A stretch of 64,000 nt of DNA from Anaspis maculata. Its lineage: Eukaryota > Arthropoda > Insecta > Coleoptera > Scraptiidae. Every line of letters starts with the position of its first letter. Position 1 is the first letter of the stretch. The translations under genes were made by a program, and so were the position numbers. The stretch is from assembly GCA_949128115.1 (NCBI GenBank), contig OX421961.1, positions 80,769,277-80,833,276 of the forward strand. The letters are read 5' to 3'. A model generated the notes under the pieces. That model was not told the DNA's origin and ran no database searches. It saw nothing but the letters and a program-made list of their open reading frames with translations. Below, piece by piece: positions 1 to 64,000 of this stretch.

Positions 1-18
1 GTGTCGTTTCTGTTCCAG

Positions 19-135
19 GCCGATGCGACCACGGAAGTCCTTGCGAACAGCTGTGCTACGAGCTGCACGATGGCATGTATGAATGCGACTGCAAATCCGG
101 GTTCATACTCCGGGCAGACGGCTATAGCTGCTACG
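19..135 (+). CDS. Exon A of an extracellular EGF-domain protein
   Basis: An internal exon bounded by a 3' splice site (ttccag, ending at 18) and a strong donor (gtaagt at 136). It is 117 nt long and starts and ends in phase 1, the usual state of shuffled EGF exons. It reads as one EGF-like domain with six cysteines spaced C-x5-C-x3-C-x9-C-x1-C-x12-C and a GFILRADGYSC end typical of cEGF/calcium-binding-type repeats. Such domains are secreted or on the cell surface, with three disulfides. The next exon continues in phase (G/AG, a Glu codon). The preceding exon lies outside the window. I do not recognise the specific gene; EGF plus laminin-G matrix proteins (eyes-shut, pikachurin or agrin type) are candidates, but no laminin-G exon is visible. 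Confidence 0.8.
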
Positions 136-240
136 GTAAGTGCACTCTTATCTCACAATTTTTCTGTAATACACTTTTATCCAACACCAGAACCGCCCGC
201 AACGTCAAGTTTGAGTTTGCTCGATGGAAAATACGACTTT

Positions 241-532
241 AATGGGGCCTTGCAATTGAAAAACTCAACGTGAGGTCGCCACTACTGTAGGGGGCGCCTA
301 CTTCGATAAAGCGGCCGTAACGACGCGAAAAACATGGGAGTTTGAGTAGTTTGACCAGTAACTGACAGTGACTGGAGACGTCAAGCAAGAAACAGAGGTT
401 ATCCAAATTTCAAATCAAGACATAAAATGACGGACGTCGGTCGCTGAAGCGTCAACGCCGTCAAAATCGTCGAATTTGCCCCCAACGGTCGTGGCGCCCT
501 CGGTGTGTAAAAGTGGCAGTGCAAGGCCCCAT
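241..532. mobile_element. Short diverged inverted-repeat element (MITE-like)
   Basis: AATGGGGCCTTGCA near 241 is mirrored by TGCAAGGCCCCATT ending at about 532, with a second matching block (GGCGCC) inside both arms. The arms are diverged and no target duplication is clear. Confidence 0.4.
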
Positions 533-2685
533 TCTCCAGATCTCTGAGAGAGCCGTCTGCACCTTCATTAATACCGAGCGGCTTGGCAGATCGGCAAATC
601 TTGTAGCAAAGCAAAACCAGCAAACGAGGTACCTGACCTAATCTGGCGCGTATACCTACCTACTGCATATCCTCGATATTTACACTGGCTAACTGGAACT
701 GGCATTACTTTTAGTCTCAAGTTCTCATTAATTTTGAAAAGATGGATGACTGTTAATTTGGGGCAAAATCCCCTAATTTTTCGACGTTTACTTGGATCGA
801 ATAGCCCCAGTCCCAGTAGAATTTGTGGTGGCTTAAAAAAACTAATGCCCAATCATGTCGACCATAGTCCGGACGTTGAGGTCAAAATTTAGGGGACACC
901 CTTCATTTTTATAACAAGCAATGCCACTTGGCATACCTGTTGCCGAGACCATATTTGACCGATTAAGATCAGGAGCCAAAATAAATTACCAATTTTAGAG
1001 ATTTTCCGAGAGTCAGTCTCTATCTGTGGTTTCCCGTAATAATTGTCTTTGAATATAAATCTTCTAATTAGATGCCATAAGAAAATTTCTAGCCAAGTGT
1101 TCCAAGTTCCATGTCTCGTGAAAATCCTCGATGTAGTGATCAATGATCATGCATACACCTCACCTGTCGATGTACCTACAATCAATAAGCGTGGGTTTCA
1201 CCTACACCTAACGCTTTGCAAAACCATCAGCAACCAACGAACAAATAAGGACCATAGAAGAACACAAGAAAAGAATCTGGTATATCTTTTCTATTTTATC
1301 TCCACTTGAAAAGTCCCGTCGTAAAGGACAAGCAAAAAATGGAATTTTTATCATCTTATTGAATTTTTCCCGCCATGGCTGGAGCTGTCCGCAACACAAT
1401 TAAAAGTTAGGCGCTTGTTTGTACTTGTTTCCCCAATTTTATATTAAAAAACTTCCTGGTCAGGCCGGTGCAACTTTAAAGTTTGAAATGATGATGAGAC
1501 AACAGCAGATCCAACCGTGTGGAAAAAAAAAAGATAACTCCAGCCGTAATTTGGAGGCATCTGCTGAAATATCAAGTGGCAGCTCTGTCTAAGATTAGAA
1601 TACTAAAAAAATGAAATACACGAGACACAGCAAGGAACTGTATACGGACGCATGTCTTGATAATTAAAGCTTGAGGCGGGACCTGGACAATAATGAGAAT
1701 GAGCCGAAAGTTTTCGCGCTGGTGGTGTAGGACAAATAGATTTTACTTCGCGATAGTAGTTTGAGGAATTGTTTTCTTTGCTCTTCCGCTGCTAGCTGCC
1801 GCACATTTTAAGAGTGCCCCTCTTGGGGACCGCGCGGGTCTCATTTAACTTGTTGCGGTAATTGCGACAGTATAGTCTGTAGAGGCATTTATTTTGCTTT
1901 AGTCCGGCAGAGAGCTTTTATTTTTCATCTTCTCTAAATTTGTCACCATCAGTTAATTAATTAAATTTGCTGACAGTTTTCCCTCTTTTCTTTCGTGATG
2001 AACTTTCACATTTTTCCGCAACTTCCAGTGCAGTCGTACGGCAAAAAGAAACCAGTCCATCTCCCCACCTTGCGGTGTGTTTGATAGGAAGTCTCGTTCA
2101 AAAAATGGATTTACTTCACAGCAGTCATTCATTTTGGTTTCTGATACATTACTACAGAAATTATAATTTTTTAAGACACATGCAGGCATACAATAATAAT
2201 AAATTATTATACGAGTTTAATAAGACGAAGTTTGTCACACGACTGTTACTGTACTTAGGTGTGACATTCTGGTGATTGCTATGCAACCTATATTTAATGT
2301 TACCTACCTATAATTTCATTGATTTATTTGTAACGTACCTTACATTGTATCTAACAATCTACAATATGGGATAATGCTCGGTTCATAGACCAAAATAAGG
2401 TGTAAGGTGTAAGGAATAACGCCTAATAAATGCCTGAGTGGCAAGTGATTGCTGAGGTAATTGGCCTAGTTTTTAGGTCTTATACTCCCTAATCCTTGAG
2501 CGCTGAACCTGGTGTATAAACCTAGCATCAATCACTTTACTTTACTTCTCTTTACTTTACTTTATTTAACTTTACTTTCGATGAAAATCACTTCGATCTG
2601 TCAAACAGTTTTTCAACAATTATGACGGGGGAAAAATTATTTCTGTCATTCCACATTTCACGCCCGCACTGCTCGGTGCACTATA
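533..2685 (+). other. Intronic stretch without a recognised gene
   Basis: I see no coding exon here. A (TTTAC)n-type microsatellite lies at about 2530-2580. A segment at about 860-935 begins AGTCCGGACGTT and resembles one at about 16,770-16,830, so it is probably a diverged transposon relic. Confidence 0.5.
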
Positions 2686-3136
2686 CAGGTGTCTCATAAT
2701 TAGCGTGCAATACTTCACCAGCATATTCTACGACTGAAAATAAGAAAAAAAAGTCCCCATAAACATAGGCCAAAAAATGCTTCATAAGCGAGCTACAGCC
2801 CTCCAAATGTGGTACCCTGAAGATGTTTTTTATTTATTATCTTCGAAACTGTTGACAGCAGAATCATGAAATTTTGCACATCGGCCAATCTTTTTATGTC
2901 TAATAATAAGCAATAATAATAATTCCAAAATTTCATCCAGAAATGGGTCAGACTGTGGGGGGTGAGGGGTAAAATCACCACAACTTTTTCAAGTGTCATT
3001 TTTTTGCAACTTGAGCACAAAATTATGGAACTTCAAAGCATTTTGCATGAAAAAAGTCTTCTTGTTCAACTTCGATAGGAAGCACCGTTCTCGAACCGTT
3101 CACCGAACTACCCTACATGTCATAAAAATTCATAAT

Positions 3137-5417
3137 TTATTTATTTATTTATTTATTAGTGATTAAAACGACCAACAGGCCAGAGCCCAATTACAGGTCG
3201 AGTTGAGAGAAGGCAGCATATACAGAAGCAGGAGTGCAGAACAGGATGTCGACGTCACTCTCGATCAAGCTGTGATTTGAGTACATCCTGCTGAGAGGAG
3301 AAGATGCCATAAGATTTGTTCTGGCAAAAGGCAGCAGAAACAGAGCTTTTGATCTCAAATGAGCACCAGGCACGCGAAAGTCAATCCTGCTCAGAATCTC
3401 AGCGCAGTCAACTCCCCCAAAAAGAATCTTGTGCAGGTAAATAACGGAGTGGGCAGCCCTGCGATTGTTCAAACTCTGTAAGTGGAACCTGTTCTGCAGC
3501 TCACTGTTAGAGAAACCCCTAGGAGGATAGACACTGTCCAACCTGAAGGACAGAAATTTCAAAAATCTCCGCTGCACTCTCTCCAGGCTGTTAATGTGAG
3601 TTTTATATAGGGGGCTCCAAATAATAGAAGCATACTCAAGCTTCGACCTGACAAACATGCAGTACAGCAGACGAAGCGTAGCGACATCTGCAAAGTCCCT
3701 TTAGTTTTGGATGACAAAACCCAGACTTCTGAACGCCGATTTGACGACATCGTTTATGTGCATTCTGAAGGAAAGCTCTGGGTCAAAACAAACACCAAGA
3801 TCTCTGACGCTGCCAGGTCTAGAAAGAGTGTACGCGCCCAGGTTGTAGTCATAGAAAGTTGGGTTGCGCTTCCGAGTGTAAAACTGTACGTAGCACTTCG
3901 AGGCATTTAGTGACAGAAAATTAGCTTTGCACCACTCATCAACCATGTCAAGATTTGCCTGAAGTAACCGACAGTCAATTCATCAATTCTGCAAAATATC
4001 TTCAGATCATCGGCATATAATAAATGTTTCACAGATTGATTAGCTACTATGTCGTCAGCATATATATCAAAAAGCTCAGGACCAAGATTAGAACCCTGTG
4101 GCACACCCGATGGCTGAAGGAACTCACTAGACCTGCTACCGTTATGCTGGACAAACAGGTGTCTGTCACATAAGTATGATTTCAAGAGCCTGACCAACGA
4201 AGGGGACAAGCCAACGGCGGATAACTTATGCAGTAAAGTGTCGTGGTCCAGGGTATCAAAAGCTTTTGAAAAATCGGTGTAAATAACGTCCACCTGACCA
4301 CCAGAATCAAGCACACCACCGATGAACTGGGTCTTACACATGAGATTGGACGCAGTTGAGCGTCCCCTAACAAAACCATGCTGATTTGGAGACAACAACC
4401 TGGAGGTATGACTATAGAGGGAGGAATGCAGCACAGTCTCAAAGACCTTACTGAAGTTACTCAAGAGGGAGATTGGTCTATAATTTGACATTTCATTTTT
4501 ATTGCCTTTCTTATGAACTGGACAAATACGTGTACGTTTTCATATTTTAGGAAATATGGATCTTCTCAATATCAGATTGAACATGTCGGTCAGAGGCTTC
4601 ACGAAAACTGAGGAGCAGTCCTTAATGAGGAAGGCAGGCACAGAATCAGGACCAGTTGTCATTCCGGCCTTAAGTTTTCTCAAAGCATCAAGAACGTCAC
4701 CCTCACCTATCACACTGACAATCAACAAACCACCGGACTCAGGGAATGCGCACGCAGGCCGTCGAGGCGATGTATAGGAGGGGCTCACAAAAACGGAGGA
4801 ATACCGCGCCGCAAAAGCGTCAGCGATGTCTTGAGGCGTATTGTACTCGACGCCATCGTGAACCATCACTGGTGGAATGTCTCCACACTGCCTTCTAGAG
4901 TTGATGTTTTTCCAGAAGGTTGACGGATTATGGACGATGTCCCTCTCGATACGGATGAGGTAGCTCTTATAGCTGATGTCGATTTCACGCTTGAGAAGCC
5001 CACGCAACTCCCTAAAGCGAGCCAGGTCAGCATCATTCCCATTCCTCAAAAACCCCCTCCACGCCCTGTCCTTCCGTCTAATGCAAGAGATAATTCTGCC
5101 GTTAAACCATGGTGGATATTTGCGGGTTGGCTGCCTCTTCAAAGGTATGTGCTTATCAAACAAGGTATACAGTTTGGAATAAAAAGCCTCAACAGCAGTG
5201 TCAACGTCCTTCAATCCGCAAAGAAAAGTCCAACCGACCAAAGCGAGATCGGAGTAAAGCGCAGCATAGTTACCCCTTCTGAAGTTGAACTCACCCCTGC
5301 CCACGCCGATCGGACTCCTACTTCTCGCAAGACTGACGGACAACAGCACATCCAGGGCCGGATGTTGGCTATCCTGAGGCAAAACAGCAATGGCAGACTC
5401 AGAAACCCGCAACACCG
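3137..5417 (-). mobile_element. 5'-truncated non-LTR retrotransposon (CR1/jockey group)
   Basis: Minus-strand LINE ending in a (TAAA)n tail at about 3137-3160, flanked by CATAAT at 3131-3136 and 5418-5423 (6-bp target duplication). It begins within the end of the endonuclease domain, so the 5' part is missing. It interrupts the left TIR of the surrounding DNA transposon exactly: joining the two CATAAT copies restores continuity with the right TIR. Confidence 0.85.
3191..5415 (-). pseudogene. LINE ORF2 remnant: reverse transcriptase
   Basis: Reading right to left, 5415-4540 covers the end of the endonuclease and the linker. 4491-3907 covers the RT fingers and palm, with YRPISLLS, DFSKAFD, GVPQGS and the catalytic LYADD. 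3946-3191 is the C-terminal region, including SIIWSPLY and LERVQRR. Damage is light: one in-frame stop between blocks one and two (KI-stop-KR, probably from Trp TGG), a frameshift near 3950, and one stop near 3700. The family copies its RNA into DNA at nicked targets. This copy cannot move by itself: the endonuclease is gone and the frame is broken. CR1 versus jockey placement is uncertain. Confidence 0.85.
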
Positions 5418-5502
5418 CATAATGAAATTACAAAAAGATAAAAATTGAGCGTAGGCCATGGAACACGACTATGTTTGAGAAAAAATAATTAATCTGCGGG
5501 TT

Positions 5503-6030
5503 TTGAATCATGCAAATTTGCTTCCCAACATCCTATGGAGTGATGAAGCCACATTCACTAAAGATGAAGCATTTAATATGCATAACACCCATTTCTGGGC
5601 CAACGAAAATCCCAGGGTGGTACGACGGACAAGCTTCCAACGAAGATTCTTAGTGAATTTATGGTCAGGAATAATAGGTCAATTGGTCCTATAGAACTTC
5701 CCAACCGCCTCAATGCCGATGGTTACTTCAGCTTCCTCCAAAATAATCTCGCTATTGGAAGATGTTCCTTTGAATTTGCGAAACATGATGTGGTATATCA
5801 ACATGATGGGGCGCCAGCTCATTTTGCGCGAAATGTAAGGACATGGTTAGATGGAAACTTCCCAAATCGGTGGGTCGGTCGTAATGGACCTATAGCTTGG
5901 CCACCCCGATCTCCCGACCTGAACCCACTGGACTATTATTTTTGAGGGTATTCGAATCCTCTGGTGTACGCCACTGAAGTGAACACGCGCGAGGAGCTCC
6001 TGCAGAGAATAAAATAATGAGGATGCAACT
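5503..6030 (+). pseudogene. Mariner-superfamily DD41D transposase, C-terminal half
   Basis: Two overlapping frames give the catalytic core: LWSDEATF (first Asp), YQHDGAPAHFA (second Asp) and RSPDLNPLDYYF (third Asp). I count 41 residues between the second and third Asp, hence DD41D, a spacing known from the rosa-type mariner lineage. A frameshift lies near 5670-5690 and a TGA replaces the expected Trp after DYYF at about 5944. Recognisable protein continues to about 6030 (YATEVNTREELLQRIK). The N-terminal DNA-binding half is absent: coding starts immediately after the left TIR, so an internal deletion removed it. It cannot make an active transposase. Confidence 0.85.
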
Positions 6031-6755
6031 GAAATTAGATTGAACCAATTTCAAATTTTGCGTGCTTATCAAGGAAGGAGTCAGTCGTCGGGCCCGACTA
6101 TGCGTTTAACAAAATGGAAGTCACTTTGAACAATTTACTACAAAAGTGAAAAAAATGTTGCTCAAATAAATGTAGTATTTTTTCATAAATTAAATAAATT
6201 TGTCACCTGTCTCGATATTTTTTTTCTTAAACATAGTAGTCATGTTCCATGGCCTACGCTCAATTTTTTTCTTTTTGTAATTTCATTATGAATTTTTATG
6301 GCATGTAGGGTAAGTTTCAAATCGATTTTACTCGAGAACGGTGCTCCCTATCGAAGTTGAACAGGGGAACCTTTTTCATGCAAAATACTTAGGGGTTTCA
6401 TAATTTCATGCTAAAGTTGCAAAAAAATGACACTTGAAAAAGTTGGGGTTATTTTACCCCCCACCCCCCACAGTCTGACTAATTTCTGGATAGAATTTTC
6501 AAATTAATATTATTGCATATTATTAGAGATGGAAAGATTGGCCGATGTGCAAAATTTCATGATTCTGCTGGTAACAGTTTCGAAGATATTGAATAAAAAC
6601 CATCTTCAGGGTACCACTTTTAGAGGGCTGTAGCTCGCTTATGAAGCATTTTTTGACCTATAATTATGGGAACTTTTTATCTTTTTTTTGGTCGCAGAAT
6701 CTGCTGGTGAAGTATTGCACGCTAATTATGGGACACCTGTATACACACGTAGGTA

Positions 6756-6982
6756 CGATCGCGCGCAAAAAAAAAACCGGAAACACTGGAAATACTTTGA
6801 GACCTTAGTTTTCAGGCTGCAACTCGTAGTTCTGTAGTGGTGATGTTTGTATGCATTTTGCTTGCACACTAGTGTGATCAATCAATCAATATGGATAAAT
6901 GCATTAGCCTCGCAAAACTAGAAGTCCGGAAACTAGGGCTTCAAAGTATTTTCGGTGTCTCCGTTTATTTCGCGCGCGATCG
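6756..6982. mobile_element. Hairpin MITE, TIR CGATCGCGCGCAAA
   Basis: Inverted arms start and end CGATCGCGCG with TA on both sides (6754-6755, 6983-6984). The arms include CGGAGACA-like and ACTTTGA blocks and are diverged. It belongs with the near-perfect copy at 14812-14965 and lies 16 bp from the DD41D element. Confidence 0.75.
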
Positions 6983-7059
6983 TACTTACCATACTGGATA
7001 TATCTAGGATTGAGAAGCCGAACAATCAAAGTAATCAAATTATACTTTTTCTTCTGCAG

Positions 7060-7443
7060 AGATCAACTCGACAGCATCCCCACCGACCCCCGAAGAGTCC
7101 AGGTTCGACACGGACGATGTGGAGGACATCCTGTACCAGAAGGACGCCGTGTTTGATGCGTTGGAGCTGACATTTCCCAACGTTTCGACCGAAACGAACA
7201 GCCCTCATCAGAACCTAACTGTTCCTGCGATTGCCGGCGAAAACGGCAGCACGACGCAAGGACCCAGCCTTGAGCAGAAACTGACGGAAGACTCAAGTGC
7301 TCCCAGGGCGACCTTGCCCATATCGACAGAGAGACCGTGCCCTTTACACTGCGGCACGGGAGGCGGTTGTGTAGTTAGAAATTCAAATGAGGAGCCCGTA
7401 TGCCTGTGTCCGCTAGGAAGGGGCGGCGAACGATGCGAAAAGG
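7060..7443 (+). CDS. Exon B: glycosylated linker plus EGF domain
   Basis: The exon follows tctgcag and ends before gtgagt. It is 384 nt (128 codons), phase 1-1, in frame with exon A. Residues 1 to about 85 are a Ser/Thr/Pro-rich acidic linker with N-glycosylation sequons (NVST, NLT, NGST, NST) and an aromatic/acidic patch (DVEDILYQKDAVFDALELTF). The last about 36 residues are an EGF-like domain with six cysteines (C-x3-C-x5-C-x10-C-x1-C-x8-C), ending ERCEK. This EGF-after-linker form is typical before laminin-G domains in matrix proteins; that continuation is inferred, since no laminin-G exon was found downstream. Base composition is clearly richer in G+C than the surrounding intron. Confidence 0.85.
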
Positions 7444-9081
7444 GTGAGTTCCGCCACCGCACGAATTCCGCCAAGACTAGGTCATGTTATCGCCATAAAT
7501 TCAAGAGATATTACCATTTCGGAAGCATCGGTTCGCATTAAAATCACTTAATGGAATCGGGCGACCCGAAATCCGTTCTTAAACAATAGCAGATAGACCG
7601 AGATTTTCCAAACTGATTCTGTTACTCGTTGTCCACCACTGTCATTACTGCCCGTTTTGGAGTAATATAGCAGAGACCGTTTTGTGGGATTCTCATTAAT
7701 TTCTGTCGCTTCTGACCAAAAAATTTCTCTTAGAGACACATAACGCGAACCTCTCTGAACTAATAAACGGGACGCAACGTTAACTGACGGGAAGCTGCAG
7801 CGCTGGCTGGTGTCTTTTTCTGATTAAATAAATACTGCTACATGTGAGTTTTCCGCACATATTGGAATGTCTTTCCTCTCTGCGGACGAAACAACTCCAA
7901 TCTGCGAGAGTTAATAGACGTGGACCCGACCCCGGTTTTCTCCAACGGCGCCGCCTCCCCGTTAGCAGTCGAACCGATACAGGGGGTGGAAATACGACAC
8001 AAGGGTCAGATTACCCACCTGCAGCCCTTATTTATTGCGCGCCGCACACACGTTTGCGTCTGGTGGGCATACCTCCACGAACACTGCAGTTCAGAAAAGT
8101 TTCCAAGGGGGAGAAAATGACTCTTGCTATTGAGCTCCGCACCCGCCAGTATTAAGTTTAACGACTTTTGTTCTATGAATATAACCAAGAGGAGTATAAC
8201 GTCCTACTACATCAATACTTTAGTTCTCAAAGCAAACACGATTTCTCAATGGCCAAAGCGTATTAAGCGAATACAAAATACATAATTATAGGTACCACCT
8301 AGACACTGAGGTAGGCGTAGGCAATCCCTTCTTAGAATACTCGTGACTGTAGGACCATGTCATTTTTATGTCACCATGTACAGGAAATCATAAATATGAC
8401 AACAAATTTATACCCGAATTTAAAGTATTATGAACCTACTGAAAATTTGATATCCCGTCAGGATTGAGTGTTCTGCTCTACTACACATCCACATCCAAAA
8501 TTTCCAAAAATCGCACTCGAAAGTTTTGAGCTATTGAAGAATGAGAGGGCTGCAATTTCAAATGGAGAGGACGAAACCTGTCAATCCGACGGATGCAGAT
8601 ACATTGTGATTCGACGTTGGCACAAAAAGTGTTGATCATATTTCCTGTCCATACAAACCGATTACGACAAGTTTGTTATCGTTTCCAGCTGAATGCAATG
8701 TACCTACTGAATTCAAATTCGGTGTGTAAATTTGGATAAAAAGAATTCTGAACCATTTTTTTTTTAATTTGACTATTTTGACAACTTTTTAACTTTGTGG
8801 TGTACCTTCAAGAAACTAAATAAAAATCAATAACTTCAACACCACTCCAAGAGAATGGACAGTCTGAACAGGTTAACTTGAAAGAAGTTGACTTGAAAGA
8901 AGTTGCTTCTTCTTCAACCATATTTACGTGTATTCTTCTCGAGAATCAACCACTTAAAGCAATATTTTCTCTTATGAGATCAAAAAATTGCAGAAGCTTG
9001 GCCGCCGCGCCGTCTAGCAATAATGGCAAAAGTGAGACATGCACTTTTGAAGCAAAAATATGTTTTACTATCAAAGAAATA
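7444..9081 (+). other. Start of downstream intron; no exon recognised
   Basis: It begins with a strong donor (gtgagt). 7840-8155 is slightly GC-richer and has short open frames but no domain or paired splice sites that I can defend. At about 8500-8700 there is a repeat module that recurs, inverted, at about 9660-9960. Confidence 0.5.
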
Positions 9082-9201
9082 CCGTATGATCAAAAACTTT
9101 TCTACTAGCGGTAGGCTGTGGCCTGGTCATTGGCAGGCAGACGAAGCTGATTTTGGCCAGGCCACAGCCTACCGCAAGTAGAATAGTTTTTGATCATACG
9201 G
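9082..9201. mobile_element. 120-bp hairpin MITE
   Basis: Almost entirely palindromic: CCGTATGATCAAAAACT at the ends and GGTAGGCTGTGGCCTGG inside, flanked by TA on each side. Same length and core as the copy at 9976-10095. Confidence 0.8.
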
Positions 9202-9975
9202 TATTAATTCACTCAAAACTGAATAAACAAACAACCTGTCAAAGTCAAACAACATACTCGAAATCGCCAAAAATCGCACTCAAGGATTTTTAGTTTTTTG
9301 AGGAAGGTTGCACATAGCTCTTGCATAAAATCAAGTGTTTGATCTTGCAAATAAGAATCATACAGCGAATGCATGATTTTCACGAAGAATACTCTTCAAT
9401 CTACTGGTCCATTAGTCCGGTCGTTCGTCGTTTCAACCCTCCAAATTTTGATGCCGCGAATTTGCGATGCTACGTGACAGAATTATTGTTCTATGGAGCA
9501 TTGCCTTAATTTTGAGAAGTGTTGCCACGATAGCGGTCGGTGCAGATGTAGTATTTCCACAGGGTGATCAAAATCGCAAAAATTCAAACTCATAAACCAA
9601 AAAAGTTGGAGTCACGAAAATCACCGCGTATATTCGAAGTGGAGCTCAATTCAGCAGGTGGAATTTAGCCGGACACAATATCAAACTTGTTGTTGTATTG
9701 GTCTAATATGAACAGAAAAAAGAAAAAATCTACCTAGCCAGACTCCTTCCTCCACGACCCACCCCCCTTCAACAATGATCACAAAACAATTCTTGTGCCA
9801 AAATGGTACCAACAGGATATGATGCGCCGGATTACGATATATTTTCATCCAACAGATTGACGGACTTCATCCCTTCCATTTCAAATTTCAATTTTTTTTT
9901 ACCTCCCTTCCAATAACTCAATAATCCTGGAGTTCAATTTTTGGCGATTTTCGATATGAAATAGGGCACCAAATA

Positions 9976-10095
9976 CCATGTGATCAACAAAATTCGGAAT
10001 TGGGGTAGGCTGCGCCCTGGCCGAAAGCAGCTTGACATCCTGAAATTCGACCAGGTCACAGCCTACCCCAATTCCGAATTTTGTTGATCGCATGG
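9976..10095. mobile_element. 120-bp hairpin MITE, sister of 9082-9201
   Basis: Ends CCATGTGATCAACAAAA, inner core GGTAGGCTGYG, TA on both sides. Exactly the same length as the 9.1-kb copy but with different arm sequence next to the shared core. Confidence 0.8.
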
Positions 10096-10149
10096 TACAA
10101 TGCATTACAGAATAAAAAATTTCAGAACGTCCATATTTTGTTTAAGGCT

Positions 10150-10275
10150 GTATTATATACGCAGGGTATCAATATTTCTCTCTCAAAAATAAAGATAAAG
10201 AGATATAGAGATTTTGATGGGATTCCATTGAATGTTTGTCCACCTTGTTTCCGTTTGGATTACCCCACATTTTTT
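10150..10275 (+). repeat. Dispersed repeat, copy 1
   Basis: About 125 bp (CGCAGGGTATCAATATTT to TGGATTACCCCACAT) recurs in the same orientation at about 41,668-41,790 with a few differences. No coding content. Confidence 0.75.
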
Positions 10276-11362
10276 TAGGAGCCCAATAATAGCCCTGAAA
10301 CACTAGAAAAGTTTCTGAAGGATTACTGGGACATTTTTTGACAAAAAAAAAACTGTTTTATAATTATGAGAGACGTAGAAAATTGAGTATAGAGCCGTTT
10401 TTTGAAAAAATTGTCAACAAAAAGAAAAAAAAATATTTTTTTCACATAATTGAAAAAACGCTCTGTACCCAATTTTGCAATACACTCAGTATACCGTATA
10501 AAAAAAATGGAGTTTTATCTCCAAAGGGAGAAATCCTTTAGATAGTTTTTACCTACTGAGAATACAGCGTTGAGATTGAAAATCATTTTTCTTGTATAAA
10601 TATTAACCCTGTACACAACGATGTTCTTAGCGATATACGGCACCAATTGCTCGCGAGATATTGCAGTTGTAACGCCCGCATATACATACCTCTGGCAGAG
10701 CAGAGGACTGCTTATTGTCGTACTGCGATCCTAAGTTCAATTTCCTGCACAAGTCTCACAAATTTATTTGTCGCCTGAGGGATAAGTATTCAAGATATTC
10801 TGCTGTGACTATGTAATCCCATAAATTAAGGTGACGCAAAGCACAGTGGCAAAGGTTTTGTGACCTGATTATTCCAAAGTCATACTGCTGGATTCAGGAG
10901 CATCTTCGTAGGAGGTCAACCGAATATATTAGGTTTAGACATTGACTGCCTGTATTGGCCACGGAGATCATACAAATAATGGTGCTTCATTGATCTGAGT
11001 CGTCGGTAATCCATTTTTCTTAGCAAAAAAATTGGCGAATCAATGATGAATCAAATTTAATTTTTTGCACTACTAGTTTTCGTTGAAATACCCAAATTGA
11101 AGAGAATTCCCCATTATCCTAAAGCTAGTCTGCTGTTGAAATGGGTTATTCACTATATCGATTTTGCAATTAACGTAGCGTGGGTACATATTTCACTTTG
11201 ACTGTCGATAATGATTACAAATGTTTATTCGCTGTTTTGTTTGCCGCCCACGCTATATGAAATTTAGTTTTGTATCATGTCTTCTTGCGTCTGCTATATT
11301 ACCGATTGATCATTCGAAACCCGTGATAACTCCTGTACTGATTCCTAGTGTAAAATATCTGG
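10276..11362. other. AT-rich stretch, nothing recognised
   Basis: No exon, RNA gene or element with clear ends was seen. Long A and T runs occur at 10,340-10,510. Confidence 0.5.
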
Positions 11363-11488
11363 GGTGCGATTCTCAAACGTGTTCGAAAAATTTTCGTACA
11401 CGAATTCTCCTTTCCGACAGCCCAAGTGCACGCGAAACCAAGGAGATTCGTATATGAAAAGTTATTCGAATAACTCGAGAATCGCACC
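11363..11488. mobile_element. Hairpin MITE, TIR GGTGCGATTCTC
   Basis: GGTGCGATTCTC at 11,363 is mirrored by GAGAATCGCACC ending at 11,488, with further paired blocks (AATTCTCC / GGAGATT). The same terminus occurs on the element at 51,923-52,058. A run of 14 C lies just after it (about 11,545-11,558). Confidence 0.7.
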
Positions 11489-13266
11489 ATTACTGTTCCC
11501 CAAAATTATTTCCTGTTCTAAACTACCTAGTTTCAATTTCATTGCCCCCCCCCCCCCCTTCATCACATTCAAATAGCTGGGAGTTTTCGTTTCGAGTTTG
11601 AAAAGTAGGTAACTATCGCGATAATTGCACTAGTGGCTGAGACTGTACGACCCTGCCGCCCCTTTTTCCATTTTTTTTTAAATGTTAAATTTTGTATAAT
11701 AGTTTCTTCAATTCAAATTTTATTTTATGAAAATAACAGAAACAGCGACTGGAATTGCAATTGTCGCATTTTGAACCAATTTTTTTTTATTAAGTGGGTA
11801 GTCAGTAACGATATTATAATAAACAAATAAACGAAAGTTAACTTACCGGACGGTTCGTGAATAAGAGAGAATAACGTCAAAATAACACGCCTGACTTCTT
11901 CTCGTGTCTACTAAGAATAATAGACAATAACTACACTTGAATACCCAACTGCTTCTAGGTACCTATACTGTACTTACCAATCGATTACAATTCCACTGCC
12001 CTTTGGTAGAAATCAAGAATTTAGCAAGGATCTTGCAAAATCTGATTTCATATTCACGTGTTTTGAAGGTAGGATCCATCATACCGTTTTCAAAAATGTT
12101 CAGGGGCGACCGGGCCGCAGGCGTAAAATATGAAAAAAACAAACAAAAATTTCAAAATGTTCAGGAGCGGCCGCGGAGGTGAAATATAAAAAGCAAAAAA
12201 ATGGAAAAAACGCATTTCTGCCCCGAAATGCCACCCCCTGAATCTGGCCGCCCTTGTGCCATGCACGAGTTGCACGCCCGCTTAAGACGGCCCTGAATGT
12301 ATGGAGGAAACATCCTCAGAACTGTAGAAACAAGTAGCTTCCTCACACATCATTTTCGATTTTCGGAGTGTGTAATCTGAATACATAAATTAACACTTTT
12401 TAAAAGTGCTTTCATTTATTTGTCCATGGGTACTGTCAGGAGCACTGTATTACATAGATCGAATTGTTTTGCAACTCCAGAAAAAGCTTTCTTTTAATAA
12501 GGGGTGTTTTTTTGGTGTGATTGAACTTCCAACAATCATCCATAGCGTTGGTAATTAAAAATATTTTGCCATCATTTTCTCATCTAAATACTCACTAGGG
12601 CTTGGCAATTCGATCATGTACATGCACAATTGCACAGCAGCTCGAAATAATGATATAAATTCCAGTTTAGATAGGTCCAATTTAGGTAATTTCTTGGCAG
12701 AGATCGGGCTCTATCTAACTTATGTGGTCAACGATATTATCCCTAGGACTCTGGATAGTTCAAGACTCATTTACGGAAGCCAGAGACGTCATATACCCCT
12801 AAAAAAGAAGTCTAAGAGAGTTATTAAAATACAGAATCTTGGCGGCCCGGCCGGTAATTTGAAATTGAGGCAAAAAGTCCACAAAAAGTACTGAAATTGC
12901 CTTATCGAAAACCGATTTGATCAATTATTTGCACGAATGGCAATCGTTGCCCATGCGTTAATCTTGGCATAGTGAATTGCCCGAGGAATTGCCGAACTTT
13001 TCTGAACAAAAATAAGTACTCAACTTTGACACATGACAGTTAGTGTCAGAGCTATTCCGGTCAGAAGTTCTATCACGCAAAAAAAAAACACCTCTATGTA
13101 GGATTTTATTACACCTATCTTTGAGCAAACCAACAATTTCAACATATTCAAAAACAAAACAAAAAATCAATACCAAGAGTTAGCCCAATGGCTACACTCT
13201 GCTCTTCCTTAGCATAAATCAACTTAGAAAATATCCTTTGAGTACATTATGATTTTTATACAATAT
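11489..13266. other. Stretch without recognised gene
   Basis: Contains two direct copies of an AAAATGTTCAGGRGCG module about 62 bp apart at about 12,093-12,195. No exon or RNA gene recognised. Confidence 0.45.
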
Positions 13267-13472
13267 TATTACGTATTTCGCGTACAGGCTCGATTATAAT
13301 TGGGACGATCGTTTTAGAACACACATACTGTTTATTAATTCGTACTACAATAAATACACGCCAACAATTATTTACGCTTGGAAATATTACTGAGACTACT
13401 TCGCTATTAATCCGCTGCCTATCGCCTTGTATTCAATACTGTCTGCCTAGGCCGATTCGTGCTTTATACATA

Positions 13473-14790
13473 CAGGCTGTCCCGAAATTAATGCAACAAA
13501 ATTTACAGGGGAGTACAAAATTGAAAATTAAGGGAACTTCCTTAATAAAAATACTCTCGCAAACGTAATAACGGAGATACAGGCCTTCAAAGTTGTTTTT
13601 TTAAAACAGTTTTTTTTGCATAACTTTTGAACCGTTGAGCCGATTTCATTCAAATTTGAACCAAAATTTACTAAGATAGGTTTTTATTGAACAATAGGAG
13701 TTACCTTCCCCCTTTTCCCTCTATTTTTCACAGCCCTAAATATTTTTGGAAATGGTTTCTATTTTCGAATTCTATGTTCAATTTAGAGAATAATTTTTTT
13801 TTATGCCCTGCATCAACAGCTAGGTTATTAGCAGGTTTTTGCCGTCGGGGTTTTTCTTTAACGATTACAATGAGGACGATGACAACGAAGTACTGTAAGA
13901 TTTGCATTTTTGGATCAGTGGGGGATTCATCAGTGGGGTTTAGTTTCGATGGCTTTCTCGTTTCATCCCTCTTCCCGGGGCATCACCGCACGATAGTAGA
14001 TGCCCCAGTACTAAGAGACGCGTGAAAAAGTCCATCTGGCCCAGTGCGGATTTGAACCCGGGACCTTCGCCTTTGAAAGCGAGGCCGAGCTCACCGTGCT
14101 ACCGACTGGGTTAGAATAAAGTTACTTTTGCAAAATGTTGATTGAAGGCTTCATTCTCGAGATATTTGGGTTTGAAACTTCGGAAGACTCATCGAAAACA
14201 CCACTTTCAAAGGCCTTAGAAATCAAAATTCAAGAAAACGCAAGATTCCTTAGATGAAATAAGAATTTCAGGTGTCTAAGGTTGATAAACCATCATTTTT
14301 GCTGAGAAACATGGAGTTTTTCAGAATAAAATGATTTGGGCTCTGGGAAGTGGCGATTTTGAGATATTTTCCAATGTTCCAATCCCAAATATCTTCAAAA
14401 CAAAGCCTCTAATCAAAATTCAGCATAAGTAACTTTTTTCTCCAAATTGAACGTATGATTCAAAAATTGAAACCATTTCCAAAAATATTCAGGAGGGTGG
14501 AAAATAAGGGGAAAAGAGGAAAGGTACCTCCAATTATCTTCGCCCCTGAAAATATTTGATGAATGCGTTATTATCGTTCAATAGAGACCTATTTTAGTAA
14601 GCTTTGATCCAAATTTGAATGAAATCGGTCGAACGGTTCAAAAGTTATTAAAAAAAACTGTTTTCAAAAAACAACTTTGAAGGCCTGTATCTCCGTTATT
14701 ACGTTTGCAAGGGTATTTTTATCAGGAGAGTCGCCTTATTTTTCAATTTTCTATCTCCCTGTGAATTTTGGTGCATTAATTTTGGGACAT
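13473..14790. mobile_element. TIR element (CAGGCTGTCCC ends) containing a tRNA-like module
   Basis: The left arm (13,473 to about 13,705) and right arm (about 14,555-14,788) are inverted repeats of about 230 bp, including CGTAATAACGGAGATACAGG and AACTTTTGAACCGTT blocks. The left end is preceded by TA; the right end is decayed after GGGACA. The ends resemble those of the DD41D element (CAGGTGTCTC), so a related transposase may have moved it. No transposase coding is visible. Confidence 0.7.
14040..14111 (-). pseudogene. tRNA-like module (degenerate)
   Basis: On the minus strand a 6-bp acceptor-like stem (CCCAGT/ACTGGG) encloses an A-box-like TAGCACGGTGAG and a perfect B box, GGTTCAAATCC. The T stem does not pair well and the anticodon arm has an extra base, so it is not a functional tRNA. 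It sits in the middle of a TIR element and could be a captured tRNA or a SINE head. Confidence 0.6.
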
Positions 14791-14811
14791 CACATTTTTG
14801 TGCATTATGTA

Positions 14812-14965
14812 CGATCGCGCGCAAAATAAACGGAGACAGTGTTTCGCGCGGAGTGTACCGATTTATTGAATTTTGGCTTGGTGTCACAGTGACAAGAAGG
14901 CCAAAATTCATTAAATCAGTACACTCCGCGCGAAACACTGTCTCCGTTTATTTTGCGTGCGATCG
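14812..14965. mobile_element. Near-perfect hairpin MITE, TIR CGATCGCGCGCAAAATAAAC
   Basis: Arms of about 65 bp pair almost perfectly (blocks CGGAGACAGTGTTTCGCGCG and GAGTGTACYGATTTA) around a short loop, flanked by TA on both sides. Second member of the family seen at 6756-6982. Confidence 0.85.
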
Positions 14966-15537
14966 TATATGCATCCGATTAGTGTTCCCGAACTTTCCAT
15001 CGTCTTCCAGCAAATTCCACAGTGAGCCGGCATACGATTTCTAGACGACTCTCGAATAATCACACACCTTCCGCGTGCTTCCCGTGTGTTCCGTAATGTC
15101 GGCGCCTCCGCCAAATCGGCTGATGTCTTCTGATCAACCGTTCAAGTCTCCCTTGAAATTTCAATGGCAAGCCATCACGTATATTCCGGAAATGTCCAGA
15201 ATTCGGCACTTGTACACTGCAACCTAATGGAAGTATCTAGAAAGGTCGCTTGTTATCCAGAGTCGCCGCTCGTAACAGGTATGCTCAACGCGCACTATGT
15301 TATCAACTCAAATGGCTTATTTCTTTTGAGTCTCCTCTTCAGTTGCCGGTTGTCCAGGAGTTGCAGAGATCAAATTTTTTTGCAACTCCAAAAAAAAAAG
15401 TTACATAGCCATGAAGGAGCCCTTACGTAGTACATTTACTATGAAGCCAGAAACTGAGTCTATAAGGCCATCATTTCAATGAAGCAAGACCTTGTCGCTT
15501 TTTTTTCTGGTGACAAAAATTTTGATGTACCTATGTA

Positions 15538-15727
15538 TCGTATGTTCGTTAAAATCACGTTAAAATGAGTTAGGGCAGGCTGTGAACTTCGAAACGTATG
15601 TCCAAAATGTATTCCATGATGACGGCTCATCATGTTGACATCAAATTTGAGTTATTATTGATAAATTCACGACATACGTTTCTACTTCCATAGCCTGCCC
15701 TAGTTCATGATTTTAACGAACATACGG
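15538..15727. mobile_element. 190-bp hairpin MITE related to the 120-bp pair
   Basis: Ends YCGTATGTTCGTTAAAATCA, inner block AGGGCAGGCT, TA on each side. It shares terminal bases and the GGCAGGCT/GGTAGGCT core with the MITEs at 9082 and 9976. Confidence 0.75.
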
Positions 15728-18633
15728 TATTATGTAATATTCTGTTACTGGCGGTACATCCTTAAAAAGCTTGAACGAGCCCATTGGGGGTTTTATTTTG
15801 GCTTCCCTCGTAGCTTCGCGTTATTTAAGGTTCTGATTTTTACATGCCAGTCCTCAAACGTTGGTTCTTGTGCAATCAAATTAGGCTAATTTCGCGCTAG
15901 TAGCAACCTATTAATTTCCACTAATTCATCTCAAAGAGTTCCATTCAAGTTTAGATCATAATAAAATGACGACATGCAAAGGCGGTCGTTCATCAATTAT
16001 TCATCACAGATGGCACACAGGCTAAGTTTGTTGGATCAAACGAGTGACTGTAGCTAAGTTCATTTGTAATAATGTGGGGTATTCCGTTCACGTTTTAAAA
16101 TGTATGCTGCCAGACCAGGGATATTCCGAAAGTCGTATCTCCATGCATCGTAAATATCCTGCACAATCCACGAAGGTAAATACAATAAAAAGGATGTAGT
16201 CGTATTGAGAAAGCGTTCCAATGGAAAACAATCAATTCAGTGGAAAAAACAGCTCTTTTTGTGTTAGAACCGAAGCAGAAAGCCTTATTTCTTATTTATT
16301 ATTTAAGTATAGTGAATCGGGAATATTTATTATAATATTTATAGAGGTTCTAATAAAACCGATAGTAGCTCAAGGTTCCATATTGTTTTTCTGTTATTAT
16401 AGTGTTGAGACAATATGATATCGAATCGATACTCACAGGAAAACGAAACACGCATTTACCGAGAGAAACAATTTGTTTGGAAATTGCATCTTGCTAAAAT
16501 GAGAAAGTACTTCAGCATTGGAGGAGAGAAGATACTCAGTATAGCATCTGTTATCCACTTCGTCCCTAGGGGGTGAATGAATATTGAAAAGCCACCAAAA
16601 ATGTGTTTACCTACCTTATGAACTCACTTAAGGTAGGAGACGTACGAGTGTTGGAAATGCTGCCTAAATTCCTGAATATAATCTCTGTGTATATCTAGAA
16701 TAATTATTAAATACTTAATTATAATTATTGAAGAAATTCAAAATCTTACCATCATTTTTGTGATTTTAGTCCGGACGTTAGTGGGAAATACCTTGCACTT
16801 TTATAAGAAGCATTTCCATCCGGTGGATCAGGATAAAATAGTGGCCCAGATGGTGCCAGATGTTTGTGGAGTAATTTTTTCAAATTACTCTCATTCACAA
16901 GGAGCTGAAGTTTCATTTAAGTAATATTATTATGGCTCCTTTAACATCCGAATACGCTACTTTTGATTCTATACGTTTAGCTTATGTTGCATTCTTCCTC
17001 TTTATTCGAGTCACAGGAGCAGGATCAGACGGTGAGAAAATGTTTTTTTTCACCAGACATGTCAGCAAAAATCGGCTTCTTTTCGAGGTAGCCGTAAGCT
17101 GAAGTAGGGCAAATGTTGGAAGGTTTTCCCAAGACGCTTCATCATTTTTGTTTTTTTTTCTTGGCCCAAGTACTTTTTTTATGCTCTACCATCTCCTAAA
17201 ATATTGACAAAAAAAGTGAAACACCCTGTACAATAACAATAATTAAACACTTATAAAAAGTAGGTATTTGGTAGAATGAGAGAATAATACTTAGTCATTA
17301 GAAAGTATATCCACAGTAGGGTATCAGCCACAGCATACAAGTGTGGTTTACTCTGTTTTTTCCAGTAGGAGGAAAGAAATCGACGATAAGTTTTTGATAA
17401 CTCTATAGCATTCATGTTTGTGAAGATTCCTACCCATTTCTATAATTTTTCGATAACGGTAAGGCTTGATACTTTATCTTAGAGTCGGTGTACAAAAAAT
17501 CTGTTGTGTTACCGCAATAGTTTCCCGACAACTGACAAGTAGGTATTCAAGATTCTATTGAAATTTTTTTTGGGCGTCTGTCCTTCTATTGAAGCCATGC
17601 TATGTACGAAATTATTAGTCCAGTTTTGGTAGAGGTCCATGAGCCGATTTCGAAAAAGTGCTAGAACTTTCTTGTCTGTGAATATTTTGTCAAGGGGTGA
17701 AAACTTCATGCAGGCATTTTTTGGTGCAGAATAAGTTAAATTTTTCTATAATTTTGTTAAAGTTTGGATGTGTTTGATGCAAAAATTTGCAAGAATGCAA
17801 GAATTGGCGTCATTCCTCAGTGGCCTGAAGTTATCCAAAATTGTTGCGGCGGCTTGGAAAGTACGATTAGTGATCTCCATGCTAGGTTGAATTAGGTGAA
17901 TACGGCTGTTGAGCTGCTTCAGAAGAGAATGGAAGTTTGGTCCGTCTGATCAATGGAAACAGGTCAAATTCAAGTGTGTTAGAACTGGACGCCGAAAAAA
18001 CAAGAACTTGATCTTGACCATGGGCCCACAAGTACGCAAAATAATTATTATTATGTTTCAGCACACAGGGCATAGGACGTAAAACTAAGAGAAGCATAAA
18101 CTCACAAACAGCTCGTTAGAGTTCAACATTTCATATAGAGAGATATTCAGATGAAGTTAGTCCAAATGATATTTGCTTCAACTTTTATTATGAATAAGAG
18201 AAACAGGCTTAGTTTACACGGAGTTTGCTGTTTAATCCAAAATATAGGAAGGAATGCGTGGCTAAAATTGCACAATAATTCTGCACGAAACTCTATAAAT
18301 TATGAAAACGTTAATTACGAGCGCTATGTCGATGTAAATTCTAGGGTAATTCCATTTCCATGTAGTAATTACAACTTCTTCATCAAAATTCTGCGGATTG
18401 CTTAGGACTTGTGATGGCAAATGATCTTGTATATTCGTTAATTCGTTGTTATTTCTCGAGATTTGGTCAAACACACTGTTCTCTACATAGACCTTCTTTC
18501 TTTTACTTTTTTGGCACACTATAGTTTAAACGATCCGATAGAACACCTTTTCCAACAATCAATTGGCCGTATCCGCATGACGTCACGGGTGCCATTTTGT
18601 CGAAGAACGTCATATCCGGATATCCGGTGAATA
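15728..18633. other. Stretch without recognised gene
   Basis: No exon recognised. At about 16,770 a segment starts AGTCCGGACGTTAG, like that at about 868. An isolated transposon-type end (ACACCCTGTA) occurs near 17,223-17,232. Confidence 0.45.
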
Positions 18634-18834
18634 ATGGCGGCTTTACAGAACTTAGTATGTCGCCGGCGACAGTTCCCCCACTCCACTGTAGTTGAATAAT
18701 TTGAACGACAGGACGACAGAAACTCGTGTCGCGGGGATGATATGGAGAGAGGTATAGGAGAGTACAGGCAGATCGAATCTTATTGGCCAGCGACACTGTC
18801 GCCGGCGACATACGAAGTTCTATTAAGCCGCCAT
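18634..18834. mobile_element. Hairpin MITE, TIR ATGGCGGCTT
   Basis: ATGGCGGCTTTACAGAACTT and GTATGTCGCCGGCGACAGT in the left arm are mirrored in the right arm, ending GCCGCCAT. Confidence 0.75.
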
Positions 18835-19239
18835 AAGCATCCGCACGGCTTGTTAGACTAGTGTCAGATTCATGTCAGATTTCTTGCGTCTTATATATGT
18901 ATTGTTACGGAATAAAAAAAATTGTGCCAAGTAAGCTCCCTAGAATAGAGCAATAAGTAAATGTGAAGCGCAGAACGCAGTCAAATAGAGCTGTTGCAAA
19001 TTACCGGTGTTGACATGAGTGAAGTGAATCTCAGTTGTCAATTAGAAACTTTGCGTTTGGCAGGTGACATTTTGACAGCTGTTTCTTTACAGGCTTAAGT
19101 TTTTGAAGTTTATACATTGCTGTAGTCAAGGGTGTTCACAATACATCCAAAATTAAATTTCCAATGCTTCACAAGTGATGAATAATGCTTTTTCCCGTGC
19201 GGCCTCAGCATTCAGCTATCGGCTACGTGCCGATAGTAC

Positions 19240-19750
19240 TGTTACGAGCGGCGATTCTGGAGAACACGCGATCTTTCGACTCATCTCATTACGTCGCAGT
19301 GTACAAGTGCGGAGCTCTGGACATTTCCAGGAAATACGCGATGGCTTGGCAATTGAAATACGTGGAGACTTGAACATGCGAGTAAGACACATCGGTCCAT
19401 TTTGGCGGAATTGCCGGCTTCACCGCACGTTGGGATTTCACGCGAAAGGTGTAAGATTATTCGGGAGTCGCCTATAGAAATCATATGCCGGGTCACTGTG
19501 GAATTGTCTGGAGGACCTATGGAACATTCGAGAAGACTATTCTGAGGTATCAATAAGCACCATGGATCGTCCAAGATTCAGTATTGAATGCGAAGTGGTA
19601 AGAGAGCTGATAGAAAGCGACTAGTAAACCAAAGATATTCCAAAGTAGTAATTGTTGGCGTGTATTTATTGTGGTACGCAGTAATAAACAGTGTGTGCTT
19701 TGAAACTATTGACTCAAATATGAACGAACCTGTACGCAAAATACGTAACA
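19240..19750 (-). repeat. Solo LTR (511 bp) with GTAC target duplication
   Basis: TGTTACGAGCGGCGAT to ATACGTAACA, flanked by GTAC on both sides (19,236-19,239 and 19,751-19,754). TG...CA termini and a 4-bp duplication identify an LTR of gypsy type. No second LTR or internal region adjoins it, so it is probably a solo LTR left by recombination. Opposite orientation to the 13-kb and 51-kb copies. Confidence 0.85.
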
Positions 19751-19754
19751 GTAC

Positions 19755-21804
19755 GTACCTACTATCTGTGTCTCCCACCGTCCGCACTCTGACCGAGCTT
19801 TTACACTTCCGCTGTGAGGGAAGGGAACCCACTAACCTTCTTTGAAGGAGGAATCAATACGTCGGTCGGTCGACAGCAAAAAGAAAATACTGATAGAACT
19901 GAGTTTCTTCAAATTTCGACCTCTAAAGTTAACAGAACGACATGTGCGATGACTGCGATTTGCAAACAACTGACAAAATGAGACACGCGCTCGACAGAAA
20001 CGCGCAATAGCGCATTGAAAATATTGAAATAATGTTGAAATCTAACAATTATTTCATATTCTGTCTCTTTTCTTCGCATTGGAAATTTGTACTTTCCATC
20101 CTGCTCTAACAAATGAGCTAGGTCTATTGGGATGTAGAAAACATGATTGCTGTTTCTGCTGTGAGGAGAAGAGAATGTTTAAAGACGAAGAGGAACTGTG
20201 TCGATCCGAGAAAAAACATTCCCTGAAACTCTTTAATTATAAGCTAATTAAAAGCCTGGGAACCCACCTGCTGATTATTTTCATAAAAAGCTTTCTATAC
20301 ACATTCTGACTTTTACGAAAATCCCAGACCGCTAATTTTTAGTTTTTACTATTTATGTGCGAGTTGCCAAAAACTTGTGTCGTCTGCAGATACTATGTTG
20401 TAATGAGTGACGTCACGCTTGTAGTCCTGTCCACTACTTCGTGCATTCGTACTACGTGGCCTGGCCATGGATCAACTTCATAGCTGCGAAAGTATCGGCA
20501 CTAGGTAGAACCATCCGACTTCAGTCTAATTAGCCCGAGACAAGACTGACGCGACGACGGTGCGTTCAGGAATGGTGAACTCCGAAGTAACTCAAGGCTT
20601 CTAGCGGCTGCCTGGAAAGCGACTATTGAGAAAATAAACATATCGTTGTTTCAGAAATATTGCTATCCCAGTAGGTCATGAAAATCTAAATGCAGCTTTA
20701 TATTTAGTTACAAAAAACGTCAAATCAAAAGTGTAAATATCATGGAAACTTCAGTATTTATTTTCAGGTTATAAGTCAGATCTTTCACTCCTTTCAGTCA
20801 GAAAGTATTTCTTCAGTTTTTTATCGAGTATCACGTGCGGCACCCCATTCAAGGTGCACTTGAAGAAAGATACATGCAGTTTTGATGTCGAACCGTCTCT
20901 GTTTCCAGTCTCAGGACTAAAAAAAATAGGCACCCGGGGAGTCAGCAGATTTCGTTCTTGCCACAGTCTCAATCAACATTGCGCACATATCACACAGGTA
21001 GATAGTAAAGCAGTAAAGCAAACTCCATGGCCTTGAGAGGGATCAGATATCAAGGAAGATCTGCTTCTGAAGCCGAGTTACGCTGTTCTACTTCAACTGA
21101 GCCCTTTAGTGAAGACAGAAGCACGAAATCTGGTAGGATATGGCACAACAGACTGTACTGTACCTACTCTTTTGATTGAGAACGGGCGCCTGGCTGATTT
21201 TTCTCTTGACTGGGCTCAGGGATCCACGGCCACTTTTTAGTTGTAAGTAGTGACAAATCTGGCTTCTTTTTGCCAGTATGCGTTTGACCGTGCAGTACGT
21301 TCCTAAAGATCAAAGCAATGCTGGCAGCTGCATTGTTGGAATCTCTGAAGAATTCTTCGTAACAGCGTCAAAGTGTTTCACGTTCTCTCGCAGATAAACG
21401 AACTGGATCCCCACACATGGCGTGAAAACTATCAGGTAATTAAAACCAATGAAGGAACAACACAACAGTAACAGTAGGTATAACGTAACAGGAACAACAG
21501 TAACTGTATAAGTAACACGTACAGATTCTTGAAACTAGCTTCGATAGGTGCTTATTACGATTTTCTTTCCAAAAGCTATCTAGGTGGACAGAAACATGAC
21601 AGTTTGGACGACATTAAAAAACTTCGCGTTGATTTTGATTGACATGTCACACTGACTTGGAACTAAAAAAATAAACGTTTTAGAACTAGACAAAGCTAAA
21701 GCGACTTTTACCATATACTTCCAGTGCCTACTGAGATAGCAATCAATCTGAAACAACGTATAGCTGAATATTGGGAATATGTAAATGTCAAAAAGTGGTG
21801 TCTA
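19755..21804. other. Stretch without recognised gene
   Basis: No exon, RNA gene or bounded element recognised. Confidence 0.4.
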
Positions 21805-21951
21805 ACCTCCGGTTCTACCAAACTTTTATAAACGAATTAACTTTATCACTCTCATAGTAACTAAGCAACTGGCCATGCTATTGGCTGATGCATAGCAACT
21901 ATCAGCGTGATAAAGATAATTCGCACATAAAACTTTGGTAGAACCGAAGGT
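21805..21951. mobile_element. Hairpin MITE, TIR ACCTYCGGTTCTACC
   Basis: ACCTCCGGTTCTACCAAA is mirrored by TTTGGTAGAACCGAAGGT, with a second paired block (CGAATTAACTTTATCAC / GTGATAAAGATAATTCG). Confidence 0.75.
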
Positions 21952-23354
21952 GATGGGATCAGGAAATGTTTGAAGTCCGGTTTGACATCGCCCTTGGTGT
22001 TGAGCTTCAGCCGTTCCCTCTTCATTTACTCACGCGATGTATATTTTAAAACTTGGTGTCACTAAAATAGAGACTTTCAAACAAAACTCTTCATTTTAAA
22101 AATCATATCGTAGTTGGGAAAACATGATTCCATAGAGCTGTCACCTGTCAGTTTATTATCATGCACCCACCAAAATTTGGCTCTCTGCTGGGAAAAACCT
22201 AACCGCAGGTTCCATCAAAAAAGTTAGCTAAGACATAGCTATTTCAGGATTATCTTGGGTGGATTCTGGCCAATTGACCGATGAAAATTTCGATTTAAAA
22301 TCAACTAGTGAACAAATGATCGATATTCTTATTTTTTGGTCAGTCAACTAGCATTGTTCAGAACCAAATACATTCAACAGCGTGTTAGCGTTAACACTGT
22401 GTTAACTTTTTGATGGGACCCGTGGTCTGAGTATAATTTCAGTATCATCATTATGATTATATGAATTTCGACAGACTGGACATCGGTCATTGCTAAAACT
22501 GCAGAAGTTTTTCCCCAAACCCAGCGCAAGAAACTTGGCAAAGTAACTGATGGAATTCTTTTGATTGACTGATCCAACAAAAAACAGGAAAGCGAATTAA
22601 ATCGACTTGCTCAATTTATTTCTTGGGGGGGGGGCAGTACCTAAAGATTTTTTGTAGCAATAGTGTCGTGTTATTTCGGGTAAAGCCTAATACATACTTA
22701 CTATTTATTAGAAAAATATGTAAGTAAGTACCTCTGTAAGTATAGGTACCTACACTTGATTGAGGAACTCTGACTTCTCAGAAATCGCAAGCTACAAAAC
22801 TCGGCTCCGGTATTGTACGTATAAAGTCACGCAGATCCCGACATGCCATTGCGATTATTCCGTATTTTTGTTATTCGCACAGTTCCAAGATTCACAACTT
22901 TTTAATTAGAACTCTTATTTACCGACTTGCTCGGAAACACCAAAACACCCACTATAATAAACCTAAAGAGAACCGTGTCCTGAATTTTTCGGGTATAGGT
23001 ATCAAGGTACGTTGGAAGTATATAAACGAGAGGGGAGGACTGAACCGAGTGTGAAAATTAAATTTAAATTGCTTTCAATTTGAACTTAATTAAAAAAGCG
23101 CGATACCTTTGCGATGTAGATTGTAGAGGGCTAATAAGTCGAAGGAAATGGTATTTCGGCGTATAATAAAAAGTCTTGAAACACCAGTTGCCTCAGAGTA
23201 ATTCACGTGAATATGTTTCTGTCGCTGGAATAAAGTATAAAGTGAATAAAAGAAAATAACGAAAACTTTTTTCGTTAGATTTACCGTGCAAAATGATATT
23301 TGGGACGTAGTATTCTCACAACATATCGCCTTGTGAGAATTGGGATGTTCTATA
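21952..23354. other. Stretch without recognised gene
   Basis: A poly-G run at about 22,625-22,634 is the only low-complexity feature noted. No exon recognised. Confidence 0.4.
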
Positions 23355-24169
23355 GGCTGTCTAATTTCTACATGATTCTAGCGGGTTGCGATTCAGGCCG
23401 CGATCGGCCGATGGCGACCAGAAACACAGCCCCCTATCATCCGTGAGCCCACTGCAAGAATCTGGGTCGATCGCTTTTATGGAAAATTTCTGTTTTAATC
23501 GATAGCAGACAATAAAATGGACCTTGCAATACCCGGCAGCCACCTTCCATCCCCTGCTTTAAGGGTGACTGCCGGTGTCAAAGGCCTGGTGTCAAAGAAT
23601 ATATCACGTAGCTTATCATATGATGCAAAAACCCGCGTTGCATTCGACGTCTGTAGCTCTCAGTGGTAACGTGGTTGAATGCTGCTTAGGAGGTCCGGGG
23701 TTCAAATCCCACAAAGTGCTAGTTTTTTTTTGTAAAATTGATACTTTCTTAAAAAAAATCCAAAATTGAATTCTGCTCAATTCGAATAATATCTCAATGT
23801 TTTACAAGCGAAAAAAAAAAAAACAAAAAAAAGAAGTCCTGGTGGGAGGTTTGAACACTTTGACCTTCCGACCCTTGAATCGCGATGATTCTGTCCAGAC
23901 CATTCGTCCATCAACCCTTTGTTGAGTGGTGCTCATTTGTTCATGAAGTGATAGGTGTAGAAGAATAATTCAATATGGTCATCTTTGACACCGGCAGCCA
24001 CCCTTAAAGCAGGGGATGGGAGGTGGCTGCCGGGTATTGCAAGGTCCATTTTATTGCTCGCTATCGAATGAAACAGAACTTTTCCATAAAAACGATCGGC
24101 CCAGATTTTTGCGATGGGCTCCTGCCGAGGCTTCTGCGCACTACTAGAATCATGTAGAAACTAGATAGC
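23355..24169. mobile_element. TIR element with tRNA-like modules in both inner arms
   Basis: Outer ends GGCTRTCTARTTTCTACATG; arms of about 200 bp include CAATACCCGGCAGCCACC and the reverse complement of TTAAAGCAGGGGATGG. The unpaired centre (about 23,590-23,985) holds a plus-strand tRNA-like segment and a weaker minus-strand one. No transposase coding seen. Confidence 0.7.
23660..23722 (+). pseudogene. tRNA-like module in a TIR element
   Basis: CAGTGGTAACGTGG resembles an A box and GGTTCAAATCC at 23,700-23,710 is a perfect B box, followed by a T run. The cloverleaf does not close convincingly. A facing module on the minus strand at about 23,850-23,930 has GTTCAAACC. Confidence 0.45.
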
Positions 24170-24388
24170 CAATTTGTCTATTTTTCTCAAATATCTCAAT
24201 TTGTCACCTAGGCAACATCACCGGATAATCTGTTCCCCGGTTCCGAAAAAAGGGCCCCTGATGTGTTTCTCAGCAAGTGATGTGAAGATCTTGTAGTTAG
24301 GTAGGTACCTACCTTGAGACCGCAGGGCAGCGCGGACTCCATAAGCATTTTTTTCAATATATGAGCTATTTATGAAAGTATAGAAACT

Positions 24389-24518
24389 AGTATATTATTC
24401 AACAAGCGGGTAATGATTGCTTCTTACTCATGAGAATGCAGTTTGCCGACACGAGCCTTGGCGAGTGTCGTAAAGCATCCGAATGAGTAATAGCCATTAC
24501 CCGCGAGTAGAATACTAT
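24389..24518. mobile_element. Small hairpin element
   Basis: AAGCGGGTAATG is mirrored by CATTACCCGCG, with outer GTATATTATTC / GAATACTATGC pairing. An inner ACTCATGAGAATGC / GCATCCGAATGAGT block pairs too. Confidence 0.6.
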
Positions 24519-25249
24519 GCTTTATCCAGTCTTATTGAAAGATGCAGGCATGTATGCGCGTGATAATGCGTGCAGTATTAAATAGGATTGGATAAAAGCA
24601 ATTTATTCGAAATTCCCTATATTGTGGACGTATAGTACCTAATTTGGTACAAAACTGATATAAAACTCCAACATTATCTGTTAATAAGGAAAAGACCACG
24701 TGTGTTACATCGGTTCTCTATGCCCCGGGTATCAATAATTGAAGGCATAACTTCATACCTCGAGACGCTTCCCTCGTAATTTCTATTATTACAGGGTATA
24801 CGAAAAAAATATTTTTTCTTTGACTTTTCAGTGACTAACATTTTCCATTCTTGACCGATTTTTAAAATCCAAGCGTCAACGTCGAACAAGAATAAACATA
24901 CAAAATCCAATCAAGATCCAAAATGTGGAGTTGCTGATTCTGCCTTGATACGTGCCATTGTGATCGTTCTTTAAGGTATCAACAGCTCCTTTTCCATTGA
25001 ACTCTGAAACATCAGGAAATATTTAGAATTATTGCTTCGTTTAAAGGCAAGGTTAATTTTCAGCCAATTTTAATCTAAAACCAGATTCCTGGACCGATGA
25101 CACTTTGTGTCTCCTGTGATGTAACTCTACATTTGAACGTTTGTTTTCAATCGATCTGATTCTTGGGCGTTTCTGTCTGAGGTTTTACTTTCCATAGAAG
25201 CCTCAGACTTTAAATATCAGCGAATAGTGGACAATTTTATCACCAGTAA

Positions 25250-25930
25250 TATCACAAGTGCTTATAGATTTTCACGATAATTTTAGCCTAGCGATCGCGA
25301 GTGTCGGTTGTAGCGATAAATGCCCGACTCCGTAGGAGGAGAGGCATTTATCTAGGGACAACCACCCCGAGGGAAACGCTTGGCCAAAATTATCTGGGAA
25401 AATTTCGAGCACGAGTGATATTTTGATGATTATTACAAAAAAGAAGTCCGAAGTGACAGCTGTCAGATTTTGTTGTTTACATCAATTTTTTTCAGTTGCC
25501 ATTGACAGTGGGGTTTAGACTCGAGTTTAGATAAGTGAATACTAAAGTGAATATTATCCTTGTAGGTCTAATAATCAAGGGCGTTGTATGTAATAATCAA
25601 CAGTTATAGCACAAGTGCTTAGATTTTCACGATAATTTTGGACTGGCGATCGCGAGTGCTGGTTGTAGCGATAAATGCCCAACTCCGTAGGAGGAGGGCA
25701 TTTATCTAGGGACAACCAGCCCGAGGGAAACGCCTGGCCACAATTATCTGGGAAAATCTCGAGCACGAGTGATATTTTAGTGATTATTACAAAAAAAAGT
25801 CCGAAGTGACAGCTTTCAGATTTGGTTGTTTACATCCATTTTATTCCGGTGCTATTGACAGTGGGATTTAGATAAGTAAATATCATTCTTGTAGGTCTAT
25901 TAATCAAGGGCGTTGTGTGTAATAATCACT
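25250..25930 (+). repeat. Tandem duplication, two units of about 340 bp
   Basis: Each unit runs from CACAAGTGCTT through a hairpin (GCGATAAATGCCC, then CTCCGTAGGAGGAG, then GGCATTTATC) to ATCAAGGGCGTTGT. Units are about 330-356 bp apart depending on indels. The hairpin core suggests a MITE duplicated together with flanking DNA. Confidence 0.75.
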
Positions 25931-26389
25931 GAAAAACCCGAAAGTTGTTCTGTCAGACCACCCTGTGAATGGAGAAGTTACGATAGTAAATCAAGGAACG
26001 TCTCGAGGTACGAGGTTATCTTTCATGTTTTCAGTGTTGGAATCCAGAAAAACAAATCCTGTAATGGGACTATGGTGAACGCATGGCTATTTTGCAAAGT
26101 TTTAGATGCCACCTTGTATAAACTTGACTTGGGTTGTCTCTAGTTTCTCATTAACCATTATGGATTAGGTATAGGTATACCAAAAGATTGGGCTAAATGG
26201 CGCAAACTAGTTTCAAATCATCTGAAGCAATCCGGAGTTACTATTCCGATTTAAAAAATTGAAAAATTTGCAGTGTGAAGTGTGACATATTATATTCGAT
26301 GTTGTGCAGTTTAGAGTTTAGAATATTCCAGTTCTCACAAGACGATATGGTAGGGAATTCCAAGGTGATGATTTCTATGCTATAATAGT

Positions 26390-27600
26390 GTATTAAATGC
26401 CGAGGTGAAAAACGTCTCATTACAGCTAAGGGATTCAATATATTACCGAGGCGTGCCGAGGTGAGATAGAGTCCCGTAGGCGTTACTTTTACAACGCTTT
26501 ACTCTGTGGTATGTATAGGACTTCATTCACAATGATCCAGTTTAAATGCAAATAATTAGCTTAATTTGAAGTTTTTCGCCAAACATTTTTATCAGGTAGA
26601 CATAGGCAACCTTTTCAAACAACGCATCCATCAACACTCCCGCGCTCCGCAACAGCTGTTTAGATCAGGGCCGCTATTCTTGAATCGTGTGAGAAACTCA
26701 CACGGGTGAGATGCAACCCACTCGTGTGACAAAATCACATGCCAATCCGAAACATGTATTCTTGAACTTGAAGTGTGGGAGAAATGGCCGATTCGGTTCC
26801 TTTCGCAGTTGTCCGTTTCCCGTAACGTGTTCCGAATCCTCACTCGAAGCCACCGCCTGCCATGACACTTCACGCCGTATAATAGTGCAACAGTCAAAGG
26901 GTGCAACCTATGTGAGTTTTCTCGTCTACTCTGAGGTAGGCCGGGTGAGAGTTCATGTTCTCTGTCAACAATCGCTTTCTACCTGGCCTTGAGAAGGTAG
27001 GTACATGTAAATTCCCTCTGCTTAGCGACTATCGCTTGGAAGCGACTGTCGATAGCGACAACACAGAGTCCCTGCCCGCCGCCACGCGCCGGGCCGCTAT
27101 TCTTGAATCGTGTGAGAAAAGTCCCTGGGAGTTCTATGCAATCCGCGATACATCGATGTAGCGGGAGTTGCCTAAAGCCATGTGAGAATGGTTTTCGCCT
27201 ACCTCAGAGTAGACGAGAAAACTCACATAAGTTGCACCATTATACGACGTGAAGTGTCACGGCAGGCGGCGGCTTCGGGTGAGGATTCGAGACACGTTAC
27301 GGGAAACGGACAACTGCGAAAGGAACCGAATCGGCCATTTCTCCCACACTCCAAGAATACATGTTTCCTCGCATGTTTCGGACTGGCATGTGATTTTGTC
27401 ACACGAGTGGGTTGCATCTCACCCGTGTGAGTTTCTCACACGATTCAAGAATAGCGGCCCATCACCTCTCTTCATACGTCTCTTTCGGCCCGTGGGCGGT
27501 CCGAAAGTGACATTATTTTCCAACCTGTAAAGAATCATCCACTTTCCAACTTTTTAAAAGTTAGGAATGTAACTTAAGTATATCGATTGCCAACTCATTG
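26390..27600 (+). repeat. Dispersed repeat, copy A (contains a TIR insertion)
   Basis: Matches the reverse complement of 34,321 to about 34,970 along its length: a block near AAGGGATTCAATATATTAC, then TTCACAATGATCCAGTTTA, then GGCAACCTTTTCAAACAA, then ATTATTTTCCAACCTGTAA, then AAAGTTAGGAATGT. Copy A carries the TIR element at 26,668-27,460; copy B instead carries a MITE at 34,619-34,796. Confidence 0.8.
26668..27460. mobile_element. TIR element, ends GGGCCGCTATTCTTGAATCG
   Basis: Arms of about 270 bp (26,668 to about 26,945; about 27,190-27,460) match closely, including CGTGTGAGAAACTCACACGG. ATCA flanks both ends. A third copy of the terminus occurs inside at 27,091, so the centre is itself composite. 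No transposase coding. Confidence 0.8.
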
Positions 27601-27941
27601 TAAAAAAACTTAATCACTAGTTTACAAAACAATTATTACTTATTATGAAGTTGATTGAAATGCTTGAGTAGGTAGTTTAATATTTTATTACTTTCACTTG
27701 TCTAATTATTGATGTTATCCTTTGTGTATTAACGTTATTTTTTCTATAACTTCTGATGATGGCTACCCTATTCTACCTGAGCCGAAACTTGACTAAATAT
27801 GCCTACCAACATTCACTGTTTCATTGTGAAGAAGACAATCATTATAACCTTCATTATTAAATTATGATCTTTACACCCTTCGGGTAAAAAAGGATTTCGA
27901 TAATATATATTAAATTATGATTATGCATCAGAATCACGATA

Positions 27942-28803
27942 TAGTCAGGTACCATAGGTTCAAAAAACTGATCTCGTGGGCTCCTTCGTGGAGGGGGCAA
28001 GAGACCTCTTACTTCTTATAGTCCTATATGTAAAGATACCGAAATGTTTTGGTACCACTTTCTAAATGGCGTCGTTCCAAAATGGCGGCCATTTGTTTCC
28101 GGTTACATTAATTCGGACCTAAATTGCTTCGTTTTCACCCGATTTGAAATTATTCTTTTTAAAAATACGTGAATCAATATTCTCTATCCGCTGCTGTCAT
28201 TGGTTATCATTTATGTCAGTCTGTTCAACCAGAATTAGGAAAAAACTGAAAATTATGATGACTTTCAGTCCTATAGGTTTCTCGACTGTTTCTCAACCTA
28301 ATTCAAGCTGTATTGATCCTAACAGCATATACAATAAATGAAGTCCACTAAAAATTCAGCTTGCTGGAAAAATAATGGCCACAAGTGATACAGTAGGGAA
28401 AAAAGAGCGATATCCACGAAAAATGGTAAAATTAAGGAGAAAAGTGCCGTATGTTTTTTCAGGAAGTGAGTATACGTGTGATTTTTTAGTTACACGTAGT
28501 TTTTTTTTTAAATTCCGGTCAAACAGATTGATATAAATGATAACTAATGACAGCAGTGGATAGAGAATATGAATTCACGTATTTCTAAATGGAAATTTTT
28601 CAAATCGGGCGAGAATTAAGCAAGTTAGGTCCGAATAAATGTCACCAGAAACAAATGGCCGCCATTTTGAAATGACGCCATTTTGAAAGTGGCTACAAAA
28701 CATTTCGGTATCTCCACATATAGGACTATGAGAAACGAAAGGTCTCTTGCTCCCTTCACGAACGAGCCCACGGGATACCAGATGACCCCTGACTAATATC
28801 AGA
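27942..28803. mobile_element. TIR element with about 290-bp arms
   Basis: The left arm from about 27,942 pairs with the right arm ending at about 28,803. Shared blocks include AAATGGCGGCCATTTGTTTC, CATTTCGGTATCT (inverted) and GGATAGAGAATAT (inverted). A short AT-rich centre lies between. Confidence 0.75.
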
Positions 28804-28891
28804 GTAGGTACAGTGTAAAACTACTTTCACAGGAAGAGGCGGCATCGGCAATTTTTGATTTGCTCCTCGATTCGCTCATTTTTTATCAGGC

Positions 28892-28963
28892 GGCTCGTTG
28901 GTCTAGGGGTATGATTTCCGCTTAGGGTGCGGGAGGTCCCGGGTTCAAATCCCGGACGAGCCC
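28892..28963 (+). tRNA. tRNA-Pro (anticodon AGG)
   Basis: A 72-nt intact cloverleaf: acceptor GGCTCGT (28,892-28,898) with ACGAGCC (28,956-28,962), discriminator C, anticodon stem TCCGC/GCGGG closing loop TTAGGGT (anticodon AGG at 28,924-28,926), and T arm CCCGG-GTTCAAAT-CCCGG. The internal promoter boxes are intact, and a T6 terminator follows at 28,968-28,973. It decodes proline CCU/CCC codons. It stands alone, about 90 bp downstream of a TIR element. Confidence 0.95.
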
Positions 28964-28973
28964 AAACTTTTTT

Positions 28974-30365
28974 CTATTTAAAAAAATTGGGATGCTTTTT
29001 TCTGTAAGAAATTGTGTTGATTTTAGCTAATATTCTCACCTCACTTCAGCTGGGCCCACATGAATGAGCGTTCCAGTTGCAATTTGTGTTTTGAGTGGGT
29101 TTCGATCGTCATGTCAGTTTACTTAGCATAAATCTAGGTAATAATGAATTGCTCGCAAGTGCAACATGTAAAAGGAAAGCGTATTTTACTTACAAGGCTC
29201 GGCATTTCATCTGATGTATTTCATTCAGTGGGTCTTACGATGATTATTTTATTCCTTTGAGCTTAACGACGGATAGTTGAATAGGACTGTATATCTTACG
29301 TGTTATCCGGGCCCATGCGCGTAGAATTAGGCGCTTGATATGAAACTTCCAGACAAATAGCGTCTGTTAACACGTAACATGATCAGAAAAACTATCAATA
29401 ATCGTTTGTGTAAGTGAAATTTTCAACTATTGATGCTCACTGTTTGTGAGTTGTGAAACTGATGTTATTTCAATCTTTTAAACATTAAAAACAATCATTT
29501 TGAAGGTGGAATAGGAAGGCAAGCATTCGGTTCTTACAAGAAAGAATGGAAATAAACACTGCGTCATGACAAGTGTAGAAGCGAGAGTCGATACGATGAA
29601 GAAAAAGTTTTTATTTTATTCCGTTTCCGCGAACACGTGCCCTGGAAGTTTTGATCAGGGTCCTCTCAGAGTCTCCTCTAACTGAAACCCTCTGGGGCCA
29701 AAGGTAGGCGAGCCGCGAGAACCACTCTCATACGGTACGTTTCAGGCAATCCTTGCTACATGAATGTACTGCGGATTGCATAAGACTATCCGGCCCAGAA
29801 GCTAGGCAGGAGAACGGCAGAAGCCGTATTCGGAGTTGCCAAGTGAACAAGAAATATAACTTTCAATTACTTCGATATAATAATTTCCAAATTTTGAACT
29901 TTCATTCCGTATGGTGTCAGATTTCCTAACTAGAAGAGCGCAAGGAAACATCTTGCAAAACAAATTGATTTTATAGTGACTATTTGAGGTGACAGTATAT
30001 GTAATATAACGTATTATTGGTAACGGCGGCCATGCCAAATCTGACAACATCGCGATTAACATACTGTGGATCATTTGCGAAGTAAGCAAGGAACTTCCAA
30101 TAATATCATTATTTTGTAAAAAAGAACTATACAAAATAGAAATTTGGCTTGCGACTGGTTCTTCTTCACATTTTTAGTAACTTTTTTGTATCTATCTGGA
30201 GACTTAGTCATGAAATAGCCTGGTATTCAATAGAAAAGTCGATATTTGTCTGGATGTTTCAAATTTGGCACTAAATAGCGACAGTTGCGTCCATGTTGCA
30301 TCTGCGCCGTCGGGTCAGGAGAACGCACTATTGGTAAAATGAGCGTTGCGGAATCAAACCCTGTG
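28974..30365. other. Stretch without recognised gene
   Basis: No exon, RNA gene or bounded element recognised. Confidence 0.4.
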
Positions 30366-30576
30366 GGTTTATTCCTTGACAGAATCTTACTATTTAGGTC
30401 ACTTTCGAAAGCTACAAGTATGTTCTTTGGTTTGAGCTCATTAGCATTTTCAAAATCCAAAAATTAAAAAAAAAATATTTTTCGATTTTGGAAATGCCAA
30501 TAGGCTCAAACCAAAGTACATCCTTGTAGCTTTCGAAAAAGACCTAAATGGTAAGATTCTGCCAAGGAATAAAGCC
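30366..30576. mobile_element. Hairpin element around an A-rich loop
   Basis: TTTATTCCTTGRCAGAATCT, TTTAGGTC and TTCGAAAGCTACAAG in the left arm are mirrored in the right arm around a poly-A loop at about 30,465-30,480. Confidence 0.7.
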
Positions 30577-30971
30577 ACTCAGTACAACGTGAGATACCAC
30601 AGACATAGCAACACTAGCTGAATTTTGGCGATGGATCCTACGTGAAGTTCACGTTTTGGCGGTTTGAATCCTGCTCAGTCCTGAACATGACCTTTATAAC
30701 TCCAACTAGAACCCATGTCTTGAGCTGGGTTTCAGTAGAGTAATGCAATTTGACGGTAGTGACATGCGTAAAATTAAGTTGCCCATGTACCAGTATCTGT
30801 CTTTTATTGTTCAAAGGCTGATGACCGTCAGTGTAACGCTTTTCAAGAATTTTCTTCACGTCGGTTTTTCTTGATACCAAAACCAATGTTTCAAGAGTTT
30901 TTTTTTTATTGGGCGGAAAAGTCGATACAGTTGTAGATTACTATATGCCACAAGCCATTCTTCACACTCAA

Positions 30972-32257
30972 TTATTGAGTCAGTTTGTGTAAGGGCTTAG
31001 CGATGTCAGCGAACTTCTCTACAAATCGTCTGTAGTATGTGCATAAGCCCAAGAAACTTCTGACTTCATGCTGATTGTTTGGTCGTGGCCATTCTCGGAC
31101 AGCATCCAATTTCGCTGGATCGGTTTCGATTCCTGCCGACGACACCACGTGATCCAAAAATTTGACTTGATTCTGGAAGAGCACGCATTTCTTTGGGTTG
31201 AGCTTGAGATGTGCACCTCGAAGACGTCGAAATACCTCCCGGAGGTTCTTCAAGTGCTCCTCGAAGGTTTGACCGATAACCATCACGTCGTCGAGGTAGA
31301 CTAGGCAAGTTTCCCATGTAAGACCTCGCAAGACGCACTCCATTAGACGTTCAAACGTGGCTGGTGCGTTGCAAAGTCCAAACGGCATCACGGTAAACTG
31401 ATAAAGGCTTAGACCATGCAAGCTCAGCGCGGCTCGCGCTTATGGACAAGTAATACCAGGCCGAAAAACGCTCGGGAACCTAAAGGAGAAAAGATATCTC
31501 CCTCTTCGTCAGTGGAGGAAGTTGAAATTACGTAAGCTAGTGAGAGGCGCCTCGATTTGCCAGCTCAGGGTGGATCGCTAGACAAAGAAAGTAGATCCAG
31601 CTGGGCCGTGATTGATGTATGTATCTACTTTCTCTGTCTAGTGATCTACCCGAAGCAGCTCCTGGCGCAAAACGAAAACGGCCATTTCCAACGTTGCCTC
31701 TCCTTGCGAAAATCCTCACTGATCATGAGGAACTAGATTTTCTCCACTTAAGTTATGAAAACGGTATAATATCCACACAGCTGAGATCACAAACAAATTA
31801 TTCATAATTTTGGCTATATACTAAAAACTCATCAAGCATTTTTATTCAAAGTTGTTGATGAAATTTGCTTCAAACAGTTGTTCAGTAAGGAAATTCAGGT
31901 ACTACGGCAACGCCGCCTCGCTCTCGCTGCCGTGCCGTGACCAAGGCTATAGCAGTAGCTGTAGCTGTAGCTACTACCAAGGCTGTGACATGCGCAAATA
32001 AAGTTTCCGCCACTGGTAGAGTGAAATTATATTGCTCTCTTATTTTAACGTTGGTGTGTTTTTCGCACATTGGGAGCATAGGAATGTACTTGTCCATAAG
32101 CGCAAGCCGCGCTGAGCTTGCATGGTCTATAAGGATAAAGGCCGCTCTCGGCGGAAAACGCCGTCTTCTTCTTGTCATTGTTGTGGAGTCCCACTTGCCA
32201 GTAACCACTCTTCAGGTCAAGCGTCGAAAACCATCTCGATCCAGACAGCGTGCTCAA
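30972..32257 (-). pseudogene. Gypsy reverse transcriptase, split by a 726-bp insertion
   Basis: The upstream part (32,257 to about 32,134) has the LDLKSGYWQV palm motif; the downstream part (about 31,407-30,972) has VMPFGLCNAP, the catalytic YLDD and the thumb/connection motif FLGLCTYYRRF. The break at 31,408-32,133 is an inserted TIR element. The frame also suffers small shifts near 32,260-32,300. This is the polymerase of a Ty3/gypsy element, inactive here. Confidence 0.85.
31408..32133. mobile_element. TIR element with 8-bp target duplication inside gypsy RT
   Basis: GATAAAGG occurs at 31,400-31,407 and 32,134-32,141. Between them the ends pair: CTTAGACCATGCAAGCTCAG and, on the other strand, CTTATAGACCATGCAAGCTC. 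Removing the element and one GATAAAGG copy restores the expected RT reading frame, which fixes the boundaries. An 8-bp duplication fits hAT or P superfamilies; the ends are not diagnostic. It contains a secondary hairpin at about 31,568-31,650 and no transposase. Confidence 0.85.
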
Positions 32258-32294
32258 AGAGTCGTCAGTGGCAGTGGATAGCTATCCTGCCTTG

Positions 32295-33284
32295 TCACGT
32301 CATTGAGTTTGCGGTAGTCCACGCAAAATCACGTACTCCCGTCTTTCTTCGTGACCAAAACAACCGGTGAAGACCATGGGCTCGTCGATTCTTCACACCT
32401 TCATCCAACATGTTTTTCAAGAGCTCCGACACCTCTTCTTGCTTCCCCAATGGTAGGCGCCTGGGAGCCTGTCGGATCGGTGCGGCGTTCTCAATGTTGA
32501 TCCGATGTTGGATCACGCTGGTCCTCCCGGTAGGATTACCTTCCATCGCAAAGGCTGCAGCTTCTTCCTGGATGAATTGCATCGCAAGCTCCTTCTCCTT
32601 GCCACTCAGATGTTTCCAGTCAGGCGAGAACATCTCCACTAGCTTTTTCTCCAAGAGCTTGGGAGTCGCAGCCTTTGTCGATATGTCTTCACAGCGTGAG
32701 ATCCACTCTACGGGTTCACACTTGCCAAGGGTCTCTCCTTTCTTGATTGTTTTGCACGTCTTGTTCGGGTTAATGACTCTGATCGGGATTTTTGTCTTGT
32801 CCATGTTAATCAATGTCTTAGCCATGATGCAGCTGGCAGCTGTGTCGGGTTCAGCAATGCCGGCGACATGTCCTCCAGGTTGTCCGTTCAGTGTTGCCCA
32901 CACGATTTTCTCGGAGTTAGCGGCTACACGAACGGTTTCAGCTGAAAATAGGCGGATTTCCTCAGCGGCCTTCATGGATGTTCTAAGCGCCAATTCCTCG
33001 TTTCCGATTTTCAACGTCCGCTGTCCAACATCCAGGATGAATCCGTACTTATCCATCAAGTCCAGGCCAAGTATGAAGTCGTCAACAATGTCAGCGACCA
33101 GGAACTTTTCTCTCAGCAGAAATCGTCCAAAGCGAATGCTCACTTCACCTTCTCCGTACAGTGTAGCAGACTCTCCGGTAGCTGTAGTCAAACAAGCGCC
33201 GTCCCTCAGTGGCACAATGCGTTGCTTTCGAAGTATACCTCGTCGAACGATTGACTTCATGGCTCCCGTGTCGATCACAAACAC
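32295..33284 (-). pseudogene. Gypsy protease and N-terminal RT region
   Basis: A 329-residue open frame. It opens with a retropepsin active site (FVIDTGA) followed by ILGLDLMDKYG, the usual second half of the protease fold. The middle part is the poorly conserved linker. From about residue 270 it enters the RT N-terminus (RQAPRRLPLGKQEEV, then LLKNMLDEGV), after which the frame shifts. This region normally processes the polyprotein and leads into the polymerase. A long plus-strand frame opposite it is an antisense shadow. Confidence 0.85.
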
Positions 33285-33428
33285 GGAGTTGTCCTCGTCA
33301 AGCTTTCCACTAAGAAGAAGGCTATTCCTATTCCTATTCTATTCTACACTAAGGGTGACTTTTGCATCAGTGAGACGGAGTAACTCCTGGGGCATTGAGG
33401 ACTGCCAACCAGCGTGCGCCCCTTAGCG

Positions 33429-34301
33429 CTAGCTGGAATTAGTTTTCCTGATAGCGTCTATCAGGGCTGGAAGTTCTCCGTCCCGGTGTGGAACGGTCAC
33501 TTGAACTCGACATTTGCCTGCAGTCCCGTATTTGATGCCCCGGTCTTCTACAGCCGAAGCAACGCGGTCTTCCTCCAGCTCTTGGCTCGGGGGTCTGTTC
33601 CGAGACATAGCACTGAGGAGTTCCTGTTTGAGTTGCTCGAACATCTTCTTCACAGATTTCTCGGAACTATGTGATTCTCCGGATTCGTCAAAGTATGAGA
33701 CAATGGAGGCGCGAAGCATCTTTGGCTGCCTCGATGCAAATAGCGATGAATGCGTCGCTGATGTTGGCTGGATTTCTGATGATGACCATCCGACGCAGAT
33801 CTGGATCTCTTAGTCCGCACACGAAGATCTCTTTGCGATGTCTTCCAAAACATCTGCCGGATGCGCTGGATAGGCTAGGTGAACCAGCCTCAGGACTTCG
33901 GATTCGAATTCCTGAAGGTTTTCTCTGCTTTTTTGCGTCCTGACCTTCAGCTGGGTTTGATGGATCTGCCGCACATGATTGTCCCCACGACAAGGTGGAA
34001 GCTCCAGGACCTTCTGTTCACTCTCAGGAATCGTTTGGAGCAGCTCAAATGCTGGTCCTCTGAGAGCCAGGACTAGAGCTGTGGCTCTCTCATCGTTGCT
34101 CCATCCGTTTGCCTCGACAGCGGCATCGAACTGCCTCTTATAGGTAGTCCATGGGCTTTTCCCATCGAAGTTTGGCAGCTTCACACGTTGGGCACCCGCT
34201 GAATTGGCAATCGCAGCACTGGCGGCGGTTTTCTGAACCTGTTGCTCCAGCTTCGTCATGTTGGTTTTCACTTCTCCCATTTCTATCCCATTCCTATGCA
34301 C
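33429..34301 (-). pseudogene. Gypsy gag remnant
   Basis: The minus-strand block starting near 34,301 carries a coiled-coil-like start (NMTKLEQQVQKT) and the gypsy Gag capsid motif KLPNFDGKSPWTTYKRQFDA with ALVLALRGPA. The frame then shifts twice between about 34,020 and 33,720, with Gag-like sequence continuing in other frames to about 33,429. I do not see an intact CCHC zinc knuckle. It lies directly upstream of the protease. Confidence 0.75.
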
Positions 34302-34320
34302 GGGATCGCCGCTCGTAACA

Positions 34321-34970
34321 TTATTTATTCACAATGAGTTAGCAATAGATAGGTACATTCCTAACTTTCAAGAAGTTGGGAAGTGGATGATTCCTTACAG
34401 GTTGGAAAATAATTTCACTTTCGGCCCATGGTCCGAAAGTGACATTATTTTCCAACCTGTAAGGTATGCGTATGACGTATGCAGAGAGGTGATCTGATCT
34501 AAACAGCTGTCGCGGAGCCCGGACTGTTGATGGATGCGTTGTTTGAAAAGGTTGCCTATGCCTACCTGATAAAAAAGTTTGACGCGAAGAACTTCAAATA
34601 AAGCCAATTTTCATTTAAGGGCGTGTTCCAAATCGTAACTCTAAAAACCGGTAACCGAAAAAACGGTTCCATCTTGGTTACTGGTTTATACGGGACACCA
34701 ACCGCGTTCCGATTCACGAGGATTACCCATAATATTTGCGATGCGGAACGGGTAACCGAGATTCCGGTACGAATATAACTGATTTGGAACACGCCCTAAA
34801 CTGGATCATTGTGAATGAAGTCCTATACAATCATACCACGGAGTAAAGCGTCATTACCTACAGCCTACGGGATTCTATCTCACCTCGGCATGCCTCTGTA
34901 ATATATTGAATCCCTTGGCTGTATAATGAGACGCTTTCCACCTCGGTATGTAATATACTATTTCCAACCC
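34321..34970 (-). repeat. Dispersed repeat, copy B (inverted relative to copy A)
   Basis: Reverse-complement match to 26,390-27,600. It includes a 67-bp hairpin (CAGGTTGGAAAATAAT... at about 34,397-34,463) of which copy A retains only one arm, and GATCTGATCT at 34,491-34,500 where copy A carries its TIR element. Confidence 0.8.
34619..34796. mobile_element. Tourist-like MITE, TIR GGGCGTGTTCCAAATC, TAA duplication
   Basis: 178 bp with GGGCGTGTTCCAAATC and its mirror at the ends, flanked by TAA (34,616-34,618; 34,797-34,799). Copy A of the host repeat has the uninterrupted site with one TAA (26,541-26,547 region), confirming the boundaries. A 3-bp TWA duplication fits PIF/Harbinger. Confidence 0.9.
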
Positions 34971-35088
34971 CTAAGTTTTTTTTTTTTTTTTTTTTTCATG
35001 TATAGCAAGTATTTTAATATGTGACATAAATACAATATATAAAGATAAAAATATAAAAGATAGATACTCAAGTGTAGAGCGAGGTGTA

Positions 35089-36398
35089 TTGGCGAAAATC
35101 TTTTCCGCGTGGTGGCGCTGTACGCAATAAAACATGGTGGCCCAAGAGGCCTTGACAAATAGGTAGTAAACGCAGTGCGCATTTACATCACAGCAGCTGT
35201 CAACAGTGATAGCTGTCAGTGAAAGCGTAACAGTGGGCGCCTACTCTGTGCAGTGGGCTAAGAACTGGGGCTCGTTGGGAATGGAGTTTCGTTGCAGTAT
35301 CTCTAACTTATTTTTGTTTTAGAAAATGCCGATAATACAGATTCATTTGCCCAATATTTATGGTCATGTTGGTGACCAAATCAGCCCCCTCTCGACAAAG
35401 TGCGAAGAAGTGATTGAGGTAGGTCATTTAATCGTGTGTGGGGTGACTGGGGCTCACTGCGACTGAGACTCTTGTGCTTTGTTATGTCTCATAAATGGAT
35501 AATTGAAAACCATTTGGAGGCTAGGTTCTGTGGCCCAGTTGTTAGAACAGTGTTGTGAACTCGTGAAGCCATCTCCGATAAGCCAGTGAGAGCAGCCGAA
35601 GAGCCTGGAGATCAACGCCAGCGGTATTGAGAGAAGATACCTGGCCTGCAAATCAGAATCCGTCACTCGCCTCATCAGTTCAGATTTAGAACAACTTAAT
35701 CGATATGAAAATATTTTCCATTGTAGAAACACTAACATCAACCGATGAGCTATGATTAAACTTATGATTGAAGAATACTCAATTATTTTTGATAAACTAT
35801 GATTTTTATTATTCTAGACAGCGGTAAATGCTTATTAGCTACTGAAATTTTACTTCACAGTCAATGTAATAGTCGTACGATTACTCCAAAAGAATGTTCA
35901 TCTTTCTGGCCTAAACAATAATTATTGTTGGCTCATTTTCGTGATGCGTCCTGATGTACCTATGCCTTGTCTTGTGGGGGCTTAGTATTTCCACCTTGTG
36001 TGCAAGGGGCTCACACAACTCAACATCTGTAACGTAAATAAGCATTTCAGAGATTGCATTTTTCGGCCAGCATTTCACCAACTTACGTATCGGCTTTTGC
36101 TGCTGCATTGTGCATTGTGTCCATCGGCGTATACTAATGCAGTAATTCAAGTCAAATTACAACACTCACTCGCTCACATTCACGACGATGTGAAAAACAA
36201 GGAAGACAAAAAAATTTAATTATTTTTCAACTGTCAAAACTGTCAATATTTTCATGATTTGGAGTGGGCACTGTCAACTGTCGAGTGCTACTGCGCTACT
36301 GCGCTGGGCTGTGCGCTGGGTACCTATTTGTCAAGGCCCCTTGGGCCACCATGTTTGACTGCGTTCAGCGCCTTCTGGTGGCCGCTGATTTTCGCCAA
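35089..36398. mobile_element. TIR element, ends TTGGCGAAAATC, TA duplication
   Basis: Arms of about 77 bp pair at 35,089-35,165 and 36,322-36,398 (GCGCTG, AACATGGTGGCCCAAG and GGCCTTGACAAATAG blocks) and TA flanks both ends. The interior (1.15 kb) has no transposase but contains an exon-like segment. Confidence 0.8.
35324..35419 (+). other. Exon-like segment inside the TIR element
   Basis: A pyrimidine-rich acceptor (tttttgttttag) is followed by 96 nt (32 codons) open in phase 0, starting AAA-ATG, and then a consensus donor (gtaggt). The peptide MPIIQIHLPNIYGHVG is not one I recognise. It does not fit the phase of the host gene's exon B (a stop arises). It may be a captured host exon; no partner exon was found. 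Confidence 0.3.
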
Positions 36399-36416
36399 TA
36401 GTATAGTATATAGTCT

Positions 36417-36597
36417 AATGCTCAGTTTATGATGAGCGATACCCGGCGGAGCGGAGCTGAGCTGAGCGATTTTTTTGCCTAGGCCAATTACGATGCGGGG
36501 ACGTGACATCATGAATGGACAGGATTGGTCCAGACAAAAAAAAAAATCGCTCAGCTCAGCTCCGCTCCGCCGGGTATCGCTCATCATAAACTAAGCA
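36417..36597. mobile_element. Hairpin MITE inserted in the non-LTR element's 3' coding end
   Basis: About 60-bp arms pair almost perfectly (GATGAGCGATACCCGGCGGA and GCGGAGCTGAGCTGAGCGAT) around a loop of about 60 bp; ends AATGCTYAGTTTATG. Confidence 0.85.
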
Positions 36598-36996
36598 TTT
36601 AGTGCGTAAAATGTAGAAAACTTCATCAAATGATTTTTGTGATGGAAGTGTAGCTAAAATTGAGCTTACATTTCCTCTTTGAATTTCCAGACTGATCTTT
36701 TGTTTTAAAAACTCCGTCGACCGAGGCTCTTTGGTCTTGTCAAAAAATTTTCGTCCAATTTCGGAAGCAAAAGATTTTGCCGAAGGACCCCAGGAACCTA
36801 ACGTTTCAACACCAAAAGGGCAAACCACAAAACGATCCGTTAAATCGGAATATTTTTCAACCTTCCTCAGTTCAGCAATAGCTGCCATCTTTCCGCCTTC
36901 CTTCGATGAAACCGCAATATTGCTTTGACACATCGTGTCGCAACAAGTGGCATCCCAGACTAGTTGTCGTCCATTCTTCCACGGAGCGTACGTCAT
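36556..36996 (-). pseudogene. R2-type restriction-like endonuclease domain of a non-LTR element
   Basis: Continues the upstream frame after a 1-nt shift that falls at the KRPDG motif. Seen: RPDGMTYAPWKNGR, LVWDATCCDT, AELRKVEKYSDL and CPFGVETLGSWG. The PD, then D about 15 residues on, pattern after an upstream CCHC knuckle is the layout of the restriction-like endonuclease in R2/R4/NeSL-group elements, which nicks target DNA. The last residues (from about 36,597) come from the inserted MITE, so the true C-terminus is lost. Confidence 0.7.
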
Positions 36997-39435
36997 TCCG
37001 TCAGGTCGCTTTCCGTCATTTCGACATATTCCGGGGGTTCTAGAAGTGATGGTACTCGTGCCGACTTCAAAGCACGTCGAAATAAATCATTGATTGCTAC
37101 ATGTCGACTAAGGCGGCCTGTTGACGTTTTGTTGCATTCTAAGCCATGGTACCCAAATTCGTCGACTCTCTCTCCACATAGACACTGGTGGCTTTCACAA
37201 ATTTTGCTGCCCAAACGTAACCCTATCGCTACAGCTACTCCTATCGCTATACGGAAACTAACGTCATCTAACAAAGTACCTAAAGTAGCGGTCGGTAAAG
37301 CGTTCAGAAATGCTCCAGATTCTTCACAGGCTCCGGCTAATAATCGAGCTTTTTCAAGAGGATTGTTTTCAGCAGATGTCCTCAAGGTATCAAAACGTTT
37401 CTGGAATATTGGGTTTGTCCATTCGAGCTGCGAGTTTCTGTTGACAATAACTGATTCGTCCACGTTGCTATTGCGACTCCACAGTTCTAAGGCTTGAGAT
37501 ATGTACGACGAAACATTGAATGATTGAGTCACATTTGCAGTCAGATCTTCGGTCAAGGCACTGACGTAGTGAACCGATGCCAGAAAGGCAGGGACGGCTA
37601 GTTCTACTGAACGGCAGATGCCTAAACCAGAAAATCTACCAGGCAATGACGCTATCGCCCATGTAGGTTCGTCCATTTTGGTGTTGGTTACCATTTCCAC
37701 GGCCAGACGAAGCTGATCATCAAACAATTGAAGATGGTCGCTGTGTTTGAAAGCCGGGCTTGTTCGCAGTATGTAAAGCACTTTGGGTAGACTATAACAA
37801 TGGTGGAGGAGATAAAAAGCTTGTTGTGCTGCCAGGTACTTTAGACGAGATGTTATCAGCTGTAGTTCGTTAGTTTTCTTTAAGATAACGGGCGGTATAG
37901 CTTCATCTGTGATAGGACTTCCTAGGAGAGTCAGGTCTTCACGATTTATAAACTTGATGTTTTCATTGAAGTGTTTGAACCTGTTTTGTATTTCACGGCG
38001 TTCATGTGAACTTCCTCCGGAAACGAATAGTTCGCATTTCGAACAATTTAGCTCTAAACCATAAATATTGCTTGATGTTGTGATTGTTTCTAAATCATTC
38101 ATGACATAGATTGAGTGCCGAAGTTAAACTTTCTACTAAAGGTGTAATTGCTAGACAGAAACTTAGGGGGCCAAGAGGGTCTCCTTGTTGAACACCCCAT
38201 GATGAGTTCAATGTATTTTCGTTGAATTTCAACTGGGTTACTTTACCATAAGTCTGGTAGAAATAGGGGTAATAGGCAGGTATACATTCCTTTACAGCTT
38301 GTAACAATTTTGTGCGACTTAGGCAGTTGAAGGCGTTACGGAAATCCAATTTCAACAGCACTTGGCAAGTTTCACTGCAACTTCCATTGATGAAAAAACG
38401 AGTAGCGTGGACCAATGCTTCAGCCCCTCCTTTTGTCCCATATCCTAGCTGATAAGGCCGTAATTTCTCGCCAACAACCATCTGCATACGGTTGCTAATT
38501 ATTTTACCAGCTATTCTACGAAACGTGTTACCAACAGCTATGGGCCTGATTCCTCCATCTTTTTTACGTAGGGCAATTAAAGATGCACCGTATAATTGGC
38601 AACACACGGTTTCACATATTTTTCCTTGGAACATCAAGTTTACAATTTTTGCAATTGAATCCAAAAGGCGTTCGGCGGATTCCCCATTAGAAGCAGTGGT
38701 GAGATCCTTCAAATGCTGGGATCGTAAGCCGTCCCAAGAGCCAGCTGATCCATTTGGAAAAGATTTCAATGCCTTTCGAACTTCTTTCTTTGAGACTAGC
38801 AGGGACTGAACGATTGTTGTTGTGTTTGACAAAACGGCAGTTGATTCTTCAGCTGTAACTGACGGGGCTGGATATATCGTGCCTTCCGGAGCAATAGGAT
38901 GCTTGGACTGTAGCTGGTCTAATGTTTCCTGATTGTTGGGAGCAATAGTGTCTTGAGAAGATAAAACGCGAACAGCTCCTTTTACGTCTTCATCCGCTAG
39001 TTTTGCTTCCACTCTTCTTTTCAAAGTTTCAGCATTTGATTCAGGTAGTTTTCTATCACTGGATGTAGCTCTGTATTCATCCACTTGTGGTAAGTTGATT
39101 AAAGATGTTTTCTCGAAAGAAGCTAATCCCCTCCGTATTAAAGACGTTAACGATTCTTTGCGTTCAAACTTTACTGGTAAACCAAGAACTTGATGCGAGA
39201 AAATGAAAAGTCTGTTCCAGGATGTTTGGTCATTGTTTTTCACACAACGGTATAATGTATCTGCCAATAAGTCAGCAGTTTGTAACCTTGCACTCTTGGG
39301 AATTCGTCGCATCACACGGGTTTTTTGGAGAGGAGAAAACTGATCCATGTAATCAACTGTCAATTTGGGTACACCTGAGGGTTCACCAAGTCCTCTTGGT
39401 ACATTCTTCAGCAATCTTGCCGCAGTATTTCTCAC
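36993..39435 (-). pseudogene. RT of the RLE non-LTR element, catalytic YxDD deleted
   Basis: 39,435-38,095 (446 residues) runs from the zinc-finger linker through RT motifs: LRKKDGGIRPIAVGN, RPYQLGYGTKGGAEA, LKLDFRNAFNCLSR and SSWGVQQGDPLGPLSF. It stops at LCHE where the family should have the YLDD loop. 38,102-36,993 resumes at MNDLETI and continues through the thumb to a CCHC knuckle (CLCGERVDEFGYHGLEC) and RHVAINDLFRRAL. Thus a small deletion with frameshift at about 38,098-38,110 removes the catalytic aspartates. Otherwise the reading frames are long and well kept, suggesting few inactivating events. Confidence 0.8.
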
Positions 39436-40006
39436 GCACTTGTCGCTTTTTTGATGGAGCTTTAACCCGTGTAACCTCTGGCAGACTTGACCACAACTAG
39501 TGCACTCCAGTCCTGCTGCAGCGGAGGTCTGTGATTCTGATGTTGGAATCGCTGCATTTAAAACTGGTGAAGTATTGTTGTAGTGGCATCATCCAATGAA
39601 GGTTGGTTAATTGTTGATATCTTGCTGTTATTGTTGTTTTTACAGCTTTTGACACTGTCGTTTTTGACATTGTCCGGATTGTCGTCGTTTTCAGAACTGC
39701 TGTCGTCCGTATATTTATATGTTGGCCGAAAATTCAAGCTGTAGGCATGAAATGGAGGCAGTCGTGATTCTCAACTGCCTTTGCGTTGAAACTTGAATTG
39801 GAATCTATGATGGCTGACACTTTGGCTGAAGTTGATTTAAAGCCGTTCGCATGTATTCTGGTTAGATGTATCTTCAATCCTTTTTTCCCTTTGAATGTGC
39901 TGCTACAGGTATCACATTTGTATTGTTCTTGAGAATTTTCTTCTTGTGTTTCTCCATAATTTGGGTGACTTTTGAACGAGTTCCGTAACAGTGACTTTTC
40001 TGACAT
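39436..40006 (-). pseudogene. N-terminal zinc-finger region of the RLE non-LTR element
   Basis: The 40,006-39,734 frame has a C2H2 finger (YKCDTCSSTFKGKKGLKIHL, then TRIH). After frame breaks at about 39,740 and 39,555, a second finger, C2HC (CTSCGQVCQRLHGLKLHQKS, then DKC), leads without a break into the RT frame; the Met at 39,435 is therefore not the real start. Such fingers bind target DNA in R2-like elements. Confidence 0.75.
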
Positions 40007-40075
40007 TTGTCGTTTTTTTTTTAAAGTTAGGAATTAGAAAGTTAGAAACTCATTGTGAATAAAATATGTTTTTCT

Positions 40076-41660
40076 AGATGTCATTCCTCAGAGGGGGCAA
40101 CGCCAGGCGCCCTATTTCTAGCAGGGAGTTGATAACGCCTCCATTCCGACCATTCCAGCTGTGGCGATTTGTTGAATTTCGCATGTACAATGAAATAATC
40201 AATTTAAAAGTCGAACAGTTATAAAATATACGTTACGTACTGATGCTGCTGAGTGATGCCGAAAGTTTTTTTTTATGAAATAGCCTTCATTGTGCCACAA
40301 CCTCAACAATAGAACTAAAATAGCGCCTAAAGTGTCTTCCATTATGTTCCCCATTTTAAATCCCCCCAGGGACAATTGCACTCTATAAATTTCATCCTCG
40401 CGCGCACTAATTCAAAATGGATAAAAAAGCATCATGATGAATGTATTTATCAAAACACAAATCAGGACATGCATAACGGCTTTGTCTCCGTTACCAATTG
40501 TTATTTGACCGAATTAAAGCGTCCTTGGTGTTTGACTGCTATCTAAAATTTCCGGCGCTGAAGTTTTACGCCGCACAATTCGAAATTCATAACGTTGAAA
40601 AACGAGTGATAATCCCCTCACGGGCGTGAGGCTCAGTAGCGCATTTTCTTTCTGGTGGATCTGCATAACTAGTGATGAACAAGTTTTCCGAAAATCAGTT
40701 GACTTATGAGAAAGTCGATATGGCAAGTCAAGATGGCAGCGAATCGTAAAACCAGCCTCAAAACCATGAATAATTACATAGACACGAGTTTTCCATACTT
40801 TATCGAAATCGGTTTGCTAGTAGTGGTTCTTGTATTTGCCGTGAAATTTTTGTTAGATATGCTTACTTTTTCGAACTAATTTGAACAAATTCCAAGGACG
40901 AAAACGAGCACAAGCAATGTTTTCTTGCGCGTTACGGATTCCCTAGAGCGGCCACCAGAAATAAATTCTTGAGAAAATTCTATAAAATTTTGTCACGAAA
41001 CGGTTTGCATTATTGTGTCTTTCAGCATCACCCCGTGGATGTCATGATACTTATATGTTATCCTCTCTAACTTTCGGCGAGTTTATGCAATTTGCATTCA
41101 TTCCGGAAATTAATAGGGCCCGTAACATTACATGACATGCTTTGTTTGCAATCATTCCCTTGATTAATATTAAATCTGTCAGTCCTACGCTTCGCTTGGA
41201 ACATATCCAGCCCACTCTATATTGGATTTTGAATGCGTATAGGTACGCCAGTTCCTCCGTCAGTTTTCAAGCAACGCACCTCATAGATTAAATAATTATT
41301 CACCCTAATCGTATTTCAAGGAGTCTTTAGAGAATCTCCCTTAATTATACGGTATAAACTGGGCTTGAGGATTTTATCCCAATCTTCGTCAGTCCTCTTT
41401 GAGAAAGATGCTTTATTCTCCGTTCAGCTTTAGCTCTAGATCTACCTAAATCCAAAAATCCCAATCCTCACTTTTATAATGAGGTAAATGTTGAAACTAC
41501 AATGCATTTGTGGTGTTGTTTTCGCCCGTCGTAGTCCGTACATGTCTATTGTTGCGAAAGATTGTTCATAGTTGACCAGTCGTCCTAAAAAATGTCGGTG
41601 TCGAGCTGAAATAGGTGAGTTCGATTAACGAAAGAGCGAACTTGATATACATATTAAAGC
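40076..41660. other. Stretch without recognised gene
   Basis: No exon, RNA gene or bounded element recognised. Confidence 0.4.
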
Positions 41661-41667
41661 TTTATAC

Positions 41668-41790
41668 GCAGGGTGCAGGGTATCAATATTTTTCTCTCAA
41701 AAGTAAAGGTGAAGAGATATAGTAATTTTGATGAGATCCCATCAAATGTTTGTCCACCTTGTTTCCATTTGTGTGGATTACCCCACATCC
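41668..41790 (+). repeat. Dispersed repeat, copy 2
   Basis: Same-orientation copy of the repeat at 10,150-10,275. Confidence 0.75.
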
Positions 41791-42769
41791 TTTAGATCAT
41801 CACAGCCCCGTTTCTCTAATTTTTGTCAAGGGTTGTTATATTCACAAAGTTCGAAAGCTGTATCTCCCAAACGATGGAATATAAAGACAATTATTTTTTT
41901 AAATCTTCATCGCGATACTATCCTGAACATTTCAACATTACAGGATGTTTTGAAATCATCCCTCTATACAAAATTTTGAACATGTGAGCATTTTTATCCC
42001 TTTTCAATATTCTAACATCACTCGTAACATTCGAAGGTGCCCAAAATTGTCCCCCGCATTCCCCAAAAATCATCCCCCTGATAACTAACGACATGCATTC
42101 CTTTCAGAGTTTTGGCAAGTCTTATCTCAACAGTCCCATTGAACGTATGATACGTCCATGATCTTTCTTTGTCCACCACTGTGTAGGCCAGTCAACCTGG
42201 CTCAAAAAGTGTCTTATATTTACAAAACGTATAGGTACTCTGGTTGAATTTTTGCATACACCTAGGGAATCCCCCACAGAGCCCCGAACCGCGAAAATCC
42301 ACCAAAATTTCCTTGAGCTTTCCGAGATAAGGGTGTTTTTCTATATTTCGGTTGCTATTGGTTGAATTTCGTTTTTCTTTTTTTTTGAAATGTTCAGAAA
42401 AATATTTGGAACAAGTTGTGTTCAGAACTTTTCAATAACTTGTTGAGAAAAAGTGCCAGAAGCCGAAAACCGTCGTTTTTAGGGGTGTTTTTTTTTTTAC
42501 AATTTTCTATCTGCTTTTCTATGATAGTTATGGAAAAAATTCCCAACAAAAGTTGTAGCTCCTGTAAGTCCCTACAAGTTTCAACCAAAAATTTTCTTGT
42601 GCCGCGAAAATTCTGCCCGCCCCAGAGGGCGCTAAAGTCAACCTCGTTTGGAAAATATCTCCAGGTGTAGGGGCATCGATTCCCCTATCGTGTGGGGATC
42701 TAAAGGCCAAATTCTCATTCATGTTCGTACTTACTTTACTAATAATTGATGAATAACAAAACTTTTGTA
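41791..42769. other. Stretch without recognised gene
   Basis: AT-rich, no exon recognised. T runs at about 42,378-42,388 and 42,489-42,498. Confidence 0.4.
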
Positions 42770-44841
42770 CAGGGTGACTTTTTTGAAAAGGACCCACCCC
42801 CGATATTTCGCTGTACAAATTTTTCCTGGGAAAAAAAAACCCGGAACAGGTCGATTTTTATTTCGAGAGGGACATCTAAGACACGTGATGACAAATTTTT
42901 ATCTTCAGCCCTTCGCCCCCACCCCACCCTATTTTAAAGTTTCAAACGGCATCACCTACCTTGTGATACATCAAATTGAAGGTAATGAAATTCCCTTTCT
43001 GTCAAACATATTTTAAATTGTCCCGAATCACCCCTCCAACCCCTTTCAAAATTCTCTCATTGTTAATGCAGGAAAGTTTCTCCCTCATCATTACGTAACT
43101 CCCGATTCTTGAGTATCAGATTTTCCAGTAGAAACAGGTCGATTTTTATTTCGAAGGGGACACCTACAACATGTAGTGTCACATTTTCATCTTCAACCCC
43201 CTCACTTGGACTCCGTCCCACTTTAAAATTTCAAATAGCTTACCTATATGTGATACATCAAAATGAAGGTAATAGAATAGTCTTTCTGTCAAACAAATCT
43301 GAAAAGTTTTCATTAAGTCACTTTCAACCCTTCTCAAAATGATCTTTGTTTATAAATTAGAGGGAAGTTTTTTCTCTTATTAACTCCAATAGGACATCCA
43401 GGACACTTATTGCCAAATTTTTATCTCCAACAAAGTGTAGAGGAGTAGGGGGTGGTTTAGAATATTTGAAATAATTTTTCTCAGGATGAAAATTTTATCA
43501 TCTTTATCACAAGAATCACAAGATAGATAATGCCATTTGAAATTTGAAAGTAGAGTAGGGTGGGGGCGAAGAGGTTGAAGATAAAAATTTGACAATACGT
43601 GTTCTAGGTGTCCTCTTCGAAATAAAAATCGACATGTTTTTACTGGAAAATTCGAAACTCAAGGATCGGGAGTTAGGTAATGAGGAAGAAACTTTCCTGC
43701 AATAACAATGAGAGAATTTTGAAAGGGGTTGGAGGGGTGATTCGAGACAATTTCAAATATCTTCGACAGAAAGGGAATTTTATTACATTCAATTTGATGT
43801 ATCACAAGGTAGGTGATGCCATTTGAAATTTTTAAATAGGGTGAGGTGAGGGCGAAGGGTTGAAGATAAAAATTTGTCATCACATGTCTTAGATGGCCCT
43901 CTCGAAATAAAAGTCGACCTGTTTTTACTGGAAAATCTGATACTCAAGAATCGGGAGTTAATGTGTATTTCGCGATGGTGTATCCGGTGATTTCATACAA
44001 TATAATTGTGTGGGGATGCGGTGGTACTATTGAGAGACTTTTTGTACTACAAAAAAGAGTAGTGCGCAACATCTTCGGCATGAGGCCTAGGGAGACCTGT
44101 CGGGGGGTTTTCAGAGACAGTGGCATACTGACGGTGACTTGTATTTACCTGTATAAATTATTAACTCATATATATCAGAACAGAAGGGGGCTGACGTTGC
44201 ATAGTGACAAGCATGAGTATCTGACAAGAAACAGGGCTAAGATATGTGTCGACAAAGTAAATAGGGCACTAACAAAGAGATCACCCAAATATGCTGGAAG
44301 CGCATATTTTAATAAGCTGCCTTCGCACATAGCCAACCTTACAACGTTAACAGAATTTAAAACAAACCTTAAAGTATACCTTACCAAGAACTGTTTTTAT
44401 ACTCTCAATGAGTACATGGCAACCTAAAGCCAGACCAGAAGAAATATTCGATATAAATATGCATTCGTGGAGTCAGTCCACTGCTGTGATATGCTTGTTA
44501 TTGTTGATGTTAATGTTTTTGTCCATATTCTGTCTATTTCTTCGTGTATCTATTTATTATTTTTTGTAGACCTATGTATATACCATTTACCTTGAAAACT
44601 GACGTGGCTGTGATTTCAATGAAGTAATCTTTGAGCTGAATAAATTATTTATTTTATTTATTTATTTATTAGGTAATGAGGGAGAAACTTTCCTGCAATA
44701 ACAATGAGAGAATTTTGAAAGGGGTTGGAGGGGTGATTCGAGACAATTTCAAATATGTTTGACAGAAAGGGAATTTTATCACCTTCAATTTGATGTATCA
44801 CAAGGTAGGTGATGCCATTTGAAATTTTAAAATAGGTTTAA
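42770..44841. repeat. Palindromic array of about 285-bp units, interrupted by a LINE tail
   Basis: Units with ACAGGTCGATTTTTATTTCG occur in direct orientation at about 42,845 and 43,132 (about 287 bp apart) with a partial third near 43,390. The same units follow in inverted orientation ending near 43,640 and 43,930, with a further inverted partial at 44,672-44,841. The centre of symmetry is near 43,430. The left outer end starts ACAGGGTGAC, a transposon-like terminus; the right outer end is truncated. Confidence 0.8.
43965..44671 (+). mobile_element. CR1/jockey-type LINE, 3' fragment
   Basis: A 5'-truncated copy. It encodes the C-terminal tail of a non-LTR RT protein (YFAMVYPVISYNIIVWG, LQKRVVRNIFG, then NKLPSHI) with stop at about 44,427, followed by a 3' UTR and a (TTTA)n tail at about 44,640-44,671. 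It sits exactly within one inverted unit of the surrounding array. Confidence 0.85.
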
Positions 44842-45890
44842 ACTATGTGCATACCTATCTATCGAGAACTTATTTGAATACCATAGACTCAACAGGAAAA
44901 TAGGAATAAAAAATTAAATTGAATGGATGAACTGCCAATTAAAAGGATCGCCGAAAGTTAATAAGCCCAAAGAATGTTCCAGCCTTCCTCGCTGGTCGAC
45001 TAGTTTTTCCAGCCGCGCAACTTTTGCGCCATTGTCAGCTATATTATGATCCTTTTAGTCCTAATTTCCTGCTGCAGCGCTACATTTCGCTTATTATACG
45101 ATGTCGTCGACTGGAAACTGAAAACACCTCTTGGCAAGTTCCCATTCATTAAAACTTTATTACTGGTTCAGCAAAATCTGAATCTGCATAGAACATACTC
45201 ACCGCACGATTCTTTCTCCCAATTGCGGCCTTGCGACGAACCAATTCGAAATTTATTGCATCACATCAGTTCAAAACTTGGAGTAGTAATAAAGCGAAAA
45301 AATAAGCTGGATTGTGATTGTCAACGGTTTGGGCTCGGGGCACACTCTGCTTCGTTAACAGTGTGGCACGTTCAGTGGAAAATAAAAAATAAAAAGAGCC
45401 TTGAGCCAGCGCCACACAAAACATTATTGCTTATGCATTTCCAAGGGGAGGATTAACGTATGGTTTGTGTCAAACGAAGTAGGTTTGTATAGCTAAGCTA
45501 GCACGACCCCCGCTTATCCCCCAGAGGAGCTTCGTGATGACAGACATCATTTGAAGAAAAGCACGAGATCTTTACTTATGAAAGCACCAAGACGAAAAAT
45601 ATTTTGGTATACAGCCACAAGCTTCTCGTGACAGTTCGTATAATCAATTATCTCACAACTTATTACACATTCGAAGCAAGCTTTTTCAGTTCTATTTCAC
45701 TCAAATATTGCCCAGAGGCAACGTCAATTTTAATTTAATATGCGAATGATAATTCCCTTTAGGAATCGATAATGTGGATGGCAAAAGATACGGAATTAAT
45801 GGCTACTCTTTCAAGGCTGATTAATCGCATAGAAATGGAACATACCTACTTAGTACCCACATATTTGTCTCGTTGTCTGAATTGAAAGTA
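44842..45890. other. Stretch without recognised gene
   Basis: A 136-residue plus-strand open frame at 45,046-45,456 begins with a hydrophobic stretch (MILLVLISCCSATF), but I see no domain, paired splice sites or homology cue; coding status is doubtful. Confidence 0.35.
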
Positions 45891-46404
45891 CAGTAATGTA
45901 TGGATAATCCGAACCCTCTATAATCCGAACACCCCAATTCTGTAAAATGATATTTATAATTCGAACCCCTGTATCCTATAATCCGAACTGTTACTTATTT
46001 TTCTTTGTGCTGCCTTTCGAAAGAATACCGAACATTTTATGCGAGCTTGTAAGTCTCAGCTTTCATTGTAAGCTGTATTTGAACCATGTCTTCAACACGG
46101 AAGCATGTCACCTTGATCTTCAACAAAAAGCTGATATTTTGCGTCAATTGGAGTCTGGATGTTCATACGCTACCCTGGCAGTACGCTTCAATTGAATAAT
46201 ACGAAATAATTTGAAATTAACCTTTCATGGATAATTTGCATATTTCTTAATGCATATTCGCAGCATTTTGATGGTTGAACAAAATCTATAAACTGAACAC
46301 GTTCGGATTATAGATATAATTTAGTGTGAATGCTATAATCCGAACGTTTTGGTAATCCGAACGGGGTCTGCAAACTTTCTGTTCGGATTATCCAGACATT
46401 ACTG
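45891..46404 (+). mobile_element. Pogo/Tigger-like relic with CENP-B-type HTH remnant
   Basis: Ends CAGTAATGTATGGATAATCC and its mirror, flanked by TA (45,889-45,890; 46,405-46,406). ATAATCCGAAC recurs several times in both subterminal regions. The centre (46,086-46,195) encodes a broken N-terminal HTH of a pogo transposase: MSSTRKHVTL, then after a frameshift DLQQKADILRQLESG and YATLAVRFN. The catalytic domain is deleted. 514 bp in all. Confidence 0.85.
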
Positions 46405-46628
46405 TATAATAATGAAAAATGGATGAAGATCAAAAAACCTAATTTTACAAAATAGATAAAAAGCGATTTCCTGTGTATAAAAAATCAAAATAGGTACCAA
46501 TAAACTGGGCCAAAACCAGGGCCAAAATTGAAATGGACTACCCCGCAACGCGACACTCAGGCACTCTTCATTTCCTGCAAAAAAGTGGGACTGAAATTCG
46601 ATTTTACTCCCGCAAAAGTGGTTATTAT

Positions 46629-47666
46629 AAGGTGTTTCAGCGATGATAGCAAAAAATTTAACTGTGGGTAGAAAGTTATAGCATTCTGCAAATTTCGGCC
46701 GTATGACGAAGATACAGCCCTCACAAATTTTATTTTTCAGATTTCAAAAATTTGTAACCCAGGAACGTTTTGACAAAAGTAACTAAATTCAGCACCGACT
46801 GGTTTGTCGAAATTATCTACCGACCTGCCAAGTAATGGCAACCTGCCTGGTTGGAAGGATCCAACCAGTGGCGTAGGAGTTACGAGGGTCAATAATTCAT
46901 AAGCATCCGAAGAAAAGTTGACTTAAGAGTGACCCCTCATAATTTTTACGCTACTAGTTAGATTCTTTCAAAATTTGGCAGGTTGATAGATAATGTTGAT
47001 AAACCAGTTTATGCTGAATTTGAAGATAATTTTGTCGAAACGTTCCTAAATTGAAAAATTTTGAAATTCGAAAGAAAAAAGTAAACTTTCATGGGCTGTA
47101 TCTTCGTCATGCATGAGGCCGAGCTTCGCAAAATGGTATAGGTCGCGGGAACGAAAATGACTGTCTAAAGATGAGTATATGGTATGATGTTATCTTCACT
47201 AGTACTTGGTAATATAATTTTCTTTGGTTGTAATAAATACAAGGATAAGCTATATGCGCTACCTTGGCACCCCCCAATGCGCAAACGCGGGCAAGAAGCT
47301 GGCAAGAGGCGCTTCGTTCTCGGCTTCGTTGTGCCAGTGTGCCTGCAACGTTGCCATAGCGGGTGCCACGGTGACGGTTATGTTCCCGCGACCTGCGCCA
47401 AAAGTTGCGGTTTTTTTGTACTTTTCCTGCAGGAAGTTATCTATTTCCATAACAACAATACCATTTAAATAATCATACCACCTGCAAATGTCAATTTCAA
47501 CAATTCATAAACTTCAATATTGATAATCTTCCTCACACTATGTTTGCGACGGCCGCATGAGGGTGCTGAAACGGGCGGGATATTCAAAATGTGCAGAGCG
47601 CCTATACTGCTTTTCGTTGTATTTGGACGAAGTTGAATTTTTTGCTATCATCGCTGAAGCATCCTG
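46629..47666. mobile_element. TIR element, ends GCTTCAGCGATGATAGCAAA
   Basis: GTGTTTCAGCGATGATAGCA at the left end is mirrored at the right end (ends at 47,666 with CAGGATGC-type bases and TA). A second, inner inverted pair (about 46,660-46,850 and 46,975-47,130) is a diverged palindrome. No transposase coding. An (ATT)n microsatellite follows. Confidence 0.7.
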
Positions 47667-47706
47667 TATTATTATTATTATTATTAATAATAATAATATT
47701 ATTATG
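47667..47706. repeat. (ATT)n/(AAT)n microsatellite
   Basis: ATT units pass into AAT units, so the tract is itself palindromic. Confidence 0.9.
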
Positions 47707-49311
47707 CTAATTTTCATGGTTGAACGTTAACGTCACAGCCCATCACACATTACATGTCATAGGTACGTAATTTAAAAAGCGAAGCGATCAGAGACATTTT
47801 ATTAACACCACGTGTAATCAAATTGTCCAGTAGACATCGTGTCCAGTAGATATAAATGTAGTTCTCTGACTCGCCTTGAATAAATAGAAACGCCAAAGTT
47901 GACGTTTGTTATTTGCACGTGATCGAGCGCCACCGCAAACTGGACCCCGGCTTGCTATTACTGGTAGTTCGTGGATTTTCCGGGCGAATACCGAGTATTT
48001 ACAGATTGAATCCATTTATCATGTGAATTGTTCTGGTTTGTTAATAAAACGATAACGGCAGCACATAACAGTCTCCCCTGACACATTTAATTGGTGTTTC
48101 GCCACAGAGCTATACCTGTCAATAATCGTTTCGAAATTTTAAACAATAATAATTGTTTCGGTTGAATTTGGATGTTCGATGCTGAATGACTCGTCTAATT
48201 AAAACAAATAAAAACACGAAATGAACCAAGAATCAAACAACACGACTTTTAGATGAATGGAAATTGGCACGACAATTTTTTTTCTCAAATTATATGCAGG
48301 TGTAGGTACAGTGAAGAGCACCGAATTTCGTACCTACATCACATTTTCTATCAATTAATCCAATAAAAAGGACAAGGTCTTGCTCCACTAAGGCTAGGCC
48401 CCATCTGCGTTATATCGCAGATTTCTTGCGATATATCGCAGAATTCAAATGAATAATATAATATATTTCTCGCCATTAGTTATTTCCAACTTTCTGCGAC
48501 TAGATCAGTTGTCATCTGTCATCAAGTTTGTCATTTTAGCACCCATTTTCAGACACGGGTTTCGAGAATAGGTCCCTTATTCGTTTCGGTTTTTTTGAGT
48601 GCGCATGTGTGGCGCGAATTTTCAGCGTGTTCGACTAGGTTGGCGTGTCATTCGTATCATTAATGCAATTTCAAGACTGGATCGTGTTCTGGATCACAGT
48701 GATCTAACCTTGAGCGATCCGCGTACGCATTTTCGGAGCTGATTGAGCAGACAGTTCTAGTTTCTAGTGCCGCAATTCTGTAACTGAATGTACTCTGTGA
48801 TATCTCTGGCTCTGTGCCGTGCGTACCTACTACGTAGAATGCGTTTGAAATGACATGAAACCCATTCTAATTTTTCCGGAAAGCTGGAGCACTTCCAGTT
48901 CTCTTCCAGTCTGAGACGCTACTATTCGCACGTCGTGGTCTCCAACGCGTTTCGTAAAAATATTGTTTTTTGATTAGTTCAGTTGTAGACTTTATAAATA
49001 AAGGCCATAACAACAGGCCGTAGCCGTAGTCAACTGAATTGCAGTTGGCTGGTGAAGAGAGAGATTTTCAAAAAACACAACAGACGAGTTTTTGGGTACT
49101 TGACCGCTTTTTTCGCAAAAAGTTCACACAGGTCGATTTTCTTTTGAATATGTAAAGAGGGACGTTCAAGTGTACCAATTTAACCGCGTTGTAATAGACA
49201 GGGTGCCAATCCTTCCTAAAATTTAAAATGACAATTGAGGTTGAGTGGCACATTATTTCAAATTCAAAGCTCCTTCAATTGTGTTCACACAGAGTTATGT
49301 CAATTGAATCA
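47707..49311. other. Stretch without recognised gene
   Basis: Only a short palindromic cluster of TATCGCAG words at about 48,410-48,452 was noted. Confidence 0.4.
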
Positions 49312-49500
49312 TTTTCAATTGATCAAGGATGAGATGAAGGGTCATATGCATAAAATCGGAGTAGGTGCTCATGCTCCAGTTTCAGAGGAGTTGCTGAGAA
49401 AAATTTGCTCATCAACTCCTGCAAAATCGGAGCATGAGCAGATACTCCGTTTTTATGCATATCACCATCACCCAAAGTGTCATCTCATAGTGAACTTTCA
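49312..49500. mobile_element. Hairpin MITE with internal second hairpin
   Basis: ATATGCATAAAATCGGAGTA and GTGCTCATGCTCC pair with the right arm; outer TGAGATGA / TCATCTCA also pair. The loop has its own small hairpin (AGGAGTTG / CAACTCCT). Confidence 0.75.
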
Positions 49501-51114
49501 ATATAGTAAGTAGGTACTTATGACACGAAATTCCATCCGTGGAACAAATTTAACTTTTTTGTTGTAAAAACAATTTCATTCCAGTTTGAGGCATTCACTG
49601 CGCCTCGATACGATGCCAACAGAGGATGGACATCTGATTTTCTCATCTGAAGGCCGCTTCGCATCCGACGCTTGACAAATGATCGTTTGATACATACATG
49701 TACGAACTTTGCGAATACCGCATCGATAGAAGTTTTGCACGAAAGGACTCGGTCGATTAACCCTTATCGGTTGATTCGTGTGTGACCTGTCGATCGATAG
49801 TAGGTACCTACATACACCTAGTCGAGCTCCTTCGGTATCAAGCATCAGAGCTTTGCGTGATGGTATACCTACCTTTCCTGGATAGGTATAATGTATAGGC
49901 ACTATAATTTTAGTTTGGTCCGAGTCTCTGTATTAGCGGATGTGGTCAGCATCGAGCAGATTTATTTTCCTTGAGCCAGAACTTCAAGCGTGGATTTAAC
50001 GATTCTTAAAACTCCTTCGAGGCTCCTCAGCATCAGCAGACTTTTACAAGCAGAGAAGTAATAAAATACGGAACTTGTTCGAAAATCCTCTTGTGAACAG
50101 TAAAAATGCGTTTCTAATGTCATGATGTCGTTCTGGTATAATCATTTAGTGGTAAAATTATTTTTTTCTATTAAGAAGAATGATACCAACATCGGAACAA
50201 ATTCTTCCAATGCACTACTCGTAGAGTCGTGTGCTTATCTTACTAACCATAGGTATAGCGAAATTAAACAACGGTTTAGTATAAAAAAAACTCTTGCACC
50301 CTCAACTTTTAAGGGCCCCCCTATGAGATACTTTTTTTGCCTTCATACCAAATTAAATTAAAATGATAAGTGTGGTTGTCTCGAAAATAACATTATACAT
50401 ATAAGCGTGCTGTTAAGTGCGAAAAGTCTTGTCGGCCATTGGCTGTTGCTCAGCCAATAACAGCGTAGCAGAGCCCAGAGCACAACTATTACGGGTTGAT
50501 ACCGACGACGTTTAAATCTTTTACAACAATGAAGAATGCATAAATCGCGGAACTTTTTTTTTGTTTTCACATTTTTCTATATACAACCAGCGAAGCAAAT
50601 GAGGCCAAAGTATTGGAAGAATTTTTTGAAACAAAAAATTCTGATCTAGGACTAATAGTTTTTTAGATACAACTCATATTTACTATGCAAAATGCACTAT
50701 GTTAACTACTGAGGTAGGTATTTTTCGTATAAAGCTAAGCTTTCATACAGATAATAAGATTTGCTCTTATTATAAAAAAAAAACAAAAAAAAAACAAAGG
50801 CTAGCCGAGTTACGGGGCGAAGACCGCCCTCAACGGTACAATGGCATGGTATTAACGTGAAATAGGTATGATGGAGATAAAACTATTCACCCCTAGTTTC
50901 TACATCAAATAGGTCCTCTTTCGGGCATGCTTTGTTAATCATGTCTCTCAAACTTTAAAATTAGTGAAATAATCATCTTTATGCCTTACATGTTGCATAC
51001 AATTTTTTTTCTACTTTCGTTTTCTTACTTTCTGCATAAATATGGCCATTTCATCTCAGGTGACTTTTGACAAGTACAACCTATATTTCGTTTCACTGTA
51101 GTTTTAGAGCATAT
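49501..51114. other. Stretch without recognised gene
   Basis: No exon, RNA gene or bounded element recognised. Confidence 0.4.
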
Positions 51115-51636
51115 TGTTACGTATTTCGCGTACGGGTTCGAATATAATTGAGACGATCGTTTTAAAACACAAACTGTTTATTACTTCGTACTACAATAAA
51201 TACACGCCAACAATTATTTACTCAGGAATTATCGCTGTGATTACAACTCGCTTTTAATCCGCTCGCTACCACTTCGCATTCCAATTCAATACTGGTCGTG
51301 AGACGACAATTGACGACAAGGTCCGCCCATTTCATCTCGAATGTTCCATGCATTCTCCAGCAGTTTCCATAGTGATCCGGCATATGGATTCTAGACCACT
51401 CCTGAATAATCACACAGCTTTCGCGTGCGGCCCGTGTGCTCCGGAATGTCTGCACCTCCGCCAAAATGAACAGATGTGTCTCGATCGAGCGTTGAAAGTT
51501 CCCAATGCCAAGCCATCGCTTATACTTCTGGAAACGTCCAGAGCACAGCTCTTGTATCTACACCGCTACATGATGGATGGAAGAATCCAGAAAAATCGCG
51601 TGTTTACTCGATTGCACGGGATCGCCGCTCGTGACA
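51115..51636 (+). repeat. Solo LTR (522 bp), TGTTACG...CGTGACA
   Basis: Begins TGTTACGTATTTCGCGTACG and ends ATCGCCGCTCGTGACA; flanks ATAT/GTAT may be a decayed 4-bp duplication. Its last 24 bp match the right edge of the gypsy relic (34,297-34,320). Same family as the copies at 13.3, 19.2 and 62.2 kb. Confidence 0.85.
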
Positions 51637-51922
51637 GTATAATTTTTTGACAACCAGCTTTTTAGGAGTTTCCAGGATAACAACAAAACACTAATGATAT
51701 TTATTGTATGCGTGCATGTGCATGTGTCTTGTATAATTATACTTTCTGTAGTAATGTACCAATAAACAAAATGAATGACTGCAATGTCATTTTCTGAGCG
51801 AGGCTTACTATTAAACACACCGCAAGTTGGGGAGATGGACTGGTTTAGATAGTCATATAAATTGAATAATGTTTATTGTTTAAAAGATAACAAACACGGA
51901 AATATAAATATTGCGCCTCTTA

Positions 51923-52058
51923 TGGTGCGATTCTCTAAAAAATTACATTCGATAAAGGCTCTGTTATGCTGTTATTACCTAGGCAACAGCCAATGGCTGA
52001 CACGAATTTTTACATAACAGAGCGTTTATGGAATGTTATTTTTTACAGAATAGCACTA
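51923..52058. mobile_element. 136-bp MITE in unit 1, TTA duplication
   Basis: TGGTGCGATTCTCTAAAA at the left is mirrored (TAGTGCTATTCTGTAAAA) at the right, flanked by TTA. Unit 2 of the surrounding repeat lacks it, giving an empty site. Inner TCTGTTATG / CATAACAGA also pair. Same terminus family as 11,363-11,488; the TWA duplication fits PIF/Harbinger. Confidence 0.8.
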
Positions 52059-52139
52059 TTAGGGTCATATTGCGGGCACCTTGCATTTTTATTAAACAAA
52101 GCTCTCCGACTACCACAACATCGGACGGTCGGACCGAAA

Positions 52140-52187
52140 CTGCACAGGCGCGTGTTTTGCCTCTATTGGGGGCTCATCAGTGCGCAG
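52140..52187 (-). pseudogene. Hammerhead ribozyme, inactivated copy
   Basis: Aligns base for base with the ribozyme at 54,485-54,532. CTGATGA and stem I are kept, but GAAA has become AAAA (G12 lost), the cleavage triplet GTC has become GCC (U16.1 lost) and stem II has one mismatch. It should not cleave. Confidence 0.85.
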
Positions 52188-52514
52188 GCATTCAGTCAAA
52201 CCATCCGATGCTGTGGCAGCCAGAGATCTCATGGTAATATACACCCAGGAGGACTCCTAACATGTGAGTCCTCCAAGCGGCGTCATCTATCAAAGGCATT
52301 CCGCAGATGCTATATTTCAAGGCATCAGGCAGGCGAGGGAATTAACACAATTCCACGTAAAGCCCACGGTCGCCAAGAGCATCAATGGTAGGTGTACACA
52401 TGTATACTCAAGCCGAGTAGAGCAATGTTTAAAAGACAACAAACACGTAAATATAAATATTGCGCCTCTTGGGGCCATATTGCGGCACCTCGCATTTTTA
52501 TTGAAACAAAGCTC

Positions 52515-52684
52515 TGAGGTGCCCTTTGGGCAGGTGCTCGAAATACAAACACGTGTTGAGTGTTTTATGGTGTTTATTATAATTGATTCTCCTAGGCTAC
52601 GTTGCTGCTTAAATAGGTATAATAATGGTACAAGAATGTGCTGACATATCATACTTGCACGAGGTTATTAAGTAGGTCACTACA
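52515..52684 (-). repeat. 3' LTR of the non-autonomous element
   Basis: 170 bp; on the minus strand starts TGTAGTGACCTACTTAATAA and ends GGGCACCTCA. Identical by eye to the other LTR. Confidence 0.9.
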
Positions 52685-52700
52685 CCTCCCCTTTTGGTTG
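52685..52700 (-). promoter_or_regulatory. Polypurine tract
   Basis: On the minus strand CAACCAAAAGGGGAGG lies directly before the 3' LTR; it would prime second-strand DNA synthesis. Confidence 0.8.
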
Positions 52701-53757
52701 TATGATGCATACCTGTCAGGGAATGCATCATTCTTACCCTTTACAAACTAAAAATTCAATTAGAAAAACAAATATTACATCGATAAATCTTATTTCAAAA
52801 AAAATAACGCATGTTTGCAAATAATTTTATTTCTTAAAGCTACTTCTGTCGATGTAAACAATAAATTACAAATGCTGATTCATTAAAATTCTTACAAATA
52901 TTCCATCATAGTGTCTTTCAAAATAAATAGCCACATAATAAAATACCTGATAAATTTGAATATAAAAAAATTCGAACACCAATTCAAACTGAAAAAAAAA
53001 ACAAACACAGGGAATAGATAGCTTGTTTGTTTTCACTTGAAATCAACAAAGCATAATAATAAAAAAATGTTACAATACAATATAATAAAAATTTTCCTTT
53101 TTCGAGGTGAGGGAAAACCTTTTCATTTAAAACTTCACTGCAATAAAAATCCATGTCAAAGAGTATTTTGCTAAATTTTTTCAGGATAATTGGATAAAAT
53201 CATCGTAAGAGATAAAAATCATAATAACAGCGCGAAATTATTAAGGTTTTTACGTTTTACAGTTGATGAGGCGCTTTTTTCTTCTATCTGAAAGGCATTT
53301 ATATACTTCATATATTTCTTTTTTATGCTGAAGCTTCTTTTTTCCATAATTCATCTTTTATTCTTCTCACCGGTCAAACCTGATTAGCATGTCCTAAGTC
53401 AATACTAACTCTAGTGAGTTCTAATAGTAATTCAATTCATTATTACTTCATATTCTGTCGCCGGAACTTCCTGGATATCAATGAGATTTTGATATCACAA
53501 ACGACGTATTATTATTCATAGCATATTCATAGCAAAATTTATTTTCTCAATCAACTTTTCAGATTTTATCACTTTCTAGTCTATTGAATTATAGACGTTC
53601 GATTTTTTTTTATTTCATTCGACATGATTTACTAAGGTTTAGGTAATTATTTCGTCATTATTAATTATTATTCATCTTAGACAACTCAAATTTCCATTTC
53701 TTGGAAAAAAAATCTAAGACACCTAAATTACCTGCATACATTGTAGAAAAATTTACG

Positions 53758-54009
53758 CTAAAAAATAATATTAAGTAATTGACGCTGGAATAATGCTTCT
53801 GTTGCGCGATAAAATGTTTCCGTTTTACTCACATATAGTTCATTGGCATAATATTTCTGGTATAGTTGCACATTTTTCATTATAAGTTCGTCACAACACG
53901 GAAAATTTCGAGGAAAATCTGCTGTCTGCGGAGCTGCTGCTGCTGCTGTTGTCAATGGAGCATCTACAGAGTGGGTGGTACTGTAGATGGATCGCTGTTG
54001 GAATCGCAT
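53758..54009 (-). other. Short open frame inside the non-autonomous LTR element
   Basis: An 83-residue frame (MRFQQRSIYSTTHSVDAP, an alanine-rich patch, then a basic/aromatic tail) is the longest on the element's sense strand. It resembles no Gag motif that I know; it may be chance or a shrunken gag. Confidence 0.25.
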
Positions 54010-54262
54010 CTCAAGGAGCCTCTACTAGGGATTGGGTTCCTTTTCTTCATTGGGTCCATGGTCCATGGTCCGCTCGGTTTATTCTACACATACGTCTGGA
54101 ACTTGGAACTTCGTAGTGCCCTGGTCGTGCCATGATTTTTCTTCGATTGCGTGCCGGTTGGCACCCATTATTAGCTTAGTTTATTTGCCATTTTTCACGA
54201 ATTATTCACTTTCAGTTTTCATCTTCTTAGGACCTTGCACTTGACTTTTTCAGGAACTTTAC

Positions 54263-54275
54263 GTCACGGTCGCCA
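54263..54275 (-). promoter_or_regulatory. Primer-binding site, tRNA-Arg type
   Basis: TGGCGACCGTGAC on the minus strand directly follows the 5' LTR. It is complementary to the 3' end of an insect tRNA-Arg ending GTCACGGTCG-CCA, the primer type used by 412/mdg1 gypsy elements. Confidence 0.8.
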
Positions 54276-54445
54276 TGAGGTGCCCTTTGGGCAGGTGCTC
54301 GAAATACAAACACGTGTTGAGTGTTTTATGGTGTTTATTATAATTGATTCTCCTAGGCTACGTTGCTGCTTAAATAGGTATAATAATGGTACAAGAATGT
54401 GCTGACATATCATACTTGCACGAGGTTATTAAGTAGGTCACTACA
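54276..54445 (-). repeat. 5' LTR of the non-autonomous element
   Basis: 170 bp, identical by eye to the 3' LTR; flanked outside by GCTC. Confidence 0.9.
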
Positions 54446-54484
54446 GCTCTCCGACTACCACAACATCGGACGGTCGGACCGAAA

Positions 54485-54532
54485 CTGCACAGACACGTGT
54501 TTCGCCCCTATTGGGGGCTCATCAGTGCGCAG
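54485..54532 (-). ncRNA. Hammerhead ribozyme (type I, minimal stem III), complete core
   Basis: Minus strand, 48 nt. Stem I CTGCGCA/TGTGCAG (7 bp, one G-U); CTGATGA; stem II GCCCC-CAATA-GGGGC; GAAA; palindromic stem III CACGTG; cleavage triplet GTC, so cleavage is predicted after ACACGTGTC. All core bases are present. Stem III has no loop, so a monomer would fold poorly and cleavage should work best between two copies (dimer), as described for ribozymes of Penelope-like elements and animal retrozymes. Outside stem I, complementarity continues imperfectly for about 30-40 bp (54,450-54,575), making one long hairpin. Confidence 0.88.
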
Positions 54533-54593
54533 GCATTCAGTCAAACCATCCGATGCTGTGGCAGCCAGAGATCTCATGGTAATATACACCCAG

Positions 54594-54640
54594 TGAGCTC
54601 CCAATAGGGGCGAAACACGTGTCTGTGCAGTTTCGGTCCG
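54594..54640 (+). pseudogene. Truncated inverted hammerhead
   Basis: The plus strand carries TGAGCTCCCAATAGGGGC, GAAAC, ACGTGTC and the 3' half of stem I, but the CTGA of CTGATGA and the 5' half of stem I are missing at the junction with the inverted copy. Confidence 0.8.
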
Positions 54641-54690
54641 ACGGTCCGATGTTGTGGTAGTCGGAGAGCTTTGTTTCAATGTTTATTGTA

Positions 54691-55763
54691 ACTAAGAAAT
54701 TATTCATTTACAATAAGTCATAATAATCAGGGCTATTATTCTGTTCGGATATTGACTCAAGTCATCATTGACAAAGTAGTCAGTTTCCCAGAAAATGCAA
54801 AGTCATGAAAATTTCTTCATTCTTTCAGGAGATGATTCAATTCAATTCAGGATTCAATTTCAATTTGACAAGAATTTACAGATATTCCACTTCGATTGTT
54901 GAGCACTGTATTTGTAGGAATGAGTCCAACGACGCACCACCATACTCCCCCCTCGGCTCCCAAACATGCATTATTTATAAAGGGCTCTTATCTCGATATT
55001 GTGCACTTGATGGCGTGCGCTTTTTTTCACACGCCCGAAAATAGCCGAAACGAAAAGTCAATGCGACCCATTCTAGGATTTCCATGCAGCACGATTCGCA
55101 TACACGAACAAGGTGTGCGAAACGGGTACAGTTTTTCACAGGAAAAAAAAAACGTGGAAAAGAATTGAATCGACATTCCGGCACTATTTCGACAATTTCG
55201 TCCGACGTGTTTATTTTTAATATTGCCCGCTAAAAGCAAAAGCGCATCTCTGCAGCGTCGGTCGGAAGGCGGCACTCGAAAATTCAATTCGTCTATACCG
55301 GATAATTCTGATGAAAAATAAGCAACAACATTCGGTCCACGGGGCAATAAATAATAATTCAAATGCAATTAGATACGGGGCACAAATCACGAAATTGGCA
55401 ACAGAATAAATCGCAATTTGAGGATCGAGGTCTATAATAAAGCAGAGATAATCTGACCTGAATTGGTGAATGAAAAGATCCGCGGCGCAAATTGGTTTCA
55501 TGATTTTTCAACTCGGTATGAAATTATGTTGTGTCACTCAACGGTTGTGTAGCTTCATTGGTGAACGAATTCGATGGCCTGGTTCACGCGATCGCTAAAA
55601 TATGGAACGATTCTCATCCAATGATATGGCAATGTTTTTGCCTGTTATGCTGGACTACGTCTGGCACCTGACACCTCTACCATATACCAGAGAGTCCAGG
55701 CTTAGTAGAGCGCAAAGGGTGTGAAGTAAAGTAAGAACATACTTACTTTTAGATTTTCCATAG
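54691..55763. other. Stretch without recognised gene
   Basis: No exon, RNA gene or bounded element recognised. Confidence 0.4.
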
Positions 55764-56336
55764 TAGTCCGGTGGATTAGCGCCAAAAATGCCTAAACCAT
55801 GCATTTTGTGATAAAGCTATGGGCTTCTGGATTTACGTCCTTGAGATTCAACTTGACAATTCCAGAATTGGCGCCAACGAGTTTAGTGTGGCAGGCGACC
55901 TCAGGAGCCATCCTTAAGGATGGAAGAACAAAAATTTTGTTGCCCTTATTCAAAAGCTCGCATATGACCACCAAATATCAATTTGTATCGTGTTGCAGCC
56001 TTTCTTGTTAGAAGCAGTCCTATTTGTGTTGCTTGTGGAGTTAGTATAGAAATCAAGCATGTTGATGGCCTGTTCTTGAGGAAGAATTGATTTTTATTTT
56101 AGTTTGATAGAGCAGTGAGCATTTTACACATTTTGCGAGACTTTTATATTGATTTCTGTTCTTGTTCATCAGTATTTATTATTATCATGATATACAGGGT
56201 GTTCCGCTACATTACAACCCGTTTTTTGGGGGGGCCTTTTTCTTTGCAGTGATCTCAAAAAAACCTTCCATTGTCAATTTTCATGAAGATTCCAAAACAC
56301 TAGTTACCTATCTATAATTTTCTGCCTCTTGTCATG

Positions 56337-56406
56337 TACAGGGTGTTACAGATTGTTTACAGCCTGTAGGTTACAGGGTGTTACAGATTGTTGACAGCCT
56401 CCAGGT
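56337..56406 (+). repeat. 35-bp direct duplication
   Basis: TACAGGGTGTTACAGATTGT opens both units, at 56,337 and 56,372. The ACAGGGTGTT word is also a common transposon terminus and occurs again at about 56,194. Confidence 0.85.
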
Positions 56407-56449
56407 AGGCTATAACATATACCTAATACCTTGAGGGTGCTATTTGATG

Positions 56450-56730
56450 TGGATGAGATGATGACTCATGTCATGTGCACTATGGGGATGTGCTCAACGT
56501 ATATCCATGTGCACCATGGGGATGTGTTCAATGTATTCATGAGGATGTGACTATGGTTGGTGCACATGAGCACGTTGAGCAGATCCCCATGGGTATTTTG
56601 AGCACATCCTCATGATGCACATGGGAATGTTGAGCACATTCTCATGGTGCACATGGGTACATTGGGCACATCCCCATGGCAAACAATGCCATGGTGCACG
56701 TGGGTGTTCCAAAATGTGCCCATGGGCACT
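56450..56730. repeat. CATGG-rich minisatellite with units in both orientations
   Basis: Variants of CACATCCCCATG, GTGCACATGGG and their complements alternate at roughly 20-45-bp spacing (GGGGATGTGCTCAACGTAT forward, then TTGAGCACATCCTCATG). NcoI-like CCATGG/CCCATGGG palindromes recur. Confidence 0.75.
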
Positions 56731-58310
56731 TTTCTATTATACTCACGGAATGTGATTTGGTTGGTTAGGTACTCAATAGAACATCATGAATTTATCGTTT
56801 CCTTGTCCAAAAGAAAAGAACAGGTAAACCTCAACCAAAGAATGTTTTTCACAAGGTTTTTCTCAAGTTTGGAAAATGGAACGAACACGACGACAATTGC
56901 AATTGCAATTGCACATGACGATACTCAATGGTCGTTTTGTGAAAGTTATTGCATCTTCAAAGTTTAAAGGGCCCCCATTCGCCTCCTTATCGACGAAATT
57001 TCAAGTTCTGCGGGTCAAATCATGCCAATTGGTATAAGGTTCACATGTGAAAAAATTCGTTGCCCTAACCCAAAATAAAGTATCGATGTATCCTTGAATC
57101 GCATTACTTGGTATTTCGATTCGAAAAAAAAACAGGGAAAATATCAAAGTTTTGAATGCAGGCTTATTAAGTTTAGAAGACATTTGGAATGGAAATTGTT
57201 ATATATTGTATCAGTCTTAGGTCTCTTTATGATGGAAAGCATACACTGGATGTGTTTTTTGTTTTTACAAGATAATTAGAAGGATTTGTTCCGAAAGTTA
57301 TTTTATGTCAACTTTGAACACTGTAATTAACGCACTCTCACACAAAAAGTCATATTGTGCATGCGATACAGCTCCGATATCATGTTTGTTGCTTTTACAA
57401 GGAGGAACAATTCTTCCTCTGCAAGACAAAGTTCAAAACCGTACAATAGAGCTTTTATTAATGACGCAACACGTTTTTAAATTGAAGCATGCGTCACTGA
57501 TCAGGTGCCGTGTTGAAGCAAACCGCCCTCGCGACTAGACACTTCTATGAGCCTGTAAAGATGAGAAGCATATCTGATGTATTGTTTTCAGTCGAAGAAA
57601 AGTTGAAAGTATCTGAATATGCAAGTATAAATGGAATGCCCATGGTGAGGAGTGAAAACCATGAGGTTAAAGTTGAATATCAAAAAAGCGTGTTTTTTCA
57701 GACAAACTTGTTCAAACATGATCCGAACGTAATTTGAACACTTTATTTGAACTCAGAACGTCGATTTTAGTCGAAAATGATACCAAACTTCTTCATTTTC
57801 ATTCAGGATTGATGAAAACCATAAATCGCCTTCAAAGACAAACATGCCTTCTCCTCAGCCCCCTTACGTGATTAGCATCGACATATTTTATCAATTTCTC
57901 CCCATAGGCTATCAGCGCATCGAAGTATGATGTATTTGGGTGCCTTCGGGGAACATGAAAGATTTTGGTTCTTTTACAGCTCTGGATGGCTCCTGAGGTC
58001 ACCTGCCACACCAAACTCGTTGGCGCCATTTCTGGAATTGTCAAGTTCAATCTCAAGAATGTAAATCCAGAAGCCCTTCGCTTTATCACAAAATGCATAG
58101 TTTAGGCGCTAACCCACCGGACTATAGATTAGAAAGGTACTTCTTTTCGAGCTACTTTCTGAATGTATTGAGGTCACAAAATTTAGGTAAAGGACTAAAG
58201 GGAGCTTATACCTAATACTGCAATAAGCTTCGTGGCTCTTGGTTTGCTCAAGTCAATAGCCTTTCCCTCCGTTCAGTTCGGTTACCACTACCCAGCAACC
58301 TCTCTTCTAA

Positions 58311-58801
58311 AGGTGGGTTCAGTCAGCTTGGTTTTAGTTTTAGTTGTAGTCGTAAATTTGAAAGTAGAAAGCACGCGTCATATGCGCGGCGTTCATACAG
58401 AGTTTTAGTTTTAATTTTAGTCGTAAGAATTCCGAACTTTGTCGTAAGATGCCGACTTGCAGGTTGCGTAATTACCGGTATAAGGTATGAGCATGGATGG
58501 TGATGGTAATGGGTTGTATGTATTAATAAAAAAATAGCATAAGCATTTGCTTCGATTTCAGAGGAGTTGTACTCCTCATAAATGTAAGTAAATACTTATT
58601 TATGCTCATTTTTTTTACGAGTTTTTATATTAATACTACCCATTATGAACACGGACCGTATGAAGATGAAGGTTCGCGCAGTATCATTCGAGCTCCTATT
58701 GGTCAATTCTTACGACTAAATCTTGCTGTATGAACGCTCTTCTCTGTTACGACAACGACTAAAACTAAAACAGCGACTAAATAAGCTGACTGAACCCACC
58801 T
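58311..58801. mobile_element. TIR element, AGGTGGGTTCAGTCAGCTT ends, TAA duplication
   Basis: 491 bp flanked by TAA (58,308-58,310; 58,802-58,804). Arms share GACTRAAACTAAAAC-type and TTCATACAG blocks. The TWA duplication fits PIF/Harbinger. No coding. Confidence 0.8.
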
Positions 58802-59583
58802 TAAGTACCTACCCACTTCACATAGGATCCATCGATTGCACGCGGAGGCAGTTTTTTTTTCTTCGGGGTTAGTCCTGTCACTCCTTTTCTTCCCCGTTGA
58901 TTGACTTCATCTCATCACCGCTCACCAATCATCGATAATCGCAACATTCTTCAGAGCGTTCGTGTCCATGCAATTTATTTCGCAGGCTATCCTAACTTAC
59001 ATTATACCAATAAGGGTGCAAATCAAGAAAAAATTTCACGATCAAAAACGTCAAAATGACAATTATTGAGACTCTAGACTGACAGTCCTAAAGTTGACCC
59101 ATATCGTCTTCCGGTAGTGTCCAAGCCCGTCTGAAGATTTTTACGTCAAAAAACGACAGAGTTTTGAATCCAATTCATGCCAGACATTTTTGTGTAAACT
59201 TGTCCAAGAGATTTCAGGTCAGATCAGGTACCGTTAGAAGCACAATATTACATACATCAAAAATTTTGTCACGTATAAGAAAAGCTGCGGGCATATTACC
59301 CTTCAGCAGTAACAACGCATTTCCCGTGTCGCTATGTAATATACTATTAGTGAAAGTTTATACTTACTCAAAGGAAAAACTTTTGTGATTTCTTTTGTTT
59401 TCTCAAAGTCACTCGCATTGTTCTTTGTTTTTAATCCACGTCGGCCTTTTTTCCTTTTTTTCGCAACGGGTCCTAACCGCTCTCCTCGACTATGGGCTAT
59501 ATTGTGAAAAAAAAAACTGTTACAACACAAAGCACAAGTGCTGTCTGTGAGGATACAAAATATAAAAAATTAAAAAATATAAA
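58802..59583. other. Stretch without recognised gene
   Basis: No exon or bounded element recognised. Confidence 0.4.
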
Positions 59584-60713
59584 TATTATGCATTCAGCTT
59601 TTATTTGCAACAAAGCAGGCGAGCCTAGTTTGACAGAATCCACTCTGTAAAAGCGCTGTCAGTGGAATGCCACAGTTTAGGTTATGAATTATTTTCTGGG
59701 GTTATCGCTTTACTTCAAAATCCAGAACAGTGTTGCAAGTTGATTTCTGATTGATTGAATGTCCGAATGACATAGACTATCAACCGCTTGTCATTCTTTA
59801 AGCGTCGTAGTGGAGAAGTTCTTCCTCATTCTACATATGGAACAAACGAAGTTGTACAGGCGGTGCTATACAAAGTGAGAAGAGAAATTTAAAATTTGAC
59901 TGTATTTAACAAGGAGGAAGCTGTGTCATGAAAGCAGTGTTTCTTTCAGTCGATAGAGATCGATCTGGTACTGGCATCTACTACCAATAACAATAAAAGT
60001 GAAGACCTTTGAATTGAAACGAATGATGGCTCTGGCCTATCAATTTTTATTAGGGTAGGTACTTTTAGAAACAAGGTACTTGAACTCGGAACATTTCGGA
60101 CTCCGGAAATTTGTGGAAATAGGTAGGGACTGTCCATCACTTGAGCTCGCAACATGATCGAACAAGTTTCTTAGTTTCTTTTCAGCCATCCTGTCTGAAA
60201 CGGACTTCCATCAGCTAGGTCCTCGCTCCGTTTTCATCTTCATTGATTTTTTCATTTCACTGCTAGCTTTCAGTGAGCACTGTAGGTAGCTAGCCAAAAA
60301 GTACTGAAGAAAGGAGTGTCACAAAATGTGTGTAGGCAGAATAACAGCTTTCACATCTTGTGATCTTCAAAAAGATTTTCTCACGTTATTCCAATCTTCC
60401 TTCAACCACACCCAAAGATCAAAATCCATCTTACACCAACTGTGTAACTGCTTTGACATCAGAAACTGTCAGAAACATCAGGCTTTTTTTTTATCAAGCA
60501 CAGTGAGCACCTACCCTGATGTGAGCACAAAAATTAAGCGGCAAGGGGAAAGACAACATTGCTTCATATCAGCTGGTATAGCTGACAGAGTATTAACACT
60601 GACACTGACTGGCAGCTGTAATAGCTGAAGTGTCTGGTTATTTTTAATTTTAAAAAACGTAAAAACAAAATTCCAAGGCCTGCTTTGTTGCAAATAAAAG
60701 CTGAATGCATAAT
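59584..60713. mobile_element. TIR element, ends TATTATGCATTCAGC
   Basis: TATTATGCATTCAGCTTTTA and TTTGCAACAAAGCAGGC at the left are mirrored near-perfectly at 60,674-60,713. About 40-bp arms, 1.13 kb overall, no transposase seen. Confidence 0.65.
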
Positions 60714-60852
60714 ATACATACATGTTGTAAATCATAAAATTTCAAAAAATAAGAGTTAAAAGATTTCAACAATGGAAAAAAGCTAAAAACAGATTAAAAA
60801 TACAAAAAAGACCCACAGGTGAACATGCTGAAAAAATATATATCAAAATGGC

Positions 60853-61182
60853 TCAAAATTCAAAATCACATCTCTTCGCCTGCATAACAACTCGTGTGAT
60901 TTCCCTCTTGAAGTTGCCTGTAGAGGTCATATTTTTTGTGGAAGAAGGCAAAGCATTGAACCATTTCGGTCCCAAATAGGTGAAGCACCGCTGCCCTGTG
61001 GAAGTACTCCTGAAGGGGACAGTTAAGTAGCCAACGCTTCTCGTACCTTGGTCGTGATTTACTCGGCTACATGCCATGCACGTAGCCCATACCGGAAATT
61101 TTGCCGAATCCCTGTGTGTTTCAACACAGGGTAGGAATCTTAAACGACCACCAACATCGCATGGGGTTGCCAATGCCAACAT
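60853..61182 (-). pseudogene. Non-LTR retrotransposon protein, C-terminal tail
   Basis: 109 codons. TRSVGYLTVPFRSTSTGQRC, then YLGPKWFNALPSS and FKREI match the conserved tail after the RT domain of CR1/RTE-like LINEs (TR...L..P..T..G...F...GP..WN.LP). RT itself is absent. No homopolymer tail is obvious on the left. Confidence 0.65.
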
Positions 61183-62150
61183 CAGTCAAATTTTACGTGC
61201 TAATGATGGAAAAAAATTCTCATAAGCCCCCTGGGTGAAAAACCAGAATGCCTCCTACCTAGCTATGACCTAAAAATTGAAATTGGTTATCAAACATGGC
61301 AAAATACTGAGGTTTGTGTGTCCCGGCTGAAATGAGAAATGGCATAGTCGAGAGGCCTTCCCCTCTTGAAAAATGCTTATTTTGTACCGGACAAACAATC
61401 CGGGGTGGGATAATAAGGGAAGTTTCCGCAGATAATGAAAAAATTACAACCTCAAATGACAAGTAATAAGTCAAAATGATGTAATTCGGGTTGAAATCTC
61501 CCCAGGGCAGCCATGCCCGATGAGCATCAGCAACCCCTGGTGTGCATAATGTGGATAGCTGAATTCCGCTTGCGTAATCTTGAAATGTGCCTATATTGAA
61601 TCGTTTCTAATTAGCGCGCACAAGAAAAAAATATCGTGATTGTTTGCCAAGGCTTTTCTTTATACGTAAGATCTGCTCAAATGAAATTCATTGCGTCCGT
61701 TCTCGCAACCCTTCTTCCAGTTCTTTCTATAACCAGGACGGCCAAAATAAATTGAATTTTATACGTTAAAAAAAAAAAACGACGAGTCTGAGTGAACAAA
61801 AGGGATGGATCTAAAGACGTATAATAAATAACATTTCTTTATTATGAAGAAAGAAAAAGCGTGGATTCTACTTTTGTTCGTTTTGACACAACATTTTCAT
61901 TTTATTAAATTAGGTTATGAGCATCAGGCCGATGATGCCACTGTGCTTTTTAAGGATCTAGAGAAAAAATATTGTTGAAAAATTTGACACGCATAACGAA
62001 AGGCCATGAAGGTGCGTACAGACCTGAACTTTTTTCGCGGACAAACAATACTCGCGCACACGTGCGTACATTCAGACGGGACACATTAGCGGGCACACAA
62101 TTTCAGCGCCAAACCCCTCTCAGCCCAGTGTTATATTAGCCAAAAAGAGC
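61183..62150. other. Stretch without recognised gene
   Basis: A 71-residue minus-strand frame (61,259-61,474) has no recognisable domain. Nothing else seen. Confidence 0.4.
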
Positions 62151-62590
62151 TGTTACGAGCGGCGATTCTGGAGAACACGCGATCTTTCTAGGCTCTTCCC
62201 ATTAAGTCGCAGTGTACAAATGCAGAGCTCGGACATTTCCAGAATATACGCGATGACTTGCCGTTTGAAATACATGGGAGACTTGAACGATGGGTTAGAA
62301 AACATCTGTCCATTTAGCGGCGGCGCCGGCTCTAGAGCACGGCAGAATTATGCGTGAAATGTGTAGGATTTTTTGAGAGTCGCCTAGAAATCGTATGCCA
62401 GGTCACTGTGGAATTTGCTGAAGGACCCATGGAACATTCGAGAACACTAGTCGGAGGCATATATAAAGCACCGATCGTCGAACGAAGTATATAATTGTTG
62501 ACGTGTATTTATTGTAGTACGTAGTAAACAGTGTGTGTTTTAAAACGATAGTCTCAATTATGAACAAACCCGTACGCGAAATACGTAACA
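62151..62590 (-). repeat. Solo LTR (440 bp), same family
   Basis: TGTTACGAGCGGCGATTC to ATACGTAACA, same orientation as 19,240-19,750 but about 70 bp shorter through internal deletions. The flanking 4-mers (GAGC/GTAG) do not match. Around 62,440-62,475 it retains the uninterrupted sequence into which the 13-kb copy received its insertions. Confidence 0.8.
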
Positions 62591-62978
62591 GTAGCATAGC
62601 AGAGCTCAAAGAAGCGTACTAGGGCTTGAAACCCAAAAGAATGGAATAGAATGGAATCACAATTCGCGATTTAAATTAATTTTCCCCGCCACAAGATGGC
62701 TGCTAAAGACAGGATTCAATTGAGCGCTCGAGGTGACATGAGATTTCACAGAAAGGTAGTTTATTAATTAATCTCACTTCTTGTATCAATCACAATCACC
62801 ACTCGCTGTTTACTCCAGTTTACTCGACGCCTGGTGCGGTCCCATTTAGAGATAGTGCGTCTGTTTGCGGTATTCGAATTTTAGGAGTAAATTTAAAGTG
62901 GAAATTACAGTGGTTGTGTTTGGTTCAGTACCTAGTAGTGTATCCCATCGTTAGTCACAGAACGTGAACTGAGAAACT

Positions 62979-63430
62979 TTGTATAAGAGAACTTTGCAAG
63001 AGAATAAATGGGAAGAAGAGTGGGTTCAAGAAACTGTACCCGAATGGCACCAGCTCCTAAACGTTCATGAAGCACCTTCGGGATTTGAACTTCCCCGGAG
63101 AATGTGGTGTAGACTCAACAGGGTTCGCACAAATCACTTATACGATGTGCTGATACGTTTTATATAAATTATGGGGACCTACCTAATCCCCCGAATGTGT
63201 TTGCCGCTTGGGAAACCAGACAGCACAACACGTCACATTCGAGTGCCCTCACGCGCGTACCAGAGGGCTCTCCGGAGGACTTCACTTCGTGAAGGTGACG
63301 CCTGAAGCTGCCGAATTTGGGCCTTGAATTCTAAATTAACAAACAACTAACAATTTATTTATACCTATTTATTCGCTATAGGTTATATTATGTACTATGT
63401 GCGCTATAGGTACGATAAATAAATAAATAG
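62979..63430 (+). pseudogene. Jockey/I-type LINE tail with (ATAA)n end
   Basis: The frame at 62,979-63,167 contains LPRRMWCRLNRVRTNHL, like the end of the RNase H-like region. After a short frame break a CCHC knuckle follows (CVCRLGNQTAQHVTFECPH), to a stop at about 63,327. A short 3' UTR ends in (ATAA)n at about 63,413-63,430. 5' truncated. Confidence 0.75.
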
Positions 63431-63616
63431 TGACAGGAAGTGTTCTCATTACTTCGATAATAAATAACAACGTAATATAAAAACCATTCACCATGAGAAC
63501 TTGATACAATATCCATCTAACATCCCTCTTTTGTCTTTTTTTTTACATTGTGCAATATTATACTACATCTAACCAGGTACTACTTACAATTCTTATATAC
63601 ATTTTTACAATACCAC

Positions 63617-63886
63617 ATATCGTCCCTTGCCAGGCAAAGCAACGTAAGCGACATTTCAGCAACTCTACAGGAGAGACAAGAAATCGTGTTGATTGCAAAT
63701 TGCCCACGAAAGAGTATCAATTTTACATGTTTCATGTTATGCTAACGTAATGTATAATTAAGTATATTTTAGTGCTTGTGATAGTTCACTTATTCGACGC
63801 GGCTCAGTGAGACTTTCCCAACAAAATCAAAAACTCATTTTCGCCAGAATGACGCTTACATTGCTTTGCCTGGCAAGGGACGATAT
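63617..63886. mobile_element. TIR element, ends ATATCGTCCCTTGCCAGGCA
   Basis: 34-bp arms (63,617-63,651; 63,852-63,886) pair almost perfectly, including AAAGCAAYGTAAGCG. 270 bp overall, no coding. Confidence 0.75.
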
Positions 63887-64000
63887 TATTATGCATTAAA
63901 TACAAAAATACAAAAAAGTATTATGTACAACATGGATAGCTATATGGTGGTTTGATGTTCCCTTATTAGCCCATATAAGCACTTCACATGGGTTGAAGAC

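Follow-up and report, generated by a model that had tools for sequence, protein, structure and literature searches.

An intact type I hammerhead motif in a small, probably Penelope-type insertion of the beetle Anaspis maculata

A stretch of 64,000 nucleotides from Anaspis maculata (contig OX421961.1, positions 80,769,277 to 80,833,276; hereafter the window) carries on its minus strand a type I hammerhead motif that is confirmed as real at the level of sequence. We consider it probable (roughly 0.75) that this ribozyme is part of a small retroelement, itself non-autonomous, which Penelope-type machinery inserted in a single event. Three repeat copies, unequal 3' ends of two of them (copies C and A), and a 12-bp A+T-rich duplication can be read directly from the bases. 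The original prediction was sound for the ribozyme itself but too narrow in its frame, since the ribozyme copy is one of three repeats within a single insertion at 51880-54677. We regard the locus mainly as a well-preserved case of a mobile ribozyme whose kind is already known, within an element that is damaged.

Read 5' to 3' on the minus strand, positions 54532-54485 are CTGCGCA-CTGATGA-GCCCCCAATAGGGGC-GAAA-CACGTG-TC-TGTGCAG, with all conserved core bases of a type I hammerhead and stems I to III, open at stem I. CTGCGCA and TGTGCAG form the 7-bp inner arms of stem I, GCCCC-CAATA-GGGGC forms a stem II of 5 bp with the loop CAATA, and the predicted cut follows the C at position 54492. Stem III can be read in two ways, either as a palindrome with no loop or as a single C-G pair capped by the palindromic tetraloop ACGT. 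We searched both strands of the window with a descriptor of the motif's requirements, somewhat relaxed (in order: CTGANGA, stem II with a minimum of 4 bp, GAAA, stem III with a minimum of 2 bp and beginning C..G, TH, and stem I with a minimum of 4 bp). It matched once, at this site, and never in 60,000,000 bases generated by a first-order Markov model with the dinucleotide frequencies of the window. The complete catalytic core, the 5-bp stem II, and the CACGTG palindrome that had been proposed for the minus strand are hence all borne out. A 7-bp stem I had also been proposed; these pairs do lie next to the core, but the stem continues past an internal loop (TGC/T) with 7 and then 28 further pairs, several of them G-U (54536-54542 with 54477-54483, then 54544-54571 with 54448-54475). 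The inner 7 bp are the canonical reading, and four of the seven are kept in the predicted monomer fold.

Covariance-model scores were lower than the Rfam gathering thresholds. Hammerhead_1 scored the 48 nt alone at 29.1 bits (gathering 34; E = 3.5e-6) and Hammerhead_HH9 scored the site with its flanks at 30.1 bits (gathering 52; E = 5e-4; 20 kb searched); taken literally, the refutation criterion that the original prediction had set itself, the lack of any above-threshold hit, therefore goes against the finding. No hammerhead model reached gathering anywhere in the window. At E values up to 1, there were no other hammerheads in positions 1-44000, and 54485-54532 was the sole site in 44000-64000; the inverted copy C gave a partial, non-significant match to the hammerhead model (14.5 bits, E = 1.2). 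We do not take the sub-threshold scores as a refutation, because no core base is missing and the chance rate of the descriptor was nil in the control; the gathering score is a database cut-off rather than a structural feature. A chance match to the hammerhead, in whose favor these scores could be read, is hardly credible given the empty result in 60 Mb of random sequence. Matches to the microRNA models mir-325, mir-549, and mir-4864 at the site lie far under their gathering scores and coincide with the arms of the foldback; they were not taken as microRNAs. The degenerate pattern CTGATGAGNCCCNAATAGGNNCGAAAC had no matches in viral contigs or prokaryote genomes, a result that says little as neither collection includes animal genomes.

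Table 1. Features of the ribozyme-bearing insertion and of the sequences nested in it, in window coordinates.
Feature	Positions	Strand	Remarks
5' target-site duplication ACAATAAACATT	54678..54689	-	
Copy C, inverted, 5'-truncated repeat	54594..54677	+	without core CTGA; head to head with copy B
Copy B, pLTR-like repeat with intact hammerhead	54446..54593	-	
Long stem I, 5' arm	54526..54571	-	7 bp by the core, internal loop, 7 bp, 28 bp
Type I hammerhead, intact	54485..54532	-	predicted cut between 54492 and 54491
Long stem I, 3' arm	54448..54491	-	
Nested LTR retroelement, 1.93 kb	52515..54445	-	two identical 170-bp LTRs (54276-54445, 52515-52684)
Rest of the 410-nt unit	52249..52510	-	tail ending near CTTTTAAAC (52427-52435), then spacer of about 180 nt
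Copy A	52100..52248	-	97% identical to B over 149 nt, same orientation
Near-palindromic MITE-like insert in copy A tail, 144 nt	51919..52062	.	
Tail end of copy A	51880..51918	-	3' end of the element
3' target-site duplication ACAATAAACATT	51868..51879	-	

Within the insertion, the inverted truncated copy C is followed by the direct copy B, a non-coding unit, and the direct copy A with its longer tail (Table 1). Copy C is truncated at its 5' end, inside the hammerhead core; its inverted arm matches B over 77 nt (97% complementary) and A over 83 nt (93%). It ends at GAGCTTTGTTTC, and the last direct copy ends 74 nt further on (counted on copy B), which defines the tail. The duplicated 12-mer ACAATAAACATT is A or T at 10 of 12 positions and ends in ATT. 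With both strands searched, it occurs twice in the window, at the outer ends of the element; when 400 pairs of equally long stretches were drawn at random, 2 shared a match of at least 12. Because copy C sits inside this duplication, it entered with the element. The element has only two direct copies, one of them with an intact ribozyme, and a net cut-to-cut distance from B to A of 410 nt (2345 - 1935, the LTR element and one GAGC being subtracted); the GC content of this 410-nt unit is 48.8%. The spacer of the unit is, by analogy, placed where a Penelope-like element (PLE) would carry its gene.

The element is interrupted and altered. An LTR retroelement flanked by the duplication GAGC (54446-54449 and 52511-52514) splits the unit of copy B at a point where copy A is continuous, and on sequence grounds we call this insertion recent because its ends are identical. 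Eleven bases directly after its 5' LTR, TGGCGACCGTG (54265-54275, minus), form a possible primer-binding site; they recur once more in the window, at 52365-52375 (minus), within the spacer that belongs to the ribozyme unit. No tRNA gene was detected by ARAGORN between 51800 and 54800. At 50384-50475 there is a 76% match to a portion of the MITE-like insert that interrupts copy A's tail, perhaps a second copy. The equivalent of the hammerhead in copy A, at 52140-52187, is changed at four ribozyme positions: in stem II, at the G of GAAA, in stem III, and at the T of GTC. These are all four of the differences between A and B over 149 nt. They span 14 nt (P = 0.0025 under random placement), and the probability of all falling within the 48 nt is 0.0098. 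Copy C agrees with B at all four positions and differs from it at two other places, so the changes lie most simply on the side of A. Their clustering in the ribozyme could mean that loss of cleavage favors the survival of an inserted RNA.

Predicted folds bear on whether the motif would act. The minimum-energy fold of 54440-54600 reaches -88.4 kcal/mol, whereas shuffled sequences average -52.2 (z = -9.4), and none of 200 shuffles was as good. In a single copy the inner part is re-paired and the canonical core is not formed, whereas two copies are predicted to form a double hammerhead with ACACGTGT paired between the strands. In such a dimer, each cut combines the core of one copy with the cut site of the other, and the predicted two-copy fold likewise sets the core of one against the cut site of the other. 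The original argument for dimer-dependent cleavage holds in these models, and the ancestor of the locus probably cut as a dimer.

The locus as it stands is a different matter, and its activity is doubtful, because the cis partner is changed at four ribozyme positions, the 1.93-kb LTR element lies between the copies, and copy C can pair with the core. Neither combination of A and B is expected to cut, since A is changed in both core and cut site. Copy C is predicted to sequester the core of copy B: their pairing spans most of the ribozyme in the predicted fold of 54440-54689, which reaches -176 kcal/mol compared to -86 and -22 for its two parts. A transcript starting upstream includes copy C, and the locus is therefore expected to be largely silent as a ribozyme. 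Copy B, the preserved motif, could plausibly still act by the remaining routes, i.e., a weak reaction as a monomer or a trans dimer of two B-type transcripts, and cleavage in cis is judged unlikely from these predictions. The locus illustrates how a perfect-looking motif can stand in surroundings, here a changed partner, a nested insert, and an inverted copy, that make cis activity unlikely.

The architecture of the insertion is that of PLEs, namely direct pLTR copies, an inverted truncated copy, a tail, and a target-site duplication of variable length at AT-rich DNA, here 12 bp. The Penelope or retrozyme context suggested at the outset accordingly gains support from features that the original prediction had not cited, namely the truncated copy in inverted orientation, the net spacing of 410 nt between the direct repeats, and the duplication. 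In Adineta, the PLE Pen2a has the same direct pLTR copies with a shorter inverted pLTR beside them, an optional tail, and a 9-bp duplication, and a few cases are described of unrelated non-coding sequence captured between the pLTRs of a PLE from this rotifer (PMC3846280, in part). Inverted pLTRs and short 3' extensions are listed among the peculiarities of PLEs (PMC8969392, in part). PMC11167929 describes PLE target cutting in AT-rich DNA at ATT, and reverse transcription from two internal start sites downstream of the hammerhead cut, which gives rise to the tail; the ribozyme of the Anolis element PAc/Poseidon is, as here, a type I hammerhead upstream of the reverse-transcription start.

There are also differences from these elements. 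No gene was found between the direct copies in the frames scanned, the tail of 74 nt is longer than the 30-40 bp reported (PMC11167929, in part), the 12-bp duplication exceeds the 8-10 bp given for PLEs (PMC3846280, in part), and stem I is extended and has an internal loop. No reverse transcriptase or GIY-YIG domain was present in the frames of the element that were among the 18 window frames scanned, so the element is at most a non-autonomous relative of PLEs and not an autonomous PLE. The eight frames in or next to it, spacer and LTR element included, had no Pfam match above cut-off; the weak matches among them (TARP, E = 0.057; HTH_SB, E = 0.17) were both far below. The undetected domains, the long tail, and the 12-bp duplication count against the Penelope-type reading, as do the sub-gathering Rfam scores, the non-canonical monomer fold, and the finding that ribozyme mutants were without effect on insertion of the Anolis PLE in vitro (PMC11167929, in part). 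Given these Anolis mutants, mobility may not depend on cutting; by analogy, cleavage may have its role at a different step, even where an element is active.

Under the Penelope-type reading, a source element would have been transcribed as tandem RNA, whose hammerheads would dimerize by way of the CACGTG palindrome and cleave the RNA to give units or ends. The RNA would then be copied into an AT-rich nick by a PLE reverse transcriptase provided in trans. The four ribozyme changes of copy A may have arisen before or after this insertion; the LTR element that splits the unit and the MITE-like sequence in the tail would have entered later.

A narrower form of this reading is that the element is an internally deleted autonomous PLE, the 180-nt spacer being the remnant of a lost gene and the ribozyme a known pLTR ribozyme. 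This is a serious possibility that falls short of even odds. Both the layout and the target-site duplication match PLEs and the spacer is located where the gene would be, but its frames have no family match above cut-off, and the outer stem I with its internal loop is unlike the minimal PLE hammerheads described in the relevant part of PMC7761336. Alternatively, the locus would hold a tandem animal retrozyme, spread as circular RNA by LINE-type or other machinery, with the inverted copy as an accident of insertion and without a PLE. The 410-nt spacing is near the 170-400 nt of retrozyme circles and within the 150-450 bp of their repeats, stem III can be read as in the axolotl class 1 motif (both PMC7229834, in part), and features of the Nematostella hammerhead repeats have been compared with LINE mobilization (PMC4918200, in part). 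We nevertheless find this alternative improbable: the inverted copy lies inside the duplication, an inverted copy with a tail is what three papers describe for PLEs (PMC3846280, PMC11167929, PMC8969392), and the GC content of the unit falls under the 50% stated in the text of PMC7229834 but over the 45% of its Figure 1C. More remote still is a hairpin-RNA locus, in which the 77-nt inverted arms would be a long double-stranded siRNA precursor and the ribozyme incidental. It would fit the low energy of the combined fold of copies B and C and the microRNA models that match the arms, all below gathering; the target-site duplication and tail, however, account for the arms without a host function.

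Type I hammerheads are known from PLEs and animal retrozymes, insects included (PMC7229834 and PMC7761336, in part). The non-LTR retrozymes of Acropora, Mytilus, and Ambystoma share with the present element a unit of a few hundred nucleotides between type I hammerheads and a palindromic stem III that is weak and should function in dimeric form (PMC7229834, in part). In contrast to them, the element has no more than two direct copies, of which one carries a changed ribozyme, plus an inverted copy; the main text of PMC7229834 does not use the word "inverted" at all. The axolotl class 1 hammerhead (HHR_Amex1) permits the same reading of stem III, one C-G pair and a palindromic tetraloop (ACGT here), and its repeat, when monomeric, cleaved by 6% within one hour, and far better when dimeric (PMC7229834, in part); it differs from the present motif, whose stem I extends over about 42 bp, divided into three blocks. 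A repeat-type hammerhead of Aedes, as given in the legend of Figure S8 of PMC3088659, has the same dimer-suited palindromic stem III and loop III.

The mover of animal retrozymes is unproven. PLEs are called a strong candidate on the argument that type I hammerheads and tandem copies are common to both groups and that the two co-occur (PMC7229834, in part), a curation guide states that retrozymes may rely on PLEs (PMC8969392, in part), and LINEs are the other candidates (PMC7229834 and PMC4918200, in part). A retrozyme-sized unit with a PLE insertion signature is structural evidence for the PLE link. We tentatively suggest, jointly with the reading that loss of cleavage favors survival, that the element is a natural link, i.e., a retrozyme-sized hammerhead unit physically inserted by Penelope machinery; if so, it would answer what mobilizes animal retrozymes. 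It also offers a defined sequence on which the connection could be tested. We found no description of such a unit bounded by a PLE insertion signature in the literature searched, outside which the key PLE-hammerhead papers lie, and make only a weak claim to novelty. Searches found no literature on retrozymes in Coleoptera and, as judged from the listing, nothing on hammerheads of beetles; in PMC2220036, the word hammerhead is confined to the reference list.

Elsewhere in the window, RVT_1 was detected in 3 of 10 frames, all more than 10 kb from the ribozyme element and, on inspection by eye, assigned to other types of element. A reverse-transcriptase element at 36993-39588 (minus) is represented by two overlapping frames, with RVT_1 (E = 8e-11) in 38095-39588 and no Pfam match in the other. 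By eye, 30972-34328 (minus) is a broken gypsy-like LTR element comprising one frame with RVT_1 and another whose protease-like matches stay below cut-off, and 3191-5427 (minus) holds a broken non-LTR element (RVT_1, E = 9e-30, in 3907-4539). A fragment at 5586-5945 looks mariner-like by eye, as part of a transposase, and has no Pfam match. The region 30361-30580 forms a strong hairpin on both strands, perhaps a MITE, that several microRNA models match below their cut-offs. The sole match at Rfam gathering level in the window is a tRNA (51.4 bits) at 28892-28963 (plus). Finally, a probable beetle host is indicated by the frame at 7035-7541, which is 77% identical to a protein of Asbolus verrucosus; 5 of its 19 matches name an organism, and we take all five of these to be beetles.
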